Below are positions 1 through 64,000 of a stretch of 64,000 nt of DNA, in pieces (position 1 is the first letter of the stretch; every line of letters begins with the position of its first letter). Location: NCBI GenBank assembly GCA_027484315.1, contig JAIXTE010000073.1, positions 1 through 64,000 of the forward strand. The letters are read 5' to 3'. Both the position numbers and the translations under genes were made by a program. Source of the DNA: Burkholderiales bacterium. GTDB lineage: Bacteria > Pseudomonadota > Gammaproteobacteria > Burkholderiales > Burkholderiaceae_B. The notes under the pieces are model-generated. The model was not told the DNA's origin. It ran no database searches and worked only from the letters and a program-made list of their open reading frames with translations.

Positions 1-350
1 CTGTAGGCGCCGCCCAGGTGATTGCCCTGCCCGCCCCCTCCGGCAAATGCAAACGCATCGCCGCCGTGCTTGCTCTTGATCGCTTTCAGGCGAGCAGCTA
101 TTTCGGTCAAGGCCTGGTCCCAGCCAATGGCTTTGAACGTGCCGTCCTTCTGACGTTTAAGTGGAGTGGCCAATCGATCCGGGCTGTTCTGATAGTAATC
201 AAGCCTGGCCGCCTTTTGGCAAATGTACCCTTGGGAAACAGGATGCGCCGGATCACCCTTGATTCGGCGAATATCGCGGCCTTCCTTTTCAACAGTGAGG
301 CCGCAATTTCGGCTGCAAAGGATACACGCGGTGGGGTGAAGTTGGGTCAT
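1..350 (-). CDS. Molybdopterin oxidoreductase, N-terminal part (truncated by window edge)
   Basis: Read on the minus strand from an ATG at 350, an open frame runs off the left edge, so only about 116 residues are visible. Cys9, Cys12, Cys16 and Cys44 form the CxxCxxxC...C pattern that binds the [4Fe-4S] cluster at the start of the formate dehydrogenase/nitrate reductase family. After it comes the family pattern KGDPxHPxSxGxxCxKA, then a YYxxxPDRLxxPLKR segment. The family carries a bis-MGD molybdenum cofactor and oxidises or reduces small substrates, which cannot be named from this fragment. No twin-arginine signal is visible, so the protein is probably cytoplasmic. A TetR gene lies upstream on the same strand, and a palindrome matching that regulator's own promoter lies 33 bp upstream of this start. 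Confidence 0.9.
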   Translation of the reverse strand, partial: MTQLHPTACILCSRNCGLTVEKEGRDIRRIKGDPAHPVSQGYICQKAARLDYYQNSPDRLATPLKRQKDGTFKAIGWDQALTEIAARLKAIKSKHGGDAFAFAGGGGQGNHLGGAY

Positions 351-382
351 GGTAGCAATGCCAAAAGTAGAATTTTTCAATT

Positions 383-400
383 AGATAACGAACACTATCC
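383..400. promoter_or_regulatory. Putative TetR operator upstream of the molybdoenzyme gene
   Basis: The site AGATAACGAACACTATCC lies inside a longer inverted repeat at 379-404, with arms AATTAGATA and TATCCAATT. It shares GATAACGA and the terminal ATCC, at the same spacing, with the site at 1028-1045 just before the TetR gene. Two similar palindromes, one before the regulator and one before its neighbour, suggest a shared operator. This is inference from sequence similarity. Confidence 0.5.
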
Positions 401-447
401 AATTAAAAAACCAAGGTCAAGCGCAATTCACAGCAAAAAGCCGAGGT

Positions 448-1014
448 TTACTTCAAATGACCGGGATCCATTGCAGTCAAGGCTTCACTGCAAGCGCTCA
501 GAATTGCTTTTTGAGTGGTCGGGTTAGCGCTAGCCCTGGCCAGCGACACCGCGCCCACAGCCATTGACAAGGCCACCCAGGCTGTTTGTGGATCGGAAAT
601 ACTGGCCAGTACGCTGTGCAAATCGGTCAGGCCGAGATCAAACTGTTGCCTGGTGTCCTCGCTGGCGCGCGCCACTTCCGCAGACAGTGCAGGCAACATG
701 CAGCCGCTTTCAGGATGGGCCAGGTGCAACAGGCTGAGATACTGGGTGGCAATTGCCGTCAGGGTGGCCTTGCGATCGGCATCCGGGCCATCGAAAAACA
801 GGGCACGGGTTCTGCCCAGTTCGTACTGAACCACGGCCTGCAGTAGTTCTTCCTTACTGTCGAAATGTTTGTAGAATGCGCCACTGGTCAGGCCTGCAGC
901 CTTCATGAGGTCGTCCACACCCGTGGTACCAAAACCGCTTTGTTTGGCTTTGGCCCCGGCATTTTTGACAATGCTGCGAATGGTTTTTTCCTTCTGCCCG
1001 GATGTGTAGCGCAT
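448..1014 (-). CDS. TetR/AcrR family transcriptional regulator
   Basis: A 188-residue protein starting at the ATG at 1014, with GAAGG about 5 nt upstream. A longer reading from a TTG at 1026 would put the start almost inside the operator. Residues from about 10 to 55 form the TetR helix-turn-helix: a helix, then TGVDDLMKAAGLTSGAFYKHF, which matches the family's recognition helix (G-x-Y-x-H-F). The rest is an all-helical ligand and dimer domain of normal length. It lies on the same strand as the molybdoenzyme gene at 350 and probably represses both it and itself through the sites at 383-400 and 1028-1045. The inducing ligand is unknown. Confidence 0.9.
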   Translation of the reverse strand: MRYTSGQKEKTIRSIVKNAGAKAKQSGFGTTGVDDLMKAAGLTSGAFYKHFDSKEELLQAVVQYELGRTRALFFDGPDADRKATLTAIATQYLSLLHLAHPESGCMLPALSAEVARASEDTRQQFDLGLTDLHSVLASISDPQTAWVALSMAVGAVSLARASANPTTQKAILSACSEALTAMDPGHLK

Positions 1015-1027
1015 GGATGCCTTCAAT

Positions 1028-1045
1028 GGATAACGAGTGTGATCC
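1028..1045. promoter_or_regulatory. Putative TetR autoregulatory operator
   Basis: The palindrome GGATAACGAGTGTGATCC (GGAT-N10-ATCC) ends 13 bp before the TetR ATG at 1014. Twelve of 18 positions match the site at 383-400. Its place between promoter and start codon fits autorepression. Confidence 0.5.
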
Positions 1046-1115
1046 GTTCCATTATGACAAACAATCGGGAAAGAAACACCTGTGATTCAACAGGGACATG
1101 AACAAACATGCTGGT

Positions 1116-2159
1116 TTACCTCGCAGGTGCGGTGGGATGAATTGGAAATGCAATCGGGCGCATTGGGGATCCGTCTGCACCCTTGAGCTTGAGCGATGCG
1201 CCAATGAATGCAAACTCGTAAATGCGGTCAGCGGCCAACTCCTCAAGATTGACCAACTCAAGAATGAATGCACCTTGCTGCGCCAACAGGTAGGTGTGCA
1301 CCGGAACATAATTGCCTTCCACCTCTGTGGGAAATGCCTCAAAGCTGAGGTTGTCTGCGCCCAGCACCATGGCACCACCCTCTTCCACCAGGTATCTGGC
1401 AGCCTCAATTCCCAGGCCGGGGGAATTCTGCATGTACTTTTCGGCCTGCGAAAATTCCTTCATTCGACCTGTACGTATCAACACCACATCGCCGAGCTCG
1501 AGTTGAACGTTGTGGTGAATAAGCGTGGCTTGTATATCGGCCTTGGTAATGCGATAACCATCGGGCAACATGTCGAGGCCTTTGGCCGCGGGAATATCCA
1601 GCAACAATCCCCTCGCGACAATGGGCGGTATGGTCTCCGCACCTGTTTTTGTCCAGCCCCGATCGCCCAGGTGTGTCTTGGCGTCGAAATTGTTCCAGAT
1701 CTTGCCATTCAATCCAAAGTGGTTCAGCGCATCGATGTGCGTCCCGGTGTGGGAGTACATTGAAAAAGCCGTTCCGGTGTAACTGACATGATCATTCTGG
1801 CTGTCGCCCACGCCAAGGGGGTCATCAACTTTGGTACCGTTTGGGGTGTGCGTCATCCAGATTTGATATCGCGGATCGCCCGCTGCATGCCAACCGGGCA
1901 TGCCGATGAAATAGTCAACTGAAAGGTCGTACACCTTTCGTGGATCAATCCTGGCCATCAGCTGTTGCTGTGTCTGTGCACTCATCAGGTTCAGACGACC
2001 TATTTCATCAGCAGGACCCCACGGACTCGTTCCCACTAAGGCTCTCCCGCCTATCGGCGGGGTTTGATGTGCATGTCCCGGCCCCGCCTGGACCCCGGGC
2101 ATTAAAAGAGCAAGTCCACTGAACACAATTGCTTCCTTTGCGATTTTTAAGAAATTCAT
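1116..2159 (-). CDS. Cyclase family protein (metal-dependent, kynurenine formamidase-like), exported
   Basis: A 347-residue protein starting at the ATG at 2159, which overlaps the stop of the upstream transporter gene as ATGA. The open frame extends further upstream, but that part only shadows the transporter. Residues 1-22 are a signal peptide (hydrophobic core, then GVQAGPGHA). The SHTGTHIDALNHF segment matches the HxGTHxD metal-binding motif of the cyclase/KynB superfamily, whose members hydrolyse amides, esters or cyclic compounds. The conserved DVVLIRTG and GAMVLGADNLSFE segments are also present. The substrate is unknown. Translational coupling to a DMT exporter and a divergent LysR suggests a small inducible catabolic or detoxification unit. 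Confidence 0.85.
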   Translation of the reverse strand: MNFLKIAKEAIVFSGLALLMPGVQAGPGHAHQTPPIGGRALVGTSPWGPADEIGRLNLMSAQTQQQLMARIDPRKVYDLSVDYFIGMPGWHAAGDPRYQIWMTHTPNGTKVDDPLGVGDSQNDHVSYTGTAFSMYSHTGTHIDALNHFGLNGKIWNNFDAKTHLGDRGWTKTGAETIPPIVARGLLLDIPAAKGLDMLPDGYRITKADIQATLIHHNVQLELGDVVLIRTGRMKEFSQAEKYMQNSPGLGIEAARYLVEEGGAMVLGADNLSFEAFPTEVEGNYVPVHTYLLAQQGAFILELVNLEELAADRIYEFAFIGASLKLKGADGSPMRPIAFPIHPTAPAR

Positions 2160-3037
2160 TTGATTGCCTCGTTCATGATTGGCATGGATGACCTTGAAAC
2201 CAGAAAAACACCGCCGGCGATCAATGCCGTGCCTGCCCACACCCACGGTGAAGGGTGCTCGTTGAAAAACAAAGTTCCGATCACAAGTGAACACACTGCG
2301 ATCACATACCCCAACTGCCCAACAAACACCGGAGTTGTTCGTCGCTGTAACTGGAAACTGAGCAGGTAGAACAGTCCCGATGAAACAGCAATACCGGCCA
2401 CACTGGGTCTGGCTGCGAGCTCGGGTAAGCCGATTGGAGCCGACATCCATTGAATCGGAAGCAGCAGCAACCACTGCGAGGTCAACAGGCCAGCAGCCAT
2501 CTGAACAGGCTGACCATCGGCAGGCCAAGCGCGTGTGCGATACACATTGCCCATGGCGAGAAACAGGGGAGAAAGGCAGGCGATCAGAACCCAGGCCAGC
2601 ATGTCGGGGTTGGGCAAACTGCTCTTTGGCAAGAGAATAGTCAAAACTCCTGCAAACCCGGCGAGGAGACCGAGTACGCCAGCCCACCGGATTCGCTGCC
2701 TGAAAATCAAGACCACGAGGGCGACGGTCATCAGGGGTGAAAGAGACGCCACCACGCCAACCAGGCCTGAAGGAATGTGGTTCAACACCCAATAGGTGAC
2801 CAGGTAGGGACCTGTAAAACCCAAGAGGCCGGCCGACAGGTAATAACGGACATGTGACCAGCGCAGCCGCGGGAACTGGCGCTTCCACAAGGCAACGGGG
2901 AGCACGATGAGCACGCTTCCGCTGATTTGCCAGAACATCAGGTCAAGACCATTCATACCAGACTGGGTCGCAGTTTTCCCCAATGCATAAATGATGGATA
3001 TCAGCAAACCACACATCAACAACAGCACCATGTTCAT
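2156..3037 (-). CDS. DMT superfamily (EamA) transporter
   Basis: A 293-residue protein of ten hydrophobic segments arranged as two EamA repeats (about 5-135 and 145-285), the standard length and layout of the drug/metabolite transporter family. It starts at 3037 with MNMVLLLMCGLL, so the first helix begins almost at once. The inner-membrane protein probably exports a small metabolite; the substrate cannot be read from sequence. Its stop overlaps the start of the cyclase gene by 4 bp, so the two are co-translated. It is divergent from the LysR gene at 3152, the usual arrangement for regulator and target. Confidence 0.9.
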   Translation of the reverse strand: MNMVLLLMCGLLISIIYALGKTATQSGMNGLDLMFWQISGSVLIVLPVALWKRQFPRLRWSHVRYYLSAGLLGFTGPYLVTYWVLNHIPSGLVGVVASLSPLMTVALVVLIFRQRIRWAGVLGLLAGFAGVLTILLPKSSLPNPDMLAWVLIACLSPLFLAMGNVYRTRAWPADGQPVQMAAGLLTSQWLLLLPIQWMSAPIGLPELAARPSVAGIAVSSGLFYLLSFQLQRRTTPVFVGQLGYVIAVCSLVIGTLFFNEHPSPWVWAGTALIAGGVFLVSRSSMPIMNEAIK

Positions 3038-3151
3038 TCAATTCACCCCGGTATTTGCAAAGTTGCAAAACATGGATGCAGTGTATTTGCCTTTCAAAAA
3101 TTGATAATCTAGGCGATCAGCAACATATTGTTTCTCCAGGAGCAACAATCC

Positions 3152-4042
3152 ATGAGTCAACTGGCAGACATCAGCGTATTTGTAGAGGTTGCAAAACGAT
3201 TGAGCTTCACCGCATCCGCAACGGCACTTGGATCCACGAAATCGGCTGTCAGCAAGGCGGTTTCCAGACTGGAAGAGCGATTGGGGGTCAAGCTGCTTCA
3301 AAGAACCACGCGCAGGCTCAGCCTCACAGCAGAGGGGCAGCACCTGTTCAGGAAAGCCAGCGACGCGCTGTCGCAACTGGCCGAGGCCGAACAGGAGGTG
3401 ACAAGCAATCAGCGTCAGATTCGGGGAAAAATCCGCCTGGCCGCACCGATGTCGTATGGTTTGACCACCCTGATCAGGCAAATTCCCGATTTCATGAGCA
3501 AACACCCACAACTCACAGTGGAGCTACACCTTGAAGACAAAATTTCAGAGATCGTTGGGGAAGGATTCGATGTGGCCATCCGGATAGCAGAAATGAAGGA
3601 TTCCGGCCTGGTGGCCAGAAAACTGGGCGAGATCGAACATGTCACGGTGGCTTCCCGCCACTACCTTCAAACACACGGGATTCCCCGGCACCCGGATGAA
3701 CTTCGGGGGCACAACTGCCTCATCTACACCTACCGGGCATCACCCCGCCAATGGACCTACCTGGATGCTGATCAGAATGAATTGATCGTGAATGTACAAG
3801 GGTCGTTTGAATCCAACAACAGCCTTGCAATCCGCGAATGCTTGCTCAAGGGTCTTGGCGTGGCTTTGATTCCTGCTTTTGTAGTGCGGGAGGATGTGCA
3901 AGCCGGACGCCTTGAAGTGGTGCTCGATGACTATGGCGGACTGACAAGAAATCTTTATGCGGTCATTCCGGATCGAAAACACATCAGCGCCAAGGCCAGG
4001 GCCTTGATTGATTACCTGAAATCATCAAACACCCTGGCTTGA
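3152..4042 (+). CDS. LysR family transcriptional regulator
   Basis: A 296-residue protein of normal LysR length. The ATG at 3152 has AGGAG at 3138-3142; a TTG 24 nt upstream is in frame but has no better site. Residues 1-60 hold the winged helix-turn-helix (VEVAKRLSFTASATALGSTKSAVSKAVSRLEERLG). The rest is a periplasmic-binding-protein-like effector domain of the subgroup with the GEGFDVAIRIAE motif. It is divergent from the transporter-cyclase pair, its likely target. The 114-bp intergenic region contains tandem TTGCAAA-type repeats near 3055-3071, but no clear T-N11-A site that I would insist on. Confidence 0.93.
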   Translation: MSQLADISVFVEVAKRLSFTASATALGSTKSAVSKAVSRLEERLGVKLLQRTTRRLSLTAEGQHLFRKASDALSQLAEAEQEVTSNQRQIRGKIRLAAPMSYGLTTLIRQIPDFMSKHPQLTVELHLEDKISEIVGEGFDVAIRIAEMKDSGLVARKLGEIEHVTVASRHYLQTHGIPRHPDELRGHNCLIYTYRASPRQWTYLDADQNELIVNVQGSFESNNSLAIRECLLKGLGVALIPAFVVREDVQAGRLEVVLDDYGGLTRNLYAVIPDRKHISAKARALIDYLKSSNTLA

Positions 4043-4052
4043 AGGGTTTTGT

Positions 4053-4610
4053 TTAAAAAATTCCGTCTACCGCGTCCACCACGATTGCTGTGCCTACTGC
4101 AATGAGCAGCAGATCAGTGCCCAACTGCACGTACTTGTGATTCAACGGCGGCACTGGCAAACGAATCCTCAGTTCATTGGGAATATCGTAGTACCGAACA
4201 TCAGAGCCCAAGGCTCGCCCTTTTTGCCATTGCTTGGCCTGCCCTGGTGGCAGGCAACCGTTTCCTTTCTTGTCCAATCCGGGCGGGCATTTGCCTTTTG
4301 AAACCTGCCCGCTGTAATAATCGCGAACAATCCGGGTTTCATTGCTGCCGAAGTTGAATGACACCGACAGATTGTTCTGGTTAGAGTCATAACGACCCTC
4401 GCGGTCGCGATACTCATCGCGGCCACCTTTGTCGTGACCTCCCGACTTGTGATTGCCCTTCTGACCGCGGCTTTCGCTTTGTTCCTTGTTCTTCCCGGAA
4501 TTGCCATTGCCGTTGCCTTTGTCTGGTTTGTCAGCATACGCGCTGCCGCTGGCAATCAGGAGGGCAACAAGGCCCAAGGTCACGGTACGGGTGTTAAACA
4601 GAATCGCCAT
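4053..4610 (-). CDS. RcnB/CigR-like periplasmic protein
   Basis: A 185-residue protein with a signal peptide (1-26, ...ASGSAYA). It continues with a Gly/Asn/Lys/Glu-rich low-complexity stretch (27-85) and then a compact C-terminal domain with CPPGLDKKGNGCLPPGQAKQW, two cysteines, and a final hydrophobic helix (LLLIAVGTAIVVDAV). The C-terminal layout matches the RcnB domain found in RcnB and in CigR-type proteins, where it sits in the periplasm or at the inner membrane. The biochemical role is not established. AAGGA lies 8 nt before the start. It converges with LysR (10-bp gap) and is divergent from the EgtB-type gene. Confidence 0.7.
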   Translation of the reverse strand: MAILFNTRTVTLGLVALLIASGSAYADKPDKGNGNGNSGKNKEQSESRGQKGNHKSGGHDKGGRDEYRDREGRYDSNQNNLSVSFNFGSNETRIVRDYYSGQVSKGKCPPGLDKKGNGCLPPGQAKQWQKGRALGSDVRYYDIPNELRIRLPVPPLNHKYVQLGTDLLLIAVGTAIVVDAVDGIF

Positions 4611-4721
4611 GGATGTATTCCTTGTTTTAGGTATTGTCTGGACTCTTCAGCATACGCTGCCCACCCCGAATTCTCCAGAAGCTTATAATCCAACTTGGTC
4701 GAACTTGCAGCAGAGTACCCA

Positions 4722-6011
4722 ATGAATACCCAGCAATCCTTGCTTTCCGCACTCGACCACAGCTTTGAACGGGCTCTGACCTTGCTGAACAACCTGGGAG
4801 CTTCCCAGCTTGAAGTGCCTTATTCACCGGGTATTAACCCACCTGTTTGGGAAATGGGTCACGCCGCGTTTTTCTTCGAACACTTTATCCTCCAGAAACT
4901 GGATGATGCCCCACCCTACAACCCGGCATTGAATGATGTGTGGGACTCATTCGAACTGGCCCATGAAGACCGCTGGGAAGCAGGTGTGTTTCCTGACAAG
5001 GAAAACACACTGCAGTATGTTGAACATGTTCACCAGAAGGTCAGGCACCGTATTCTCGAAAAATCGCTGGTCGATCACGACCTCTACCTGTACAAGTACT
5101 CAATTTTTCATCTGAACATGCACATTGAGTCCATGGTGTGGGCGCGGCAAACTTTGGCCTATGCAACCCCGCCCAGCGCCGTGATCACAAGCAGCGCTTT
5201 TGAAGCGCCATTGAGTGGCGATGTTGAAATACCAGCCGGGCGCTACCGAATTGGAATGCCTGCTCATTCAGAACATTTCGCGACTGAAGATTTCTGCTTT
5301 GACAATGAAAAGCCCGGCTTTGTAAAAGATCTGAAATCATTTCGCATGTCACCAACCCTGGTGAGCAATGCAGAGTATCTTGAATTCGTTCAAGCCGGTG
5401 GCTACCAGCAGGATGAATTGTGGAGCATGGCGGGCCTGAAGTGGCGGCAACGTTGCTCTGCCATGCACCCGCTGTACTGGAAACAGGATAACGGCCAGTG
5501 GCTTGAACGCTGTTTTGACCAATGGCTGCCCTTGCAGGGTGATTGGCCTGTGAAGCATGTCAGTTATTGGGAAGCGCAAGCCTGGTGCAATTTCGCAGGC
5601 CGCAGATTACCCACGGAATTCGAATGGGAAGCGGCCGCATTGGGTAATCTGGAAGGGGGAGCATTCAACTTGTTCCCGTGGGGAAATTCCATGGATGAGG
5701 GCCGAGTGGACATGAACGCCACAGGCCTTGCCCGACAATCGGTGTATGCTTGGCCGCAAGGCGACAGCCCTTTCGGCTGCCGGCAAATGATAGGTACCGT
5801 GTGGGAATGGACTGACAGCCTGTTTTTCCCTTACAACGGATTCTCCATGGACATGTATCCGTTCATGTCCACATTGCAGTTTGGCGACCACAAAGTGGTG
5901 CGGGGTGGTTCCTGTGCCACGTCCTCAATCCTGATTCGCGGCACCTACCGCCAAGCGTACACCCCTGACCGGAACGATGTGTTCGTCGGCTTCCGAACCT
6001 GTGCGAGATAA
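4722..6011 (+). CDS. EgtB/SenA-type sulfoxide or selenoneine synthase (DinB-FGE fusion)
   Basis: A 429-residue protein starting at the ATG at 4722. Residues 1-150 are a DinB-like four-helix domain with the iron-ligand histidines in WEMGHAAFFFE and HLNMHIES. Residues 175-429 are a formylglycine-generating-enzyme (SUMF1) domain ending GGSCATSSILIRGTYRQ...FVGFRTCAR. EgtB enzymes use non-haem iron and O2 to join a thiol to hercynine. The ending FxGFRTCA, in place of SYRNFFPPxxRWQFSG seen in the second copy at 42624, is closer to my recollection of selenoneine synthases (SenA). No SenB, SenC or EgtD gene is visible nearby. A TATAAT hexamer at 4684-4689 could be its -10 element. The function within the EgtB/SenA group remains open. 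Confidence 0.75.
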   Translation: MNTQQSLLSALDHSFERALTLLNNLGASQLEVPYSPGINPPVWEMGHAAFFFEHFILQKLDDAPPYNPALNDVWDSFELAHEDRWEAGVFPDKENTLQYVEHVHQKVRHRILEKSLVDHDLYLYKYSIFHLNMHIESMVWARQTLAYATPPSAVITSSAFEAPLSGDVEIPAGRYRIGMPAHSEHFATEDFCFDNEKPGFVKDLKSFRMSPTLVSNAEYLEFVQAGGYQQDELWSMAGLKWRQRCSAMHPLYWKQDNGQWLERCFDQWLPLQGDWPVKHVSYWEAQAWCNFAGRRLPTEFEWEAAALGNLEGGAFNLFPWGNSMDEGRVDMNATGLARQSVYAWPQGDSPFGCRQMIGTVWEWTDSLFFPYNGFSMDMYPFMSTLQFGDHKVVRGGSCATSSILIRGTYRQAYTPDRNDVFVGFRTCAR

Positions 6012-6182
6012 TTCCAGATGAACAATATCAATAGAAACCAAAAAACTGCCAAAGCGATCTGCTGCGCAAACCTCAGCACAGTTTGGCGGAAATGACCGTA
6101 CAGAAAGTACAAGCAATTCAGTGACTCATTCACTGTGACAACACCAAGTTCCATTTCTACAAAGTAATCAAGAGGAGACAAC

Positions 6183-7184
6183 ATGATCAACGCATACGCG
6201 GCATTCGAGGCCAAAGCCCCCCTAAAACCTTTTCAGTACGACCCGGGCGCACTGGGCGCATTTGATGTCGAAATCGACGTAGACCACTGCGGCATTTGCC
6301 ACAGCGATGTCAGCATGCTGGACAACGACTGGGGCCGCGCCAAATACCCCATGGTGGCCGGTCACGAAGTGATTGGTCGCGTCAGCCAGGTGGGCAGCCA
6401 TGTCAGCCATCTGGCCATCGGGGACGTGGTGGGTTTGGGTTGGCACTCGGGCTATTGCGAAAGCTGCAAGATGTGCATGGGTGGCGATCACAATTTGTGC
6501 AGCACAGCCAAGGGCACCATCGTGGGTCGCCATGGCGGTTTCGCCGACAAGGTTCGTGCGCAAGCCATCAGTGCAGTGAAAATTCCGGCAGGCGTGAACC
6601 CCGCCACTGCAGGCCCCCTGCTGTGCGGTGGCATTACCGTTTACAACCCACTGGTTCAATACAACATTTCACCGCAGAGCAAGGTGGCCGTGATTGGCGT
6701 GGGTGGCCTGGGCCACATGGCAGTCATGTTTTTGAAGGCCTGGGGATGTGAGGTGACCGCATTCAGCAGCAATGCCTCCAAAACCGAGGAACTGATGAAC
6801 ATGGGTGCTCACCATGTGCTGAACAGCAAAGACCCCGAAGCCCTGAAAAAAGCGGCTGGGTCGTTCGATCTGATTTTGTCCACCGTCAACGTGAAGCTGG
6901 ACTGGAATGCCTATGTGTCCACACTGGCGCCCAAGGGCCGATTGCACTTTCTGGGCGCTGTGCTGGAGCCGCTCGACATTGGTGTATTCGGCCTGATGGG
7001 GCAACAACGCAGCATTTCTTCATCACCCGTGGGTAGCCCCCGCGTGATCGCAGACATGCTGAAGTTTGCAGCCCTGCACAAGATCGAACCGATTGTTGAA
7101 TCTTTCGGCTTTGATCAAATCAATGACGCACTTGAAAAAGTGCGCAGTGGCAGCCCAAGATTCAGAGTGGTGCTGTCGCGTTGA
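6183..7184 (+). CDS. Zinc-dependent alcohol dehydrogenase, cinnamyl-alcohol-dehydrogenase (YahK) type
   Basis: A 333-residue medium-chain dehydrogenase with GAGG upstream of the ATG. Catalytic-zinc ligands are visible in CGICHSD and GHE. The structural-zinc cysteines lie in the CESCKMCMGGDHNLC cluster. The Rossmann motif GVGGLGH lies near residue 180. These are the marks of the NAD(P)-dependent cinnamyl alcohol dehydrogenase group, which reduces aldehydes to alcohols. No pathway partner is adjacent, so a general aldehyde-detoxifying role is a guess. Its 3' end overlaps the convergent CheW-domain gene by 70 bp. Confidence 0.93.
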   Translation: MINAYAAFEAKAPLKPFQYDPGALGAFDVEIDVDHCGICHSDVSMLDNDWGRAKYPMVAGHEVIGRVSQVGSHVSHLAIGDVVGLGWHSGYCESCKMCMGGDHNLCSTAKGTIVGRHGGFADKVRAQAISAVKIPAGVNPATAGPLLCGGITVYNPLVQYNISPQSKVAVIGVGGLGHMAVMFLKAWGCEVTAFSSNASKTEELMNMGAHHVLNSKDPEALKKAAGSFDLILSTVNVKLDWNAYVSTLAPKGRLHFLGAVLEPLDIGVFGLMGQQRSISSSPVGSPRVIADMLKFAALHKIEPIVESFGFDQINDALEKVRSGSPRFRVVLSR

Positions 7185-9802
7185 GCTGACTCCAGGTGAC
7201 GCTGTAGCCGTTCTGCTGACAACAACAGCAGAATGTGCTGCGGCGTATCCTGGTAGCCCGGTTTGACAATACCCTCCACGATACTGCCCTGCTCACCGGC
7301 CATTTGCGGCAGTTTGCTCAAGCGGTCCAGCTCGATTTCTGCCATCTCTCCAAGGTCATCAATCAGGATGCCGAATTCCTCCGAAGATTTCTCGGTTTTC
7401 AACACCAACACCTGCTGACGCTCATGGTCGGTAACTGCCAGTGACGTGCCATGCAGAACACTTTGATTGTTCAACAAACCGGCCAGGTCAAACACAGCGA
7501 TGGGCTTCTCTTCGAAAATCAGATACCCGGCCATTTCAGTGCGCAATGCGGGGACAGAAGTCAGATTTTTTGTATCCACAGCGGCAAGGATCGACGCAGG
7601 CGGCAAACCATAGCCATGACCCCGAATAAAGAAGGTTGCAATGTCAATGGATGGAACACCTCTAGGCGCTTTCAGTTCCTGAGACCTGTGTTGCTGGGTA
7701 TTGCGAAGTGTGCCCGTAGTGAGCGAAACCCCCATGGACAAGGGCATGAATACCAGGGCGAGTACGCCGTTGCCCTGCCGGGAATGAACGCCCGTGTACT
7801 CTCGATAACCAGCGCTGGCACTTGCGCCAACAGCATAATAGCGGTCCCCGAATTGAATCAGATTCACGGTGGACGCCCCTTTTTGCAGGGTCAACAAAGC
7901 CGACTCAATATCTATTTTTGAACCTGCTGGAAATTCCGGACTGGTCCCTGATATGACTGCGCCATCCGATTCGACAAACAGTGCAAACGAATCCTTGGTG
8001 ATTTCACCCAACTCATTTCTGGGTAACACGTCATTGAGCATGGCTTGAAACTGGGGCTCGGAATCGAAGACCACAGCAATCCCGCCTTGCACAAACGGGC
8101 TTGAACCCAAGCCCTGTACCGCTGCCGCATACACATAAGTTGGCTTGTTGAAATACAGATTGGTGGGTGTGAAATGAGAGGTGACAAACGACTGGGAATC
8201 CTTCAGCTCTAGCGTTTCACGGACCCAGGGTTCGGTCAGCACGGTGCCCAGCAAATCGGTGCAAGCCGGGTTCGAAACCGACACAACACGCCCATGCCGA
8301 TCAAACAGAATGATGTTGCTGTAAACCGTGTAAAGCGAGTTGATGTGGCGAAGAATCTGGGTCAACTGCTCCCTTTGGGCATTGTCTTCAAAGTTGAAAT
8401 TCTCCAGTTCAAGCCGAAACTCTCGGGTCAAAGCCCACCAACGGCAATCGTTGGCGCGCTCATACAGATTGCGATCCATGATGTCGATGGCCAATGCGGC
8501 TTGGGTAGCGCAATCAAACATCAGGGAAGCAACAACTGTCTTGTACAAATTGGTGGTGGACTCGTTGAACACGTCACGGGTTTTCACACCGGTTCTGCCA
8601 ATTTCACGCAGCAACACTTTTGCAAACTCGGAGCCGCCTTTTCCTTCCTGGCGAGCCAGTCCTATGTTTCCGTTCCAGACTGACCTGTTCAACTCCTGCT
8701 GAATCAGTGCTGCCCTTTTGGGAATATTGCGCAGCTCGTCATTGAACAGCGATGCTACCTCCAGCACATCCATCAGAAAGCCTTCTGGCACAGAAGCCAG
8801 CTCGGGCGCATCGGATACATCAAAGGCATGGTTCAATGGGGCCATGGCATGGCCCACCCAACCCGGTACGCTGTACCCTTGATAAGGGTTTGATTGCCTT
8901 GTTGCAGTTAAATACTCTCGACCACCAAAGCGCATGACACCGCATTCTCCATCAGCGATAGCCTTCAACTTCGATCCCAAGGGAAATTGATAGGGATCGC
9001 TGCTGGCTATCACGCGGTGCTCGGCGTCCAGTAAAGTGATGACACTCCAGTCATCTTCAGCCACCAGGTTTTCAAAAATGCGCTTGCACTCGTCTTCAAA
9101 ACGAAAACAAAGGCAAAGCACACCCACTGGGCGCGTACCATCCGATGACATCACCTTGCAGGCATACACCAGAGGGCTGGTGCAATCGGGCAGCAACGTT
9201 GTGGGTCGAAATATTTCCACGTAGGCTTGCGTGGTAGTCAGAGCTTCCTGAACCAAGGGATCATTCACTTCAGACACCTTGTTCTGTTCATCCAGCTGGG
9301 CCAAAACTTCGCCCTGCGGCGAGAGAAGCACGATGTTGTGATACACCGAGTACTTGCTCACGTATTCGCTGAAATGTTGACGAAGCGCGTCAAGCTGTGG
9401 CGAGCCTTCATCACTTGAAGGGTTCGCCAAAGCGGCTTCCGCAAAGGCGCACACCTGCCTGTCAGTTGCCAGAAAACCAATATCGGCCGTGCGTTCAAAC
9501 AGGTTTCGCGTCAACACGTCTACAGAGATTCGGGCGTTCGAGGTCAGCGTCAAGGCGGCTTTCTTGTAATGTTCCTGCGCCAGTTGGTCGAGCAACACGC
9601 TGGCGAGATTCTGAAAATCGAACCGCATTTTCGTGATGTCAGTGCCTGCACCCAGCAACTGACCCAGCAGTGTGAGGTTGTCATACACCGCCTGAATCTC
9701 ACCCAGACTTTTTTGATCCGGATAAAGCGCGCCCATGAAACGGGAAAAATAATCGAGTGTCGGTTTCGCCTGATTGGCGCGACTGTTTCTTGCAATACGC
9801 AT
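7115..9802 (-). CDS. Soluble double-Cache sensor protein with C-terminal CheW domain
   Basis: An 895-residue protein starting at the ATG at 9802 (a TTG 36 nt upstream is also possible). It has no signal peptide or membrane segment. Residues about 98-320 and 443-690 are two copies of one sensory module. Compare RNLFERTADIGFLATDR and YSVYHNIVLLSPQGEV in copy 1 with RNLYERANDCRWWALTRE and YTVYSNIILFDRHGRV in copy 2. Both look Cache-like. Residues about 720-880 resemble CheW (VPALRTEMAGYLIFEEKPIAVFDL, then IDDLGEMAEIELDRL), the scaffold that links chemoreceptors to CheA. There is no MCP signalling helix. It may bring a cytoplasmic ligand signal to chemotaxis-type kinases. The domain calls rest on pattern recognition only. 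Confidence 0.7.
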   Translation of the reverse strand: MRIARNSRANQAKPTLDYFSRFMGALYPDQKSLGEIQAVYDNLTLLGQLLGAGTDITKMRFDFQNLASVLLDQLAQEHYKKAALTLTSNARISVDVLTRNLFERTADIGFLATDRQVCAFAEAALANPSSDEGSPQLDALRQHFSEYVSKYSVYHNIVLLSPQGEVLAQLDEQNKVSEVNDPLVQEALTTTQAYVEIFRPTTLLPDCTSPLVYACKVMSSDGTRPVGVLCLCFRFEDECKRIFENLVAEDDWSVITLLDAEHRVIASSDPYQFPLGSKLKAIADGECGVMRFGGREYLTATRQSNPYQGYSVPGWVGHAMAPLNHAFDVSDAPELASVPEGFLMDVLEVASLFNDELRNIPKRAALIQQELNRSVWNGNIGLARQEGKGGSEFAKVLLREIGRTGVKTRDVFNESTTNLYKTVVASLMFDCATQAALAIDIMDRNLYERANDCRWWALTREFRLELENFNFEDNAQREQLTQILRHINSLYTVYSNIILFDRHGRVVSVSNPACTDLLGTVLTEPWVRETLELKDSQSFVTSHFTPTNLYFNKPTYVYAAAVQGLGSSPFVQGGIAVVFDSEPQFQAMLNDVLPRNELGEITKDSFALFVESDGAVISGTSPEFPAGSKIDIESALLTLQKGASTVNLIQFGDRYYAVGASASAGYREYTGVHSRQGNGVLALVFMPLSMGVSLTTGTLRNTQQHRSQELKAPRGVPSIDIATFFIRGHGYGLPPASILAAVDTKNLTSVPALRTEMAGYLIFEEKPIAVFDLAGLLNNQSVLHGTSLAVTDHERQQVLVLKTEKSSEEFGILIDDLGEMAEIELDRLSKLPQMAGEQGSIVEGIVKPGYQDTPQHILLLLSAERLQRHLESAQRDSTTLNLGLPLRTFSSASLI

Positions 9803-9954
9803 ACTGCTTGACCTGTTCGGTTGGGTTGTCTTGGACAACTTTAGCCCGACTGGGGGAAATACAATCCAGAAAATAAACAGGTAAAAACAAATTTCAGAAA
9901 AGGTTTTTTACAAAGGGTTACTTCGAGCCACCTGCCCTTTGCACATTGTGGTGT

Positions 9955-10290
9955 TCAACGCTGATTTCCCAACAGCAAAACAGTGACATCCCCTTTCGCC
10001 TTCAGGCTTGCCCAAATCAGATAAGGAGCCAGAAACATCATGCCACCAAAAAAGGCCACAACACCCAGAAGCAAACCGCCGGGAGAAAACCGGTGCCGCC
10101 AGCTGATCCAGATTGCAGACAAGGCAAGAAAGCTCATGAAGTCCATATTGAACTGGCCTTGCCAATCCATGGCCAGGATATTGCCAAAAAATAGGGGAAT
10201 CAGATTCCAGCCATGCTCTGCACCTACCATCAGCGTGTACAAGCCGAGCAAGGCGATCACAATCACCAGGTAAGTGCGAAAAATTGCCAT
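9955..10290 (-). CDS. Small integral membrane protein of unknown function
   Basis: A 111-residue protein. I chose the ATG at 10290 because AAGGA lies 7 nt before it; the frame is open further upstream but shows no ribosome site. It has three or four hydrophobic segments: residues 3-21, a PLFFGNILAMDWQGQFNMDF re-entrant or amphipathic stretch, then two helices around 45-62 and 68-90. Topology and the LFF...QFNxDF pattern recall small DUF2834-like membrane proteins, but I do not recognise it with confidence. It ends 152 bp before the CheW gene start and follows the orphan response regulator on the same strand. Confidence 0.65.
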   Translation of the reverse strand: MAIFRTYLVIVIALLGLYTLMVGAEHGWNLIPLFFGNILAMDWQGQFNMDFMSFLALSAIWISWRHRFSPGGLLLGVVAFFGGMMFLAPYLIWASLKAKGDVTVLLLGNQR

Positions 10291-10395
10291 TGAAATATCC
10301 TTGAGGAGTGGTTGCAGGAGTTCACCGTGAGTGTAGTGGGTGATGCGCCTTGCATCTATAACCTGCGAGGTCATAGATGCCAGCCAGTGCAATAT

Positions 10396-11106
10396 TCACT
10401 CCAGTGATTCCAGGCGATATCCCAATCCACGCTGTGTGTGAATCAATGGCGACATGCCATCCAGATCGATTTTGCTTCGCAACCTGCGAATGTAAACATC
10501 CACCACATTGGTCAATGGGTCTTCATTCACACCCCACACATTCGACAGAATTCTTTCCCGGCTGAACAGTCGGCCCGGTGAACTCATCATCAATTCCACC
10601 AGCGCCAGTTCTTTGGCGGTCAGTGCAATGTCCTTTCCCGCTCGGGTCAATCGCATGCTGCCCAGATCAAGAACAAGATCAGCCACGGTCAGCTTTCTAT
10701 CCTGCGGTGGATTAATGCCCTGCACACTGCGACGGCGCAAGGCTTCAATTCTCGCCAGCAATTCATCAAAGGAGAAAGGCTTGCCAAGATAATCATCTGC
10801 GCCCATGCGCAAGCCGGCTATTCGATCGTCCACCGTGTTCAGTGCAGTCAACATCAACACCGGCAATTTGAAACTCTCCTTGCGCAATGTCTGGCACACA
10901 TCCAACCCGGAACCATCGGGCAGCATGACGTCCAGAATCACCATTGCATCCCCTGCCCCCTCCGTCACTTCGGTTTGCAGGTCTTTGGCCATGCTTAAGC
11001 CCAACTGTGCAGTGCCTGCAACCTGGGTACGATACCCTTCTGCTTTCAGCCCCCTGTCCAGGAATCCGGACACCCGGGAATCATCTTCAACGATGAGAAC
11101 TTTCAT
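10396..11106 (-). CDS. OmpR-family response regulator (orphan, paralogue of the one at 14206)
   Basis: A 236-residue protein. The receiver domain (1-120) has the acidic pair in VEDD and the phospho-acceptor Asp59, about eight residues later than usual because of an inserted loop. Thr and Lys of the active site are in LTAL and GKPF. The winged-helix DNA-binding domain (140-236) ends in PLIHTQRGLGYRLE. Both the inserted loop and the recognition region are shared almost residue for residue with the regulator at 14206. No histidine kinase is adjacent, so the kinase at 14922 or a distant one may serve it. It is divergent from the DUF2490 gene, whose promoter has a repeat array matching three others in this region. 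Confidence 0.95.
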   Translation of the reverse strand: MKVLIVEDDSRVSGFLDRGLKAEGYRTQVAGTAQLGLSMAKDLQTEVTEGAGDAMVILDVMLPDGSGLDVCQTLRKESFKLPVLMLTALNTVDDRIAGLRMGADDYLGKPFSFDELLARIEALRRRSVQGINPPQDRKLTVADLVLDLGSMRLTRAGKDIALTAKELALVELMMSSPGRLFSRERILSNVWGVNEDPLTNVVDVYIRRLRSKIDLDGMSPLIHTQRGLGYRLESLE

Positions 11107-11197
11107 ACTGCCTCCTGCTCGAGATCGTTTCGATCTGCCTTTGTCTGTGGGGGAATCCTATCTCTTTGACCCACCTTGCAATTGCATTTCTCCCGCC

Positions 11198-11235
11198 TTC
11201 ATGTGTTGTTCATTTTCTGACTTTGATTCATTCAT
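11198..11235 (+). promoter_or_regulatory. Response-regulator site A: TTCAT-N6-TTCAT-N17-TTCAT
   Basis: TTCAT occurs at 11198, 11209 and 11231, i.e. steps of 11 and 22 bp, between the orphan regulator gene and the DUF2490 gene. Direct repeats one helical turn apart are the usual target of OmpR/PhoB-family dimers. The same 11/22 layout occurs at sites B, C and D. Confidence 0.55.
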
Positions 11236-11314
11236 CGAATTGCACGCTTTCAGTTCAAAACACAGGCGCAACATGGGTCTTCGATGTTTTTCAAACCCAC
11301 AACAGGAGTCAACA

Positions 11315-12007
11315 ATGCACTTGTTTTTCAAACCCAGAACAGTCGCTCGAGTCTTGGCGATGAGCCTCGCTGCGACATCTTTTTCAGCCACGGCCGCTGA
11401 TGAAGATGTCAGGCTTTGGACCTCGCTGGTCATGGACGGTGAGCTGACAGAAAAAACGCGATGGACAGCAGAAATTCAACCCCGCTTCAGAGACAGTGCG
11501 AAGGAGTTCGACCAGTTGATTGTCCGGCCCTCTGTCAGCTATGCACTCAGCAAACAGTCTTCCGTCGCACTGGGTTATGCCTATGTGGAAACAGAAACAG
11601 CACTGCGCACCAGCAAGGAAGATCGACTGTGGCAACAATTCAGTTATCAATCCAAGTGGAACGACTTCAGCTGGAGTAGTAGAACCCGACTGGAGCAACG
11701 CGACCTGGATATTTCCGATGACACGTCTCATCGCCTTCGACAAATGTTCCGCGCAAGTCATCCACTTGCAGCGGAATCCAAGTGGCATGCACTGGGCTGG
11801 AATGAGTTGTTCATCAACTTGAATGACACAAATTGGGCCGGAAACAGTGGCATCAACCAGAATCGCGCTTTTGCGGGAGTCATGTGGCGTTACAACACCA
11901 AGTCACGCCTCGAGGTGGGTTACCTGAACCAGACAATCAACATTGGTGGCAATCGTGAAAACCAGATGAACCATGTACTGTCCAGCACATGGTTCATCGG
12001 TTTTTAA
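11315..12007 (+). CDS. DUF2490 outer-membrane beta-barrel protein
   Basis: A 230-residue protein. I chose the ATG at 11315 because AGGAG lies at 11304-11308; the frame upstream only shadows the divergent regulator. Residues 1-28 are a signal peptide ending ATA-A. The mature part alternates polar and hydrophobic residues with many Trp and Tyr, and ends in Phe (STWFIGF), as outer-membrane barrels do. The pattern RLWTSLVMDGELTEKTRWTAEIQPRFRD, followed by SxRTRLEQR and a GYLNQ strand, is that of the DUF2490 family, whose function is unknown. Site A lies 80 bp before its start. The nearby regulators 10396 and 14206 probably control it. Confidence 0.8.
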   Translation: MHLFFKPRTVARVLAMSLAATSFSATAADEDVRLWTSLVMDGELTEKTRWTAEIQPRFRDSAKEFDQLIVRPSVSYALSKQSSVALGYAYVETETALRTSKEDRLWQQFSYQSKWNDFSWSSRTRLEQRDLDISDDTSHRLRQMFRASHPLAAESKWHALGWNELFINLNDTNWAGNSGINQNRAFAGVMWRYNTKSRLEVGYLNQTINIGGNRENQMNHVLSSTWFIGF

Positions 12008-12024
12008 GGAGAGTTTTTCGCCGA

Positions 12025-12456
12025 TCAACGCACCGTGATTACATCACGGTGCATGGGTGCCAGCAGGGCCAGAATGTCCGTTTGCAAGTCAAACGGAACA
12101 CCCTTCGCATTCATGCTGGCCACCAGCACTTCCACCAGTGCATTGAAATGCGCCTTGGTGATGGTCATTCCCGCGTGAGCCGCTTTCATGTCCAGGCCGA
12201 CGTACTTGCAAGGCCCACCCGTGGCTTCGCACACTTGGTCAGTCAACTGGGAAGCCAGGCGATTGGCATCCGTATTCTGAAACTGATCACCAATTCTGGG
12301 GTCCTCTTTCACTCGCGCAACAAAGTCATCCATCACGGTACGAATGCTTTCCTTGCCACCGAGCTGATCATACAGACTGCCCGAATTGGCTGAAACCATT
12401 CCGCTGCTCAGTGCCATGCCCAATGCGAGCGCAAAACCCATGAACTTTTTTCTCAT
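12025..12456 (-). CDS. Exported group 1 truncated haemoglobin
   Basis: A 143-residue protein. Residues 1-23 are a clear signal peptide (MRKKF, hydrophobic core, MVSA). The rest is a truncated haemoglobin: SLYDQLGGKESIRTVMDDF at the start and the haem-binding helix region with DMKAAHAGMTIT, whose His is the probable proximal ligand, followed by HFNALVEVL. Truncated haemoglobins bind O2 or NO. Most are cytoplasmic, so export to the periplasm is notable. It is the last gene of a three-gene operon, 14 bp after the DUF3034 gene. Expression probably comes from the promoter near site B. Confidence 0.88.
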   Translation of the reverse strand: MRKKFMGFALALGMALSSGMVSANSGSLYDQLGGKESIRTVMDDFVARVKEDPRIGDQFQNTDANRLASQLTDQVCEATGGPCKYVGLDMKAAHAGMTITKAHFNALVEVLVASMNAKGVPFDLQTDILALLAPMHRDVITVR

Positions 12457-12470
12457 GATTCAACTCCTGA

Positions 12471-13406
12471 TTAAAACGCAAACTGTGCAGACAGATAAAC
12501 ACCGGTTTGATCACGGCCGTTGGTGAAGCCTGGAACAATTCGCCCTAGGTCCACGTAAGCAGCGGTCAACGACACATTCTTTGTCGGTGCCCAAGCCACG
12601 AATACATCCATCCAGTCGTCAGAGGCCAAACCGTTGCCCAAGCCCGCGGCGCGGCCTGCCGCTTCCAGCTTGTTGGGCATGAAACGGTATTCCGCACCAA
12701 CTGCAAGGTTGTCTTTCAACAACTTGGCCACGGAGAACTCTGGCATCAATTCATAGTCGGTGTCATTTCCGCCCAAGCGGGAACCGAATCCCAAGAAGCC
12801 GTTCTGGTTGGCCTTGGTGGCACGCAAGGTACCGTTGACCAATACGCCCTGCTTGAGGAACAGCTTGGTGGCGGATATGTAGGCGTCAGTGCCACTGTCT
12901 TCAGCACCCAAGGCATTGAGAGTTGGCTCAAGTCCGGCGGCATCCAGCGTTTTGTGCTGCAGCCCCACGGATACCTGGGGCATCCACGTGTCGGAATCAA
13001 GAATGGCGTCACCAAACAATTTGTATTTCACACCAACGATAGTTTGCTCAAGGTCCAGGCCCGGCAAACCAAGTGCTGTTCCGGTAATGCCCGTGTCCAA
13101 GGTTTGACTCCCGAGCGAAAACTCGATCCGCTCGTCCCAGGCAAAGGTCAAACCTTGCGTATCAACCGTGTAGTCATCAGTGCGAGCCTGTGTGATGTTT
13201 GCGGCAATACCCCACTCGTTTTCCGTGGCTTGCGTACCGATCACCGCCCAAGGGGTCAAACCACCGCCTGCAGAGCCTTCAATGGTGCTGACACCGCCGG
13301 TCAACACCAGCTTGCCTGTGCCCGCCAACACGGGCGCGGACAACAAACTACCCATCAATAAAATACCAGCGGCAATCGGTTTATTGGATTTCTTCAAATG
13401 CTTCAT
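12471..13406 (-). CDS. DUF3034 family outer-membrane protein
   Basis: A 311-residue protein starting at the ATG at 13406, with AGGTGA upstream; a start 15 nt earlier is less likely. Residues 1-28 are a signal peptide. Mature residues begin GTGKLVLTGGVSTIEGSAGGGLTPWAVIG, which I recognise as the DUF3034 signature, and the protein ends in a barrel-type strand with terminal Phe (GVYLSAQFAF). It probably forms an outer-membrane beta-barrel of unknown substrate. It is the middle gene of an operon with the 191-residue secreted protein and the exported haemoglobin. A stable hairpin lies just upstream at 13436-13462. Confidence 0.85.
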   Translation of the reverse strand: MKHLKKSNKPIAAGILLMGSLLSAPVLAGTGKLVLTGGVSTIEGSAGGGLTPWAVIGTQATENEWGIAANITQARTDDYTVDTQGLTFAWDERIEFSLGSQTLDTGITGTALGLPGLDLEQTIVGVKYKLFGDAILDSDTWMPQVSVGLQHKTLDAAGLEPTLNALGAEDSGTDAYISATKLFLKQGVLVNGTLRATKANQNGFLGFGSRLGGNDTDYELMPEFSVAKLLKDNLAVGAEYRFMPNKLEAAGRAAGLGNGLASDDWMDVFVAWAPTKNVSLTAAYVDLGRIVPGFTNGRDQTGVYLSAQFAF

Positions 13407-13435
13407 GTATTCACCTGCCATGCAAATGGAAAGAC

Positions 13436-13462
13436 GGGGTTGACGCCAGAAGGCGCAACCCC
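13436..13462 (-). other. Intercistronic stem-loop
   Basis: GGGGTTGACGCC and GGCGCAACCCC form a long stem with one bulge around an AGAA loop, between the 191-aa gene and the DUF3034 gene. There is no T tract on either side, so it is more likely an mRNA-stability or processing element than a terminator. Confidence 0.5.
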
Positions 13463-13469
13463 CACAAAA

Positions 13470-14045
13470 TTACTTGGGGCTGTAGGGCAAAGAAGAATGG
13501 TGCAAAACAATGCGCAGATTGCCTTCATCGTCTTTCACATAACCCCAGGTCTTGTCCACGGTGGTGACTTTTCCATTTTTATCGGTGATGCTGACATTGC
13601 CCATGGACAAGGCTGTGTTGCCATGGAGATGAATTCCAGTGTTCTTGACGTCAACCTTTCTCCAACCTTTGAGGGCAAAACCAGAGTCACTCGCATAGTT
13701 TTTATCACCGCCCACAAAGTAAGCCAGTGCGCCTTCTTTCGTTGTCCGGAAGGTTTGTGGAGCCACAGTCAAAGTGGGCTTGAACAGCACGGGGCCCAGG
13801 TTGTAACCATACGCCGCATCCAGAACCGCATTGGCAGTCTGCTTGGCCTTTTCAAAGCCACCTTTTTCAAAATCCTGGGAAATCTGCACCAGTGCATTGC
13901 CCCAGGCTTGCTGGGCTGCCAATACCTCTGCTTCAGTCACATTGGTGCTGACGACCGGCGCAGAATTCTTGGCCATGACGGCACTACTCAGGCCCATCAA
14001 TACCGCTGCGGTCACTGTGGTTTTGTAGAAAGACAATGTATTCAT
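13470..14045 (-). CDS. Secreted protein of unknown function (family often mislabelled phosphoribosyl-AMP cyclohydrolase)
   Basis: A 191-residue protein. AGGAG sits 7 nt before the ATG at 14045 but only 1 nt before an ATG at 14051, so I chose 14045. A signal peptide (1-25) ends VMA. The mature part begins with a helical AxxAWGNALVQIS segment and continues with FRTTKEGALAYFVGGDKNY, GFALKGWRKV and WGYVKDDEGNLRIVLHHSSLPY. This resembles a SnoaL/NTF2-like fold. I know the pattern from proteins databased as phosphoribosyl-AMP cyclohydrolase, but it lacks that enzyme's features and is exported. It is the first gene of the operon with DUF3034 and truncated haemoglobin, with site B upstream. Confidence 0.7.
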   Translation of the reverse strand: MNTLSFYKTTVTAAVLMGLSSAVMAKNSAPVVSTNVTEAEVLAAQQAWGNALVQISQDFEKGGFEKAKQTANAVLDAAYGYNLGPVLFKPTLTVAPQTFRTTKEGALAYFVGGDKNYASDSGFALKGWRKVDVKNTGIHLHGNTALSMGNVSITDKNGKVTTVDKTWGYVKDDEGNLRIVLHHSSLPYSPK

Positions 14046-14164
14046 GTTCATACTCCTTGCTTGGTTGGAAAACCCCTTGTGTGCCAGGGGTCGATCGCCG
14101 TGCAGCATGTTGTTCGCACACGAAAATCATCTCAAGACAAGCTGAAGCGGAGGTAAGCAATGCA

Positions 14165-14202
14165 ATGAACTTCCCCGGCAGGGAATATGAACAGAAGATG
14201 AA
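14165..14202 (-). promoter_or_regulatory. Response-regulator site B: TTCAT-N6-TTCAT-N17-TTCAT
   Basis: On the minus strand TTCAT occurs at 14202-14198, 14191-14187 and 14169-14165, the same 11/22 bp steps as site A. The first two boxes lie in TTCATCTTCTGTTCAT, a 16-mer identical to one in site C. It faces the 191-aa/DUF3034/haemoglobin operon, whose start is 120 bp downstream. Confidence 0.55.
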
Positions 14203-14205
14203 TGA

Positions 14206-14925
14206 TTAAGTGGATTTGGGAGACACGGCCTCCAGCCGGTACCCGAGCCCACGCTGGGTATGAATCAGCGGGGTGAACCCTTCAAGATCAATCTTGTTTC
14301 GCAGGCGTCTGATGTAGACGTCTACCACGTTGGTCAAGGGGTCTTCATTGACCCCCCAAACATTGGCAAGTATTCGCTCGCGACTGAACAATCTGCCAGG
14401 GGCCGACATCAACAGCTCGAGCAAGGCCAATTCCTTCGCGGTTAGCTCAATGGGCTGGCCTGCGCGCGTCACCCGCATTTTTTCCAGGTCCATTTCCAGG
14501 TCGTCGACAGACAACAAGGACTTCGCTTCCAGACGGGGCTGGATACTGCGACGCGCCAGTACCTCAATACGCGCCAATACTTCCTCAAAAGCAAATGGCT
14601 TGGGCAAGTAGTCGTCTGCACCCAGCCGCAAACCGTTCACCCGGTCTTCCAGGCTGCTTAAAGCCGTCAACATCAGGATGGGAATATGCACACCACCGCT
14701 GCGCAAAGTCTGGCACACGGTGAAGCCATTTTGATCGGGCAACATGACGTCAAGAAGAATGACCGCCTTGTCGCTTGCGGTGCTGATCTGATCCATCATC
14801 GAACGGGCCAGTGCAATACCTTCCCCGCCTGTTTTTGCCCATTGAACCCGATAGCCTTCCGCCTTCAGCCCCCGCTCCAGAAAGCTTCCAACGCGCGCAT
14901 CGTCTTCAATGATCAAAATATTCAT
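14206..14925 (-). CDS. OmpR-family response regulator
   Basis: A 239-residue protein: receiver domain with IEDD and phospho-acceptor Asp59, then a winged-helix DNA-binding domain from about 135. From LFSRERIL to GLGYRLE it differs from the orphan regulator at 10396 at only a few positions, so both should bind the same sequence. It overlaps the kinase gene by 4 bp (ATGA), which makes the two a cognate pair. Probable targets are the TTNAT arrays at 11198, 14165, 16642 and 16907, all within this locus. Confidence 0.95.
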   Translation of the reverse strand: MNILIIEDDARVGSFLERGLKAEGYRVQWAKTGGEGIALARSMMDQISTASDKAVILLDVMLPDQNGFTVCQTLRSGGVHIPILMLTALSSLEDRVNGLRLGADDYLPKPFAFEEVLARIEVLARRSIQPRLEAKSLLSVDDLEMDLEKMRVTRAGQPIELTAKELALLELLMSAPGRLFSRERILANVWGVNEDPLTNVVDVYIRRLRNKIDLEGFTPLIHTQRGLGYRLEAVSPKST

Positions 14926-16529
14926 GAATCAATCTCCAAAGTCGCCTCGAATACGGGCAAAGATATTCTGACACTGGTTCCCTCTTGGAGTTTGCTTTGC
15001 AACTCAATTTGGCCAAAATGTGCACGCGTCAACGCGCTGGCCAAGGCCAAACCCAGTCCATGACCGTCAGGCCGCCACCGTTTGGCAACGTCGCTTCTGA
15101 AATGTCGATCCCACACACGTTCGATATCTGCCTCTGGAATGCCAATTCCGTGATCGGTAATCGTGATCTCGGCATGCCGATTGCCTTCAGGATCTGTGAT
15201 GTGCTGACTCACAACATCAATGCAGGCATCCATGGGTGAGTACTGAACTGCATTGTCCAACACAATGGTAAAGAGCTGCTTCAAACGCTGCCTGTCACCC
15301 AGCACCATGGACTGGGTACCCACATCAAGGCGGACCTCAATTCGGTTTTTGTGAAGTTGGGGATGCATCTGCTCAATGGATTCATTCAACAAGTCTTCCA
15401 GGCGAACCGGGCTTCTGTCCATCACCAGGGTGTCAATGTCACTTCGCGCCAGGGTCAGCATGTCTTCAATGACCAAACCCAGGTGCTTGGCACTGTCGGT
15501 GATTCGAACCAGGGTTTCCTTGTACTCGGTCACATCCTTGTCCCGACCGCGCAGCGTGATTTCAGCCTCACCACGAATGGCTGTTGTAGGTGTCTTCAAC
15601 TCATGACTGATGTCTGCAAACATCTGCCGCCTGCGGAGGTCAAGTTTTTCCAGGCGGTGCAAGCCTTCCTGAACTTCGAAGGTACGTTGTTGAACCAGGC
15701 TTTCGAGTTCTGCTCTGGCCTGCATTTCCTGCCCGCGGAATTTGCTCAGTTCACGCGCCATTCGGTTCACGGCCTTGGCCAGTTCGCTGAACTCGTCATT
15801 CGAATACTCAGGAATACGATAGTCGAGGTTGCCTGCTTCCAGCTCACGTGCACCGTCAGCAATGCGCTTGAGTGGCTTGCTCAAGGCCCGAGTGAAATAC
15901 ACTGCCAGCAAAACAGCAACGAGTGACAAGGTGAAAGTGGCAGAAATGGCGAATGCATTCAGCAGCTGCAAAGAGGCGTCTGCAGCCGCCCTGTCACGCG
16001 CAGTGGCCAAGCGCTCCCGGGAAATACTCTCTGCCAGCAATGTGCGCAAATCCAGCCCGTCTGCCATGTCGAAAGTGCGATTGATGTCTGACCACTGAAT
16101 GGTTGAAGATTGGGCCGACATCAACAGGCTGGGCACACTGGTATCCAGGGCAACAAAACTGGCCCGAAGCACCATCAGGGCCTTGGACCGGGCTGCGTGC
16201 TCCGCATCCATTTCCCGGGTTCCCTGGTACAGGCTCAACGCCCGTTTGGCACGATTATCGAGTTGATCAAGAATTCCGATCATGTTTTTCTGGATTTGGC
16301 GCAATTCGTCAGGTGCCACTTGGCGACCAATCAAACTTTCAGACAACAGCAAGCGCAAACGCTGCTTCTCGGCGGAAAGGTCCACAAAGCCCGCCAGCAG
16401 TTCATTGGCAACACGTCCACGCTGTACATTCTGGTCTGCCACCTTGAGGGTAGACCAACCGAGAATACCCTGAATGACCGAAGCAACGGCCAATACACCG
16501 AAGGCCCAGAAAATCCGTGTCTTAAACAT
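14922..16529 (-). CDS. Membrane sensor histidine kinase
   Basis: A 535-residue protein starting at the ATG at 16529, with GGAG 7 nt upstream; the 19 codons before it lack a ribosome site. Layout: TM1 (about 7-27), a helical periplasmic domain (28-185) of four-helix-bundle type, TM2 (about 193-213), HAMP (215-265), a coiled coil, a HisKA box with the phospho-acceptor His in ADISHELKTPTTAIRGE, and HATPase with N, G1 and G2 boxes (LDNAVQYSP, DHGIGIP, GHGLGLALA). It phosphorylates the regulator encoded by the overlapping gene. The signal is unknown; the helical sensor region recalls other envelope-sensing kinases. Confidence 0.94.
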   Translation of the reverse strand: MFKTRIFWAFGVLAVASVIQGILGWSTLKVADQNVQRGRVANELLAGFVDLSAEKQRLRLLLSESLIGRQVAPDELRQIQKNMIGILDQLDNRAKRALSLYQGTREMDAEHAARSKALMVLRASFVALDTSVPSLLMSAQSSTIQWSDINRTFDMADGLDLRTLLAESISRERLATARDRAAADASLQLLNAFAISATFTLSLVAVLLAVYFTRALSKPLKRIADGARELEAGNLDYRIPEYSNDEFSELAKAVNRMARELSKFRGQEMQARAELESLVQQRTFEVQEGLHRLEKLDLRRRQMFADISHELKTPTTAIRGEAEITLRGRDKDVTEYKETLVRITDSAKHLGLVIEDMLTLARSDIDTLVMDRSPVRLEDLLNESIEQMHPQLHKNRIEVRLDVGTQSMVLGDRQRLKQLFTIVLDNAVQYSPMDACIDVVSQHITDPEGNRHAEITITDHGIGIPEADIERVWDRHFRSDVAKRWRPDGHGLGLALASALTRAHFGQIELQSKLQEGTSVRISLPVFEATLEIDS

Positions 16530-16641
16530 GCCCTGACTCCAATTGCTCGTACTGCATCTGTTGAAAAGATAGCTGAAAAGAAGCAATTCTTAGATACAGA
16601 AGCACCCAGAGTGGTGTGTTTAAAAGATTTGGAACGGACTT

Positions 16642-16679
16642 TTCATCTTCTGTTCATTTTCAGGGTGTGGTTCGTTAAT
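16642..16679 (+). promoter_or_regulatory. Response-regulator site C: TTCAT-N6-TTCAT-N17-TTAAT
   Basis: Boxes at 16642, 16653 and 16675 keep the 11/22 bp steps of sites A and B. The plus-strand orientation points away from the kinase operon, toward a gene-free stretch that ends in the terminator at 16855-16878. It could drive a small RNA, or act at a distance on either side. Confidence 0.5.
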
Positions 16680-16699
16680 GGAACCCTCCGGGTATGCAG

Positions 16700-16878
16700 T
16701 CAGACCGATGGTCAACAATGAGTTTCATGCAAGACACTGGACGCGAACACTGGAGGTGCCCTGCGAGGTGACCTTCACGCACCGGGACAATGCATGAGCT
16801 TATTGTTGTTTTCGCCCCTTGGTAAGGTAGGGTTCAATTCAGGCCCTTGTTCAAGCCCGAGAAATCGGGCTTTTTTTT
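16700..16878 (+). ncRNA. Candidate small RNA between site C and a strong terminator
   Basis: Nothing in this stretch looks like a normal gene; the only small frame (16718-16771, 17 codons) has no convincing ribosome site. Yet it lies between a regulator site facing plus and an intrinsic terminator on the plus strand. A transcript starting near 16700 would be about 150-180 nt. The 5' end is a guess. Confidence 0.3.
16855..16878 (+). terminator. Rho-independent terminator
   Basis: GCCCGA, GAAA loop, TCGGGC (8-bp stem if the flanking AA/TT is counted) followed by eight T. It reads on the plus strand, but no plus-strand gene precedes it for more than 3 kb. It therefore ends an unannotated transcript. 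Confidence 0.85.
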
Positions 16879-16906
16879 CGCCCGAATTGACTGAAAACCT
16901 GGCCTG

Positions 16907-16944
16907 TTAATCCAGTGTTAATCTTTCAAGATCAGCTTGTTAAT
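16907..16944 (+). promoter_or_regulatory. Response-regulator site D: TTAAT-N6-TTAAT-N17-TTAAT before the porin gene
   Basis: TGTTAATC occurs three times, with TTAAT at 16907, 16918 and 16940, exactly the 11/22 bp steps of sites A-C. It lies about 78 bp before the porin start, similar to the 80 bp for site A. Because CTGTTAAT repeats at 11 bp also resemble a Pho box (CTGTCAT repeats) and the porin is of the OprO/P type, PhoB is an alternative reader. Confidence 0.55.
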
Positions 16945-17022
16945 CAGATTTGGATTGAGCTGTAACACAACCGAAACACACTGTGGTGGCGCGCATTTTG
17001 CGCATTCCATTACAGGTGCATG

Positions 17023-18471
17023 ATGAAAAAAATTGCAATAAAACTGGTGGCAATCAGCATTGCCGCAGCAGTGATGCCACTTCAAGCCAGCGAATCAACA
17101 AGCGCTCCACTTGAACTTTACATGGACACCACAACAAAACAGATTTTCGCAGAACCCGGTGAGGGCCGCGTCAAACTGGGTGTGTTCAAGCAAGCAGACA
17201 CAGTCGCAACCCCTGCAGCAGTGACACAGGAAACCCGGGAAGAAATTCTGGCCGAGGTGGACAAGAAAATTGCCAGCAGTGCAAAAAGCAACAGCGGCTC
17301 TGGCTTCAAGCTTCGGGGCTACGTCCAGGCTCGCCATTCAACAATCCTGTCTGGCGACAAGGCGATTGACCTGTGGACTGACCGCTCAGTCGGTGACAGC
17401 AATTCACTCTCAAACAACGTGGACAACTTCCTGATCCGACGTGGTCGCCTCGTGTTTTCCGGCGATGTGGGTGAACGTTTCAGTTATTACATCCAGCCTG
17501 ACTTTGCTTCTTCGGCAGGCACTACAGGCAACGTCCTCCAATTGCGTGATGCCTATGGCGACATTGCTATTGACAAACAGAAGGTGCATCGATTCCGTGT
17601 TGGCCAATCCAAAGTACCTTATGGTTTTGAAAACCTGCAGTCCAGCCAGAACCGCCTGACACTGGACCGCGCTGATGCGCTGAACAGTGCGGTTCGAGAC
17701 GAACGCGACACTGGCGTTTTTTACTACTACACTCCTGTTGAAACCCAGGAACTGTTCTCGGAAATTTCCAAGGCAGGATTGAAGCATTCCGGAAATTACG
17801 GCATGTTCGGTCTTGGCCTATACAATGGTCAGGGTCCAAACCGCCGCGACACCAACGACGGACTGCACACCGTAGCCCGTTTCACCTACCCGCTAAAGGT
17901 TGCCAGTGGCCAATTCTATGAGTTTGGGGTGCAAGGCTACAGCGGCAAGTTTGTACCCACCACTGGCGCGTTCAGAGCCAGTTCAACAGGCGGTTCAGTG
18001 AACATTGCCAACCCCAACAGCGATCCGCGTTTGCGTGATGGATTTGATGACCAGCGAGTCGGCATCAGCGCCGTGATGTACCCTCAGCCTTTTGGTCTTC
18101 AAGCGGAATGGAACTGGGGAAAAAGTCCTGGCCTGGAAAAAGACACTCTCCTGATTGACGAGCGCAATGTTCAGGGTGGCTATCTCCAGGCAATGTATCT
18201 TCACAAAACCGCCAGTTATGGCAATGTGCTCCCCTTCGTGAAGTGGCAGTATTTCGACGGCTACAACAAGGCGGAAACCAATGCACCCAAAAACGAAGTC
18301 AAGGACTGGGAAATTGGTGTGGAGTGGCAACTGAACAAGGAAGTTGAATTGACAGCGGTGTACCACATCCTGGACAGAAGCAACCTGATCACTGGTAACC
18401 GGGCAGGTCGAGAAGACTACGCCAACTTCACAAGCGACGCATTGCGCTTGCAGGTTCAATACAATTTCTAA
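17023..18471 (+). CDS. OprO/OprP-type outer-membrane porin
   Basis: A 482-residue protein. Two adjacent ATGs occur; the second (17023) is better spaced from AGG at 17014. A signal peptide (1-23) is followed by a short periplasmic coiled-coil-like stretch (EEILAEVDKKI). A 16-to-18-strand barrel then starts with GFKLRGYVQARHS and NNVDNFLIRRGRLVFSGDVGERFSYYIQPDF, the pattern of phosphate/polyphosphate-selective porins, and ends in Phe (RLQVQYNF). It forms a trimeric channel in the outer membrane; the anion specificity is inferred from family only. The triple repeat of site D lies upstream and a bidirectional terminator follows. Confidence 0.88.
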   Translation: MKKIAIKLVAISIAAAVMPLQASESTSAPLELYMDTTTKQIFAEPGEGRVKLGVFKQADTVATPAAVTQETREEILAEVDKKIASSAKSNSGSGFKLRGYVQARHSTILSGDKAIDLWTDRSVGDSNSLSNNVDNFLIRRGRLVFSGDVGERFSYYIQPDFASSAGTTGNVLQLRDAYGDIAIDKQKVHRFRVGQSKVPYGFENLQSSQNRLTLDRADALNSAVRDERDTGVFYYYTPVETQELFSEISKAGLKHSGNYGMFGLGLYNGQGPNRRDTNDGLHTVARFTYPLKVASGQFYEFGVQGYSGKFVPTTGAFRASSTGGSVNIANPNSDPRLRDGFDDQRVGISAVMYPQPFGLQAEWNWGKSPGLEKDTLLIDERNVQGGYLQAMYLHKTASYGNVLPFVKWQYFDGYNKAETNAPKNEVKDWEIGVEWQLNKEVELTAVYHILDRSNLITGNRAGREDYANFTSDALRLQVQYNF

Positions 18472-18500
18472 ACAGGACAAAAACCTGTACCGATGTCAAA

Positions 18501-18527
18501 AAGCCGCCAGTATATGGCGGCTTTTTT
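18501..18527. terminator. Bidirectional intrinsic terminator
   Basis: AAGCCGCCA and TGGCGGCTT form a 9-bp stem with a five-base loop. It is followed by T6 on the plus strand (porin transcript) and by T5 on the minus strand (thioredoxin-fold gene transcript, whose stop lies within it). Confidence 0.85.
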
Positions 18528-19032
18528 ATTTGCCTTTGAAAGGCAAAAGTGCCATGAACTCATCAGGCTTTTTGTAGCCCATGACTTTCTTCACCACTTC
18601 GGGTTTTGGGCCCAATACAAACACTGCCGGTGTTGCAAACACACCCAGCTTCTTGGCCAGCTCTTTTTCTGTGTAGTTTTTTCCATCGATCCAGACCATC
18701 GGCAAATCACCTTTCACATCAATGCCGATCACATCAAAATTCCGCTGGATTTTTTCCTTGTTGGAACCACTGGTGAAGTTGTCTTTCAGCAAATGCGCAC
18801 AAAACGGACAATTCTCCAGGTGAAAAAAGATCAACAGGCCCTTGCCCGCCGAGCGCGCCTCGTCCACATCAACGGGTATATCCAGAAAACTGGATTTGAA
18901 CCAGGCAGGCATGTCGTAATGCATGGGCTTGGCTTCGATATCTTTGGAAAAAACCTGGCCAGCAATAATTGCAAGTATCAAACCCAAAAACAAACTCTTA
19001 AAAGCGCTTTGAGTAACATGTCTCATCGTCAT
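18526..19032 (-). CDS. Exported thioredoxin-fold protein (SoxW-like)
   Basis: A 168-residue protein starting at the ATG at 19032, with AGGTAGAG just upstream; the frame before it is only open sequence. Residues about 7-30 form a signal peptide or anchor. The thioredoxin fold has the redox motif CPFC in FFHLENCPFCAHLL and the cis-proline in VFATPAVFVLG. Such proteins reduce periplasmic disulfides, and in sulfur oxidisers SoxW-type members keep the Sox system reduced; no sox gene is visible here. It is divergent from ompW, with an FNR box between them. Confidence 0.82.
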   Translation of the reverse strand: MTMRHVTQSAFKSLFLGLILAIIAGQVFSKDIEAKPMHYDMPAWFKSSFLDIPVDVDEARSAGKGLLIFFHLENCPFCAHLLKDNFTSGSNKEKIQRNFDVIGIDVKGDLPMVWIDGKNYTEKELAKKLGVFATPAVFVLGPKPEVVKKVMGYKKPDEFMALLPFKGK

Positions 19033-19126
19033 CTCTACCTGTTCAAACAGGTAAGCAGTGTAGCCCGTAAATGTTGAATCGAAAACCATGGTTGACAAGG
19101 TAACTCCGCGACCGCTTATCGATTGC

Positions 19127-19140
19127 TTGATCTGGATCAA
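19127..19140. promoter_or_regulatory. FNR/Anr binding site
   Basis: TTGATCTGGATCAA is a perfect match to the FNR consensus TTGAT-N4-ATCAA. It lies 68 bp before the ompW start and 95 bp before the divergent thioredoxin-fold gene. OmpW is known to respond to FNR in enteric bacteria. Confidence 0.8.
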
Positions 19141-19208
19141 GGTGTGTAAATGCCTGTTCTGCAACACTGAACCCATGCACAACATCATTGATTGCAAGGG
19201 AGATCAAC

Positions 19209-19877
19209 ATGAAAAACATCACACACAATCACGCAGAGTCAGCTTTAAAAACTGGTCTTGCCATGGCCTTTCTCGGACTGGGCTTGACCTGTTCGGCCCA
19301 TGCTGCAGTAGACCAGCCATGGATGGTTCGCGTGCGAGCAGTGAACATGGGCATGGCCAATCAGTCAGACCCGATCCCCGCCTTGGGCGTGACCGCGACG
19401 GACACAATCGAAGTCAGCGACAAAATTATTCCTGAACTGGACGTCAGCTACTTTTTCACACCCAACTGGGCTGCTGAATTGGTGTTGACCTACCCGCAGA
19501 AACACGATGTCACACTGGTCAACAACGGCACCCGGACGAACTTGGGAACATTCAAACATCTCCCGCCGGTATTAAGCCTTCAATACCATTTCAAACCAGG
19601 TGCGAAGTTTCAACCCTATGCTGGCCTGGGTGTGAACTACACCAAAATTTCGAGCGTGAAACTGGCTGCAGGTGCCCAACCCCTTGAACTTGAGGGCCAC
19701 AGCACCGGGTTGGCTTTCAATCTGGGTGCCGATTACCACCTTCAGGACAACATGTACCTGAATGTGGACATCAAGAAAGTGCAACTGCGAAGCGATGTAT
19801 TGGCCAATGGCGCAGTGGTATCGAAAGCCAAACTGGACCCCCTGTTGGTGGGCGTGGGAATCGGCTGGAGATTCTGA
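19209..19877 (+). CDS. ompW: OmpW family outer-membrane protein
   Basis: A 222-residue protein. The ATG at 19209 has GGGAG 6 nt upstream. The signal peptide ends in SAHA. It matches OmpW: QPWMVRVRAVNMGMANQSD, ELDVSYFFTPNWAAELVLTYPQKHDVTL, LPPVLSLQYHF, a YAGLGVNYT strand and the final VGVGIGWRF. OmpW forms an eight-stranded barrel with a hydrophobic channel for small molecules and is linked to stress and anaerobic responses. The perfect FNR box at 19127-19140 supports oxygen-dependent control. Confidence 0.95.
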   Translation: MKNITHNHAESALKTGLAMAFLGLGLTCSAHAAVDQPWMVRVRAVNMGMANQSDPIPALGVTATDTIEVSDKIIPELDVSYFFTPNWAAELVLTYPQKHDVTLVNNGTRTNLGTFKHLPPVLSLQYHFKPGAKFQPYAGLGVNYTKISSVKLAAGAQPLELEGHSTGLAFNLGADYHLQDNMYLNVDIKKVQLRSDVLANGAVVSKAKLDPLLVGVGIGWRF

Positions 19878-19889
19878 ACAGGAGAGCGG

Positions 19890-19924
19890 AAAAAAACTCC
19901 AGCTTGATTGAGGGCAAGCTGGAG
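19890..19924 (-). terminator. Strong hairpin with T tract on the minus strand
   Basis: CTCCAGCTTG and CAAGCTGGAG form a perfect 10-bp stem with an 8-base loop. The A7 run lies on its left side, so it is an intrinsic terminator only for minus-strand transcription coming from about 20000-20100. No minus-strand gene is visible there. On the plus strand it could still protect the 3' end of ompW mRNA. Confidence 0.55.
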
Positions 19925-20120
19925 ATGAGAGAGGGTCAACATTTGACCTTGAGATGACATTCTTCAGGTATCCGCGTTGAACTACGCCTGAAGACTGTTG
20001 ACGAGAATTATCGGCGTATCAAAGCGCCTTGGGAATGCGACAAATCGTCACATGGAAATGTGAATTTTTGTTGCTGAAATTGATGTTGATTTTTACATGA
20101 ATTCGAAATACCATCTGCGT

Positions 20121-20262
20121 ACTCATTGGGGAGTAGCCTCTTTTCCGAAAGGAAAGGCTTACGTCAACACACTTGGCCTAACATCTTATACAGGCTATGG
20201 CGTAAGCGGTTCGATCCGCGAACTTTCAACAGTTCGCGAACTTGGCAAGACCTTTGACTACA
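20121..20262 (+). promoter_or_regulatory. yybP-ykoY manganese riboswitch (aptamer)
   Basis: The stretch carries the conserved elements in order: GGGGAGTAG (20128-20136), the paired AGCCT/AGGCT arm with a CTTTTCC-GAAA-GGAAAG hairpin, GCTTACGTCAACA pairing with CGTAAGC, and GGCAAGACCTTTG (20244-20256). The loops GGGGAGTAG, GTCAACA and GCAAGACC are the hallmark of this Mn(II)-sensing class. It lies directly before a GDT1-family Mn exporter, a known target. A spurious frame through this region is not a gene. Confidence 0.9.
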
Positions 20263-20309
20263 CAGCTTCCAGACTGGCCTGGAGGAGCTGTGCAGTCATT
20301 CGGTTTTTT
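20255..20309 (+). terminator. Riboswitch expression-platform terminator
   Basis: TGACT-A-CACAGCTTCCAG pairs with CTGGAGGAGCTGTG-C-AGTCA (loop ACTGGC), with T6 starting a few bases later at 20304. The left arm begins in the 3' strand that closes the aptamer (CCTTTGACT), so aptamer closing and terminator folding should exclude each other. Confidence 0.65.
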
Positions 20310-20329
20310 CCGGGCCCCAGGAACTTCAA

Positions 20330-20908
20330 ATGTCGGCTTTTCTAGTATCAACCGGTGTCATTGCCCTCGCAGAAATCGGGGACAAAACACAGCTCCTTGC
20401 TTTTCTGCTCGCCACCCGGTTCAAAAAACCAATTCCAATCATTCTTGGCATCACAGTCGCTACGTTGATCAATCACGGCTTGGCTGGTGCTGTAGGCAGC
20501 TGGATCACCAACACAATCGATCCAGAAACCTTGCGCTGGATACTCGGTGTGTCGTTCATTGCCATGGCCGTCTGGACACTGATCCCCGACAAGATCGAGG
20601 AAGAAGAAACCCAGCTTGCAACCAAGCTGGGCGTGTTCGGGGCAACCTTCATTACGTTCTTCCTGGCTGAGATGGGTGACAAAACCCAAATTGCCACCGT
20701 CGCCATGTCTGCCCATTACGGCGATGTGCTGATGGTCGTGGCAGGTACTACATTGGGCATGCTGATTGCTGATGTCCCTGCGGTATTTGCTGGCGACAAA
20801 CTGTCCGAAAAAATTCCAATGAAACTGGTTCACCGCATCGCTGCAAGCATGTTCGCATTGCTGGGTGTGGCGACCCTATTGGGTGTTGGTACTGATTTTG
20901 CTTTTTAA
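20330..20908 (+). CDS. TMEM165/GDT1 family (UPF0016) manganese exporter
   Basis: A 192-residue inner-membrane protein with six helices arranged as two repeats. Each repeat carries the family motif E-x-G-D-K-T: ALAEIGDKTQLLAF near residue 14 and FLAEMGDKTQIATV near residue 115. This family exports Mn2+ (MneA/MntX-type in bacteria) or exchanges cations. Length is normal. The manganese riboswitch directly upstream gives independent support: excess Mn2+ should switch the gene on. Confidence 0.95.
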   Translation: MSAFLVSTGVIALAEIGDKTQLLAFLLATRFKKPIPIILGITVATLINHGLAGAVGSWITNTIDPETLRWILGVSFIAMAVWTLIPDKIEEEETQLATKLGVFGATFITFFLAEMGDKTQIATVAMSAHYGDVLMVVAGTTLGMLIADVPAVFAGDKLSEKIPMKLVHRIAASMFALLGVATLLGVGTDFAF

Positions 20909-20953
20909 ATTTTACTTTTCCTTCAATACGAAGTTAATAACAAGGAGACTTCG

Positions 20954-21970
20954 ATGAGTTCATGTCGTTTGTGCAATTCGTCATTCATTCAAAGCTGGAC
21001 TGCCCAGGATGCAAAATCGGGAGAAACACTGTCGATGGCATTGTGTGGTGGTTGCGGCTTGGTGCAACAGGCTGTTCTACCCACCGATGAAGCGCTAAAA
21101 ATCTATTACTCGCACAACTACAGGGAAGACTACAAGTCCACCCACCAACCCAAGGCCAAGTATGTGTACCGTGCAGGCCAGTCAGCCAGAGACAGGCTGG
21201 CATTCATTGAGCGCGCCGGTATAAATCCCCAAGACAAAAGGCTGCTGGACATTGGTGCTGGTGGTGGCGAATTCTGCTACTTGGCTGGCAGGGCCGGTTT
21301 TGATGCAGCAGGCATTGAGCCACACATGGGCTATTCAGACTATGCACGAGAACAATACGATGTGGCTGTTCGCACTTGTGGTATCGAGGATCTGGGTCAA
21401 AGTGAAGTGGATGTTGTGACCATGTTTCATGTTTTCGAACATTTGGCTCACCCCACCGATGCAGTGAAAAAAATATGGTCGGTGTTAAGTGAGCAAGGCA
21501 ATCTCGTGATTGAAGTCCCCAACATTCACCAGTCAGATGCCAGCCCTCACAACATCTACTTCAAGGCACATCTTTTCTACTATTCACGATTCAGCCTGAT
21601 GGCTGCTGTCAGCCAATACTTTGAACTGGTGGTACTGGAAGACAACAACAACCTCTTCATGGCGTTCAGGAAGCGCGCCCAGCCACTTCAGTCCATGGTT
21701 CTACCTTCGGCCGCTCAAATCATGCAAACACAAATCCGGCTGAACCAGAAAGGCTGGACCGAGTACCTGATAGAAGGTGGAGGCTGGAAAAAGGTATTTC
21801 TGCGGGCAGCCAAAACAGTGGGAGAATCGCGACTGGGCAAATTGCCTGCGCGCGGCATTCTCGACAAAGTGTGGGAAAAAAGGCAGAAACAAAAACAGCC
21901 TTCTTGGTTGTGGTTGAGCACTGGTGGTGGGCTGATAGTCGCGATGGAGCTTTGCCTGAACCTGTTCTAG
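20954..21970 (+). CDS. SAM-dependent methyltransferase with N-terminal zinc-binding domain
   Basis: A 338-residue protein with AAGGAG before the start. Residues 4-37 carry two Cys pairs (CRLC ... CGGC) of the zinc-binding type seen in sugar C-methyltransferases. Residues about 85-200 are a class I methyltransferase fold with the SAM motif LLDIGAGGGEF and later MFHVFEHLAHP, typical of the Methyltransf_23 group. The C-terminal part is longer than the core and ends in a hydrophobic segment (WLWLSTGGGLIVAMELCLNLF). The substrate is unknown; cell-surface sugars or lipids are plausible. It converges with the histidine kinase gene at 22011. Confidence 0.8.
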   Translation: MSSCRLCNSSFIQSWTAQDAKSGETLSMALCGGCGLVQQAVLPTDEALKIYYSHNYREDYKSTHQPKAKYVYRAGQSARDRLAFIERAGINPQDKRLLDIGAGGGEFCYLAGRAGFDAAGIEPHMGYSDYAREQYDVAVRTCGIEDLGQSEVDVVTMFHVFEHLAHPTDAVKKIWSVLSEQGNLVIEVPNIHQSDASPHNIYFKAHLFYYSRFSLMAAVSQYFELVVLEDNNNLFMAFRKRAQPLQSMVLPSAAQIMQTQIRLNQKGWTEYLIEGGGWKKVFLRAAKTVGESRLGKLPARGILDKVWEKRQKQKQPSWLWLSTGGGLIVAMELCLNLF

Positions 21971-22010
21971 AAAAGACTGGTCGTCTTACGAAGTTCAGCC
22001 TGACACTGGA

Positions 22011-23402
22011 TTACTCAATAGGCATTTCCACCGAGAACTCGACACCTTCTTGCGCTGAATTGCGAGTCAACTCCAGTGTCCAGCCATGCAACTGTGCCAC
22101 TTCGCGGGCGATGGCCAAGCCCAGGCCATTGCCCTTGGCACGCGTGTCCGCTGGTCGATAATAGGGTTCAAACAAGCGGGGCACTTCTTGCTGAGGTATG
22201 GGCAAAGCACTGTTCGAAAAACGAATAGAAGCGTGCCGGCTGCCAGGCTCAACCTGCAAGCTGACGCGAACTGGCTCATCCGGATTACTGCTGTGTTTGC
22301 AGGCATTGTCCAGCAGGTTTCTCAGCAAAATTTCAAGCAGCCCCCGCTGCGCTTTTGCTTGCACGGGCTGTTCGGGCAAATCCAGTTGGATTTGCAAGCC
22401 ACTGCCCTCAAGGGTAGCTTGTTGACTGCTAACCAGGTAAGTCAATTCTTCAGCAAGGTTGACCACCACCTCAGGTTCGCCTTGCGCGTCCACACTGATC
22501 CGACTGTAGGTCAGCATTTGCTCAACCAGGTGCTTGGTGCGGTTCATTCCTGTCAAGAGAAAAGCCAATGAGATGGATCGTTCATCTTCATCCTTGGCGT
22601 TGGCGGCATTTTCTGCATGAACACTCATGGCAGCCAGCGGTGTTCTCAGTTCATGGGCCGCAGAATCGGTGAAGCGTTGTTCACGGGCCAGGGCACTGGC
22701 CATCCTGTTCAGCAAACTGTTCAGGGCATTCACGACCGGCAGCAATTCTTCTGGCGTATCCCTCGCAGCCAAAGGCGAGTTGTCTTTGGGATCACGCTGT
22801 TCAATGGAATCCGCCAGCTTGGCCAATGGCCGAAAACCGATCATCACGATCAAGTTGACCAACAACAGCAACACCGTAAAGCCCGCCAGCAGAGGCATGC
22901 TCAGCGTCAGCCCCACGTCGTTGGCTATTTCACGACGCAGGCCGACCTCTTCAGCCACTTCGATCCACACGTCGTTGCTTTTCAGCGTGAAGACATGCCA
23001 GGACCTCCCAGCGGACTCTTTCTCCCAAAAACCGGCCTTCAGTGGTCCCAGACGATCCTCCGGTGCAAACTCGGAGCGAACCAGCAATTTACCCTCGCCG
23101 TTCCAGACTTGAAAGGCCAGTTTGGTTTCATAGGGATGTCCCAATGTCGAATCGGACTCGGAATCCGTTTCACTCAGCCCCTCGGGCAAATAGATGACCA
23201 CTGGCTTTTCAATGGTGGCGTGTTCGACTTGCCGGGCCAGCAGGGTTTCCAGCACGCGGGCTGAAGTGGCAAGTCGTGCACTGAAGATTTCATCTGCTTC
23301 GTGCAGGGCCACCCTGTAACTGATGATCGCGGCCATGCTCATGATGACAATCAAGGCCAGTACCAGTGCAAACAGGATTCGCTTGCGCATGGAATAATTC
23401 AT
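22011..23402 (-). CDS. QseC/PmrB-type sensor histidine kinase
   Basis: A 463-residue protein: TM1 (about 8-28), a periplasmic 2CSK_N-like sensor domain (30-165), TM2 (about 168-192), a short HAMP linker, HisKA with the phospho-acceptor in DSAAHELRTPLAAMSVHAE, and HATPase with LRNLLDNACKHS and GNGLGLAIA. The G1 box is degenerate (RFSNSALPIP). The gene begins 3 bp after the response regulator stop. It is the last gene of the thermostable-haemolysin operon, so it probably senses an envelope signal tied to that operon's product. Confidence 0.93.
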   Translation of the reverse strand: MNYSMRKRILFALVLALIVIMSMAAIISYRVALHEADEIFSARLATSARVLETLLARQVEHATIEKPVVIYLPEGLSETDSESDSTLGHPYETKLAFQVWNGEGKLLVRSEFAPEDRLGPLKAGFWEKESAGRSWHVFTLKSNDVWIEVAEEVGLRREIANDVGLTLSMPLLAGFTVLLLLVNLIVMIGFRPLAKLADSIEQRDPKDNSPLAARDTPEELLPVVNALNSLLNRMASALAREQRFTDSAAHELRTPLAAMSVHAENAANAKDEDERSISLAFLLTGMNRTKHLVEQMLTYSRISVDAQGEPEVVVNLAEELTYLVSSQQATLEGSGLQIQLDLPEQPVQAKAQRGLLEILLRNLLDNACKHSSNPDEPVRVSLQVEPGSRHASIRFSNSALPIPQQEVPRLFEPYYRPADTRAKGNGLGLAIAREVAQLHGWTLELTRNSAQEGVEFSVEMPIE

Positions 23403-23405
23403 GTG

Positions 23406-24077
23406 TCATTGCCCTGATAGATTCGGGTCGATTCGATAACCCACGCCGCGCAAGGTCTTGATGACATCGCTGTACAGTTTCTTGCGGATATTGTGTACGT
23501 ACACGTCAATTGCATTGCTACCCAAATCGGATGTCCAGCCGTACAAGGATTCCTCAAGTTGCTCGCGAGTAAAGACCTGCCGTGGATTCTCCATCAGTTT
23601 TTTGAGGAGACTGAATTCACGGCGCTGCAAAGTCACTTCCTGGCCGTTGTAGATCACGCGCAAGCCGGCCAGATCCAACTCGACTTGCCCCATGCGCAGC
23701 ACATTGGTGGCTGAACCGCTGGTGCGCCGTTCTATGGCATGAATTCTGGCAAACAATTCTTCAAGCTCAAAGGGTTTGACCAGGTAATCGTCAGCCCCCA
23801 CATTCAAGCCGTCAATCCTGTTCTGGGTGGTGCCGCGCGCACTCAGAATGATGGTGGGCGTGAGCCTGTGCTGGGCGCGCAACTTGCCCAGTACATCCAG
23901 CCCATCCATGCCGGGTAGACCGAGGTCAAGAATGATCAGGTCAAACGGATTGTCGAGTGCGGCATGGAGCGCATCCCGACCATTGTTGATCCAATCCACC
24001 TGGTAAGCCCGCCGGCGAAGCGCTTCACGCACGCCGTTGGCTATCAGTTCATCATCCTCAACCAGCAATACTCTCAA
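23406..24077 (-). CDS. QseB/PmrA-type response regulator (TTG start)
   Basis: A 223-residue protein. The receiver domain starts right at a TTG codon (MRVLLVEDDE when initiated), with AAAGG 9 nt upstream and no usable ATG, so a TTG start is required. Phospho-acceptor Asp51 is in LIILDLGLPGMDG. The winged-helix domain has the QseB/PmrA signature (REQLEESLYGW...SNAIDVYVHNIRKKL, GVGYRI). It lies 43 bp after the TPR gene and directly before its kinase. Likely targets are the TTAA-type boxes at 28357, 32373, 40501 and 41524, shared with the regulator at 35129. Confidence 0.93.
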   Translation of the reverse strand: MRVLLVEDDELIANGVREALRRRAYQVDWINNGRDALHAALDNPFDLIILDLGLPGMDGLDVLGKLRAQHRLTPTIILSARGTTQNRIDGLNVGADDYLVKPFELEELFARIHAIERRTSGSATNVLRMGQVELDLAGLRVIYNGQEVTLQRREFSLLKKLMENPRQVFTREQLEESLYGWTSDLGSNAIDVYVHNIRKKLYSDVIKTLRGVGYRIDPNLSGQ

Positions 24078-24120
24078 TTTATTGAACCTTTGAACCCGAC
24101 ATTTTTATAGTGTAAAGGGA

Positions 24121-24762
24121 TCAGGATTTTCCAGACTTGATTTTCGCAAGCAGCGTATTGATTTCTTTGCGACGCCCCTCATCCGCAGATTCACGGCCTG
24201 GGCGTGCTGGTGCTTGAAGCGCTTTTTTCAAAGCGGCTTCTGCCTCTGCCGTCCGACCATCGCGAAACAGGAAATCACCATAAAAATAGTTGGGGTCAAT
24301 GCCATTCGGATTGACGCTCAAACCCAGTTTGAGAAACTCTTCCGCTTTTTTGTCGTCACCAAAGCCAAGGGGCCAACCAGGAACCTGATAGTACAGTGAA
24401 CCCAAGCTGGTGTAGGCGGATCCGTCCAAGGCCTTGGGATTCAGGGCGATGGCACTTTCAAGCGACACTTTGGCTTCTTTCACCAGACTCAATGCCCCCA
24501 AACCACCCACATTGCCCGCATAACTGCCCAGCACAATGCCTTGCCAGATCAATGCGTCGGCGTCTTTGGGATTCTGGGCAACCAGGCTGCGGGACTGCTC
24601 AGCCAGTTTACCCAAGTGGGTTTCCTTGGCCTTGCCTGAATCCTGGTACATGGCTTGCGCCCACTCCGTCTGAATCCGCTGCACTTCTTCGCTGGGCGCA
24701 GCCCATGCGAATTGAGTCAGCGTAATCAGACCAAGGGCAAATTTATTCAGGTACTTTTTCAT
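24121..24762 (-). CDS. Exported TPR-like protein of the haemolysin operon
   Basis: A 213-residue protein with a signal peptide (1-22, TQFAWA). A helical-repeat region follows with TPR-like units (NPKDADALIWQGIVLG, VSLESAIALNPKALDGSAYTSLGSLYYQ, FLKLGLSVNPNGIDPNYFYGDFLFRDGRTAEAEAALKKAL). It resembles TatT-like periplasmic TPR proteins of TRAP systems. Its start overlaps the stop of the SDR gene by 4 bp. A scaffold role in the periplasm is likely; partners are unknown. Confidence 0.75.
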   Translation of the reverse strand: MKKYLNKFALGLITLTQFAWAAPSEEVQRIQTEWAQAMYQDSGKAKETHLGKLAEQSRSLVAQNPKDADALIWQGIVLGSYAGNVGGLGALSLVKEAKVSLESAIALNPKALDGSAYTSLGSLYYQVPGWPLGFGDDKKAEEFLKLGLSVNPNGIDPNYFYGDFLFRDGRTAEAEAALKKALQAPARPGRESADEGRRKEINTLLAKIKSGKS

Positions 24763-25562
24763 GGTGCACTCCAGTATCTTTCAATGGTGGGTAGTTGTTT
24801 GTGAATTGCGTTGTCGTTAATGCGAGGAAACAGCTGGTTCAGGAAGACAAACAGACGCTCGGGAAAGCCCAGTTTCATATCGAACCGATCGCTTTGAAGC
24901 AACTTGATCAATTGGGTTGCTACAAACTCCGGTGTGTCGGTCGACACGCCCAGTTCGGTATTCAGCTCTTCCACTGCACCCTTGTTGATGGCTGTGGCTG
25001 TGGCCCGGGGCGCCAGGTACTTCACTTTCAATGAAGTGTGAGAAAGTTCACGTGCCAAAGCCTGTGCATAGCCACGCAAACCAAACTTGCTGGCGCAGTA
25101 TGCAGCGTTGCCCGGGTAGCCGATGTAACCGAAAATCGAGCCCACCTGAATGATCTGGGCCTTGTCCTGTGACAACAAGGCGGGCAAGAGCACCTTGGTC
25201 AGATGCATAGGCGCAAGCAGATTGGTTTCGATGATCTCGGTCTGCGCGGTTGCGTCCGAGGCATTGACCGAACCAAAATGGTTGATTCCTGCGTTGTTGA
25301 CCAACAGGTTGATTTGGGCCTCTTGTGCATAGCTGGCAATTTCCTGCCGATACTGCGTATCCAGCAAATCACCACTCAAACAAACCACCGACAGTTCTGG
25401 AAATTCTTTCAGCAACTCCATGCGGATCTGGTTAAGTGCCGATGCATTTCGACCAAGAAGCAGCAGGCTTTCGGAATGGCGAGCCAGCTGCAGGGCCATT
25501 GCGCGGCCTATGCCACCTGTTGCGCCAGTCAATATGGTTCGATAAAGTTTTGCCTGGCTCAT
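24759..25562 (-). CDS. Short-chain dehydrogenase/reductase
   Basis: A 267-residue SDR with the cofactor motif TGATGGIG (13-20), NNAG near residue 90, the catalytic Ser in QVGSIFGY and the YCASK catalytic Tyr/Lys. The C-terminal part resembles SDRs that act on fatty acyl or sterol-like substrates. Both ends overlap neighbours as ATGA. Within the operon, with an acyl ligase and a HO-like redox protein, it probably reduces an acyl-derived carbonyl; this is inference. Confidence 0.9.
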   Translation of the reverse strand: MSQAKLYRTILTGATGGIGRAMALQLARHSESLLLLGRNASALNQIRMELLKEFPELSVVCLSGDLLDTQYRQEIASYAQEAQINLLVNNAGINHFGSVNASDATAQTEIIETNLLAPMHLTKVLLPALLSQDKAQIIQVGSIFGYIGYPGNAAYCASKFGLRGYAQALARELSHTSLKVKYLAPRATATAINKGAVEELNTELGVSTDTPEFVATQLIKLLQSDRFDMKLGFPERLFVFLNQLFPRINDNAIHKQLPTIERYWSAP

Positions 25563-26245
25563 GCAGCAACCTCATCAAAAATTGCGTCGCTGTTGGCCTG
25601 GGGCAGTGAACGGAACATTTCACCGTAGAGGTGATAAATCGCGTGAGCTGTGTCCACCACTGCAGCCTGATCTTCAGGTGCGGTCAGCTGATTCATCAGC
25701 ACTTCAAAAAACTTCACGTGCTCAAGATCAAGGCTGCCATGCGAAGTGAGGTAAGAAAATGCGGAATCCGGCAAGGCCAGGTTGACCTGAATTTTCTCGG
25801 CAGCCAGGGTGGCCAGCGCGGTGCTCGTTCCTTCCAGCACATGAACCATCCCAAAAAATCCGACCGGGTTTTTGCGGTCAACCTGGTGATACGCATAGGC
25901 CACCATGGCCTGGGTGGTAATGTGTGGCTGCGCGTTGGCCACAGCCACTGGATCGCCACCGGCTGCCTTGATGTCGTTCAAGATCCACTGTTCGTGGCCA
26001 TACTCTTCATCAATGTATTCAGCAATGGCTTTCTTCAGCCATTCGTGGCGTGCATCAAGCCGACTGCCACACGCCATCAGCAAAGGCACTGTGTGCTTGA
26101 CGTGGTGATAAGCCTGGGCGAGGAAGGCGAGGTATTGCCCGCGCGTGACATCGCCGCGCAGTGCTTCCTGAATGATGGCAGATTGAATCAGCTGGTAGCG
26201 ACTGCGCTCAGTTTCCGCCTGAAGGGTTTGAAAAAATGGACTCAT
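25559..26245 (-). CDS. Haem-oxygenase-like iron-containing redox enzyme
   Basis: A 228-residue protein. The ATG at 26245 overlaps the stop of the acyl-ligase gene. The all-helical fold carries candidate metal ligands in HHVKHTVPLL, EEYGHEQWIL, HVLEGTST and SLDLEHVKFF, the pattern of the iron-containing redox (Haem_oxygenas_2) family. Relatives use a di-iron or haem-like centre to oxidise fatty acyl chains or amino acids (for example UndA-type enzymes). The adjacent acyl ligase and SDR suggest a fatty-acyl substrate. Confidence 0.8.
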   Translation of the reverse strand: MSPFFQTLQAETERSRYQLIQSAIIQEALRGDVTRGQYLAFLAQAYHHVKHTVPLLMACGSRLDARHEWLKKAIAEYIDEEYGHEQWILNDIKAAGGDPVAVANAQPHITTQAMVAYAYHQVDRKNPVGFFGMVHVLEGTSTALATLAAEKIQVNLALPDSAFSYLTSHGSLDLEHVKFFEVLMNQLTAPEDQAAVVDTAHAIYHLYGEMFRSLPQANSDAIFDEVAA

Positions 26246-27723
26246 GCAGTTTCTCCGTTGAGTTGACTGTTGTAGGCTTGCCAAATGGCATCGCGTCGAA
26301 TGCGGCCATTGGCGGTGCAAAGACCGTTGTTGAATGAGAAAGGCTCGGGAACGAGCAAATGTTGAACAATGCGCGCGTAATCAGGCAGTTGCGCATTGAC
26401 CTTGTCCAGGGCGTCCTGAACCTTGTTTGAATCTGAGGGGTTGCGAAGAACCAGCATGGCGGCAAGGCCCGTTTGCCCTTCACCAAACACAGCCGCTTGC
26501 AGGAACAGACCCGTGGAAAGAAGAACTCCCTCTGGCCATTCCGGGCTGATGTTTCGACCAAAACCGGTGATGATCAAATTCTTCTTTCGACCCTGAATAC
26601 TCAGGAAGCCGTCTTCGTCCAGAGCACCCAAGTCACCTGTAGGCAACCACTCGCCCACACAGAGGGTTGGTTCGCTATTTGTCTTTAGCTCATGCAGATA
26701 GCCACTGAAATGGCGCCCCTTTACCCAAATTTCCTGATTGGCATCCACACGCACCTGCACACCGGCAATCGGCTTGCCCACAGTACCGGGCTTGGTATTG
26801 GCGGGCGTATTGAGGCAAACAACCGACGCGCATTCGCTTAAACCGTAGCCTTCATAGACGGGCAAACTGAACATTCTCGCCAAGGTGAGCAAACCCATGG
26901 GCACCTTGCCACCGCCAACCGCGATGAACTTGAGGGATGTCAAACGGGGATCCCCGGGCGCACTGGCCTGCAAAAGCGCCATCAACATCTGTGGCAACAG
27001 GATGATGCTTTCCGCCTGGTACTTCTCAATGGTATTGAGGCACTGGTTCGCATCAAAAGAGGATGCCCCCTTCAAACCCGTTTCTTCAAGTGGCGGGCAA
27101 ATGATGTCTGCGCCAGCCATCATGGGTGCATACACTCCTGCAATGTTTTCGAGCAACACGCTGAAAGGCAACAGGCACAGGTGGCGTTCAATCTTCAAAC
27201 TTGCCGTGGCCTGGTTCAGTCCACTGGCCACAGCAAGTTGCTGGGCCTGTGTCAGGCACACGCCCTTTGGGTCACCGGTGGTACCTGAAGTAAAAGTAAT
27301 TTTCTGGATGTTGGGTGGCGTGGCATCGCCCAGCTTCACGCGGCGCATGCACAGCATCGGCGCATCCAGATCTTGTGGCGTCAGCACAAAACCCAGTTTC
27401 TGTCCACGCTGGCCGTGGTCTGTCACCAAGGTTGAAATTCCGGCTTCAACAATGGCATGTTCCAGTTGCTGATCCGTGAAAAACGCAGGCAAAGGCACCA
27501 GCGGGATATTCAGGCTTGCACAGGCCATGTCCAGCGCAATCCAGGCTGGGCAATTGTCGGCGAGAATGGCGACGGCATGGCCTGCCACCTGCGTGCGCTG
27601 CAGGTAGTCCGCCCAAGCCTTTACCTGACTTCTCAATTGGCTGGCAGACAGGGATTGATCCAGGCTGCTGATTACACGGCCCGAATATTCACCCAACAAG
27701 AACTGAAAACTTTCAGTATTCAT
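26242..27723 (-). CDS. AMP-dependent acyl ligase (ANL superfamily)
   Basis: A 493-residue protein. The ATG at 27723 forms ATGA with the stop of the haemolysin gene. The adenylation P-loop is TFTSGTTGDPKG (about 165-176), the A5 motif is YEGYGLSE, and the A7 region is WLPTGDLGALDEDGFLSIQGRKKNLIITGFGRNISPE. The C-terminal lid is shortened, and the usual catalytic Lys region reads CTANGRIRRDAI. It activates a carboxylate, probably a fatty acid, as acyl-AMP. No ACP is encoded nearby, so the acceptor may be CoA or the haemolysin/acyltransferase-like protein. Confidence 0.88.
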   Translation of the reverse strand: MNTESFQFLLGEYSGRVISSLDQSLSASQLRSQVKAWADYLQRTQVAGHAVAILADNCPAWIALDMACASLNIPLVPLPAFFTDQQLEHAIVEAGISTLVTDHGQRGQKLGFVLTPQDLDAPMLCMRRVKLGDATPPNIQKITFTSGTTGDPKGVCLTQAQQLAVASGLNQATASLKIERHLCLLPFSVLLENIAGVYAPMMAGADIICPPLEETGLKGASSFDANQCLNTIEKYQAESIILLPQMLMALLQASAPGDPRLTSLKFIAVGGGKVPMGLLTLARMFSLPVYEGYGLSECASVVCLNTPANTKPGTVGKPIAGVQVRVDANQEIWVKGRHFSGYLHELKTNSEPTLCVGEWLPTGDLGALDEDGFLSIQGRKKNLIITGFGRNISPEWPEGVLLSTGLFLQAAVFGEGQTGLAAMLVLRNPSDSNKVQDALDKVNAQLPDYARIVQHLLVPEPFSFNNGLCTANGRIRRDAIWQAYNSQLNGETA

Positions 27724-28313
27724 TGACGTGCCCCCAAACGAGCATGACCCAACTGAATGTCGCCGATTGCCACAAATGGACTTTGCGCGTAGTAGCTGCC
27801 CCAAGCCGCTGGATTTTTTACACGCTCAGGCAGTGCTGGCGCCAGGATAACCGGCGACAAACCGAGACGCTTGAAGCTGTTGATCAAGCTGCGAGTTGCC
27901 GTAAACGCCACCCAGCGACGGCCCTCCGTGTGAAGATGCTGCGTCATCAGTTCGATCAACATCCTGGCTCCGCCTGCATGGGTTGCGGCCAGATTCCCTA
28001 CTTCTGCAATGTCTGAACGTTGAATTTCCATTCCCAGCTGTTGCTGCACATGTTGTTCAAGCGGCACATCCAGATATTGTTCGAGGAATAGAGTGCCCTC
28101 CTCGGCCAGGTTATAACCCGCTGCCGCGCACAACTGCCCTTGAGGGGTACACACACCAAGCAAGTGATCACAGAATGTTTCTATGCTTGCGTTGTAATGG
28201 TGTGCAAACGTGTGCACAATAAACCGCCGAATATCATCTTCTTCGCAACGCAGATCGGAAAGAACGGCCTGTGCTGTTTGTGGCTGGCGGCTGTGATAAT
28301 CAAGTGGTTTCAT
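27720..28313 (-). CDS. Thermostable haemolysin family protein (GNAT-like acyltransferase fold)
   Basis: A 197-residue protein starting at the ATG at 28313; the longer frame upstream runs into the divergent gene. It matches the T-haemolysin (delta-VPH) family: YNASIETFCDHLLGVCTPQGQLCAAAGYN, LFLEQYLDVPLEQ, IAEVGNLAATHAGGARMLI and WVAFTATRSLINSFKRLGLSP, which resemble an acyl-homoserine-lactone-synthase/GNAT fold. It heads an operon of acyl ligase, redox enzyme, SDR, TPR protein and a two-component system, so an acyl-transfer role in making a small lipid signal is more likely than direct haemolysis. A PmrA-like box lies 44 bp upstream. Confidence 0.85.
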   Translation of the reverse strand: MKPLDYHSRQPQTAQAVLSDLRCEEDDIRRFIVHTFAHHYNASIETFCDHLLGVCTPQGQLCAAAGYNLAEEGTLFLEQYLDVPLEQHVQQQLGMEIQRSDIAEVGNLAATHAGGARMLIELMTQHLHTEGRRWVAFTATRSLINSFKRLGLSPVILAPALPERVKNPAAWGSYYAQSPFVAIGDIQLGHARLGARQ

Positions 28314-28356
28314 GCGTGGTTCCTGGGAATCTATGCACGAAGAGTAGGCCCCGAAA

Positions 28357-28372
28357 ATTAAGGCTGAATTAA
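28357..28372 (-). promoter_or_regulatory. PmrA/QseB-like box E before the haemolysin operon
   Basis: On the minus strand TTAAT-N6-TTAAT, with half-sites 11 bp apart (28372-28368 and 28361-28357), lies 44 bp before the haemolysin start. It matches boxes F, G and H in layout, orientation and distance. Confidence 0.6.
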
Positions 28373-28412
28373 CTTTTGAAAACGGGCAAAATTTTTTGTC
28401 CCTCCAGATCTG

Positions 28413-29087
28413 ATGCAAAAAAATAGTATTTCCACGGCCCAATGGGCGGGCTGGCTTCTGTTTGGGCTGCTGATTGTCTGGCTGAATCGTTATACCCACT
28501 GGGACACCGAATTAAGCCAGGTCTTTTTTGATACCCAATCGAATTCTTTTCCCATCAAACAAAACCGCTTGGTGACCTTGATCTTTCATGAAGGCATGCG
28601 TTGGTTGACTGCCGCACTTTGGCTTGGGTTGCTGCTACTCGCCTTGCGCACCAAATCCAAGGGCGCTGTCCGCCTGGAAATTGCACATCTTCTTGTGGTC
28701 AGCCTGCTGGCTGCCTTGGCGGTCAGTTTGTTGAAATCAGGATCGGCACACAGTTGCCCCTGGGACCTCGCCCAATATGGGGGCACGGCGGATTACAGCC
28801 GGCTTTTTGAGAACACAGGGAATTCCGGCAACGCCGGACCGGGAAAATGTTTTCCCAGCGGGCATGCCTCGACAGCATTCATGTGGATTGTATTGCTGTA
28901 CAGCCCTTTGCCCTGGCTGGCCAATCGCCGGAGATGGATTGGCATGCTGCTGTTATCGGCAGGGCTGTTGGCCAGTGGCGTTCAAATCATGAAAGGGGCT
29001 CATTTCCTGAGCCACGTGCTGGCAACAGCGTGGGTTTGTTGGGGAATCGCCTTGATCTGCAGAAAGGTGTACAACATCAAGGCTTGA
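28413..29087 (+). CDS. PAP2 family membrane phosphatase (LpxE-like)
   Basis: A 224-residue protein with five or six membrane helices. The PAP2 catalytic motifs are KSGSAHSCPWDL (variant of K-x6-RP), CFPSGHAS and the terminal H of GAHFLSHVLA. Such enzymes remove phosphate from lipid A, phosphatidylglycerol phosphate or undecaprenyl pyrophosphate in the periplasmic leaflet. Its neighbours EptA and two PmrAB-type systems favour lipid A. It is divergent from the haemolysin operon and overlaps EptA by 11 bp at their 3' ends. Confidence 0.85.
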   Translation: MQKNSISTAQWAGWLLFGLLIVWLNRYTHWDTELSQVFFDTQSNSFPIKQNRLVTLIFHEGMRWLTAALWLGLLLLALRTKSKGAVRLEIAHLLVVSLLAALAVSLLKSGSAHSCPWDLAQYGGTADYSRLFENTGNSGNAGPGKCFPSGHASTAFMWIVLLYSPLPWLANRRRWIGMLLLSAGLLASGVQIMKGAHFLSHVLATAWVCWGIALICRKVYNIKA

Positions 29088-30732
29088 GCTTCTCCGGGCT
29101 GGACAACATCGCGTCATTGTGACTTTTCTCGATCACCTTTCGGCTTTGCATGCAGGTACTGGTATCAAGTTCATAGGCCAGTAACAAGGTACAGAAAAGT
29201 GCATCGTGTGTTAACTGGTCTTTCTCGTAGGGACGCAAGTCTGAAAGCGTGTAGTCAAACTGGGGACCAAACCAGACCACCGATGCAACATGAGTTTGCG
29301 CCGCGGGAGCAAAAGCCTTGGGGGCACCATGCAGGTACATCCCATATTCGCCAAGCGATTCACCATGGTCACTGACATACAGCATGGCGGTTTCATGAGA
29401 CTTGTCGTAACGCTTCAAAAGCCCGATCACCTGACTCAAGAAATAATCAGTGTACCGAATGGCGTTGTCATAGGCGTTATCGATCTCTTCCTGACTGCAC
29501 TTGGACAATTCATTGGTTTTACACACCGGCTTGAAATGCTCAAACTCCTTGGGGTAACGCTTGTAGTACGCAGGGCCGTGATTTCCCATTTGGTGAAGCA
29601 CAATCAGAATGTCTTTGCCTGGCCTGCTGTTGATGTAATTTTCCAGATCATGCAGCATGCCCACATCACGGCACTCTTCATCGCACACCGGGTTTGTTTT
29701 ACTGCTTCGGAAATCCTCGTAATCCACCCGAAGCGCCACACCCTTGCTGTCTGAATTGTTGTCTCGCCACAGCACTTCAACACCATTTCTTTTCAGAACG
29801 TCCAGCGAATTCTCCAAAGTGCCGGATTTTTCAATCGAAAAATGGGTTTCGGTCAAATTTGAGAACATGCAGGGCACTGACACTGCAGTGGAGGTGCCGC
29901 ACGAGGACACATTTTTTAGACTGATGAGATCTTCTTTTTCAAGATTCGGATTGGTCTGCCGTGGGTAACCATTCAATGAAAAACGGTCTGCGCGGGCTGT
30001 TTCACCCACAACCAGAATAATCAGTTCTCGGTGTTCTTCACTTTCAAGTATCTCGGTGGGCTTTGCATCTGTGGCCACAGGAGAAATGATTTTCTCGCCT
30101 TGGTCCTTGAACATTCTCCCCGCCAAACTGACCGCAGAATAAGTGACATAGGTGGGGTTGGCATAAAACCGAACGGTTTTGTGCTCACGGAAAAAACTGG
30201 CATAGCTGGGAGTGAAGGGGGCAATACACGCCGCCATGAACAGAACAAGCAACACACCAGAGAATAGTATTCCCCTTAGTTCTGCCGCATGCCCCAGCGA
30301 ACGGGGTTTGAATCGAATCAGCAAGATGGCAGGAATCAACCCCAGGAACGCAAGGCGCAGCACCATGCTTAAACTGAGCAGATCACCCGCCTCTGACACA
30401 TTGGTCTGAAGCATGTTGATCAACATTTCATCATTCAACACCGTGCCGTACTTGTCCATGAAGTAGGCTGTGGCGCTGGATATCAGCAGAAACAAGGCAA
30501 GAACAGGCGCCGTGAAAGTGCGATACGCCACCAGATTCAATAGAAATGCCGTGGCAGCAGTGAACAGGCAAAAAACCGAGAGCAAAAAAGCCCAATGACC
30601 TTGTTCGAGAGAATATATGCCGGCAACACGTTCCAAAAACGTGATGTTTCCAGTGAGCATGATGAAAACAGAAACCAGTAAAACGAGGCGCTGATTGGGC
30701 GTAACCCACGCCCCCAGTGACTTCAACTTCAT
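29077..30732 (-). CDS. eptA: Phosphoethanolamine transferase, EptA/MCR family
   Basis: A 551-residue protein: five N-terminal membrane helices (about 15-205), then a periplasmic alkaline-phosphatase-like domain. Zinc ligands and nucleophile are visible: Glu in VVGETARADRFS, the catalytic Thr in SSCGTSTAVSVPCMFS, and the Asp-His pair in VSDHGESLGEYGMYLHG. Six or more Cys would form the family's periplasmic disulfides. The enzyme moves phosphoethanolamine from phosphatidylethanolamine to lipid A and lowers binding of cationic peptides. It lies 87 bp after the DUF5666 gene on the same strand and may be transcribed from box F. Confidence 0.93.
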   Translation of the reverse strand: MKLKSLGAWVTPNQRLVLLVSVFIMLTGNITFLERVAGIYSLEQGHWAFLLSVFCLFTAATAFLLNLVAYRTFTAPVLALFLLISSATAYFMDKYGTVLNDEMLINMLQTNVSEAGDLLSLSMVLRLAFLGLIPAILLIRFKPRSLGHAAELRGILFSGVLLVLFMAACIAPFTPSYASFFREHKTVRFYANPTYVTYSAVSLAGRMFKDQGEKIISPVATDAKPTEILESEEHRELIILVVGETARADRFSLNGYPRQTNPNLEKEDLISLKNVSSCGTSTAVSVPCMFSNLTETHFSIEKSGTLENSLDVLKRNGVEVLWRDNNSDSKGVALRVDYEDFRSSKTNPVCDEECRDVGMLHDLENYINSRPGKDILIVLHQMGNHGPAYYKRYPKEFEHFKPVCKTNELSKCSQEEIDNAYDNAIRYTDYFLSQVIGLLKRYDKSHETAMLYVSDHGESLGEYGMYLHGAPKAFAPAAQTHVASVVWFGPQFDYTLSDLRPYEKDQLTHDALFCTLLLAYELDTSTCMQSRKVIEKSHNDAMLSSPEKLKP

Positions 30733-30819
30733 TTTGATACCTTGTAAAACAAACTACTTCCAGATGTCAGAACACCCGGTATTGCGTAAACAACACACGG
30801 GTACTCAGGTGACTTGTCC

Positions 30820-32325
30820 TTAATCTTCAAATTCCAGCTCGGAAGCCTGGAACACCTGATTGGCATCCAGCACACCCTTCACTTCGACGCGGTCACCATT
30901 GCTCAACTGCGACAGATTTCCGTCTTTGAAACGCGTGCTCTGAACAGAAACCCGTGTACCGTTCAATGTGAATTCCCGGGCCGCACTGTTGTAGTTGGAG
31001 ACCACACCTTCCATCTCGAACCGGTTACCGGAAAAATCCCGGTCGTTGTCGTCGCCGTCATTTTCATCGTCATCATTCATGCTGACCGATTTACACTCAA
31101 CCTTACTGGCGACAATCACACCATTATTCAGAACACCCTTGACTTCAACATACGGCGTAGAGCCCGTTGTCGAAATACCGCAGACATTGGTTGTGCCCTG
31201 ATTGATTGCACGTGAGAACTCCACTGCTTGTCCCTGAATTGTGAAGGTCAACTTGTTGACACCGCTTGAATAGGCTCCATTGCCTGCAACGCCATAAAAC
31301 TCGTAACGACCACCCCGGCTGCTTTCCCGGGCTTCTTCAGTTTCCACTTTTGTGGCCATCAGCACACCGTTGCTCAACACACCTTTCACTTCAACACGAT
31401 TGCCCACAGCCAGTGTTGTTAAACCTTCATAGCGAGCTGCAGACACATCAATGGTCAAGCCGGCCAGCGTGAATGTGGCGGGGTTCTGGTCACCGGCGTC
31501 GGATTCCACAAAACCGGTCACTTCAACCTGGTCTGTGCGGGTATTGAGCTTGTTCTGTATACCCTTGACCAGAACCGAGTTGGCAAGAATTGTGGCACTG
31601 CCATTCATTGCATAAACCGGATCTTGTGTGGCCTTGAAGCGAACTGCTACGCCGTTGGCGAGAGTACCCTGTACCATCACACCGGTGTAGTTCACCGTCA
31701 GGTCACCGATGGTGAATGTTTTTGCTGTGGTGTCCAGGTTGCTTACCAAGCCACGGCCTTCAATACCGGATTCAAGTGATGCCTTGCCGGTTTGCTCTTC
31801 CACCAGCGAGGCCACGTACAACCCATCAGCCTGGCGAACGGCGTACACTTCAACATAATCGCCAGCCAGAATTTGGGCCAGGCTGCCGGGCACGGAAGAC
31901 GATTCGGTTTTAAACACGGTTGTGGTGTCGACTGAAAAATCCTGACCCAACAAAGAGAAAGTATTTGCGCCAACGGATTGAACAGGGCCTGAGAACTCGC
32001 GAATCAGATTGATTTGAGTGGCCGTGCCTGTCAGGCCATCTGCATTGGTATCACCTGCCACCAGAACCACCTGCCCCAAGCCCAGTTTGCTTTGCGGGAA
32101 TGTGTGCCCATCTTCATCGGTTACGGTTGAACCCAGTGTGGACATGCGCACGCCATTCACAACCACCGATCCAAGGCCTTGCACTGTACCCAACAATTGG
32201 GTCGACGCTGGGCTCGTGTTGGTACCATTGGATGCAGTGCTGGAGCCACCACCGCCGCCACAGGCTGCAAGGACAAGGCTGGTTGAAAAAGCCACAGCGA
32301 GAGAAATTGGCAATTGTCGATTCAT
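30820..32325 (-). CDS. DUF5666 repeat lipoprotein
   Basis: A 501-residue protein. A lipoprotein signal ends in the lipobox LVLAAC with a Gly/Ser-rich linker after it, so it is probably anchored to the membrane from the periplasmic side. The mature part is a chain of similar small beta domains, each with a turn such as VEVKGVLSNGVLMATKVE, VEVKGVLNNGVIVASKVE and VEVKGVLDANQVFQASELE; this is the DUF5666 repeat. An acidic stretch (NDDDENDGDDNDRD) lies near residue 420 and could bind cations. Function is unknown. Box F lies 48 bp upstream. Confidence 0.8.
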   Translation of the reverse strand: MNRQLPISLAVAFSTSLVLAACGGGGGSSTASNGTNTSPASTQLLGTVQGLGSVVVNGVRMSTLGSTVTDEDGHTFPQSKLGLGQVVLVAGDTNADGLTGTATQINLIREFSGPVQSVGANTFSLLGQDFSVDTTTVFKTESSSVPGSLAQILAGDYVEVYAVRQADGLYVASLVEEQTGKASLESGIEGRGLVSNLDTTAKTFTIGDLTVNYTGVMVQGTLANGVAVRFKATQDPVYAMNGSATILANSVLVKGIQNKLNTRTDQVEVTGFVESDAGDQNPATFTLAGLTIDVSAARYEGLTTLAVGNRVEVKGVLSNGVLMATKVETEEARESSRGGRYEFYGVAGNGAYSSGVNKLTFTIQGQAVEFSRAINQGTTNVCGISTTGSTPYVEVKGVLNNGVIVASKVECKSVSMNDDDENDGDDNDRDFSGNRFEMEGVVSNYNSAAREFTLNGTRVSVQSTRFKDGNLSQLSNGDRVEVKGVLDANQVFQASELEFED

Positions 32326-32372
32326 TTTTGATTCCGGTTAGATTCAACGAATCGGCAGAATGCCGGGCAAAA

Positions 32373-32388
32373 ATTAAGAGATCCTTAA
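32373..32388 (-). promoter_or_regulatory. PmrA/QseB-like box F before the DUF5666 gene
   Basis: Minus strand TTAAG-GATCTC-TTAAT, half-sites 11 bp apart, 48 bp before the start at 32325. It has the same form as box G (TTAAG-N6-TTAAT). Confidence 0.6.
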
Positions 32389-32407
32389 ACAACTGAACAT
32401 CCGAAAT

Positions 32408-33655
32408 TCAAGGTAAAAGTCCCATGGCCTGTAGATAGGCAGACACCTTGGCCGCATGCTCAATTGTCGCTTTGCTGTTCAGGCGATTGGCTTCGATTGC
32501 GGTCTGTTCCAACCGAATCAATGTGGCCAGATCGGTTTCGCCCAATTCAAATGCCTTTTTATGTAACTCGTACACTTTCTGGGACAGATTGGCTTGTGCT
32601 GTGGCTGCAAGTCTCAGTCGAGAAAACAATTCAAGCTCACTTTCTGCAAGTCGGCTTTTTGAGCCCAAATTGCGTTGTGTGTTCAGCAACCGCATGTTTG
32701 CTGCCGTTTCGTTGGCTTGAGCTTCCAGCACACGGCTTTTGTACTCAGAAGAACTACCCAACGGAATTCGTGTTGAAAGTACCAGCGACTTGTCTTGCCC
32801 ACTGAAAAAGGCTGCCCGCTCCGAAATCAATGCCAGGCCTATTTCCGGATTGGGCCTGGACTGTGTGGCTGTCAGCTTTTTCTGCGACTGGTTCAAGCCA
32901 AGCTGTGCTTGCGCGAGTTTCAGGCTTGGGTGATCGGCAACAGTCACACCTTCAGACATTGATGCACTTTCCGGCAAATACTTCTCATCTGGGCTGGCTT
33001 GCAAACCTACACCAGCAAAGTAACTGGCCTTTGCCTGTTCACGCAAGCCAATTGCTCGTGCCTGCTCAGCTTCGGCTTGCGACAACAACACACGCGTTTG
33101 CATCAAGTCGGTTTCAGCAAGCTCACCCGCATTGACCCGCTTGTTCACGCTGGCAAGTAGATCAGTGACCGAAGCGTAGCGAAGCTTGGCAATGTCGACA
33201 TCCACTTGGGCGGCCTGAAGATCCCACACCAGCTGGCGAACCTGGCCGGCAATTTCGAGTTTCGTCTGCTCTAGCTGTAGGTGTGCCTCCTGAATTTCAG
33301 CATCACGAACGGCCTGCGTGGACGACTTCTCATTCCAGTTCCACACCGGTGCAGACACACCCAGTGTCATTTCCCGCAGTCCCTGATCATTGTGAAGTGA
33401 ATCCGTACGGTATGCGCCTTCCAGCGTGAGAGGCTGCGAAGTCAGCGAACTGGCGGCCTCTCGGCGAGAGGTCAACGATTGAATCCTGTCTTGTGCCGCC
33501 TTGATCTCTGGACTGAGTAAGAGTGCAGATTGATACGCATCATTCACTGTTTGCTCTAGGGAAGTGGTGCTAACAGTTTGGGCAAATGAGAGCCCCTGCA
33601 CCAATGAAAAAAGAATACTGAAACAAATAAATCTGGAAGCTGTCGAGCTTGTCAT
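32408..33655 (-). CDS. TolC/CzcC-type outer-membrane efflux protein
   Basis: A 415-residue protein with a signal peptide (1-25). Long helices with heptad Ala/Gln/Leu patterns (for example LSQAEAEQARAIGLREQAKASY and LKLAQAQLGLNQSQKKL) and two OEP repeats match the CzcC/CusC/TolC family. It forms the outer-membrane duct for the RND pump encoded upstream in the same operon. It is the last gene of the operon, separated from the kinase by 13 bp; elsewhere this component usually comes first. Confidence 0.88.
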   Translation of the reverse strand: MTSSTASRFICFSILFSLVQGLSFAQTVSTTSLEQTVNDAYQSALLLSPEIKAAQDRIQSLTSRREAASSLTSQPLTLEGAYRTDSLHNDQGLREMTLGVSAPVWNWNEKSSTQAVRDAEIQEAHLQLEQTKLEIAGQVRQLVWDLQAAQVDVDIAKLRYASVTDLLASVNKRVNAGELAETDLMQTRVLLSQAEAEQARAIGLREQAKASYFAGVGLQASPDEKYLPESASMSEGVTVADHPSLKLAQAQLGLNQSQKKLTATQSRPNPEIGLALISERAAFFSGQDKSLVLSTRIPLGSSSEYKSRVLEAQANETAANMRLLNTQRNLGSKSRLAESELELFSRLRLAATAQANLSQKVYELHKKAFELGETDLATLIRLEQTAIEANRLNSKATIEHAAKVSAYLQAMGLLP

Positions 33656-33668
33656 GACATTGACCTAG

Positions 33669-35132
33669 TTAAATTGGAGAGTGCGTGTTTGCGGCCGTTG
33701 GTTGAATCCATGCACCTTCAAGTTCGAAGGCAAATCCCACACCTTGACCGCCGATTCCTTCGCACACCAAGATCGATGTGCCGTGCAGTTCAGCGACTTC
33801 CTTGCAAATGGAAAGTCCGAGACCAGAGCCCTTGGTTTGATTGGGCCTGGCCCGAAAGAAACGATTGAATATCAGCGCCCGTTGATCAGCAGGAATGCCC
33901 GGGCCGTTGTCCATCACCGAGATGCGAACTCTGGCCTTTTCTGGATCAACTGCTGTAGACAGGCAGGCCACTGTGACCTGGACTTCACCGCCCGGCACAT
34001 TGTAGGTAATCGCATTGTTCACCAGGTTCCGAATCAACAACTCAATCGCTGTGGGATAACCCTTGAGTAACACAGAGGCCAGGGAACGATTCTGTTGATC
34101 CGCCGAACTGTCATTGAATGACAGTGACACCTTTCTGAATTCTGCATGTGCACGTTCCAGTGAAAAAACATCTATCACTGTGTTCTGGATATCCAGCTTT
34201 TCCATCGGTGCGGATCGTGCAGCCATGCCATCCGATTTCGACAAAGCAAGCAACTGGTTGATCATGCGGGAGCAGCGATCCACACCTTCAAGGGTGTCCA
34301 CCATGACCTCGCTTTCCATCGCCTGTTGGGGTGCAGTCAGTTTTTGTAGCAACTGGATATTGGCCTTGACCCCGGCAAGTGGTGTTCTCAACTCATGTGC
34401 GGCATCCGCAGTGAAACGCTTTTCACGGGCAACCCCCGCCTGAATGCGTTCAATTGCGGAATTGAGGGCTTGCAGAAGTGGCTCTATTTCCAATGGGACA
34501 TCGTCAATTTCGACCCGATTCAGATTTTTTGTATCCAGTGTATCCACCTGATCCACACAACGTTTGACGGGCCCAAAGGCCTTGGTCACAATCAGCCGAA
34601 CCCCAAGATAACCAAGGGGCAACAAGATGACACTGAACAGCATCAGGCCCACAAAAAAATGGGCTGAAATTTCCTGTCGGTGTGTCAATGGTTCGGCAAC
34701 GATGATGCGAAGTATCTTGTTGCGATCCAGAAGATTGAATGTGCGTGAGATTTCACCCTCGGTGTTTTGCCATCCAAAGCCCTCAACATCCAATGGGGCC
34801 AATGGCGTACGGGGTGCATTGGCACTTCGATAACGCAGGTTTCCCTCGCTGTCCCACAGCTGAAACGACAAATACTGCTTGTGAACAGGCGACTCCAGGT
34901 AGTCTTGACCTGCCACATCCGCATTGCCAACTTCCAGCAGTTCGTGCTCGGAAATGAACAGCAGCAAACTGGCGGTTTCAGAAATGGCCATGTCAAACAA
35001 TTCCTGGCTTTCTTTTTCCGCCTGCACGTAAATCACTGCAGCACTCAGACCCCATAACATCAAGACCAATGAGAACAGCATGACGGTGAGTCGCTGCCTC
35101 AGCGACCAACCTGCCTGTGGAACGCCATTCAT
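33669..35132 (-). CDS. QseC-type sensor histidine kinase of the RND operon
   Basis: A 487-residue protein. The ATG at 35132 overlaps the stop of the regulator gene as ATGA; a GTG three codons earlier is possible. TM1 (about 13-35), a 2CSK_N-like periplasmic domain with paired beta strands, TM2 (about 165-187), HisKA with ADAAHELRTPLAGVKAN and HATPase with IRNLVNNAITYNVP, MDNGPGIP and GSGLGLSICKE. It pairs with the regulator at 35129. Because the pump genes flank it, it probably senses periplasmic metal. Confidence 0.94.
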   Translation of the reverse strand: MNGVPQAGWSLRQRLTVMLFSLVLMLWGLSAAVIYVQAEKESQELFDMAISETASLLLFISEHELLEVGNADVAGQDYLESPVHKQYLSFQLWDSEGNLRYRSANAPRTPLAPLDVEGFGWQNTEGEISRTFNLLDRNKILRIIVAEPLTHRQEISAHFFVGLMLFSVILLPLGYLGVRLIVTKAFGPVKRCVDQVDTLDTKNLNRVEIDDVPLEIEPLLQALNSAIERIQAGVAREKRFTADAAHELRTPLAGVKANIQLLQKLTAPQQAMESEVMVDTLEGVDRCSRMINQLLALSKSDGMAARSAPMEKLDIQNTVIDVFSLERAHAEFRKVSLSFNDSSADQQNRSLASVLLKGYPTAIELLIRNLVNNAITYNVPGGEVQVTVACLSTAVDPEKARVRISVMDNGPGIPADQRALIFNRFFRARPNQTKGSGLGLSICKEVAELHGTSILVCEGIGGQGVGFAFELEGAWIQPTAANTHSPI

Positions 35133-35797
35133 ACGCTGCACCCTGTGCCGGTTCTGTAACCTACACCGTGAACTGTCTCAATGATTTTCTTGCCCAGTTT
35201 TTTGCGCAAGTTATGGATATGAACTTCAATGGAATTGCTGTCGATTTCTTCACCCCAGCCATACAGTGCTTCCTCCAGTTGGCCTCGGTTGAATACCTGC
35301 CCGCTGCTGCTCATCAGTGTGTAAAGAATCATGTATTCCTTGCTGGTCAGGGGAATGTCTTTTTCGTTGACCACAGCAATTCGGCGTGAAGGCACAAGAA
35401 ACACATCACCCACTTGCAAACGCTCTTCTGCCCTGCCCTGTGCTCGACGCACAGCCACTCGAATTCTTGCACACACCTCATGCAGGTCAAAAGGTTTGAT
35501 AATGAAATCATCGGCACCGCTATCCAAGTTATAGATCCGATCCGACACGGCTTCCCGTGCAGTCAACACCAGCACCGGGGTGGAAACGCCTGTTCTCCTT
35601 ATCTTTGCAAGCACCTCCTGACCATCCATGTCAGGAAGGCCAAGATCGAGAAGGATGGTGCCATATTGGTGGGTCCGGATGGACAACAGGGCATCGGCAC
35701 CGTTGGTAACCCAATCAACCGCATAACCTTCACTGGCCAGGAATCGCTGGGTGGCTTTGCCGATCAATGGATCATCTTCAATCAATAAAATTCGCAT
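35129..35797 (-). CDS. QseB/PmrA-type response regulator of the RND operon
   Basis: A 222-residue protein with an ATG start. Receiver domain with IEDDP and Asp51 (TILLDLGLPDMDG), followed by the winged-helix domain with RGQLEEALYGW, SNSIEVHIHNLRKKL and GVGYRTG. This is the same subfamily as the regulator at 23406. It lies inside the pump operon between DUF3240 and its kinase. Box G at the operon's promoter suggests positive autoregulation. Confidence 0.95.
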   Translation of the reverse strand: MRILLIEDDPLIGKATQRFLASEGYAVDWVTNGADALLSIRTHQYGTILLDLGLPDMDGQEVLAKIRRTGVSTPVLVLTAREAVSDRIYNLDSGADDFIIKPFDLHEVCARIRVAVRRAQGRAEERLQVGDVFLVPSRRIAVVNEKDIPLTSKEYMILYTLMSSSGQVFNRGQLEEALYGWGEEIDSNSIEVHIHNLRKKLGKKIIETVHGVGYRTGTGCSV

Positions 35798-35809
35798 GGG
35801 TCAAATCCT

Positions 35810-36130
35810 TCAAAATTCGCCGGTTTGCATCAGGGGCTGGATTTGCCACTGAATACCCATGGGTTTGTCTTTCACCATCAGCCCTTCCAGAATTTTGCTT
35901 GCACGGGGCGCGGAGCAAAGCAAGCGCATGGAAACCGTGCGGGCACGGCCAACCACTTTTTCAAATGAGGAATGCAGCTGAGCCTTGCTTCCATATTCAC
36001 TTTCCTGGGAAACCCAGAGCCGCTCGTCATCGGCCAGCAAGGCCAACAACGCAGCAAGCACCCAGTCCAATTCACGCACTGGCAATTGCAAGTTCAGATA
36101 AACCAGATGTTGTGTGTTGTCGATATTCAT
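35810..36130 (-). CDS. DUF3240 (PII-like) accessory protein of the metal efflux operon
   Basis: A 106-residue cytoplasmic protein. The pattern of a C-terminal MGIQWQIQPLMQTGEF strand after a GRARTVSMRLLCSAP strand matches DUF3240, a small ferredoxin-like/PII-like domain seen next to CusA/CzcA pumps. Its start overlaps the RND pump stop by 4 bp (ATGA). It may sense metal or modulate the pump; this is not proven. Confidence 0.75.
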   Translation of the reverse strand: MNIDNTQHLVYLNLQLPVRELDWVLAALLALLADDERLWVSQESEYGSKAQLHSSFEKVVGRARTVSMRLLCSAPRASKILEGLMVKDKPMGIQWQIQPLMQTGEF

Positions 36131-39100
36131 GGAGTCACCTCGGACAAATCAGAATCATTGATTCCAAAGCGCTTGAAAAGCGTGGGCATCAGGATAAGCG
36201 TCAACAAGGTAGAGCTGACCAAGCCGCCAATGACAACAATGGCCAATGGCTTTTGAATTTCAGAGCCTGGGCCTGTGGCAAACAGCAGCGGAATCAAACC
36301 CAGCGCAGCGATGCTTGCTGTCATCAACACTGGGCGAAGGCGTCGAACCGTGCCTTTGCGAACCACGTCATTGATGTCCATTCCTTCGTTGATCAGGTTA
36401 TTGAACTCGGTTAAAAGCACCAGTCCATTGAGCACTGCAATGCCCATCAGCGCAATGAAACCAACGGCTGCTGGAACTGACAGGTATTCACCGCTCAGGG
36501 TCAGGCCAAACACACCACCCACCATGGCAAAAGGTATGTTGCTGATCACCAGCACCGATTGGCGCACATTGCCCAAAGTAAAAAACAGGATCAAGAGAAT
36601 CAGGCCAAGCGAAATGGGCACCACGGTCAGCAATCGTGCCGACGCACGTTGCTGGTTTTCAAACTGCCCACCCCAAGTCACGCGGTAACCTGCAGGCAGG
36701 GCAACGTCGCTCGCGAACCTGGCTTTTGCTTCTTCCACAAAGCCAACCAGGTCACGACCACGCACATTGGAACGCACCACTGTCATCCTTGATGCATTTT
36801 CACGGTCAATCCTGACCGGCCCGGCGCTTGAACTTAAAGTGGCAATACTGGACAAGGGCACCAGTTGCCCCTTGTCATTGGGCAATTGAACTTGCGCAAG
36901 ATTGCTTTCACTCGGGTTTGCAGAGCGCACAAGAATCGGAGAACGCCGAATGCCTTCCTGGACTTCACCAGCCCGTACACCCTCGACCATCTGGCGCAAT
37001 AGGTTTTGTACACCCATGATGTCGAACCCGGCCAAGCCAGCCGTATTGGCATCCAGGTGAACCTGGAGGTATTCAACCCCATCAGCCTGGCTGGTTTGCA
37101 CATCTTCCGAACCGGGAATACTTTCCAACATCTGCACGGTTTTTTCAGCCAGTGCGTTCAAGGTGTTCAAATCAGGACCGAACAGTTTCACAGCCAGATC
37201 CCCGCGCACCCCCGACAACATTTCACTGGTTCGCATTTCAATGGGCTGTGTGAAGCCCACATTGATGCCAGGCACACCGGCTACCGCGTCACGGATTGAA
37301 TCGATGAGCTCAGCCTTGGTCTTGAAACGCCAGGACTCAGCGGGCTTCAGCACCATGAATGTGTCCGTTTCATTCAGACCCATGGGGTCAAGTCCCAACT
37401 CGTCTGATCCAACACGTGCAACGATGCGCTCCACTTCAGGAACAGCTTCAAGAATGGCCTTCTGAAGCCTTAGATCAATGGCCACCGATTCACCCAGAGA
37501 AATCGAAGGCAGCTTCTCAACCTGCATGATGATGTCGCCCTCATCCAGTGTGGGAATGAAAGACTTTCCAACAACACCAAGCGACAACACGGCCAAAACC
37601 AGCGACAACAATGAACCGATGTAAACCAGTTTGCTGCGCCCAAGAACCTGACCCAAAAACCGGTCAAAACGGGATTCAAGCCACACCACCAGGCGTGGTG
37701 TGTGATGATGCCCCTGTTTCAAGGCAATGCTGCACAGCACAGGAATCACGGTCAGTGACAACAGCAGCGAACAACCCAGAGCAAAAACAATGGTCAAAGC
37801 CACAGGCGCAAACAGTTTGCCTTCCAGGCCTTCCAGCGTGAGCAAGGGAAGGAACACGGTCATGATGATCAGAATGCCGGCAGTGATGGGCACAGCCACT
37901 TCCGCACTGGCCTTGTAGATCTGGTGGATGAAATGGCTGTTGCCAGCCTGACCTGAACCCTGACGCGCCTCGATGTTTTCAACGATCACCACTGCGGCGT
38001 CCACCAGCATGCCGATGGCAATTGCAAGGCCACCGAGAGACATCAAATTGGCAGACAAGCCGACCAAGCGCATACACAGGAAGGTGCCCAATGCGGACAA
38101 AGGCAATATTGCCGCCACAACCAGCGCGGAACGAAGATTTCCCAGGAACACCACCAACAGGACGAGCACCAGCACAATCGCTTCCATCAATGCTTTGCTG
38201 ACGGTACCCACCGCCCTGTTGACCAAATTTCCCCGGTTGTAAAACGGCTTGATGGTGGTGCCGCTGGGCAGGCTCTTTTCAATTTCAGCCAAGCGGCTTT
38301 CAACCTGCTCAACCAGCAAGCGTGCGTTGGCACCTCGCAGGCCCAGCACCAGCCCCTCAACCGCTTCACCTTGCCCGTTTTGTGTCACTGCACCGTATCG
38401 GGACAGGCCATCAATCACCACGGTGGCCACATCGCCCACACGCACCAGCACATTGTTTTTCTCAGCCACGATCAGGTTCGAAAGATCAGCTTCGTTGCGA
38501 ATACGGCCTTCACTTCGAACCAGCAAGGATTCCTCTGTTCTCGTAATTCGACCTGCACCATCATTCTGGTTGTTGCGTTCAATGGCGGTTTGCAAGGCGT
38601 CCACCGTGAGGCCCCGCGCACCCAGTGCTGCAAAATTGGGCTGAACCACGAAAGAGCGAACATATCCACCCAGTGAATTGACATCGGCCACACCCACAAT
38701 ATTGCGCAACTGGGGACGAATCACCCAATCCAGCAAACTGCGCTTTTCCTCCAGTGAGGCATCGCCTTCAATGGTGAACATGAACATTTCACCCAGCGGT
38801 GTGGTCACTGGAGCCAAGCCGCCGGACACATTGCCTGGCAAGGCATCAAATGCAGCAGCCAAACGATCACCCACCTGCTGGCGGGCCCAGTAAATGTCTG
38901 TTCCTTCTACAAAATCAATGGTGATGTCGGACAAGGCGTATTTCGATTGAGACCGCAACACGGTTTGTCCCGGGATACCCAACATTTCCTGCTCAACCAG
39001 GGCAGTGACGCGGCTTTCCACTTCCTCTGGTGTCATGCCCGGTGCCTTGAGAATGATCTTCACCTGCGTGGCTGACACATCCGGGAATGCATCAATTGGC

Positions 39101-39198
39101 AAACCCTGGAAAGCCCAGCCACCCGCCAGCACCAACACCAGCGCAAATAAACCTGTTAACAGCCTTTGTGACAAGGCCATTGCAATGAATCGATTCAT
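36127..39198 (-). CDS. Heavy-metal RND efflux pump (CzcA/CusA family)
   Basis: A 1023-residue inner-membrane pump of full length, with 12 helices in two halves and two large periplasmic loops. HME-RND features: DAFPDVSATQVKI near the start, SLGGLAIAIGMLVDAAVVIVENIEARQ with the proton-relay Asp of TM4, and GFIALMGIAVLNGLVLL in the second half. The DxAVVIVEN motif with Val rather than the CusA-type variant leans to divalent cations (Co, Zn, Cd, Ni), but copper cannot be excluded. It is the second gene of the operon adaptor-pump-DUF3240-RR-HK-TolC. Confidence 0.93.
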   Translation of the reverse strand: MNRFIAMALSQRLLTGLFALVLVLAGGWAFQGLPIDAFPDVSATQVKIILKAPGMTPEEVESRVTALVEQEMLGIPGQTVLRSQSKYALSDITIDFVEGTDIYWARQQVGDRLAAAFDALPGNVSGGLAPVTTPLGEMFMFTIEGDASLEEKRSLLDWVIRPQLRNIVGVADVNSLGGYVRSFVVQPNFAALGARGLTVDALQTAIERNNQNDGAGRITRTEESLLVRSEGRIRNEADLSNLIVAEKNNVLVRVGDVATVVIDGLSRYGAVTQNGQGEAVEGLVLGLRGANARLLVEQVESRLAEIEKSLPSGTTIKPFYNRGNLVNRAVGTVSKALMEAIVLVLVLLVVFLGNLRSALVVAAILPLSALGTFLCMRLVGLSANLMSLGGLAIAIGMLVDAAVVIVENIEARQGSGQAGNSHFIHQIYKASAEVAVPITAGILIIMTVFLPLLTLEGLEGKLFAPVALTIVFALGCSLLLSLTVIPVLCSIALKQGHHHTPRLVVWLESRFDRFLGQVLGRSKLVYIGSLLSLVLAVLSLGVVGKSFIPTLDEGDIIMQVEKLPSISLGESVAIDLRLQKAILEAVPEVERIVARVGSDELGLDPMGLNETDTFMVLKPAESWRFKTKAELIDSIRDAVAGVPGINVGFTQPIEMRTSEMLSGVRGDLAVKLFGPDLNTLNALAEKTVQMLESIPGSEDVQTSQADGVEYLQVHLDANTAGLAGFDIMGVQNLLRQMVEGVRAGEVQEGIRRSPILVRSANPSESNLAQVQLPNDKGQLVPLSSIATLSSSAGPVRIDRENASRMTVVRSNVRGRDLVGFVEEAKARFASDVALPAGYRVTWGGQFENQQRASARLLTVVPISLGLILLILFFTLGNVRQSVLVISNIPFAMVGGVFGLTLSGEYLSVPAAVGFIALMGIAVLNGLVLLTEFNNLINEGMDINDVVRKGTVRRLRPVLMTASIAALGLIPLLFATGPGSEIQKPLAIVVIGGLVSSTLLTLILMPTLFKRFGINDSDLSEVTP

Positions 39199-39213
39199 GA
39201 TTGTGCGTGTCCC

Positions 39214-40446
39214 TTATTCGGCCCCGAGGCCTTGAAGAACACCCTTGAGAAGCACGGTTCCGCTCGATGCGAGATCACTGTTAGCCTTTAACACGCCAAC
39301 ATTTTTATTGGCTGCACTGGCAGTTTCCTTGATTGCAAACCTGCTGGAAGAAAGGCGTTTTGAACTCACTGCAATGGCCTGGAATCCATCGGCTGACTTC
39401 GCAAAAACATAGGCTTGGCTGCCGATGTAAGCAACAGTGGTGTCGGGCACCTTGAAATCAAAACCAGACAGGTCTGTACCGGCACCTGTTTCCACGCTCA
39501 CGCTGACAAACTGGTTGACCTTGTAACAAGAAAGCGCCTGAGGATTGCTGTTCAACTTCACCCGCACCGGAATGGTTTGGTTGCCCACTGTCAGTTCACT
39601 GCCAATTCCCAGCACAGTGCCAAGTGGCAAGGACTGGCCATTGCAAGCAGTGAAGCGAACCACTTGCCCCGGCTTGATCATGTTTGATTGTTCTGGTGAA
39701 GCGCTCAACTGTAACTCGAGCCCGCCAGGCTTGGTGATCTGCAACAAGGTAGAACCTGGAGCCACCTGCTGCCCCAGCATCCATGTCATGCCAGACAAAC
39801 TGCCGGCCACCGGTGCACGCACCACCAGGTTTGCAGTGATCCGACCAGTCTTCTCGATCTGGCTGATCTCTCCACCGCCTGCACCCATCAATTTAAGCAT
39901 TTGCCTGGAATTCTGATAAGCAGCGTTGGCCATGGTCAACTGGCCCTGGGCTTCAAGCAGGCGGCGCTTGGGAATCAAGCCATCTTCAAACAAGGCCTTA
40001 TCACGGTTCATACCTTGCTGGACCAGGTTCAGTGCAGTGCTGTTTTGAACATGCTCTTGCTGATAGCGCAACCAAGCTTCACTGGTCAACCGAAGCAAGG
40101 GTTCACCCACCTTCACATCGCTGAGGTTGTCTTTGAATATTTCAGCCACAGTGGCAGCATCCATGCTGTTGACTGCAACGCCACCGGCACGGGAAGTGCT
40201 GAACGAACCGTTCAAGGTCATCTCTTTGCCAGCGCGGTTGAGCAACTCGGGCTTCACTGTGACAATGCCTGCACCTTTGATTTGAGCAGCAGTCAAGTTC
40301 AATTGTTGAGACTGCGCCTGCTCAACTGACAAAACCAACCCCAGGAACAGTGCGAATGCGAATCTGAAAAAAATGTCGCTGCGCTTGCAGCTTTTCGACT
40401 TAGGATGCAAGCCAGGGCTGCAGGTGAGTAAAGAACTGGAGTTCAA
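39214..40446 (-). CDS. RND efflux periplasmic adaptor subunit
   Basis: A 410-residue frame with no ATG upstream of the signal-like segment (FRFAFALFLGLVLSVEQAQS), so the start is probably the TTG at 40446 or a nearby rare codon; the N-terminus is uncertain. The rest is a CzcB/CusB-type adaptor: an N-terminal beta/lipoyl half (VGEPLLRLTSEAWLRYQ), a helical hairpin (about 110-170), a lipoyl/barrel return (GRITANLVVRAPVAGSLSGMTWMLGQQVAPGSTLLQI) and a C-terminal membrane-proximal domain. It links pump and TolC-type protein. It is the first gene of the operon, with box G 55 bp upstream. Confidence 0.85.
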   Translation of the reverse strand: MNSSSLLTCSPGLHPKSKSCKRSDIFFRFAFALFLGLVLSVEQAQSQQLNLTAAQIKGAGIVTVKPELLNRAGKEMTLNGSFSTSRAGGVAVNSMDAATVAEIFKDNLSDVKVGEPLLRLTSEAWLRYQQEHVQNSTALNLVQQGMNRDKALFEDGLIPKRRLLEAQGQLTMANAAYQNSRQMLKLMGAGGGEISQIEKTGRITANLVVRAPVAGSLSGMTWMLGQQVAPGSTLLQITKPGGLELQLSASPEQSNMIKPGQVVRFTACNGQSLPLGTVLGIGSELTVGNQTIPVRVKLNSNPQALSCYKVNQFVSVSVETGAGTDLSGFDFKVPDTTVAYIGSQAYVFAKSADGFQAIAVSSKRLSSSRFAIKETASAANKNVGVLKANSDLASSGTVLLKGVLQGLGAE

Positions 40447-40500
40447 TTGAGTTGCATTCCGTGATGTGGATAGGGATGGGACAGAAGGTAGACGCCAAAA

Positions 40501-40516
40501 ATTAAGGCTTCCTTAA
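40501..40516 (-). promoter_or_regulatory. PmrA/QseB-like box G before the RND operon
   Basis: Minus strand TTAAG-N6-TTAAT inside CTTAAGGAAGCCTTAAT, half-sites 11 bp apart, 55 bp before the adaptor start. This is closest to the known PmrA box (CTTAAG-N5-CTTAAG). Confidence 0.65.
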
Positions 40517-40556
40517 GAAATCAAATCTGGTCTTGAAAAACAGGTCGAGTGATGGC

Positions 40557-41126
40557 TTATTTGTGCCCGTTGACAGGTTTTTGAAAACGCTTGACCCCGG
40601 TAACCATTGCAGAGACCAGGTTCACACCTTCAACTTTGCTGAGTACAACAGCAGCCATTACATGCACGAACACCAGGGCCATCAAACCGTTTGCGATGAA
40701 TTCATGGGTTTCCTCAAGCAATTCAGAACCAAAGAACTGGTCCGTGTCCATGAGAAAACCGGTGAATGCCAAAGCAAGTACTGCGAGTCCCATGGCGATC
40801 ATGACGACCGCGCCCATCGGGCTGTGACCAATATGCACAGTATTTTCACCCCTGCCCATGTTGCGCATTTGCTGACGCACTTTGTCAACGGTGGGAAAAA
40901 ATTGGGAAAACCGGGCGTAGCGTGTGCCGACAAAGCCCCACAGTATTCTTGCTAAAACCAAACCACAAACGATGTAGCCGGAATACTGATGCAAGGTTTC
41001 ACCCTCTTCGAATACAAAGAGGTTCAGCAACACACCCAAGGCAAGGCCCCAGTGGAAGATTCGCACCGCGATGTCCCAGACCTTCACGGCATGAAGGGGG
41101 ATCGATTCAGAGGGGGTTTTGTTCAT
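40557..41126 (-). CDS. Di-haem cytochrome b (b561-type) membrane protein
   Basis: A 189-residue protein with four helices. Paired His residues that could hold haem are visible: VRIFHWGLALG in helix 1, LHQYSGYIV in helix 2, LLEETHEFIANGL and LVFVHVMAAV in helices 3-4. This matches the cytochrome b/b6 (nickel-dependent hydrogenase/b561) group that moves electrons across the inner membrane. It follows the PepSY gene by 24 bp. Such pairs often act in electron transfer to periplasmic or metal-linked partners. Confidence 0.85.
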   Translation of the reverse strand: MNKTPSESIPLHAVKVWDIAVRIFHWGLALGVLLNLFVFEEGETLHQYSGYIVCGLVLARILWGFVGTRYARFSQFFPTVDKVRQQMRNMGRGENTVHIGHSPMGAVVMIAMGLAVLALAFTGFLMDTDQFFGSELLEETHEFIANGLMALVFVHVMAAVVLSKVEGVNLVSAMVTGVKRFQKPVNGHK

Positions 41127-41150
41127 GATGCGTCATCCAGAGAGGTTGAA

Positions 41151-41411
41151 TTACTTGGTCTGAACTGGTTTGCCGGTTTCAGGATCAAAATAGATTTCAA
41201 CGCGCTGGCCTGATTTGTCGAAACCATAAATTTCATAACACTGCCCTTTGCTGACCTTGAATGTCTTGATGTCATAACCGGCCGATTTCAACTGCTCCTG
41301 AAATTTGACGGGATCCTGCCAATTGGCCTTGGGAACATTGCACTGGGGGCCAGCAATGGCAGACTGCGCAGCCAACAAAACCCCTGCGGCCAAAACGATA
41401 TGCTTGAACAT
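41151..41411 (-). CDS. Small exported PepSY-domain protein
   Basis: An 86-residue protein with a signal peptide (1-20, AQSAIA). The mature part has a single PepSY-like unit, with WQDPVKFQEQLKSAGYDIKTFKVSKGQCYEIYGFDKSGQRVEIYFDPETGKPV and two Cys that could form a disulfide. PepSY proteins modulate periplasmic redox or protease functions. It lies before the cytochrome b gene in the same transcription unit; box H is 113 bp upstream. Confidence 0.85.
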   Translation of the reverse strand: MFKHIVLAAGVLLAAQSAIAGPQCNVPKANWQDPVKFQEQLKSAGYDIKTFKVSKGQCYEIYGFDKSGQRVEIYFDPETGKPVQTK

Positions 41412-41523
41412 GGTGAAATCCTTTGAAATTGAATGACAGTAAAAATTGGCGCCACCTTGACTTGCAGCAGGAGAGGCAGTTGCATGTCAGGGTGTGCCAG
41501 TTCAAGCAGATTAAAGATTGGAG

Positions 41524-41539
41524 ATTAAGAGAAGCTTAA
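41524..41539 (-). promoter_or_regulatory. PmrA/QseB-like box H before the PepSY-cytochrome unit
   Basis: Minus strand TTAAG-CTTCTC-TTAAT, half-sites 11 bp apart. It is farther from its gene (113 bp) than the other boxes and lies 129 bp before the divergent gene at 41668, so it could act on either. Confidence 0.5.
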
Positions 41540-41667
41540 ATTTGGGGAAAATATGAAGCTGGGAAGACTGGAACAATTCCATCCCAAAAAGTGACTTTGA
41601 TTCACAATTTGTCATACGAAAACTGCATAATCAAAATTCCTATAACAAAACAGAAGGGATAGAGGGT

Positions 41668-42534
41668 ATGAATCAAGAACAATTAAAAGCGTTGATCAGC
41701 GGTTTTACACTGCCAGGCAACAGTTCATTCGACAGTGCAGCTCTGTTTGACCAATTGACCGAAGCCACAGCACCATTGGCTGACTTCAGCACGCTGGAAT
41801 ACCGTGAACAATTATTCAACGGTGTAACGGATGGTCTGGACCAATTTGTTGGTGCCATTCCCGCAGAAGCCCGTAATTTCAGTGACCCTTCTGGTTTTGT
41901 ACAAACCAACTCCACGGCAGAAAACGCCACCTCCACTACAACCACCGCATTTGTTTTTCGCACGGTCACGCAGACAAACACCACAAACGATGGTGTCTTG
42001 CTGGGGGAAGGTACGCCCTTGGAAACCAATGGCTATTACGAATCGGTAAATACGACGTCTACCACTACCAATCGTTTGAATGGTTCTGTTCTGACCAGTT
42101 CTGAATCTCAGACCGACACATTTGGAATCGAAAACCAGCTTGCGAATCTGACACTGCAAAACACAGACAGCGAACGTACAATCGCCGGCCAGAATATTGA
42201 AACCAACAGCACCACACTCAGCCTGGATTTGGCCGACATGCAGATTCTGGACGTGGGCTTGAGCAATGTGTCATTGAACGGTACAGGCGTTGAATTGCTC
42301 ACGCTGTCTTATCCAAATGCCGAAGGCGGAAAGGACAGCCTGGCCTTGCCAACTTCAACCAACGTACTGTTGCCACTGGCCTTGGGTGCTGCTGAAGGGT
42401 TTGTCAACAACCCAGACCCTACAGCCTTGCTGGATACAGTGACTGGCCTGGTCACACTGCCTGAGCCAATTGGTTCACTGGCTGGTGGTGACAACCCATT
42501 GGCTGGTCTGGGCTTGCCTGAATTGCCTGCCTGA
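41668..42534 (+). CDS. Thr/Asn/Ser-rich protein of unknown function
   Basis: A 288-residue protein that I do not recognise. It has no signal peptide, no membrane segment and no cysteine. The N-terminal third is helical (EQLKALISGFTLPG...FDQLTEATAPLADF, EYREQLFNGVTDGLDQFVGAIP). The middle (about 75-205) is rich in Thr, Asn and Ser with repeats such as TNSTAENATSTTTT and NTTSTTTNRLNG, which look like beta strands of an extended or fibrous fold. The end is hydrophobic and Gly/Leu/Pro-rich. Composition recalls type I-secreted or surface proteins, but no secretion partner is adjacent. An intrinsic terminator follows. Confidence 0.6.
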   Translation: MNQEQLKALISGFTLPGNSSFDSAALFDQLTEATAPLADFSTLEYREQLFNGVTDGLDQFVGAIPAEARNFSDPSGFVQTNSTAENATSTTTTAFVFRTVTQTNTTNDGVLLGEGTPLETNGYYESVNTTSTTTNRLNGSVLTSSESQTDTFGIENQLANLTLQNTDSERTIAGQNIETNSTTLSLDLADMQILDVGLSNVSLNGTGVELLTLSYPNAEGGKDSLALPTSTNVLLPLALGAAEGFVNNPDPTALLDTVTGLVTLPEPIGSLAGGDNPLAGLGLPELPA

Positions 42535-42575
42535 TATCGTTCAGCAACACTGACTTTGTCTTGAGCCAAACGAAA

Positions 42576-42604
42576 AACCCCGGAGAGTACCCCGGGGTTT
42601 TTTT
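42576..42604 (+). terminator. Intrinsic terminator
   Basis: AACCCCGG and CCGGGGTT form an 8-bp stem with an 8-base loop, followed by T7. It ends the transcript of the Thr/Asn-rich gene and lies 20 bp before the stop of the convergent EgtB gene. Confidence 0.9.
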
Positions 42605-42623
42605 ATGGAACGGCCAATTGACT

Positions 42624-43874
42624 TTACAGATCCCGCGCCAGCCGGATGCCTGAGAACTGCCAGCGTGCAGAAGGCGGGAAAAAGTTTCTGTAACTGGCAC
42701 GGCTATGCCCTTCCGGGGTCACGCAACTACTGCCTTTTAACACCAGTTGCCCCACCATGAACTTGCCGTTGTATTCGGCCACCGCCCCCTCAAAGGGTTT
42801 GAAGCCTGGATAGGCGTCGTATGATGAACTGGTCCACTGCCAACACGCACCAAACGCCTGCTGCAAATCTGATGACCTGCCGCCTTCTACCTCACTGAAT
42901 GCCACTTCAAGTTCGGCCTCCCTGGGCAAGCGGGCATTGGCCCATGATGCGAAGGCTGCAGCTTCAAAATAACTGACATGCGAAACAGGCTGATCCAAAT
43001 CCAGTGGCAGTTCGCCATGCAATGTGAAAACATGCCAACACCCATGCGTATCTTGCTTCCAGTACAGCGGTGCAAGCCACTGGCAGGCCTGCACAACAGA
43101 CCAACCTTCCGACAACCAGTGGGCAGGATTTTGATAACCCCCGTCTTCAATAAATGCCAAATATTCACCGCAAGTAATCAAACGGCTTGCAAACTCAAAA
43201 GGGTACAGATAAACGCTATGCCGGGGAGTTTCATTGTCATAACAAAAACCGTGACCGGTGTACCCCATTGAATGAAGCCCGCCCGCAAAAGGCAACCAAC
43301 GTGGTGGTGCGTGCTGAGTTGCTTGATGACTGGCGCAATGCAAAGGCTGTGGGTGCAGGGCCACAAGCCCGGCTTGTGGGCGATACACCGCACCGAACGG
43401 ATTCTGATGCAGCAGATATTTCACATCAGTCAAAATCAGTTCCTGGTGCTGCTGCTCATGGTTCAGACCCAGCTCGATTGCTTGAAAGGCCAGTACCCAG
43501 TCGGTTAGATCACAGCGCTGAATGAACGCTTGAATATGTGCATCCACATGTGCGCGATAGGCCTTCACCTGCGCCACCGATGGGCGGGTAATCAAACCAC
43601 GTTGCGGACGTGGCTGACGGGGGCCCAACGATTCATAGTAGGAATTGAACAGGTAAAGAAACTGCGCGTCATACACAGACAGTTCAGGCCAAAACTGACG
43701 CAACACCACGGTTTCAAAAAACCAGCTGGTGTGGCCCAAATGCCACTTGGTGGGGCTTGCATCCGCCATGGCCTGCACGCACTGGTCTTCATCCGACAAG
43801 GGCTCGGCAAGGTATTCTGTCCATGCCCTTACCTTGCGGTATTTGGCCCATGCTGACGCACGTTCGAGGGTCAT
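42624..43874 (-). CDS. egtB: Ergothioneine biosynthesis-type sulfoxide synthase EgtB
   Basis: A 416-residue protein starting at the ATG at 43874, where the family normally begins (LERASAWAKYRKVRAWTEYLAEPLSDEDQ); a TTG 26 codons earlier is in frame. The DinB domain has DASPTKWHLGHTSWFFE and the iron ligands of HEQQHQE. The FGE domain ends with the EgtB pattern SSCVTPEGHSRASYRNFFPPSARWQFSGIRLARD. It joins cysteine or glutamylcysteine to hercynine with O2. EgtD, its usual partner, is not visible; instead a class V aminotransferase-fold gene precedes it by 55 bp. Confidence 0.9.
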   Translation of the reverse strand: MTLERASAWAKYRKVRAWTEYLAEPLSDEDQCVQAMADASPTKWHLGHTSWFFETVVLRQFWPELSVYDAQFLYLFNSYYESLGPRQPRPQRGLITRPSVAQVKAYRAHVDAHIQAFIQRCDLTDWVLAFQAIELGLNHEQQHQELILTDVKYLLHQNPFGAVYRPQAGLVALHPQPLHCASHQATQHAPPRWLPFAGGLHSMGYTGHGFCYDNETPRHSVYLYPFEFASRLITCGEYLAFIEDGGYQNPAHWLSEGWSVVQACQWLAPLYWKQDTHGCWHVFTLHGELPLDLDQPVSHVSYFEAAAFASWANARLPREAELEVAFSEVEGGRSSDLQQAFGACWQWTSSSYDAYPGFKPFEGAVAEYNGKFMVGQLVLKGSSCVTPEGHSRASYRNFFPPSARWQFSGIRLARDL

Positions 43875-43929
43875 GGGCGGCACACTTTTTACAATGGCAT
43901 TTGAAGATCGCAAAGGATTTGAATTCAAT

Positions 43930-45087
43930 TCAGAGGCTCGATAACTTTTCAAGAAAGTAACTTAACGCATCAGATGAATTATTGACACAAGGGCTTGGGC
44001 TCACTCGCAGGCAATCGCCCATGCGCTGGGTGGGCGCATGCAGAGGCATGTAGGCACTTGGATGAACGCCCACTTCAATGTGCTGCTTGCGCAGGTAATC
44101 CCGAACTGCAAGCGCGCTGAGCGAAGCATGGCGAAACGTGACAATGGCACCCAGGTCACCGGCTGAAAGGGGCATCTCGATACTGGGTAACTCAGCCATC
44201 TTTTGTCGGTATTCACAGGCGAGTTTGTTCAATTGTGTCGTTTGTCCAGCCTCATGACGCTGCAAAGTTTCATTCACTGCCACACCCAAACCCAAACGCA
44301 GCGCCACACTGCTTTCAGTCAATTCAAACCGGCGTGCGTCAACAAGCCATTTCAGGTGTCCATGCTTCAGGGAACCCGTGTGCTGATCAAGCCCCAATGG
44401 GCACAAATGCGCCGTAGTAGATTGCCTGGCATACAACACACCCGTGCCACGCGGACCTGCCAGCCACTTGCGCCCGCTTGCAAACAGAAAATCACAACCC
44501 AAAGCATTCACATCCAATTCACGTTGACCCAGCGCCTGGCTTGCATCTACAGCCAGAGGAATGGCGTGCGCTTGTGCAAATCGGGCGATTTCAGCAGACG
44601 CTTGCCACCTATCCCAACCTGAAGGCGCCAGGGTCAACTCCATCAAACGGATACGAGGGCGGACTTGCTGCTTGAGTTGCTTCTCGAGCTGATCCAGATC
44701 AACACTGCCATCCGGTGCACTGGGCATGCACTGCACCTGAACACCACAACGGTTTTGCAGTTGCAACAACGTGAAGTAATTGCCACCCCAGATACCCGGG
44801 CTGACCAATACAATATCATCACGCTGAAAATCAAAACAGTCGAGGATTCGCTGCCAGGCCCGTGAGGCGCTGTCAGTCAGAGCAATTTCCGAGGGAGAAC
44901 AATTGAGCAACAGAGACAAACTTTCCCGACACTGCTCAAGTTGCGCTTGCACCTTCTCTGCGGCCACATAACCGCCGAATTTGCTTTCAAGTTGAAGATG
45001 GGTTTGAATCGCTTGCAGAACCTGCGGGCTTTGCAAACCCGCAGCGGCGGTGTTCAGGTAAACAGGCCGCTCAGTTCCTTGATGCAT
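43930..45087 (-). CDS. PLP-dependent aminotransferase class V-fold protein (possible EgtE-like lyase)
   Basis: A 385-residue protein. The PLP lysine lies in FLFASGRKWLAGPRGTGVLY and the cofactor-binding Asp in AVDASQALGQRELD. The start YLNTAAAGLQSPQVLQAI is typical of cysteine desulfurase/EgtE-type enzymes. EgtE splits the sulfoxide made by EgtB to give ergothioneine. The place directly before egtB supports, but does not prove, that role. It begins 3 bp after the HTH gene. Confidence 0.8.
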   Translation of the reverse strand: MHQGTERPVYLNTAAAGLQSPQVLQAIQTHLQLESKFGGYVAAEKVQAQLEQCRESLSLLLNCSPSEIALTDSASRAWQRILDCFDFQRDDIVLVSPGIWGGNYFTLLQLQNRCGVQVQCMPSAPDGSVDLDQLEKQLKQQVRPRIRLMELTLAPSGWDRWQASAEIARFAQAHAIPLAVDASQALGQRELDVNALGCDFLFASGRKWLAGPRGTGVLYARQSTTAHLCPLGLDQHTGSLKHGHLKWLVDARRFELTESSVALRLGLGVAVNETLQRHEAGQTTQLNKLACEYRQKMAELPSIEMPLSAGDLGAIVTFRHASLSALAVRDYLRKQHIEVGVHPSAYMPLHAPTQRMGDCLRVSPSPCVNNSSDALSYFLEKLSSL

Positions 45088-45090
45088 GAA

Positions 45091-45711
45091 TCAGGACGAC
45101 GGGCTGTCATTCATGAGCACTTGAATCATCCTCAAGGCTGTTTCTTCGGTGAGGGAATCGTTGTCGATTCTTTGAGACAGCATGAGGCAAAGCGCCTGAA
45201 GCAATGGTCCGCCTGTTATCGACTGGGCGGCACCTTGATGAGGCAAGCCCAAGACGGCATTGTCCAGCTTCAAACTGGGCAGTTTTTCAAATTCGCTGAC
45301 TGTCGGAAAACCGGTGTGGAGTGCACCACCGGCGGATTGACGGGAAATCAGGGCCAGAATGTCCGCGACACTGGACAGGTCGTCCCGAATCAACAAATCA
45401 CGCATGGCATCCGGGAAATCGACGACGCTGTGCACCTGGTCAAGAAAACCAGCAGGCAATTCAAATGCAGACTCGATCTTGAATGACACGTCATCCGTCA
45501 TGGTGTAGCGGTGCTTCAGAATGTGGCTGATGACACTGGGATTCAAGGCGGTTTTCTCGGCCAGGCGAATTTTTGCACCCCGCCTGGAAGTAATCAGCTT
45601 CAGGTTGATGAACCGGGCTTGTGCGACATTGGGTATGGCCACTTCAGCGGGGGCATTGGCCAGGCTGGTTGCTGTATCGCTGAAAAAATCGCTGGTGGTT
45701 TTTATTAACAT
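45091..45711 (-). CDS. XRE-like helix-turn-helix regulator
   Basis: A 206-residue protein. Two ATGs are adjacent (45714 and 45711); AGGA is better spaced from 45711. A Cro/C1-type HTH is visible at about 35-95 (KIRLAEKTALNPSVISHILKHRYTMTDDVSFKIESAF). The C-terminal half is helical and does not match a family I know. It is the first gene of the HTH-aminotransferase-egtB operon and may regulate that operon. Confidence 0.7.
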   Translation of the reverse strand: MLIKTTSDFFSDTATSLANAPAEVAIPNVAQARFINLKLITSRRGAKIRLAEKTALNPSVISHILKHRYTMTDDVSFKIESAFELPAGFLDQVHSVVDFPDAMRDLLIRDDLSSVADILALISRQSAGGALHTGFPTVSEFEKLPSLKLDNAVLGLPHQGAAQSITGGPLLQALCLMLSQRIDNDSLTEETALRMIQVLMNDSPSS

Positions 45712-46006
45712 CATCTTCCTCGAGTGTTTGCCCAACTTCGGCCAACTTCAGAAAGGATACCTAAAATATCTAAAGCCGTAGCACCAAAAAAAAGCATTTC
45801 ACCCAATGTGGGTCCTTTCTGCACCCAGACTGGGCATGTAAACATTTTTTTCAAAAAACAAAGTTAACACTTGTAAATTGGTTACTTTGTAATATTTTAT
45901 CTGCTAGCATGTCAGCGTTGTTCTTACAAATTCACCCCAGAATTGATGAATGATTGTCACCTGAAATAGCGATAATTCGGGTGAGCGCATCATCAGGAGC
46001 ATTCCC
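45712..46006. other. AT-rich divergent intergenic region
   Basis: About 295 bp between the HTH gene and the small plus-strand gene. It is more AT-rich than its surroundings and carries a run of similar elements (GTTAAC, GTAAAT, GGTTAC, GTAATATT) near 45860-45900, which look like promoter or operator material. I cannot assign a regulator. Confidence 0.4.
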
Positions 46007-46312
46007 TTGAGCAAGCTTCTTTTTTATCCTTGTGATGCAAGAAAACACATCTCTGGCAAGGTTTTTTACCGATTCAGGGATTTCTCGGAACGCATTTTCA
46101 TGTCAAACGATTTGAAAAATGCCTACCAGGACATCTCTGACACCCTGAAAATGCTGGTGACCGGCAAAATCATTTGCGGTGAGAACATCCCTACGCCTTC
46201 ACGCCGGTTGGAGCATGAATTCGTTGTGGAAGTTCCCATGAACAAGTTGATTGTGGCCAGAAGCAACCCGATTACCGAAAATTCGCCCACAGCTGGCAAT
46301 TCGCAAATTTAG
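46007..46312 (+). CDS. Small hypothetical protein
   Basis: A 101-residue protein if it starts at the TTG at 46007, which has AGGAG 7 nt upstream; an in-frame ATG at 46100 would give 70 residues (MSNDLKNAYQDISDTL...). The longer form begins MSKLLFYPCDARKHISGKVFYRF. No signal peptide, membrane helix or known domain. It precedes a membrane protein gene by 50 bp and may be co-transcribed with it. Confidence 0.5.
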   Translation: MSKLLFYPCDARKHISGKVFYRFRDFSERIFMSNDLKNAYQDISDTLKMLVTGKIICGENIPTPSRRLEHEFVVEVPMNKLIVARSNPITENSPTAGNSQI

Positions 46313-46362
46313 ACTAAATTTTACTCCCAGTCTGTCGGGCACCTTACTTTACTCTCCTCTTC

Positions 46363-47439
46363 ATGCGCACACTGCCGGTTGCGAATTTGCGCAACCTTCC
46401 CAATCGGGATCTTGCTCTGGTTCTGCTTAACCTGCTGACTTGTATTGCCGTCATGATTTGGACGGGTTTACAAGACATTGCAGGCGGTCCCCAAAACTAC
46501 TTCAATGCCATGGTGTACTTTGGCATCACGACTTACAGCTTGCTGGAGGCACGCTGGAGCAGACAATCCGGAGACACGCGCAATGCTGGTTTGTGGTTCA
46601 ACTGTGCTTGGGTGTGCTCCGCAGCTGGAGTTGTTCACCACACCTTCTGGTTACTGCTTTGGCCTACACTGCCCGGGGCATTTCAGGTTTTTGGCGGGGT
46701 GATTACACCGGTGTTGTGTGCCATCGCCGTGATACTGCTGGTGATTCGTTGCAAGGTAATCACCCCCGCTGCTCAAGAAGGCGACCAGGGTGAACCTTTC
46801 GATCTTGGCATGATTGGCTTCAGCCTGTTGGCTTCCATGCTGTTTGTTTGGACAGAAACCACGCACAGCAACATGGCCTGGTCCTGGATTTCAGCCGAAC
46901 GGCCGCAAAACCTGATGTTGCCTCCTTTGGGTTTGGCCTGGCTGGCCTGCAGTGGAATGCTGGTTTTCCGATTGTGGGGCATGTACAAACTGGCCGTGAA
47001 AAACCTGCCATGGCCAGTGTTCGACAAAGCCTTGCTGACGTTGGCAGGTCTCGCAATGACGGCAACAGGAATTCAGCTGTTCTGGCTTTCGCCCGCACTG
47101 GACATGGAAGTTGCGCTGTACGGAAGCACATTGATTATTTGGGGCGGTTTGCAAGCGGTATTGGTCTGGTTCTCCACACGCATCAGCACATCGACCGGGA
47201 CCAGAAACACGATTGCGATTTTGGCCATTGGCCTGCACATTGGCACCTGCCTGATTCCCGGCAATATGTACAAGCTGGTGCAAATGGATGTGACCACTGC
47301 CCAGGCTTTGGGCTATGTGCTGAACAACGCCTTGTTCACCATGGGCTTGTATTTCGGCATGAATGGCTTTGGTGTGAAAGTGTATTTTCTCAAAAAGCTC
47401 AAGCGGTTCCGCATGCGGTATTTGGGCTTCAAGAACTGA
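46363..47439 (+). CDS. Multi-pass membrane protein of unknown function
   Basis: A 358-residue protein with about ten hydrophobic helices spaced through the whole length and short polar loops (for example EARWSRQSGDTRN and TPAAQEGDQGEPFD), ending in a basic tail (KKLKRFRMRYLGFKN). Several Trp and His residues lie in helices (VVHHTFWLLLW). I do not recognise the family. Its stop is 1 bp from the stop of the convergent glycolipid operon. Confidence 0.7.
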   Translation: MRTLPVANLRNLPNRDLALVLLNLLTCIAVMIWTGLQDIAGGPQNYFNAMVYFGITTYSLLEARWSRQSGDTRNAGLWFNCAWVCSAAGVVHHTFWLLLWPTLPGAFQVFGGVITPVLCAIAVILLVIRCKVITPAAQEGDQGEPFDLGMIGFSLLASMLFVWTETTHSNMAWSWISAERPQNLMLPPLGLAWLACSGMLVFRLWGMYKLAVKNLPWPVFDKALLTLAGLAMTATGIQLFWLSPALDMEVALYGSTLIIWGGLQAVLVWFSTRISTSTGTRNTIAILAIGLHIGTCLIPGNMYKLVQMDVTTAQALGYVLNNALFTMGLYFGMNGFGVKVYFLKKLKRFRMRYLGFKN

Positions 47440-47440
47440 A

Positions 47441-48754
47441 TCAGAGTTTGTCGTTCACAAAACGGGCAATCTCATCGAACTGACACTGCGCCAGTTGGGC
47501 TTTGGGCAATCCAAGTATCACCCGAAAATCGCCATTGATCTGCATCAGTACAGCAAATGCGTTGCCTGGTATCGGAACACAGGTGAAATCATCTGCCTCA
47601 AAACCTGCCCCCTGAAAATGCTGTAGTGGAACAGCGCCCAGATTGGAGATAACCACCGTTTCCATGGGGCGTTTGATCAGGAAATTTTTTCGGGTTCGCC
47701 CCAACAAGACATCGACCAGCCACATGGGAAACCAGCGGATCAGGTTAAAGCCCTTGGCAACAGACAACTCCACTTTGGCTTCCAATAACTCACGCAATCG
47801 GGATTGAAAAACTTCGGGTCCCTCTCCTGGCAGCAACTTCACCACCAGCATGCTGCTGAAGTTGGTGACACTTCGCATGGCGGGCATGTGGCGCCTGAGA
47901 TCCACAGGCACTGCAATAAGGGCAGGCAGTGTCGAGCTTTTGTGAGCAAGCGCGGCAAAAGCACAAGCCACTTTGGACAAGGCTTTGGAATGCCCACTGC
48001 CCAAGCTGAAACGCTGCCAGGCATCACCCAGCAAATCCACTTGATTGACGGACTTAGTGGCTGAATTGGTGACTGAGTTGCTGACTGAGTTGTTCACTGA
48101 GAGGCCTGGCTCAGCATGTTCGATCAATCGGCAGGTTGGCACCCGCAGCGAAGGTGATTTTGGTGGGTTCAAGGCTTCAACCAACTGGGCATCACTGAAG
48201 GTCACATTGCTGCCCAGCAAGGGCTCCCCACGCAAGGCACGAAACAGTTCACACAACACGTGAAACCCGCCCATGCCATCCATGATGGCGTGGTGTGTTC
48301 GCATGACTACGAGCAAGCGATTATCAGGCCTGCGTACCACAATGAATTCGACAACCGGGCCGTGGCGAAGATCAATCGGCCAGGCATCCAGAAAATCCAT
48401 GTGCTCGCTGCTGTTTAAACTCCAGTCCACGTGATCCAGCATACGCAGTGAGGGGGGCGGTCCATCATTGACCCAGCGCGACCAACCCAATATGCCTTTC
48501 CAGCGCATGCGCAATGCAGGATTGGCCTGTGTGGTGGTTGCAATTGCGTCTCGCCACACTTGGGCAGGAATGTCCGCTGCACAAGTTCCCTCCAGTGCAA
48601 AACAGATCTGTCGATCTCGTTCCAGGGTCAGGCCACTGCGCCCGATACTGGCGTGGTAATACTCGGAACCCGACACAGGCCGCTCAACCGGTGCGTTGTC
48701 CTGCAAAGTCAGTGTGTTCAAGGCGAGCTGTTGATCAACCATTTCGGAGTGCAT
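47441..48754 (-). CDS. Condensation-domain-type acyltransferase (WS/DGAT or PapA-like), paralogue 1
   Basis: A 437-residue protein. GGAG lies 7 nt before the ATG at 48754; the start overlaps the permease stop by 20 bp. The catalytic motif HHxxxDG appears as THHAIMDGMGG (about 185-195). The region QANPALRMRWKGILGWSRWVNDG is shared with the protein at 53073. A C-terminal SNLGAVPL segment and a Phe-rich tail follow. A low-complexity linker (NSVSNSVTNSATKS) separates the two lobes. Such enzymes esterify an acyl or polyketide chain onto an alcohol. It is the last gene of the PKS/export operon. Confidence 0.8.
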   Translation of the reverse strand: MHSEMVDQQLALNTLTLQDNAPVERPVSGSEYYHASIGRSGLTLERDRQICFALEGTCAADIPAQVWRDAIATTTQANPALRMRWKGILGWSRWVNDGPPPSLRMLDHVDWSLNSSEHMDFLDAWPIDLRHGPVVEFIVVRRPDNRLLVVMRTHHAIMDGMGGFHVLCELFRALRGEPLLGSNVTFSDAQLVEALNPPKSPSLRVPTCRLIEHAEPGLSVNNSVSNSVTNSATKSVNQVDLLGDAWQRFSLGSGHSKALSKVACAFAALAHKSSTLPALIAVPVDLRRHMPAMRSVTNFSSMLVVKLLPGEGPEVFQSRLRELLEAKVELSVAKGFNLIRWFPMWLVDVLLGRTRKNFLIKRPMETVVISNLGAVPLQHFQGAGFEADDFTCVPIPGNAFAVLMQINGDFRVILGLPKAQLAQCQFDEIARFVNDKL

Positions 48755-49907
48755 CCACAATCTCCATTCTCGATGCGCGGTAAGCCGGCAACAATCCACC
48801 CACGGCACCCATGACCAATGAAAACAACAAAACCTGTACACCCACTGCCGGTGTCATGGTGAGTTTGAAAACCACCTCGGAAAATGTTTGAACATTGGTG
48901 GTGGAAATTTCAAGGCGCTGCATCCAGAAGGCGCAGAAAATGCCGAGCAAACCGGCGATCAAACCCAGACTGATCGCTTCAGCCAGAAAAACGGAAAGAA
49001 TATTGCCCCGCTGAAAACCCAGTGCGCGAAGCGTACCAATTTCCCGCACCCGGTTGGCCACACTGGAATACATGGTAATTGTGGCGCCGATCATGGCACC
49101 AAGCGAGAAAATCATCGCAATCGAGGTGCCAAGAATCTCGATGAAGTTGGCCATTTTTTCAGATTGATTGGCGTAAAAAACACTCTCCCGCTGCACATCA
49201 AAATTCAGGCTGGGCTGCTGGCCAACGGCTTGGTCAAAGCGTGAAAACGTCCCGGTGTTTTCCAGTGACACCACCACCGATGAAAAAACCTGGCGCCTGA
49301 AAGCCTGCATGATCTGGTCTCGGTCTGCATGCAGTTCCGACTCGAACCCGCTGCGGTCTGCACTGAACACACCCACCACGCGCCACTGCCGCGCACCGAA
49401 GTTCAGCATGTCCCCCAGTTGAATGCCAAGTCTGCCGCGTGTCAGGCCTTCACCCACAATGACTTCGGATGCGCCAGGTTCAAACAGCCTGCCTGAAATC
49501 AGCTTGATCTGGGGACGCATGCCGATTCCCGCGGCGCTGGTTCCACGCACGACCACGTTGGCATTGCCCTCCCCCCCGGTTCTGGGCAAATTGATCAACA
49601 CCAGCGATTCCGCCACAGCGCGGGAATTGCCCTGCGAATCCGTGGCAAGACCCGGCAAGATGGACGCCAACCGGGCCTGTTCGCGCGTCACGCTACTTTG
49701 CACCTCGGTTTGCGAGCCCTTGCGGATCAACACCACATTGTCATAGGCCCCGGTACCGGCCATGGTTTGGCGCAAGCCTTCCGTCATCATCAGCACACAG
49801 GCAAACACGAAAACCACCAGCGCCATGCCCAGTACAGTCAATGTGGTGGTCAAGCGGCGAGCCCACAGGTTCTTGAGGACAAAGGAAAAGGAAAGACCAC
49901 TTTTCAT
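48735..49907 (-). CDS. ABC transporter permease, FtsX/MacB (DevC-like) family, copy 2
   Basis: A 390-residue protein. The ATG at 49907 forms ATGA with the stop of the other permease. TM1 at about 18-42, a periplasmic MacB_PCD-like domain (45-255), then three helices in the FtsX domain (MIFSLGAMIGATITMYSSVANRVREIGTLRALGFQ ... AYRASRMEIVDALR). It works with the ATPase at 51079 and the other permease to move a hydrophobic substrate from the inner membrane to the adaptor. Confidence 0.9.
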   Translation of the reverse strand: MKSGLSFSFVLKNLWARRLTTTLTVLGMALVVFVFACVLMMTEGLRQTMAGTGAYDNVVLIRKGSQTEVQSSVTREQARLASILPGLATDSQGNSRAVAESLVLINLPRTGGEGNANVVVRGTSAAGIGMRPQIKLISGRLFEPGASEVIVGEGLTRGRLGIQLGDMLNFGARQWRVVGVFSADRSGFESELHADRDQIMQAFRRQVFSSVVVSLENTGTFSRFDQAVGQQPSLNFDVQRESVFYANQSEKMANFIEILGTSIAMIFSLGAMIGATITMYSSVANRVREIGTLRALGFQRGNILSVFLAEAISLGLIAGLLGIFCAFWMQRLEISTTNVQTFSEVVFKLTMTPAVGVQVLLFSLVMGAVGGLLPAYRASRMEIVDALRNG

Positions 49908-51070
49908 GTGACCGCCCTTAAACCATCGACAATGCGAATGCGCCGGCTGTTGACCATCGGGGCGATGGCTGCAAAAAAGCCAATCACCACGCAAGCCAGC
50001 AACTGAAGCACAAGCGTGGTCTGTGTGATTTCAAACACCAGAAACAGGTCGCGTGTCAGTGAGAAAAACCCGCTGGCAGCCGGGAAAGACAAGGCAATGC
50101 CGATCACCCCGCCCAACAGCGACAAGGCCATGGATTCCCCGAAAATCAGGGCATTGATGAACCCGGCAGAAAACCCCAGTGAACGCAGGGTTGAGTATTC
50201 TCGCGTGCGTTCCCGGGCTGCCATGGCCATGGTATTGGCCATGACCGCCATGATGATCAGTATTACCACATACGCCACGGTTTGAATGGCCACGAGAATG
50301 GTGTCCACCATGGCAATGAAGCCGAGCTGAAAAGCCTTCTGTGTTTCAGTACGCGTTTCGCTGACGGAATTCCGAAATCCGGAATCGATCAATTCACTGG
50401 CTTGCGCCGTGGGCACACCTTCAGACAGATTGACCACGTAGACACCCACCCGGTCAGCCAGGTTGGGTAACACGCTCTTGATGGTTTCATTGACATAGGT
50501 CCAGTGCATGATCATCTGGCTGGTGTCGACCTTGTCGTCTTTGCCAGTGTAAATGCCGCGAATCACGAAGCTCCAGTTGCCGGGGTACAGGGTACCGCGC
50601 AAGGGGACCTGGTCCCCCACTTTCCAGTTGAATTTGCGCGCGGTTTTTTCACCCACAATCACACCCCGCCGGTCGAGCTTGAAATCACTCAACTGCGAGG
50701 GTTCCACCACGAATTCGTCGTACACCCGAAAATAGGAATCGGCATCGACTGCAAACTGCGGAAAGAAATTCTTTTCATCAATGTAAACACCACCAAACCA
50801 GTTGGCCCAGGTGACCGACTCCACACCCTCCACGCGGCGAATTCGCTCGGCATAACTCAAGGGCAACGGCAAGGCCAGTGAGGTCGCGTTGCGGGTAATC
50901 AGCCGAGAAGCCGAGCCCAGTTCTGCACCCGCATACCAGGAATCGACCACGGTGCGCAGCATGCCAAATGACAGAATGGCCACCGCAATGCCCAGCACAG
51001 TCATGCCTGATCTGAACTTCTGACGCCACATGTTTCGGGTGGCCAGGATAATGATGTACTGAATCTGCAT
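49904..51070 (-). CDS. ABC transporter permease, FtsX/MacB (DevC-like) family, copy 1
   Basis: A 388-residue protein starting at the ATG at 51070, 8 bp after the ATPase stop. It has TM1 (about 18-38), a periplasmic domain with VIVGEKTARKFNWKVGDQVPL, and three C-terminal helices with ARERTREYSTLRSLGFSAGF, the coupling region toward the ATPase. It differs clearly from copy 2, so the transporter is probably a heterodimer of permeases. Confidence 0.9.
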   Translation of the reverse strand: MQIQYIIILATRNMWRQKFRSGMTVLGIAVAILSFGMLRTVVDSWYAGAELGSASRLITRNATSLALPLPLSYAERIRRVEGVESVTWANWFGGVYIDEKNFFPQFAVDADSYFRVYDEFVVEPSQLSDFKLDRRGVIVGEKTARKFNWKVGDQVPLRGTLYPGNWSFVIRGIYTGKDDKVDTSQMIMHWTYVNETIKSVLPNLADRVGVYVVNLSEGVPTAQASELIDSGFRNSVSETRTETQKAFQLGFIAMVDTILVAIQTVAYVVILIIMAVMANTMAMAARERTREYSTLRSLGFSAGFINALIFGESMALSLLGGVIGIALSFPAASGFFSLTRDLFLVFEITQTTLVLQLLACVVIGFFAAIAPMVNSRRIRIVDGLRAVT

Positions 51071-51078
51071 GGGCCGCT

Positions 51079-51801
51079 TTACACCGACTGAACTACGGAT
51101 TGCGCTGACGAGATCGCCGGTGTTGGCGTTGGCATCAATTCGCCCTTGACCAGGTGCACTTGGTTGCGCGCGCGTGCAGCGCATTGCGGGTCGTGGGTCA
51201 CCATCACAATGGTTTTGCCCAGTTCACGGTTCAAGCGATCCAGCAAATTCAACACGTCATCAGCAGACTGCCGATCCAGGTCGCCGGTTGGCTCGTCGGC
51301 CACAATCATTTGCGGGTCGGTAATCAAGGCGCGCGCAATCGCAACCCGTTGCTGTTGCCCACCGGAAAGCTCGTTGGGATAGTGATCCATTCGATCACTC
51401 AAGCCCACCATGCCCAGCGCCATTTCCACGTGTTCCTTGCGCTCGCGCTTGCCCAGCGAGGTCAGCAGCAAAGGCAACTCCACATTTTCAAAGGCATTCA
51501 ACACGGGCATCAAGTTGTAAAACTGAAAAATGAAACCCACGTTGTTGGCGCGCCACCGGGCCAGGTCACCTTCACTGAGAGCAGACAGTTCAATGCCTGC
51601 CACCTTCAGTGAGCCCTTGGTCGGTTTGTCCAGACCGGCGATCAGGTTCAACAGCGTACTTTTTCCTGAACCGGAAGGCCCCATCAGGGAGACATAATCA
51701 CCACGGGCAATGTCGAGTGAAACGTCCAGCAACACAGGCACGTCCTGGTTACCGCGTTGGTAGGTTTTCACCAGGTTGCGAATGGCGATCAATGTGTCCA
51801 C
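51079..51801 (-). CDS. ABC transporter ATP-binding protein (MacB/LolD/DevA type)
   Basis: A 240-residue ATPase with Walker A GPSGSGKST, Q-loop, signature LSGGQQQR, Walker B MIVADEPTGDLD and the switch His in VMVTHD. The sequence and length match LolD/MacB-N/DevA ATPases that serve FtsX-type permeases. It powers export through the two permeases downstream. The adaptor gene stops 3 bp before its start. Confidence 0.95.
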   Translation of the reverse strand: MDTLIAIRNLVKTYQRGNQDVPVLLDVSLDIARGDYVSLMGPSGSGKSTLLNLIAGLDKPTKGSLKVAGIELSALSEGDLARWRANNVGFIFQFYNLMPVLNAFENVELPLLLTSLGKRERKEHVEMALGMVGLSDRMDHYPNELSGGQQQRVAIARALITDPQMIVADEPTGDLDRQSADDVLNLLDRLNRELGKTIVMVTHDPQCAARARNQVHLVKGELMPTPTPAISSAQSVVQSV

Positions 51802-51804
51802 GCC

Positions 51805-53061
51805 TTACTCCTTGATCGAAACCAGTTGACCCGATTCAAGGTCGCCTGGCGGATTCATGACCAGAGACTGACCAACCTTCAAGGTACTTGCAGTGGACTG
51901 CCCATCAGATTGAGCGCCGGGCAGCGTGATGGCCTGAAGGTCGCCGAGCAATGCACCTTTTTTGACCTCGATCAACTGCACTTTGCCACTTTCCACCACG
52001 GCAACAAAACTCTGTTCACCACGCGAAATCAGCGCATTGGGGCTGACAGCCAGCAAGGGAGCACTGGTGGCCTGCTCAAGCGGCTGGCTCAAAAAGCTGA
52101 CCCTGGCGCTCATGTCGGGCAGAATGCCTGCGTCTTTGTCAAGAATACGGATGTTGGCAGTGACCGTGGCGCTGGCCCGGTTCACAGTGGGAACAATGGA
52201 AGCCACCTCACCGCGATATCGCTTTTCCGGATAAGCGTCGAGCGCAATTTCACAGCCCTGCCCCACTGCGATTTTCGAGAGGGCTGATTCGGACACATCG
52301 GCACTGATCTCAAGCGTGTTCATGTCGGCCATCACCACCACTGCACCCTTGGCATCGGCTGCCGAGGACAGTGGCGTGACAATGTCGCCCACGTTGGCAG
52401 AACGTGAAATCACCACGCCATCAAATGGCGCACGGATCTCGGTGTTGTCGAGCGCATTTTTTGCATTGTCCTGATTGGCCAGTGCTGCCGCATAGGAGGC
52501 TTTTGCACTTTGAACGGCAAGTTGCGCACGTTCTGCACGCGAACGCGCATCGCGCAGTGTGGTTTGTGCGATCAAGCCGTTTTGCAACAGCACATTGGAT
52601 TTTTGAAGGTTGTCCTTGGCATCGTTCAATTCGGTTTGTGCATTGGCAATGGCTGATTTGGCCACGTCAGCATTGGCCTGCGCAGCGCGGTATGCCGCTT
52701 GAACGTCATCGCTTTCAAGCCTGGCCACAACCGTGCCTGCCTGGACCTGATCACCCTCACGCACACCCAGCCATTCCACCCGGCCCGTTCCCTTGGATGC
52801 AACCGCAGCGCGTGTTTTTGCAACCACGTAACCGGTGGCATCCAGCGTGGTGAACTGGCGGGAAGGCCATGCGGTGGTGACCCGCGTGGTTTCCACTTCA
52901 AGTGTTCGGCCTTGCAGCGCGTTGAACGCGAACCAAAGCACAGCCAATACAAATGCGATACCCAGCCACTTCACCATGCCTTTTCCTCGCCCCTTGGGGG
53001 TTTGGGGTGCGTGGCCAGGTTCGCGTTTGATTTTCAGTTTGTCCAGATCAACCGAGTTCAA
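51805..53061 (-). CDS. Periplasmic adaptor (MacA/HlyD/DevB-type membrane fusion protein)
   Basis: A 418-residue protein starting at a TTG (53061) followed by NSVDLDKLKIKRE, which is how related beta-proteobacterial adaptors begin; no nearby ATG is better. One TM helix (about 31-47). Barrel-lipoyl halves (VAKTRAAVASKGTGRVEWLGVREGDQVQAGTVVARLES; TEIRAPFDGVVISRSANVGDIV) flank a long helical hairpin (about 118-195). It connects the ABC permeases to an outer-membrane TolC, which is not encoded in this operon. Confidence 0.88.
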   Translation of the reverse strand: MNSVDLDKLKIKREPGHAPQTPKGRGKGMVKWLGIAFVLAVLWFAFNALQGRTLEVETTRVTTAWPSRQFTTLDATGYVVAKTRAAVASKGTGRVEWLGVREGDQVQAGTVVARLESDDVQAAYRAAQANADVAKSAIANAQTELNDAKDNLQKSNVLLQNGLIAQTTLRDARSRAERAQLAVQSAKASYAAALANQDNAKNALDNTEIRAPFDGVVISRSANVGDIVTPLSSAADAKGAVVVMADMNTLEISADVSESALSKIAVGQGCEIALDAYPEKRYRGEVASIVPTVNRASATVTANIRILDKDAGILPDMSARVSFLSQPLEQATSAPLLAVSPNALISRGEQSFVAVVESGKVQLIEVKKGALLGDLQAITLPGAQSDGQSTASTLKVGQSLVMNPPGDLESGQLVSIKE

Positions 53062-53072
53062 AATCCAATGTC

Positions 53073-54272
53073 CTACTGTGAAAAATGCAAGGTGAATGCC
53101 TTGACCAGACGATCAAGCTGACCGTCTCCGTTGTATGTGGCAGGTGCCGAAAATGAAACCACTGTTTGCTCCGGGTAGTTGATGAATATGACATTCAACT
53201 TACCCACCGCACCCGGAATGCCATACAGGTAATTGGCAACAAACCCGGGGAAAGAATACAGACTTGCATTCACTGAACCCATGGACACCAGGCCACCACT
53301 GGGCAAGGCCGGTGACACAGTGTGAAGAATTGCGTCCACTTGCGGAATCAGCTTGCGCAACATGAACCACACGGGCAGCCATCGCAAAGTCTTGATGCCG
53401 GGAAAACTTCGACAATCCACGAAAGCCTTGACCTTGGTGGCAATCTGGTGCATCAATTTTCGCGGTGTTGCCTCGTCCTCCACCTGAAGGCGCAGGTAGC
53501 CAGTCATGTTGCCGATGCCCATTTCAGTCGTACGCAACCCACGGTAATCCACTGGGATTGTGAAGCCTACTTCACCTGGCTCGCGACTGCGGGCATAGCG
53601 GGCAAAGAAGTCAGCCGCCTTGGGAAGCAGCTGATTCACATTGCTGGGCAACACTACCCTGCGCCACACGTAGCGCAGCCCACCAGTGCGCACAGGGTCT
53701 GGCGGAATGACCGGAATGCAGTGCGCCGGCTTGGGATTGATTTCAGGTTGAACCTGGTCCTGATGGGCAGCCTGAATTTCAAGGTCGGTCAATCGGGAGT
53801 TCGATCCTTGCAGGTCTTCTCCGCGCATGGCTCGGCACACCTCCGCAACCCAGTGCATCAAGCCACGGCCGTCAATTGCCGCATGCACCGAGCGAAACAC
53901 AATTCGGGTGAAGCCATCTGTGCACGGCACAATCAGCACATCCGCAACGGCCTGGCCTTTCATGGGGTCAAGCCGCGTTTGCAAAAATTCGGTGTGCAAT
54001 TCGCTTTGACCGTCCCAGTCGCTCAAAGGCAATTTCTTCACTTTGGGAGCAAGGCCGCTATCCACCCACCAGGTCCAGCGCAGCAGGCCACGCAAGCGAA
54101 CCCGTATGGCGGGGTTCGCCTGGGCCGCCTGATCTACTGCCTTTTGCAGGGCAATCGGATCGACATCACCCTGCCCTTCAACAATGCCGTCCACGTGGTA
54201 GCGGTACAGGCGGTTCAGTACCAGCGAATAGCGTTCCAGCGGAGACAGCGGGCGGATGTATCGGTTGATCAT
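53073..54272 (-). CDS. Condensation-domain-type acyltransferase, paralogue 2
   Basis: A 399-residue protein. Its motif is SVHAAIDGRG, so the first His of HHxxxDG is replaced by Val while the catalytic second His and the Asp-Gly remain. QANPAIRVRLRGLLRWTWWVDSG is nearly the same as in paralogue 1 at 47441. A final NVIFINYPEQTVVSFSAPAT segment matches the C-lobe strand of such enzymes. It probably adds an acyl group to the glycolipid or polyketide. The stop of the hydrolase gene overlaps its start by 4 bp. Confidence 0.8.
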   Translation of the reverse strand: MINRYIRPLSPLERYSLVLNRLYRYHVDGIVEGQGDVDPIALQKAVDQAAQANPAIRVRLRGLLRWTWWVDSGLAPKVKKLPLSDWDGQSELHTEFLQTRLDPMKGQAVADVLIVPCTDGFTRIVFRSVHAAIDGRGLMHWVAEVCRAMRGEDLQGSNSRLTDLEIQAAHQDQVQPEINPKPAHCIPVIPPDPVRTGGLRYVWRRVVLPSNVNQLLPKAADFFARYARSREPGEVGFTIPVDYRGLRTTEMGIGNMTGYLRLQVEDEATPRKLMHQIATKVKAFVDCRSFPGIKTLRWLPVWFMLRKLIPQVDAILHTVSPALPSGGLVSMGSVNASLYSFPGFVANYLYGIPGAVGKLNVIFINYPEQTVVSFSAPATYNGDGQLDRLVKAFTLHFSQ

Positions 54273-55108
54273 GCAGACACCTTCAGGGTATCGGGTATGG
54301 CATGATTCTGCTGTCCCTCTTCATCAGTTTCATACCGCAAGGTACCCACCACCACGTCGCGCAAAGGCTCGGGTGCCTCGCTGGGAATGTAGTGACCACA
54401 ATCAATCAGCAAGAGTGCACGAATGGGTAGCAACTTGCGCAAGGTATTGGCCACAGGGCGACAAGGCGATTGTTTGCCATACACCAGCGTCACTGGAAGT
54501 GCCAGTGCGCTCAAGTCTTCAGCCAACTCGGCCTGCATGTTGCACACATCCTGAACCAGCGAGGTTTCAAAAAACAGTTGTTGAAGCCTGCGTGACAAGC
54601 GCTCCAACCTGCGACCGGTCAATTGACCGATCATGTCAGGTGCGCTGCGCAACCAATCGTCCAAGGCCTGCGGCGACTGCACTTGCTGCAAGCTGGGTCG
54701 AACCCACTCGCAGGCTGGCATGGGCGCATCCACCAGAATCAGCCTTCCCACACGGTGCCGCATTTTCAAGGCAAAGCGCAGGGCAATCAAGGCACCCAGG
54801 CTGTGGCCTACCAAATCCACCATTTCACCATCGGGCAAGGTGGCGTCCAGTACACAGGCCAAATCCTCGGCCTGGGTATCCAGGTCATAACCACTCGCAG
54901 GTACTGCACTGTCACCGTGTCCTCGCAAGTCGTACAAAATCACTTGCCGGTCACGGGCCATTTCAAGTGCAGCCACGGAATACCAGGTTGAGATGTTTCC
55001 AGTCACCAGGCCATGCAGAAATACACAAGGGCGTTCCAGTGACTGAGCGGGCCCAAGAGTCATGACAGAAAGCCGGACATTGCCGTTCAATACGGGGATC
55101 AATTGCAT
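54269..55108 (-). CDS. Alpha/beta hydrolase
   Basis: A 279-residue protein with an oxyanion-hole HG (VFLHGLVTG), nucleophile Ser103 in GHSLG and catalytic His near 243 (DCGHYIPSEAP). LPVTLVYGKQSP carries the usual acid-strand region. Within a PKS operon it may act as the thioesterase or transacylase that releases the chain, as neither visible PKS protein shows a TE domain; this is inference. Confidence 0.85.
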   Translation of the reverse strand: MQLIPVLNGNVRLSVMTLGPAQSLERPCVFLHGLVTGNISTWYSVAALEMARDRQVILYDLRGHGDSAVPASGYDLDTQAEDLACVLDATLPDGEMVDLVGHSLGALIALRFALKMRHRVGRLILVDAPMPACEWVRPSLQQVQSPQALDDWLRSAPDMIGQLTGRRLERLSRRLQQLFFETSLVQDVCNMQAELAEDLSALALPVTLVYGKQSPCRPVANTLRKLLPIRALLLIDCGHYIPSEAPEPLRDVVVGTLRYETDEEGQQNHAIPDTLKVSA

Positions 55109-55115
55109 GGTGTAC

Positions 55116-56291
55116 TCACGTCGGTGTGCTCATTTCGGTGTCATTAATCAAATGCACGATGTGCTGTGCAGCACCCTGCGCTCCTGTGGCGTGGGCAAAA
55201 TGCGTGGCCAGTTCTTGGGCTGCCTGCCTGTAAACGGGGTTGTCGAGCAGTTCATTCAGTGTGTGCAAAGCGGCCGCTGGCGTGACTTTTCCAAACCGGA
55301 TTGAAATGCCCGCACCCGCATCAATCACCTGCCGGGCAATCACGGGTTGATCATCCCGAATGGGTGCAACACCCAGCGGAATGCCAAAGCGCAATGCCTC
55401 GCACACGGTGTTGTGGCCCGCATGGCAAACAACTGCATCCATGTGCGGCAACAACTCCATTTGCGGCACAAATGGGCTGACAATCACGTTGGCTGGGGCC
55501 AGTTGAGCCAGGCTTTCAGGGGCCACCACAACTGCCTGTACGTTTGTCATTTGTGCAAAGGCCTGCAGGAATACTTCAAAAAACCGGGTGTCCCTGTCGC
55601 GGCTCACCGTGCCAAGTGTCAGCAGCACTTTGCGCGTGCCAGTTTTCAATTTGTCCCATGGAAAGGCAACCGCTGCGCGTCCCTCACCCTGTGTTGGACC
55701 CACAAATACATAAGGGGCTGGCAAACACTGGTTCAGGTTGCCCATCAACTGTTGGTTGGAAAACACCAGCACCGCATGCGGTGACAAATCGGGTCGCGCC
55801 CTGTGCAATTCGGCAGGCAACAATTCATTCTGCAAGCTGGCAAATTGCGAGGACACCCATTCATCCAGTGTGTCGGACAACCTCAGGATGGATGCAGTGG
55901 TGGTGACCAGGCTGACCCAGGGCAAACCTGCAGCCTGTGCTGCCAGCGCCCCTGCAGGCATTTGGTGATCCACGACCAGCATGTCGGGTTTGAAGTCGTC
56001 AATGATATTCAGGATCGGCTTGAAACAGGCCCGTGTCATTGGCACGCAGTAATCTTCAAAAAACAGGCGAACACTTTCCAGGCCCCGCACCTTGGTGCTG
56101 TCCAGTTCACCAGCGGGGTCGAACTGACCAATGTCAAAGCACCGCATGGCCGGATCCATCCGGTTGCCCACGCGGTCCATGTGAACAGCCCAGGCGACCA
56201 CATGCCCTTGCGACTGAAGGTGTTTGGCCACCGCCAGTGCCGGGTTCAAATGGCCCACCAGGGGCGGTGCAGTGAATAGAATGTTTGCCAT
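55116..56291 (-). CDS. Glycosyltransferase, GT1/MGT family
   Basis: A 391-residue GT-B enzyme. The N-lobe starts with ILFTAPPLVGHLNPALAVAKHL, and the C-lobe has the nucleotide-sugar signature VCHAGHNTVCEALRFGIPLGVAPIRDDQPVIA. This is the family that glycosylates macrolides, carotenoids (CrtX-type) and lipids such as heterocyst glycolipids (HglT-type). It lies 5 bp after the ACP gene, so it probably glycosylates the PKS product. The sugar donor is unknown. Confidence 0.92.
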   Translation of the reverse strand: MANILFTAPPLVGHLNPALAVAKHLQSQGHVVAWAVHMDRVGNRMDPAMRCFDIGQFDPAGELDSTKVRGLESVRLFFEDYCVPMTRACFKPILNIIDDFKPDMLVVDHQMPAGALAAQAAGLPWVSLVTTTASILRLSDTLDEWVSSQFASLQNELLPAELHRARPDLSPHAVLVFSNQQLMGNLNQCLPAPYVFVGPTQGEGRAAVAFPWDKLKTGTRKVLLTLGTVSRDRDTRFFEVFLQAFAQMTNVQAVVVAPESLAQLAPANVIVSPFVPQMELLPHMDAVVCHAGHNTVCEALRFGIPLGVAPIRDDQPVIARQVIDAGAGISIRFGKVTPAAALHTLNELLDNPVYRQAAQELATHFAHATGAQGAAQHIVHLINDTEMSTPT

Positions 56292-56296
56292 TGACC

Positions 56297-56578
56297 TTAC
56301 TTCGGTTCTGTCTGCGTTTCGATGTAATCGACCAACTGGCCCACATTCAAGCCAATGAGCTCATTGATCGACTTGCCGGAAAGCCAGGCTGCAATATTCA
56401 GGCGATCACCATAATGCTGTTGAATCGCATTGGCGATCTTGACGAATTCAATGCTCTCTATTTCCAGGTCTTCGTTGAACCGGGTCTCAAGATCGATTTC
56501 AAAATCATGGATCCAGTCCTCATTGATGGTGGAGCGAATTTTTTCGACAACAAGATTCAAAATCAGGGCTTGGGTCAT
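56297..56578 (-). CDS. Free-standing acyl carrier protein
   Basis: A 93-residue acidic protein. The ATG at 56578 overlaps the PKS stop by 4 bp; the longer frame upstream shadows the PKS end. The phosphopantetheine site is in FNEDLEIESIEFVKIAN, with Glu replacing the usual Asp before Ser. It has the four-helix ACP pattern, with an extra stretch (YGDRLNIAAWLSGKS) between helices as in PKS-associated ACPs. It probably carries a chain for one of the transferases or supplies a starter unit, and is activated by the PPTase domain encoded just upstream. Confidence 0.85.
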   Translation of the reverse strand: MTQALILNLVVEKIRSTINEDWIHDFEIDLETRFNEDLEIESIEFVKIANAIQQHYGDRLNIAAWLSGKSINELIGLNVGQLVDYIETQTEPK

Positions 56579-59500
56579 TTGCTGGAAGCGTTGATGTTCG
56601 TTGGTGAAATTCCCTTGGGCAAAGTCCAGCCCAAGACATGTTGCGGCAAACGGTGAGTAATCACCCAGATGCCGCCAATACAAAAATAATCGTCCACGCG
56701 GGCTTCGATTCGATAGTCGAGCAGGTGCCCGCCCAAACCGGTTCCGCGGTATTTTCCGTAGGCCTCTTTGGCCACCCAGGCCCGCAGGAAGCAGAGCGTG
56801 CGGTCTTCGCCTGCTCGAAGCACCAAGCTGTTTTCCTGCGAACTGAAAGCCAGGTTGATGGCACTTTCCGAAAAGTTTTCGATTCTTTCAATGTCGATGC
56901 CCACAGGCTGGGTGTCTGCAATCGCCACGGCATACTGGTCTTTGTGACTGATGGAAATGTGCAGGTTGACCGGCACCGTGGTGCTGACATTGGGATGCAA
57001 AACCGGCTTGCCGTTGTCATCGTTGTACACGCACATTTCCTGCGGAAACACGGACGCAATGCCATTGCTTTTCAACAAAAAAAACACGGAATCCTTGGCA
57101 GCCACTCGACCTGCCAGCCATTGGCGCTTTCGCTTGGGCGCAATCGACTGGTAGAGCCGCTGTTCCAGCGCACTGAGGTATCTGCGTGACAGGTAATCCC
57201 GCAGAATTGCCGTGTCGTAACGGTCTTCAAACAAGGCTATATTGGGCGGCAATTCGATTGAACAAGCCTGTGTGTCGAGCTTTCGGGAGTTTTCCCAAAG
57301 GGGCTTGTCCATCTGGTAGCGGCGTGTTTTCCAGCCCGTGATGGAGAGCACGCACTGCCCATGCTGATTGAACAGGCGATGGTCTGAAACACATTCAAGG
57401 TCAGTCAATTCACGAATGCGCACTTGCGCCTGCAACAACTCACCCACTTCAGGGTCTGCGGCGTGAAACTCGATTCGATCCACGCCGATGGGCATGGCCA
57501 GGCAATTCTCGGGCAATTCCATCACCCAGTAGCCAGCAAGTTGGCCCATGTTGTCCAGCAGGGAACCCTGACCGGTGGGCACTTTCAACACCCCATCAAT
57601 GCCGTTGTTACCTACGGCTTGAATGCAATCCACACCTTGATAGGCCGGGCCATGAAACATCCAGCGCTCGCGATACAGGGATTTTGCATCCACTTGCGAA
57701 GCGCGCGGCTTTTCGAGTGCTTCAAGCGGTGCCAGTGCCTGCGCCCAGTCATCCGCCACTTCCACCACTGCCCTGAAATAGTTCTTGATTTCAACCGCCA
57801 AGCGGTTTGCCGACAGCACACTGATCTGCATGTTCACCGTGACAGGTTTGCTCACTGCCAGCCAGTTGAAGGCCTCAATGGCGGTGACTGCAACCACGCG
57901 GGTACTCAAGCCCTGGCGCTGCAGATGGTCCTGAACAAGATCACGCACCATGAGCACTTCCATGGTCATGGGCACCACGGGGTGACGGTCTTCAACAATT
58001 GGCCAATCCGGCTTTTGCGGATACAGTTCGTGGTCACGTACCCAGGGAATGGTTTCATTCAAATCAAGCAGGCGGCTGACTGTGATTGGCTGGGTCTGCA
58101 AAGCGGCAACCGCTGCATGGCCTGGCTGACCATGCTGAGAAATGCGCTGAGAAATGCGCTGATGAATATGCGAACTGGGCTGAACAGGCTGAATGTTCTG
58201 CGTGTGCAAGGCACGCGCCTGCTTCCACAGCTGAACCACTTCACGGCTACCCGATTGAATGTCCAGCAGGGTTGTTCGAATCATCTGGCCCACTTCATCA
58301 GTGAGTTCAGGATCATCCAGGTCAGCAGAATTGTTGTGTACCTGCCTTGCAGGCAGCTCAACCTGCAACGCACCCAGTTCGGGAACACCAAGCCTCAAGC
58401 GAACACTTTGCGCAGAATCCATTGGCCGTTCAACCGGGCAATCCGGCAACAGGCGCGCTGAAAAATCAAGCCCGTCAGCCCACAGTGCAGCACTCAAGTG
58501 CTGCAACTGAAGCAGGCCTTCCCGGCTGTCGTGGCTGCTGTACAGCGCAGCATGGGGCAATTTGCCCAGTGTGTCAGAAACAAATCCGGGTAGAGAACCG
58601 TAGCCCACCTGAATGAACACGCGAACACCCGATTCATACATGTTCAGGATGGTTTCCCGAAAGCGCACAGGCTTGACCAGGTGCTCTATGGCAAGCGCCT
58701 TGATCTCGGTTTCATTTGCAGGAAAAGGCTGCGCGGTTGTCGCAGACCACACGGTATCCGCTGTAGCGCGCAAAGTCACTGAATTGAAAAACCGCTTGTA
58801 CCATCCCAGGTGCCCCTGAAAAAGCGAGCTGTGAAAACCCGACACAATGGGCAACACTTGATGAAAAACACCCTGGCTTGCAAGCCGGGCGGCCAGCGTG
58901 CTGATCTGTTGCTCAGGACCGCAGGCTATGACCTGGTTGGGGCAATTGTCATGGGAAAGTTCAACTTTCTCAAGATCAGCAAACTGGGCTTGAAGCGTTT
59001 GAACATCGCATGATGCAGCCAGAAAACGCACATCGGGAAACTTGAAGTCATCAAATTTCAAACTGGCATTGGTCATGTCCGACACCGACTGGTCCATCAT
59101 GCCGGAAGTCAGCATGGCGCTCCATTCACCAATGCTGTGACCTGCATAGAAATCGGGAAGCACTCGCAATTCAGAGAGGCGATCAAACAGGTATCGGTTG
59201 AAACCCAAAAGCCCCAAAACCACAGGCAAAAGATTGTCCGTGGTTGACTGGGGTACACAGTGTTCCGGCAGCGACTTGTCGAAAAAGGATTCGAAACCTT
59301 CGGTCCGCGGGTTGAACTGGCTGTCCACACCGGGGAACACGAAAGCCACTTTGCCCCCTGAGGACAACAAGCCATTGGGCGTGAACCACACCTGTTGTCG
59401 CCCCATCCAGGGCTTGCCCGCTGCAATGGCTTTTCTGGCCACAGCAAGCCGTTTGGCATCGGGATCCAGCACTGCCAGTCGGCAAGTGCCAGCAAGGCGG

Positions 59501-60996
59501 CCGACACGTCCGGTTTTTTCATACAGGTCCAGTTGCGCCAACAAGGCTTCCGGATTGGCCGCAGCCAAACGCAACACGGGTTTCAGCAAAGCGGATTTTT
59601 CATGGTCCTGCCCCGCTGCGCAACCGCTCAACACCAGGTGGGCGTTGATCCCGCCAAAGCCAAATGCATTCACACCGGCCAAACGTTCTGTCACCGCAGT
59701 ATTCCAGGGCAACGCCTTGCCAAGCACCTTGAATGCGGTGTGTTCCAGGCGTGGATGTGGCTGGCTGCAATTCAGTGTGGGTGGCAACACCCCGTGGTAG
59801 ACCGACAGCGCCACTTTGATCAGTGAAGCCATGCCCGATGCCGGCATGGCATGACCAATCATCGACTTCACTGAACCAATGACAGCCCGCGTGGACTTGT
59901 TGCCTTCACCAAAAAAACGACCCACCGTGTCCAGTTCAACATCGTCTCCGGCAGGGGTTCCTGTGCCGTGCGCTTCCAGCAAACCGATCTGGCCTCTGTG
60001 TTTGTCCACCGTGGACCAGGCGCGTTCCATGGCCAACAACTGGCCCGAAGTCGAAGGTGCCACCAGGCTGCTTGCCCGGCCATCGCTGGCTGAACCGGCG
60101 CCTTCAATCACCGCGTAAATTCTGTCATTGTCAAACAAGGCGTCGTCAAGCCGCTTGAGCACCACCATGCCCACACCTTCACCGGCCAGAATGCCATCGG
60201 CCTGTGCAGAGAACGGACTGCTTTTCCCGGAACGGGACATGGCGCCCAACTGGCAAAAGGTGGCCCAAAACGTGAGGTCATGCGACACGTGCACACCACC
60301 CACCAGCATCAGGTCGGCAGTTTTATTGGATAACAACTGGCAGGCCTGCTCCACGGCCAGCAACGAGCTGGCACATGCGGCATCCACCGTGTAGGCCGGC
60401 CCGTGCAAATCCAGCCGATTGGCCAATCGGGATGCAGTGAAATTCGGGATCAAGCCGGAAGCAACGTCGGGGCCATAAGGAGTCAGTTGCGCCATCAAGG
60501 CCGACTTCACCTTTTGAATATCGGCAGTGTCCATGTCGGGGAACAGCGACTTCAAGGTGCTCACAATTTGCGGCACCACGCGCACATGCTGTTCAAGCCG
60601 GATCACGCCTGCACTGACATAATTGCCTTTGCCCACAATGACGCCGGTCTTTTCCCGAGGGAAGTCCTTGTCGAGATAACCCGCATCGTCGAGTGCCATT
60701 TGCCCGATTTTCAAGGCGAGCAACTGGTCGGGTTCAGCGGAGTCCACTGTTTTTGGCATGACACCAAACTCAAGTGGATCAAACTCTGCGTAAGAGTCGA
60801 TGAAGCCGCCCAGCTTGCAATAGAACTTGTCCACATCCCGCGACTGCGGATCGTAGTGCGACAGGTCCCAACGCTGTGGTGGCACCTCGGTGATGGCACT
60901 TTTGCCGTCATAGATGTTGCGCCAGTAGGTCTGAAGATCTTTGGCCCCGGGAAACACGCAGGCCATGCCGATGATGGCAATCTTCTCCATGCTCAT
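56575..60996 (-). CDS. Polyketide/secondary-lipid synthase, KS-AT-DH-PPTase
   Basis: A 1473-residue protein. KS (1-450) with active-site Cys208 (VDAACASS), His343 (EAHGTGTPAGD) and His382 (MIGHA), so it looks active. AT (about 545-850) has GHSIGE (Ser621) and GFHS (His722). A Gln/His-rich linker with an ISQ repeat (about 935-970) precedes the DH double hot-dog (about 975-1230), with His1005 in DRHPVVPM and Asp1148 in GSLLDNMGQLAGYW. PPTase (about 1240-1465) has GIDIERIENF and WVAKEAYGKYRG. There is no ACP inside; the partners at 60993 and 56297 provide them. The layout recalls Pfa and enediyne-type PKS. Its start overlaps the upstream PKS stop by 4 bp. Confidence 0.93.
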   Translation of the reverse strand: MSMEKIAIIGMACVFPGAKDLQTYWRNIYDGKSAITEVPPQRWDLSHYDPQSRDVDKFYCKLGGFIDSYAEFDPLEFGVMPKTVDSAEPDQLLALKIGQMALDDAGYLDKDFPREKTGVIVGKGNYVSAGVIRLEQHVRVVPQIVSTLKSLFPDMDTADIQKVKSALMAQLTPYGPDVASGLIPNFTASRLANRLDLHGPAYTVDAACASSLLAVEQACQLLSNKTADLMLVGGVHVSHDLTFWATFCQLGAMSRSGKSSPFSAQADGILAGEGVGMVVLKRLDDALFDNDRIYAVIEGAGSASDGRASSLVAPSTSGQLLAMERAWSTVDKHRGQIGLLEAHGTGTPAGDDVELDTVGRFFGEGNKSTRAVIGSVKSMIGHAMPASGMASLIKVALSVYHGVLPPTLNCSQPHPRLEHTAFKVLGKALPWNTAVTERLAGVNAFGFGGINAHLVLSGCAAGQDHEKSALLKPVLRLAAANPEALLAQLDLYEKTGRVGRLAGTCRLAVLDPDAKRLAVARKAIAAGKPWMGRQQVWFTPNGLLSSGGKVAFVFPGVDSQFNPRTEGFESFFDKSLPEHCVPQSTTDNLLPVVLGLLGFNRYLFDRLSELRVLPDFYAGHSIGEWSAMLTSGMMDQSVSDMTNASLKFDDFKFPDVRFLAASCDVQTLQAQFADLEKVELSHDNCPNQVIACGPEQQISTLAARLASQGVFHQVLPIVSGFHSSLFQGHLGWYKRFFNSVTLRATADTVWSATTAQPFPANETEIKALAIEHLVKPVRFRETILNMYESGVRVFIQVGYGSLPGFVSDTLGKLPHAALYSSHDSREGLLQLQHLSAALWADGLDFSARLLPDCPVERPMDSAQSVRLRLGVPELGALQVELPARQVHNNSADLDDPELTDEVGQMIRTTLLDIQSGSREVVQLWKQARALHTQNIQPVQPSSHIHQRISQRISQHGQPGHAAVAALQTQPITVSRLLDLNETIPWVRDHELYPQKPDWPIVEDRHPVVPMTMEVLMVRDLVQDHLQRQGLSTRVVAVTAIEAFNWLAVSKPVTVNMQISVLSANRLAVEIKNYFRAVVEVADDWAQALAPLEALEKPRASQVDAKSLYRERWMFHGPAYQGVDCIQAVGNNGIDGVLKVPTGQGSLLDNMGQLAGYWVMELPENCLAMPIGVDRIEFHAADPEVGELLQAQVRIRELTDLECVSDHRLFNQHGQCVLSITGWKTRRYQMDKPLWENSRKLDTQACSIELPPNIALFEDRYDTAILRDYLSRRYLSALEQRLYQSIAPKRKRQWLAGRVAAKDSVFFLLKSNGIASVFPQEMCVYNDDNGKPVLHPNVSTTVPVNLHISISHKDQYAVAIADTQPVGIDIERIENFSESAINLAFSSQENSLVLRAGEDRTLCFLRAWVAKEAYGKYRGTGLGGHLLDYRIEARVDDYFCIGGIWVITHRLPQHVLGWTLPKGISPTNINASSK

Positions 60997-63900
60997 GCCA
61001 CGTGACCCGTCGCTTCGCCGGCTGCTTCACCCGCAGTTTCACCCAAGAAGCTGGCGGGCTTGCCCGACATCAGCACCACCTGTGCTTCCATCTGCGGACA
61101 ACCCAATTCGGCCAGCAAGGCAAATACACCGGCGTCCTTGGGCACAAGGCCGATCTGCTTGCTTGCATATTCCTTGCGCAGGGAATCGTTGACCATGCCT
61201 GTGTCGGCCCACGGCCCCCAGTTCACAGACAACACCCTGCCCTTGATCCGCGCTTGCCAACTGTGGGCAATCTTGTCCAGTGCATCATTGGCGCTGGCGT
61301 AATCGGCCTGTCCTCGGTTGCCAAACGCACTGGCCACACTGGAGAAGAACACCACAAACTGGACATCGTCACAGATCTGGTCACGCAGCACCTGCGCGGC
61401 GTTCACCTTGGTGTTGAATACACGCTCAAAACTTTCCTGCGTTTTGTCCTTCAAGAGCTTGTCTTCAATCACACCGGCACCATGAACCACACCGTCGATC
61501 CGGCCGTGCTTCTGATAAATTTGCTGAATCAGCTCACCAAAAGCCACGCTGTCCTGAACGTCCAGCGCGTGATAGGCCACTTCAGCCCCCACCGACTGAA
61601 TCAACTGCATGGTCTGGCGGAACTCGCGTTCAGACAACAGCGTGCGAATTCGTTTTTCAATTTCAGCGGGCTTGCTGTCCGGGTGTGCAGTCAACAGAAT
61701 TTGTCGCAGGCGCTTGGTGTCGTTATGTCCACGCGTGTGTTCTGCTTCCTCACCCAAGGGTGCCGCAGAACGGCCAACCAGTTCCAGCTTGCAACCATGT
61801 CGCCTGGCCAGTTCAATGGCCACCAGTGCAGTGATGCCCTTGGCCCCGCCCGTCAGCAACACCACGCTGTCCGAATTCAGTGGCAGGTTCTGTATCTGCC
61901 CGGCTTCCAGAATGCTGGGCACCACATCGACCACGTAGCGACTTGAGCCTCTTCGCAACACCTCGTTGAAACGGTCCTTGCCCAGCAACTCCAGGCTAAC
62001 CGCGTGGGCAACTTCTGCGGGTTCCTGGTCTGCATCCACATCAAGTACGCGCACGTTCAAATCAGGAAACTCACGCGCCAGTGACTTGACCAAACCAGCC
62101 AGGCCAGCGCCCCGATCCGGGTTGCTGTTCGCAAGTGAAGGCTTCAGGCCCAAAGCAGTCACCACCAGAATGTGCTTGCAGCCCGCCAACACCGCAGCGC
62201 GGGCCATGGTGAAAAAGGCTTTCACATCGGCAATGCGCGACGCAGGGTCAATGCTCCACAAATGCACCAGCACTTCCGCCTTGATCGCCGCGCTGGTCAG
62301 CACATTGGGACCATCCTGAAAGTAGACCGAATCCACAAAGGCACCTTGTGCCTTGAGCAAATCAGCCAGCACATCCGACACACCCAGTGTGTCGCGGGTC
62401 AGGCAAACAAACTGCCCGGTCAAATTGAGTCGATCACGGGTTTCTGGTATTTCCCGGCTGCGAAGCACATAGCGCTCGAACGGGATGGTGTCAAAGGCAA
62501 TGTCCTTTTCTTCCGCTTCCACAGGTGTGGGTTTGGAAGGTGCCTGGCTGGCCTTGCTTGCATTGAACACCTGCAGCATGTCCTGCAAGGTTCGGGTGTT
62601 TGCAAGGGCCGCGCTCAGGGTGCGGCGGCTTTCCTGTCCGGCGACCAGGCCAAGCGCATCAAGCCACTGGCCCACAATTTCCACCCGCTTGATCGAATCA
62701 ATTGAAAGGTCGGCTTCCAGATCAAGATGCGACTCCAGGGCATCGGTGGGATAACCCGTGGTGCTCGAAATAATGTCCAGCAACAACGACTCCGCATCGA
62801 TCGCACTCACTTGGGGTTCTGCAGCAGCCTCAATCACGGCAGTTTCACCGGCGAGACCGGATGAGTCAGATTCAGCGCCGGCAGGCAACACCGCTTCCAG
62901 CATGTCGAGCATGTGGCGCAAGGTTCTGCTTTGACCCAGTTTTTCAATCTGGGCCGCCGCATCTGCGCCCAATCGATTTCTCAAATTCAGTGCGTCTGAC
63001 CATTCACCGGTAATCTCTACGCGCTTGATTGAATCAATGGACAAATCAGCTTCCAGATCCAGGTCAAGGTCCAGTGTTTCTTCTGGATAACCTGTACGTT
63101 CACTCACCAGCGCAAGCAACACTTTGGCGGGTGACAGGGCAGCCTGTTTCGGAATTGTGGGCGTGGCTGCACTGGGTAACGAAGTCGCCGTGGATGCAGC
63201 AGCTTGCTGAACAGTTGGCAAGGCATTTGGCGATTGCGCACTGCGCTGAAGAGGCTGCCTGGGTGGGTTGGGCTGGGAAGGTGTACCCAAATAGCTCATC
63301 AGCACATCGCGCTGGGCATTCACCAACTCACGCATATTGTTCAGGTAATTGAATACGGCAGAAGACGACTCGCCTTCTGTGGACAGTGACGCTGAACCCA
63401 ACACCGTCACTTGCCCCATCCGAACCACGGGTTCGGTCACAGGCGGAACAATGCGCAAGTTGCCAGGCTTAGCTGGCACAGCCTTGGCTCCATCGAGCCA
63501 CCAGGTGGATGCGGCCAGGGTTTCCGGCTTGTCCAGATCTACAGGGGTGGTGCGGCCATTGAACAACTCACTGGCGTCAAAGCCTTGAACATTCACGGCA
63601 AGTTGAGCCAATGCACCCAGCAATCCAGCCAGCGAGCCCTCGGCCTGGTCCATGGCCACAACGGGAATCGGCGAGCCGGGAAGAATCTTGCCCAATAGGC
63701 CAGTCAACACGCGCTTGGGACCAATTTCCACAAACAGGTCAGCACCCTGTGCCACCATGTTTTCAACTTCTTCCACCCAACGAACCGGGCTTGAAATCTG
63801 TTCGGCCAGCGTGCTGACCAACTCATCAATGCCTGGGCCATACGGCATGGAAGTCTTGTTACTGAACACAGGAAATGCAGGAGACTTCAAATTGATCTGT

Positions 63901-64000
63901 CGCAAAGCCTGCGCAAAGGACACGCTTGCGCCGCTCAATTGAGGTGAGTGAAACGCACAGGCCGTGGCGATTGGCTTGCAGGCCAGTCCATTGGCCTTCA
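60993..64000 (-). CDS. Polyketide/secondary-lipid synthase, visible AT-ACP-ACP-KR (5' end outside window)
   Basis: An open minus-strand frame enters from the right edge; about 1001 C-terminal residues are visible. First the end of an AT domain, with the catalytic-His segment CAFHSPQL, then EIGPKRVLTGLL. An Ala/Pro/Gln linker leads to two ACP domains, each with LEADLSIDSIKRVEI (Ser codons near 63032 and 62696). Next comes a split KR: a structural half with LVVTALGLKPSLANSNPDRGAG, and a catalytic half with LLTGGAKGITALVA, HGAGVIEDKLL, VVFFSSVASAFGNRGQADYASANDALD. A KS probably precedes the AT. PfaA and HglE have this KS-AT-ACPn-KR layout. No ER is visible. It overlaps the next gene by ATGA. Confidence 0.93.
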   Translation of the reverse strand, partial: KANGLACKPIATACAFHSPQLSGASVSFAQALRQINLKSPAFPVFSNKTSMPYGPGIDELVSTLAEQISSPVRWVEEVENMVAQGADLFVEIGPKRVLTGLLGKILPGSPIPVVAMDQAEGSLAGLLGALAQLAVNVQGFDASELFNGRTTPVDLDKPETLAASTWWLDGAKAVPAKPGNLRIVPPVTEPVVRMGQVTVLGSASLSTEGESSSAVFNYLNNMRELVNAQRDVLMSYLGTPSQPNPPRQPLQRSAQSPNALPTVQQAAASTATSLPSAATPTIPKQAALSPAKVLLALVSERTGYPEETLDLDLDLEADLSIDSIKRVEITGEWSDALNLRNRLGADAAAQIEKLGQSRTLRHMLDMLEAVLPAGAESDSSGLAGETAVIEAAAEPQVSAIDAESLLLDIISSTTGYPTDALESHLDLEADLSIDSIKRVEIVGQWLDALGLVAGQESRRTLSAALANTRTLQDMLQVFNASKASQAPSKPTPVEAEEKDIAFDTIPFERYVLRSREIPETRDRLNLTGQFVCLTRDTLGVSDVLADLLKAQGAFVDSVYFQDGPNVLTSAAIKAEVLVHLWSIDPASRIADVKAFFTMARAAVLAGCKHILVVTALGLKPSLANSNPDRGAGLAGLVKSLAREFPDLNVRVLDVDADQEPAEVAHAVSLELLGKDRFNEVLRRGSSRYVVDVVPSILEAGQIQNLPLNSDSVVLLTGGAKGITALVAIELARRHGCKLELVGRSAAPLGEEAEHTRGHNDTKRLRQILLTAHPDSKPAEIEKRIRTLLSEREFRQTMQLIQSVGAEVAYHALDVQDSVAFGELIQQIYQKHGRIDGVVHGAGVIEDKLLKDKTQESFERVFNTKVNAAQVLRDQICDDVQFVVFFSSVASAFGNRGQADYASANDALDKIAHSWQARIKGRVLSVNWGPWADTGMVNDSLRKEYASKQIGLVPKDAGVFALLAELGCPQMEAQVVLMSGKPASFLGETAGEAAGEATGHVA

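Follow-up and report, generated by a model that had tools for sequence, protein, structure and literature searches.

A single operon joining a Pfa-like iterative synthase, a glycosyltransferase, a pair of condensation-like proteins, and a three-part ABC exporter in a Burkholderiales bacterium

What is made, and where is it sent, when an iterative lipid synthase is encoded together with a glycosyltransferase, two condensation-like enzymes, and an ABC exporter? This question is raised by the window, a 64,000-nucleotide stretch of DNA from a Burkholderiales bacterium. Since the window consists of the first 64,000 bases of contig C88 (81,284 bases in total), the sequence to the right of its edge could be read, and the operon was found to continue past that edge, as a sequence-only reading had proposed, to the start of its first gene, PKS1, at C88:68189 or 68195. 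Eleven minus-strand open reading frames (ORFs) run from C88:68189 down to 47441, in the order PKS1, PKS2, acyl carrier protein (ACP), GT1, alpha/beta hydrolase (ABH), CAT1, HlyD-type adaptor, ABC ATPase, permease 1, permease 2, and CAT2. The tight spacing of at most 11 bp described earlier was also recovered; when the most plausible start sites are taken, the ten gene-to-gene junctions measure -4, -4, +5, +7, -4, +11, +3, +8, -4, and -8 bp. The features, from the promoter-proximal gene downward, are as follows.

60993..64000 in the window (gene to C88:68189), minus strand: PKS1; in-window part, AT end, ACP1, ACP2, KR
56575..60996, minus strand: PKS2, 1473 aa; KS, AT, single DH, C-terminal phosphopantetheinyl transferase (PPTase)
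56297..56578, minus strand: stand-alone acyl carrier protein (Pfam ACP)
55116..56291, minus strand: GT1-type glycosyltransferase, EryCIII/UDPGT-like
54269..55108, minus strand: alpha/beta hydrolase, thioesterase-like; GHSLG serine and His present
53073..54272, minus strand: CAT1, condensation-fold enzyme; HxxxD motif, no Pfam match
51805..53061, minus strand: HlyD/MacA-type periplasmic adaptor
51079..51801, minus strand: ABC ATPase, LolD/MacB kind
49904..51070, minus strand: MacB/FtsX-type permease 1 (FtsX1); listed ORF start, 51184
48735..49907, minus strand: MacB/FtsX-type permease 2 (FtsX2); listed ORF start, 49994
47441..48742, minus strand: CAT2, the other condensation-like enzyme; HHxxxDG motif, sub-threshold match to Pfam Condensation
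46363..47439, plus strand: convergent membrane-rich protein, present alongside the operon in 2 of 16 genomes of the genus

For the ACP gene, the ATG at 56578 is a more probable start than the TTG at 56683 of the listed ORF, and the listed starts of CAT2, FtsX1, and FtsX2 are probably too far upstream. Pfam supported KS, AT, ACP, KR, DH, PPTase, GT1, and alpha/beta hydrolase domains across the operon proteins, as well as the HlyD-type adaptor, the ABC ATPase, and the two MacB/FtsX permeases. Just upstream of the operon lies a divergent TolC-family gene (C88:68422-69792), which narrowly passed TIGR01844 (226.1 bits; cut-off, 225.15). Promoter-like sites upstream of PKS1 were no more frequent than chance (1 found, 0.7 expected).

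Direct observations here and below concern the domains, the catalytic residues that are conserved, the arrangement of the genes and how far it is kept elsewhere, and the predicted folds of CAT1 and the PKS1 N terminus. The whole PKS1 protein (2398 aa) carries tandem FabK/NMO-like domains (about residues 1-667) followed by KS, AT, two ACP, and KR domains, with ACP motifs at residues 1721 and 1833 (numbering from the upstream TTG); its putative ER is FabK-like. In PKS2, the Cys-His-His triad of the KS is intact, and the PPTase region contains ISISH (fits hShxH) and NGKP (fits x(G/D)xP). Among homologs, the KR tyrosine is conserved in 68 of 77 PKS1 rows and the hydrolase serine in 72 of 76 rows, the other 4 having cysteine, while the second ACP is retained in 24 of 77 PKS1 rows and in 20 of 21 within the exporter-bearing clade described below.

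The family model that PKS1 matched best was PfaA (TIGR02813), and like Pfa synthases, it has the order KS-AT-ACPn-KR. The PfaA match would fit a polyunsaturated fatty acid synthase that supplies membrane phospholipids. However, the score of 944.9 bits falls below the cut-off of 1010.1, such that membership was rejected; PKS1 has two ACPs, whereas Pfa synthases have four to six in tandem; and PKS2 has one KS, one PS-DH match, and no CLF that we could see, whereas PfaC has a KS-CLF pair and two DH domains. The operon KSs also sit in clades of their own. In a quick tree of 86 of the 182 extracted KS domains, which had a very long FabF outgroup and from which HglE and PKSE were missing, the PKS1 KSs formed one clade (30 rows; support, 100) inside a 47-row group (support, 98) that also takes in references of the PfaA-like, phenolic-lipid (Beijerinckia), and other kinds. 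Another clade (31 rows; support, 100) was formed by the KSs of PKS2, which did not join the PfaC-type KS and CLF-like domains found in Persicobacter and on a Streptomyces plasmid; the three KSs of a Calothrix plasmid cluster were likewise separate from the operon KSs. Given that such a synthase would also leave no place for GT1 and the CATs, we consider a phospholipid-supplying role highly improbable.

The twin condensation-type genes were borne out by motif in both and by predicted fold in CAT1, less so by Pfam: CAT2 scored 27.7 bits against Condensation (cut-off, 30.6), and CAT1 had no match in Pfam. The predicted structure of CAT1 (AF2; mean pLDDT, 91.1) is a two-lobed condensation-domain fold with H130 and D134 as the HxxxD residues. 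This motif is kept in 27 of 27 rows of one alignment, in 21 of 21 CAT1 rows (22 found, 1 dropped), and in 18 of 18 rows found with the CAT2 query (22 found, 4 dropped), some of which are CAT1 cross-hits. The condensation/PapA superfamily also has a DFGWG-type second motif, which is absent from the CAT1/CAT2 consensus. Since the solved structure nearest CAT1 (8s6l; molecule name, dimycocerosyl transferase) is titled "AzeD dehydratase," the fold of CAT1 is no proof of acyl transfer. CAT1 and CAT2 might instead release the carrier-bound chain or modify it otherwise, for example by dehydration or amide formation, and leave the sugar unacylated; the title of 8s6l favors this, as do CAT1 relatives on plasmids (21 records; about 27 to 30% identity), which, in 12 of the 15 records listed, fall in genes whose annotation names an NRPS or an adenylation-domain protein, the other 3 being without annotation. 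Against it, HxxxD is invariant, a profile search also weakly finds a BAHD hydroxycinnamoyl transferase (E 0.11), and in operon loci, where the searches covered gene families other than NRPS, the CAT genes lie beside GT1. On balance, we regard CATs that do not acylate the sugar as rather improbable.

The exporter had been described as DevBCA-like. As family membership this did not survive: the ATPase scored 210.6 bits against DevA (cut-off, 295.8) and the adaptor 65.3 bits against DevB (cut-off, 129), whereas DevC matched only FtsX2 of the two permeases (28.3 bits; cut-off, 290.35). DevBCA exporters, moreover, have a single permease gene, whereas the operon has two. The best model for the ATPase was LolD (247.7 bits; cut-off, 307.75), followed by MacB (232.2 bits; cut-off, 966) and YbbA, so that membership in either the LolD or the MacB equivalog was also rejected; the adaptor passed only the general RND_mfp model among the models shown. 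The operon shares with MacAB-TolC and LolCDE an adaptor, a LolD/MacB-type ATPase, TolC, and FtsX permeases with a MacB core (both permease genes carry MacB core and FtsX domains), and it differs in combining two separate permeases with an adaptor. Given the two different permeases, the adaptor, and TolC, the exporter resembles, as judged from its genes, an extractor of the Lol type joined to an exit of the MacAB type. Such a design suits a lipid substrate, although it is no proof of one.

MGT-type GT1 enzymes and MacB-type pumps also have secreted antibiotics among their substrates. The product could be a released small molecule (a surfactant, antibiotic, or signal), that is, a glycosylated and acylated polyketide leaving through a MacAB-like pump rather than an envelope lipid. 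Consistent with this, GT1 matched the macrolide glycosyltransferase model best (150.1 bits; cut-off, 260), and the ATPase scored with the darobactin exporter DarD as well as with MacB. Excerpts of a 2026 article (PMC13291983) describe a surfactant of Chitinimonas that is made by a Pfa-like hybrid and released. On the other hand, the best ATPase model is LolD, the two distinct permeases are as in Lol, and the best PKS1 model, PfaA, is a lipid synthase; none of these points fixes the destination of the product. We consider a released molecule unlikely, albeit a possibility of some weight.

The claim that one operon joins these activities held, and the grouping is conserved elsewhere. A scan of named genomes (289 stretches, 215 relatives, 80 loci kept) showed the whole gene order recurring in other families at about 28 to 80% protein identity, with Hydrocarboniphaga effusa AP103, Solimonas aquatica, Stagnimonas aquatica, and Paraperlucidibaca baekdonensis among the carriers. 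Where the contig reaches far enough, the synthase has neighboring genes for ACP (72 of 78 loci), GT1 (72 of 75), and ABH (73 of 76), and this synthase-ACP-GT1-ABH core occurs in Actinomycetota, Acidobacteriota, Planctomycetota, Myxococcota, Thermodesulfobacteriota, and Pseudomonadota. GT1 precedes ABH in the exporter-bearing clade, the window included; ABH comes first in Streptomyces and other loci. A Streptomyces plasmid version adds a methyltransferase that differs from the leucine-carboxyl-type methyltransferase inserted between ABH and CAT1 in the two loci examined, Paraperlucidibaca (L043) and G206 (L030).

Of the 64 loci that extend 9.3 kb or more downstream, 15 contain the adaptor, ATPase, and both permeases; these belong to Nevskiaceae, Paraperlucidibaca, a Mesorhizobium metagenome-assembled genome (MAG), and MAGs titled Proteobacteria bacterium (3) or bacterium (1). 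A TolC-like match was present in 6 of these 15 loci, whereas the other 9 showed none in the stretch retrieved. In a quick PKS2 tree, built from the window and 33 of the 80 loci, all exporter loci fell inside one 22-row clade (support, 100), of which Teredinibacter is the only member shown without an exporter; the sequence of five further members ends too early for a verdict. Exporter presence across the tree can be explained by two changes of state. Could the exporter be an unrelated drug pump merely located in the operon? MacB-like pumps are common, and the core exists without an exporter in many phyla. However, across 15 loci from several families, all within one clade, the four exporter genes stand downstream of CAT1 in constant order, and both CAT genes are invariably present (in L050, CAT2 stands upstream of PKS1), which makes a chance neighbor very unlikely. 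Since most loci outside this clade consist of the core without the exporter, an acylated glycolipid can be only one output of the core.

Within its own genus, the operon is patchy. CAT1 was present in 2 of 16 genomes, the source genome and G131, as was the convergent membrane protein, a possible accessory to the operon; the gene beyond TolC, encoding a molybdopterin oxidoreductase, was present in 14 of 16. With the AT-DH-PPTase region of PKS2 (974 aa) as the query, 187 of 200 genomes in a family sample gave some match, but among the matches listed only the source genome and G131 gave a full-length one, the others being short AT- or PPTase-like matches. Three of 369 genomes in a class sample matched at E 1e-30: the source genome, G206, and, weakly, G525. 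Four operon-less congeners were examined, of which G147 was uninformative. In G112, G162, and G066, the molybdopterin gene adjoins the homolog of C88:4695-6011, and in G162 the homolog of C88:6183-7184 lies on its other side, whereas in C88 these two genes are adjacent and the molybdopterin gene is about 62 kb away, beside the operon. Since the adjacencies differ, the neighborhood has been rearranged; a clean insertion of about 62 kb was not borne out by the arrangement in G162. Over 19.9 kb of this interval, G131 is collinear with C88 at 92%, whereas four other genomes are not. The window PKS2 groups with that of Paraperlucidibaca, a Moraxellaceae (support, 99). Taken together, the patchy presence in genus and family, the rearranged flanks, and this grouping point to a probable horizontal gain of the operon.

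The draft assembly has 5.38% contamination; we rejected C88 as a contaminant since the one-contig congener G131 has the same operon and flanks. The ten operon genes compared (ACP left out) are intact in both genomes, and synonymous changes outnumber nonsynonymous ones by 2.7:1 (PKS1) to 28.5:1 (FtsX1). Given these intact genes, the synonymous excess, and the recurrence of the order in other families, the operon is more than a chance assembly. Separately, a scan of five window proteins (41668-47439) for defense genes gave a score only for a class V aminotransferase, with DndA/SspA, which we take as expected for the superfamily.

We infer every chemical step that follows, as well as substrate, chain length, sugar, and destination. 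PKS1 and PKS2 would form a joint iterative synthase whose own ACPs are charged by the fused PPTase; it would extend the chain with malonyl units, with ketoreduction, dehydration, and enoyl reduction possible, and yield a long, largely reduced, probably hydroxylated chain. Release might occur via the hydrolase or by direct acyl transfer, after which GT1 would add a sugar. CAT1 and CAT2 would esterify the glycoside or, like PapA enzymes, take a carrier-bound chain as the donor, and the ATPase, two-permease complex, adaptor, and TolC would lift the product out of the inner membrane and deliver it to the cell surface or the surroundings. That the operon makes and exports an acylated glycolipid has a probability of roughly 0.58. 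Weighing against this reading are also the incomplete retention of the second ACP, the KR tyrosine, and the hydrolase serine among homologs and the 9 of 15 exporter loci that showed no TolC-like match in the stretch retrieved. The outline offered by the sequence-only reading, a lipid that is made, glycosylated, acylated, and exported, thus stands as the best reading of the genes; its labels change to a Type M-like synthase, not shown as Hgl, and a MacB/Lol-type exporter instead of DevBCA.

More tentatively, the operon could be a Gram-negative counterpart of the mycobacterial surface acyl-glycolipid loci, in which the genes for an iterative lipid synthase, a glycosyltransferase, a pair of acyltransferases of the PapA kind, and an extractor of the Lol/MacB type with TolC stand side by side, have apparently passed as a unit from one proteobacterial family to another, and direct a new class of polyacylated glycolipid that coats the cell surface. 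If the product is a surface glycolipid, it would show how a diderm without a mycolic membrane assembles and exports a bulky acyl-glycolipid. The operon gives a Pfa-like synthase a defined tailoring set and a dedicated route across both membranes, in species-named strains. According to excerpts of PMC13291983, very few Pfa-like secondary lipid synthases have a known product; what these synthases make is a long-open question that is now approachable in named carriers.

How does the operon compare with known systems? Its synthase core is probably Type M, likened by the description of that type and not by its sequences. In the sections of Shulse and Allen (2011, PMC3098273) that describe them, Types M to T PPTases carry the motif hShxH, x(G/D)xP is given as a further PPTase motif, and Type M organisms are Frankia, Actinosynnema, Renibacterium, and Streptomyces avermitilis, none of which appears among the titles of the 80 kept loci. 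Excerpts of PMC13291983 describe a fused PfaD-PfaA and a PfaBC with a PPTase as closely like the uncharacterized Renibacterium (Type M) cluster; in that wording, a fused ER-KS-AT-ACP-KR protein is paired with a second protein ending in a PPTase, as in PKS1 and PKS2. The assignment follows from this likeness and the PPTase motifs. Against it, PfaBC would include a CLF, whereas none was seen in PKS2, and the Type M descriptions in those parts of both articles do not mention CATs or an exporter, both of which the operon has. The FabK-like ER of the operon is a further difference.

Enediyne PKSEs, which we take to hold KS-AT-ACP-KR-DH-PPTase in one chain, differ in that the operon splits these domains over two chains and adds an N-terminal ER. 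Compared with mycobacterial acyl-glycolipid loci (sulfolipid-1, DAT, PDIM), PKS1 falls far below the Pks2 cut-off (470 of 2400 bits), and their exporter is MmpL, whereas the operon has an ABC transporter with TolC. The proposal of a new glycolipid system was correct only in part, given that cyanobacteria already provide a case in which synthesis, glycosylation, and export are encoded together: in excerpts of PMC11804610, the hgl island groups the synthase, HglT, and export genes. The operon shares with these islands an iterative Pfa-like synthase, a glycosyltransferase, and ABC export genes; it differs in its two permeases, in an exporter that misses the DevA/DevB/DevC cut-offs, and in adding the CAT pair and a PKS2 that carries DH and PPTase domains. 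No account of the operon was recognized among titles and abstracts of the open-licence literature, and within that literature, it is the addition of the CATs and their exporter to the core that looks undescribed.

The molybdopterin oxidoreductase gene, which adjoins the operon in contig C88, lies at a different place in congeners that do not carry the operon: a homologue of C88:4695-6011 borders it there, and in the operon-less congener G162 it also adjoins one of C88:6183-7184. C88 from about 6000 to 69800 is a rearranged, variable region. No tRNA genes were found in the window. The interval contains further genes besides the operon:

22011-28499, minus strand: run of ORFs, among them an AMP-binding enzyme (26242-27804)
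29077-30732: phosphoethanolamine transferase, EptA/EptB-like
30820-32325: 501-aa protein, DUF5666 matched three times
33669-40446: AcrB-type RND pump with adaptor and histidine kinase
46363-47439: membrane-rich protein of 358 aa, convergent with the operon, no Pfam match

The ORF run at 22011-28499 is possibly another small biosynthetic operon. The 358-aa protein co-occurs with the operon (2 of 16 congeners), and gene assignment across the 80 named loci gave no match to it.

A leucine-carboxyl-methyltransferase-like gene was seen in two relatives examined, G206 (L030) and Paraperlucidibaca (L043), between the hydrolase gene and that of the condensation-like protein CAT1; the window operon is without one.

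L030:8186-9028: leucine-carboxyl-methyltransferase-like gene
L043:15279-16157: leucine-carboxyl-methyltransferase-like gene

CAT-like genes were present and the exporter was not seen at six loci (L047, L048, L049, L051, L057, and L062), although L048, L049, L051, and L057 are too short for certainty; CAT1 is on the opposite strand in L048, L049, and L051. These six may represent intermediates of the CAT-exporter add-on. In Streptomyces sp. NBC_01243 (L127), the core comprises six genes, encoding two synthase proteins, ACP, hydrolase, glycosyltransferase, and a methyltransferase, and is carried on an 869-kb plasmid that is mobilizable by typing.
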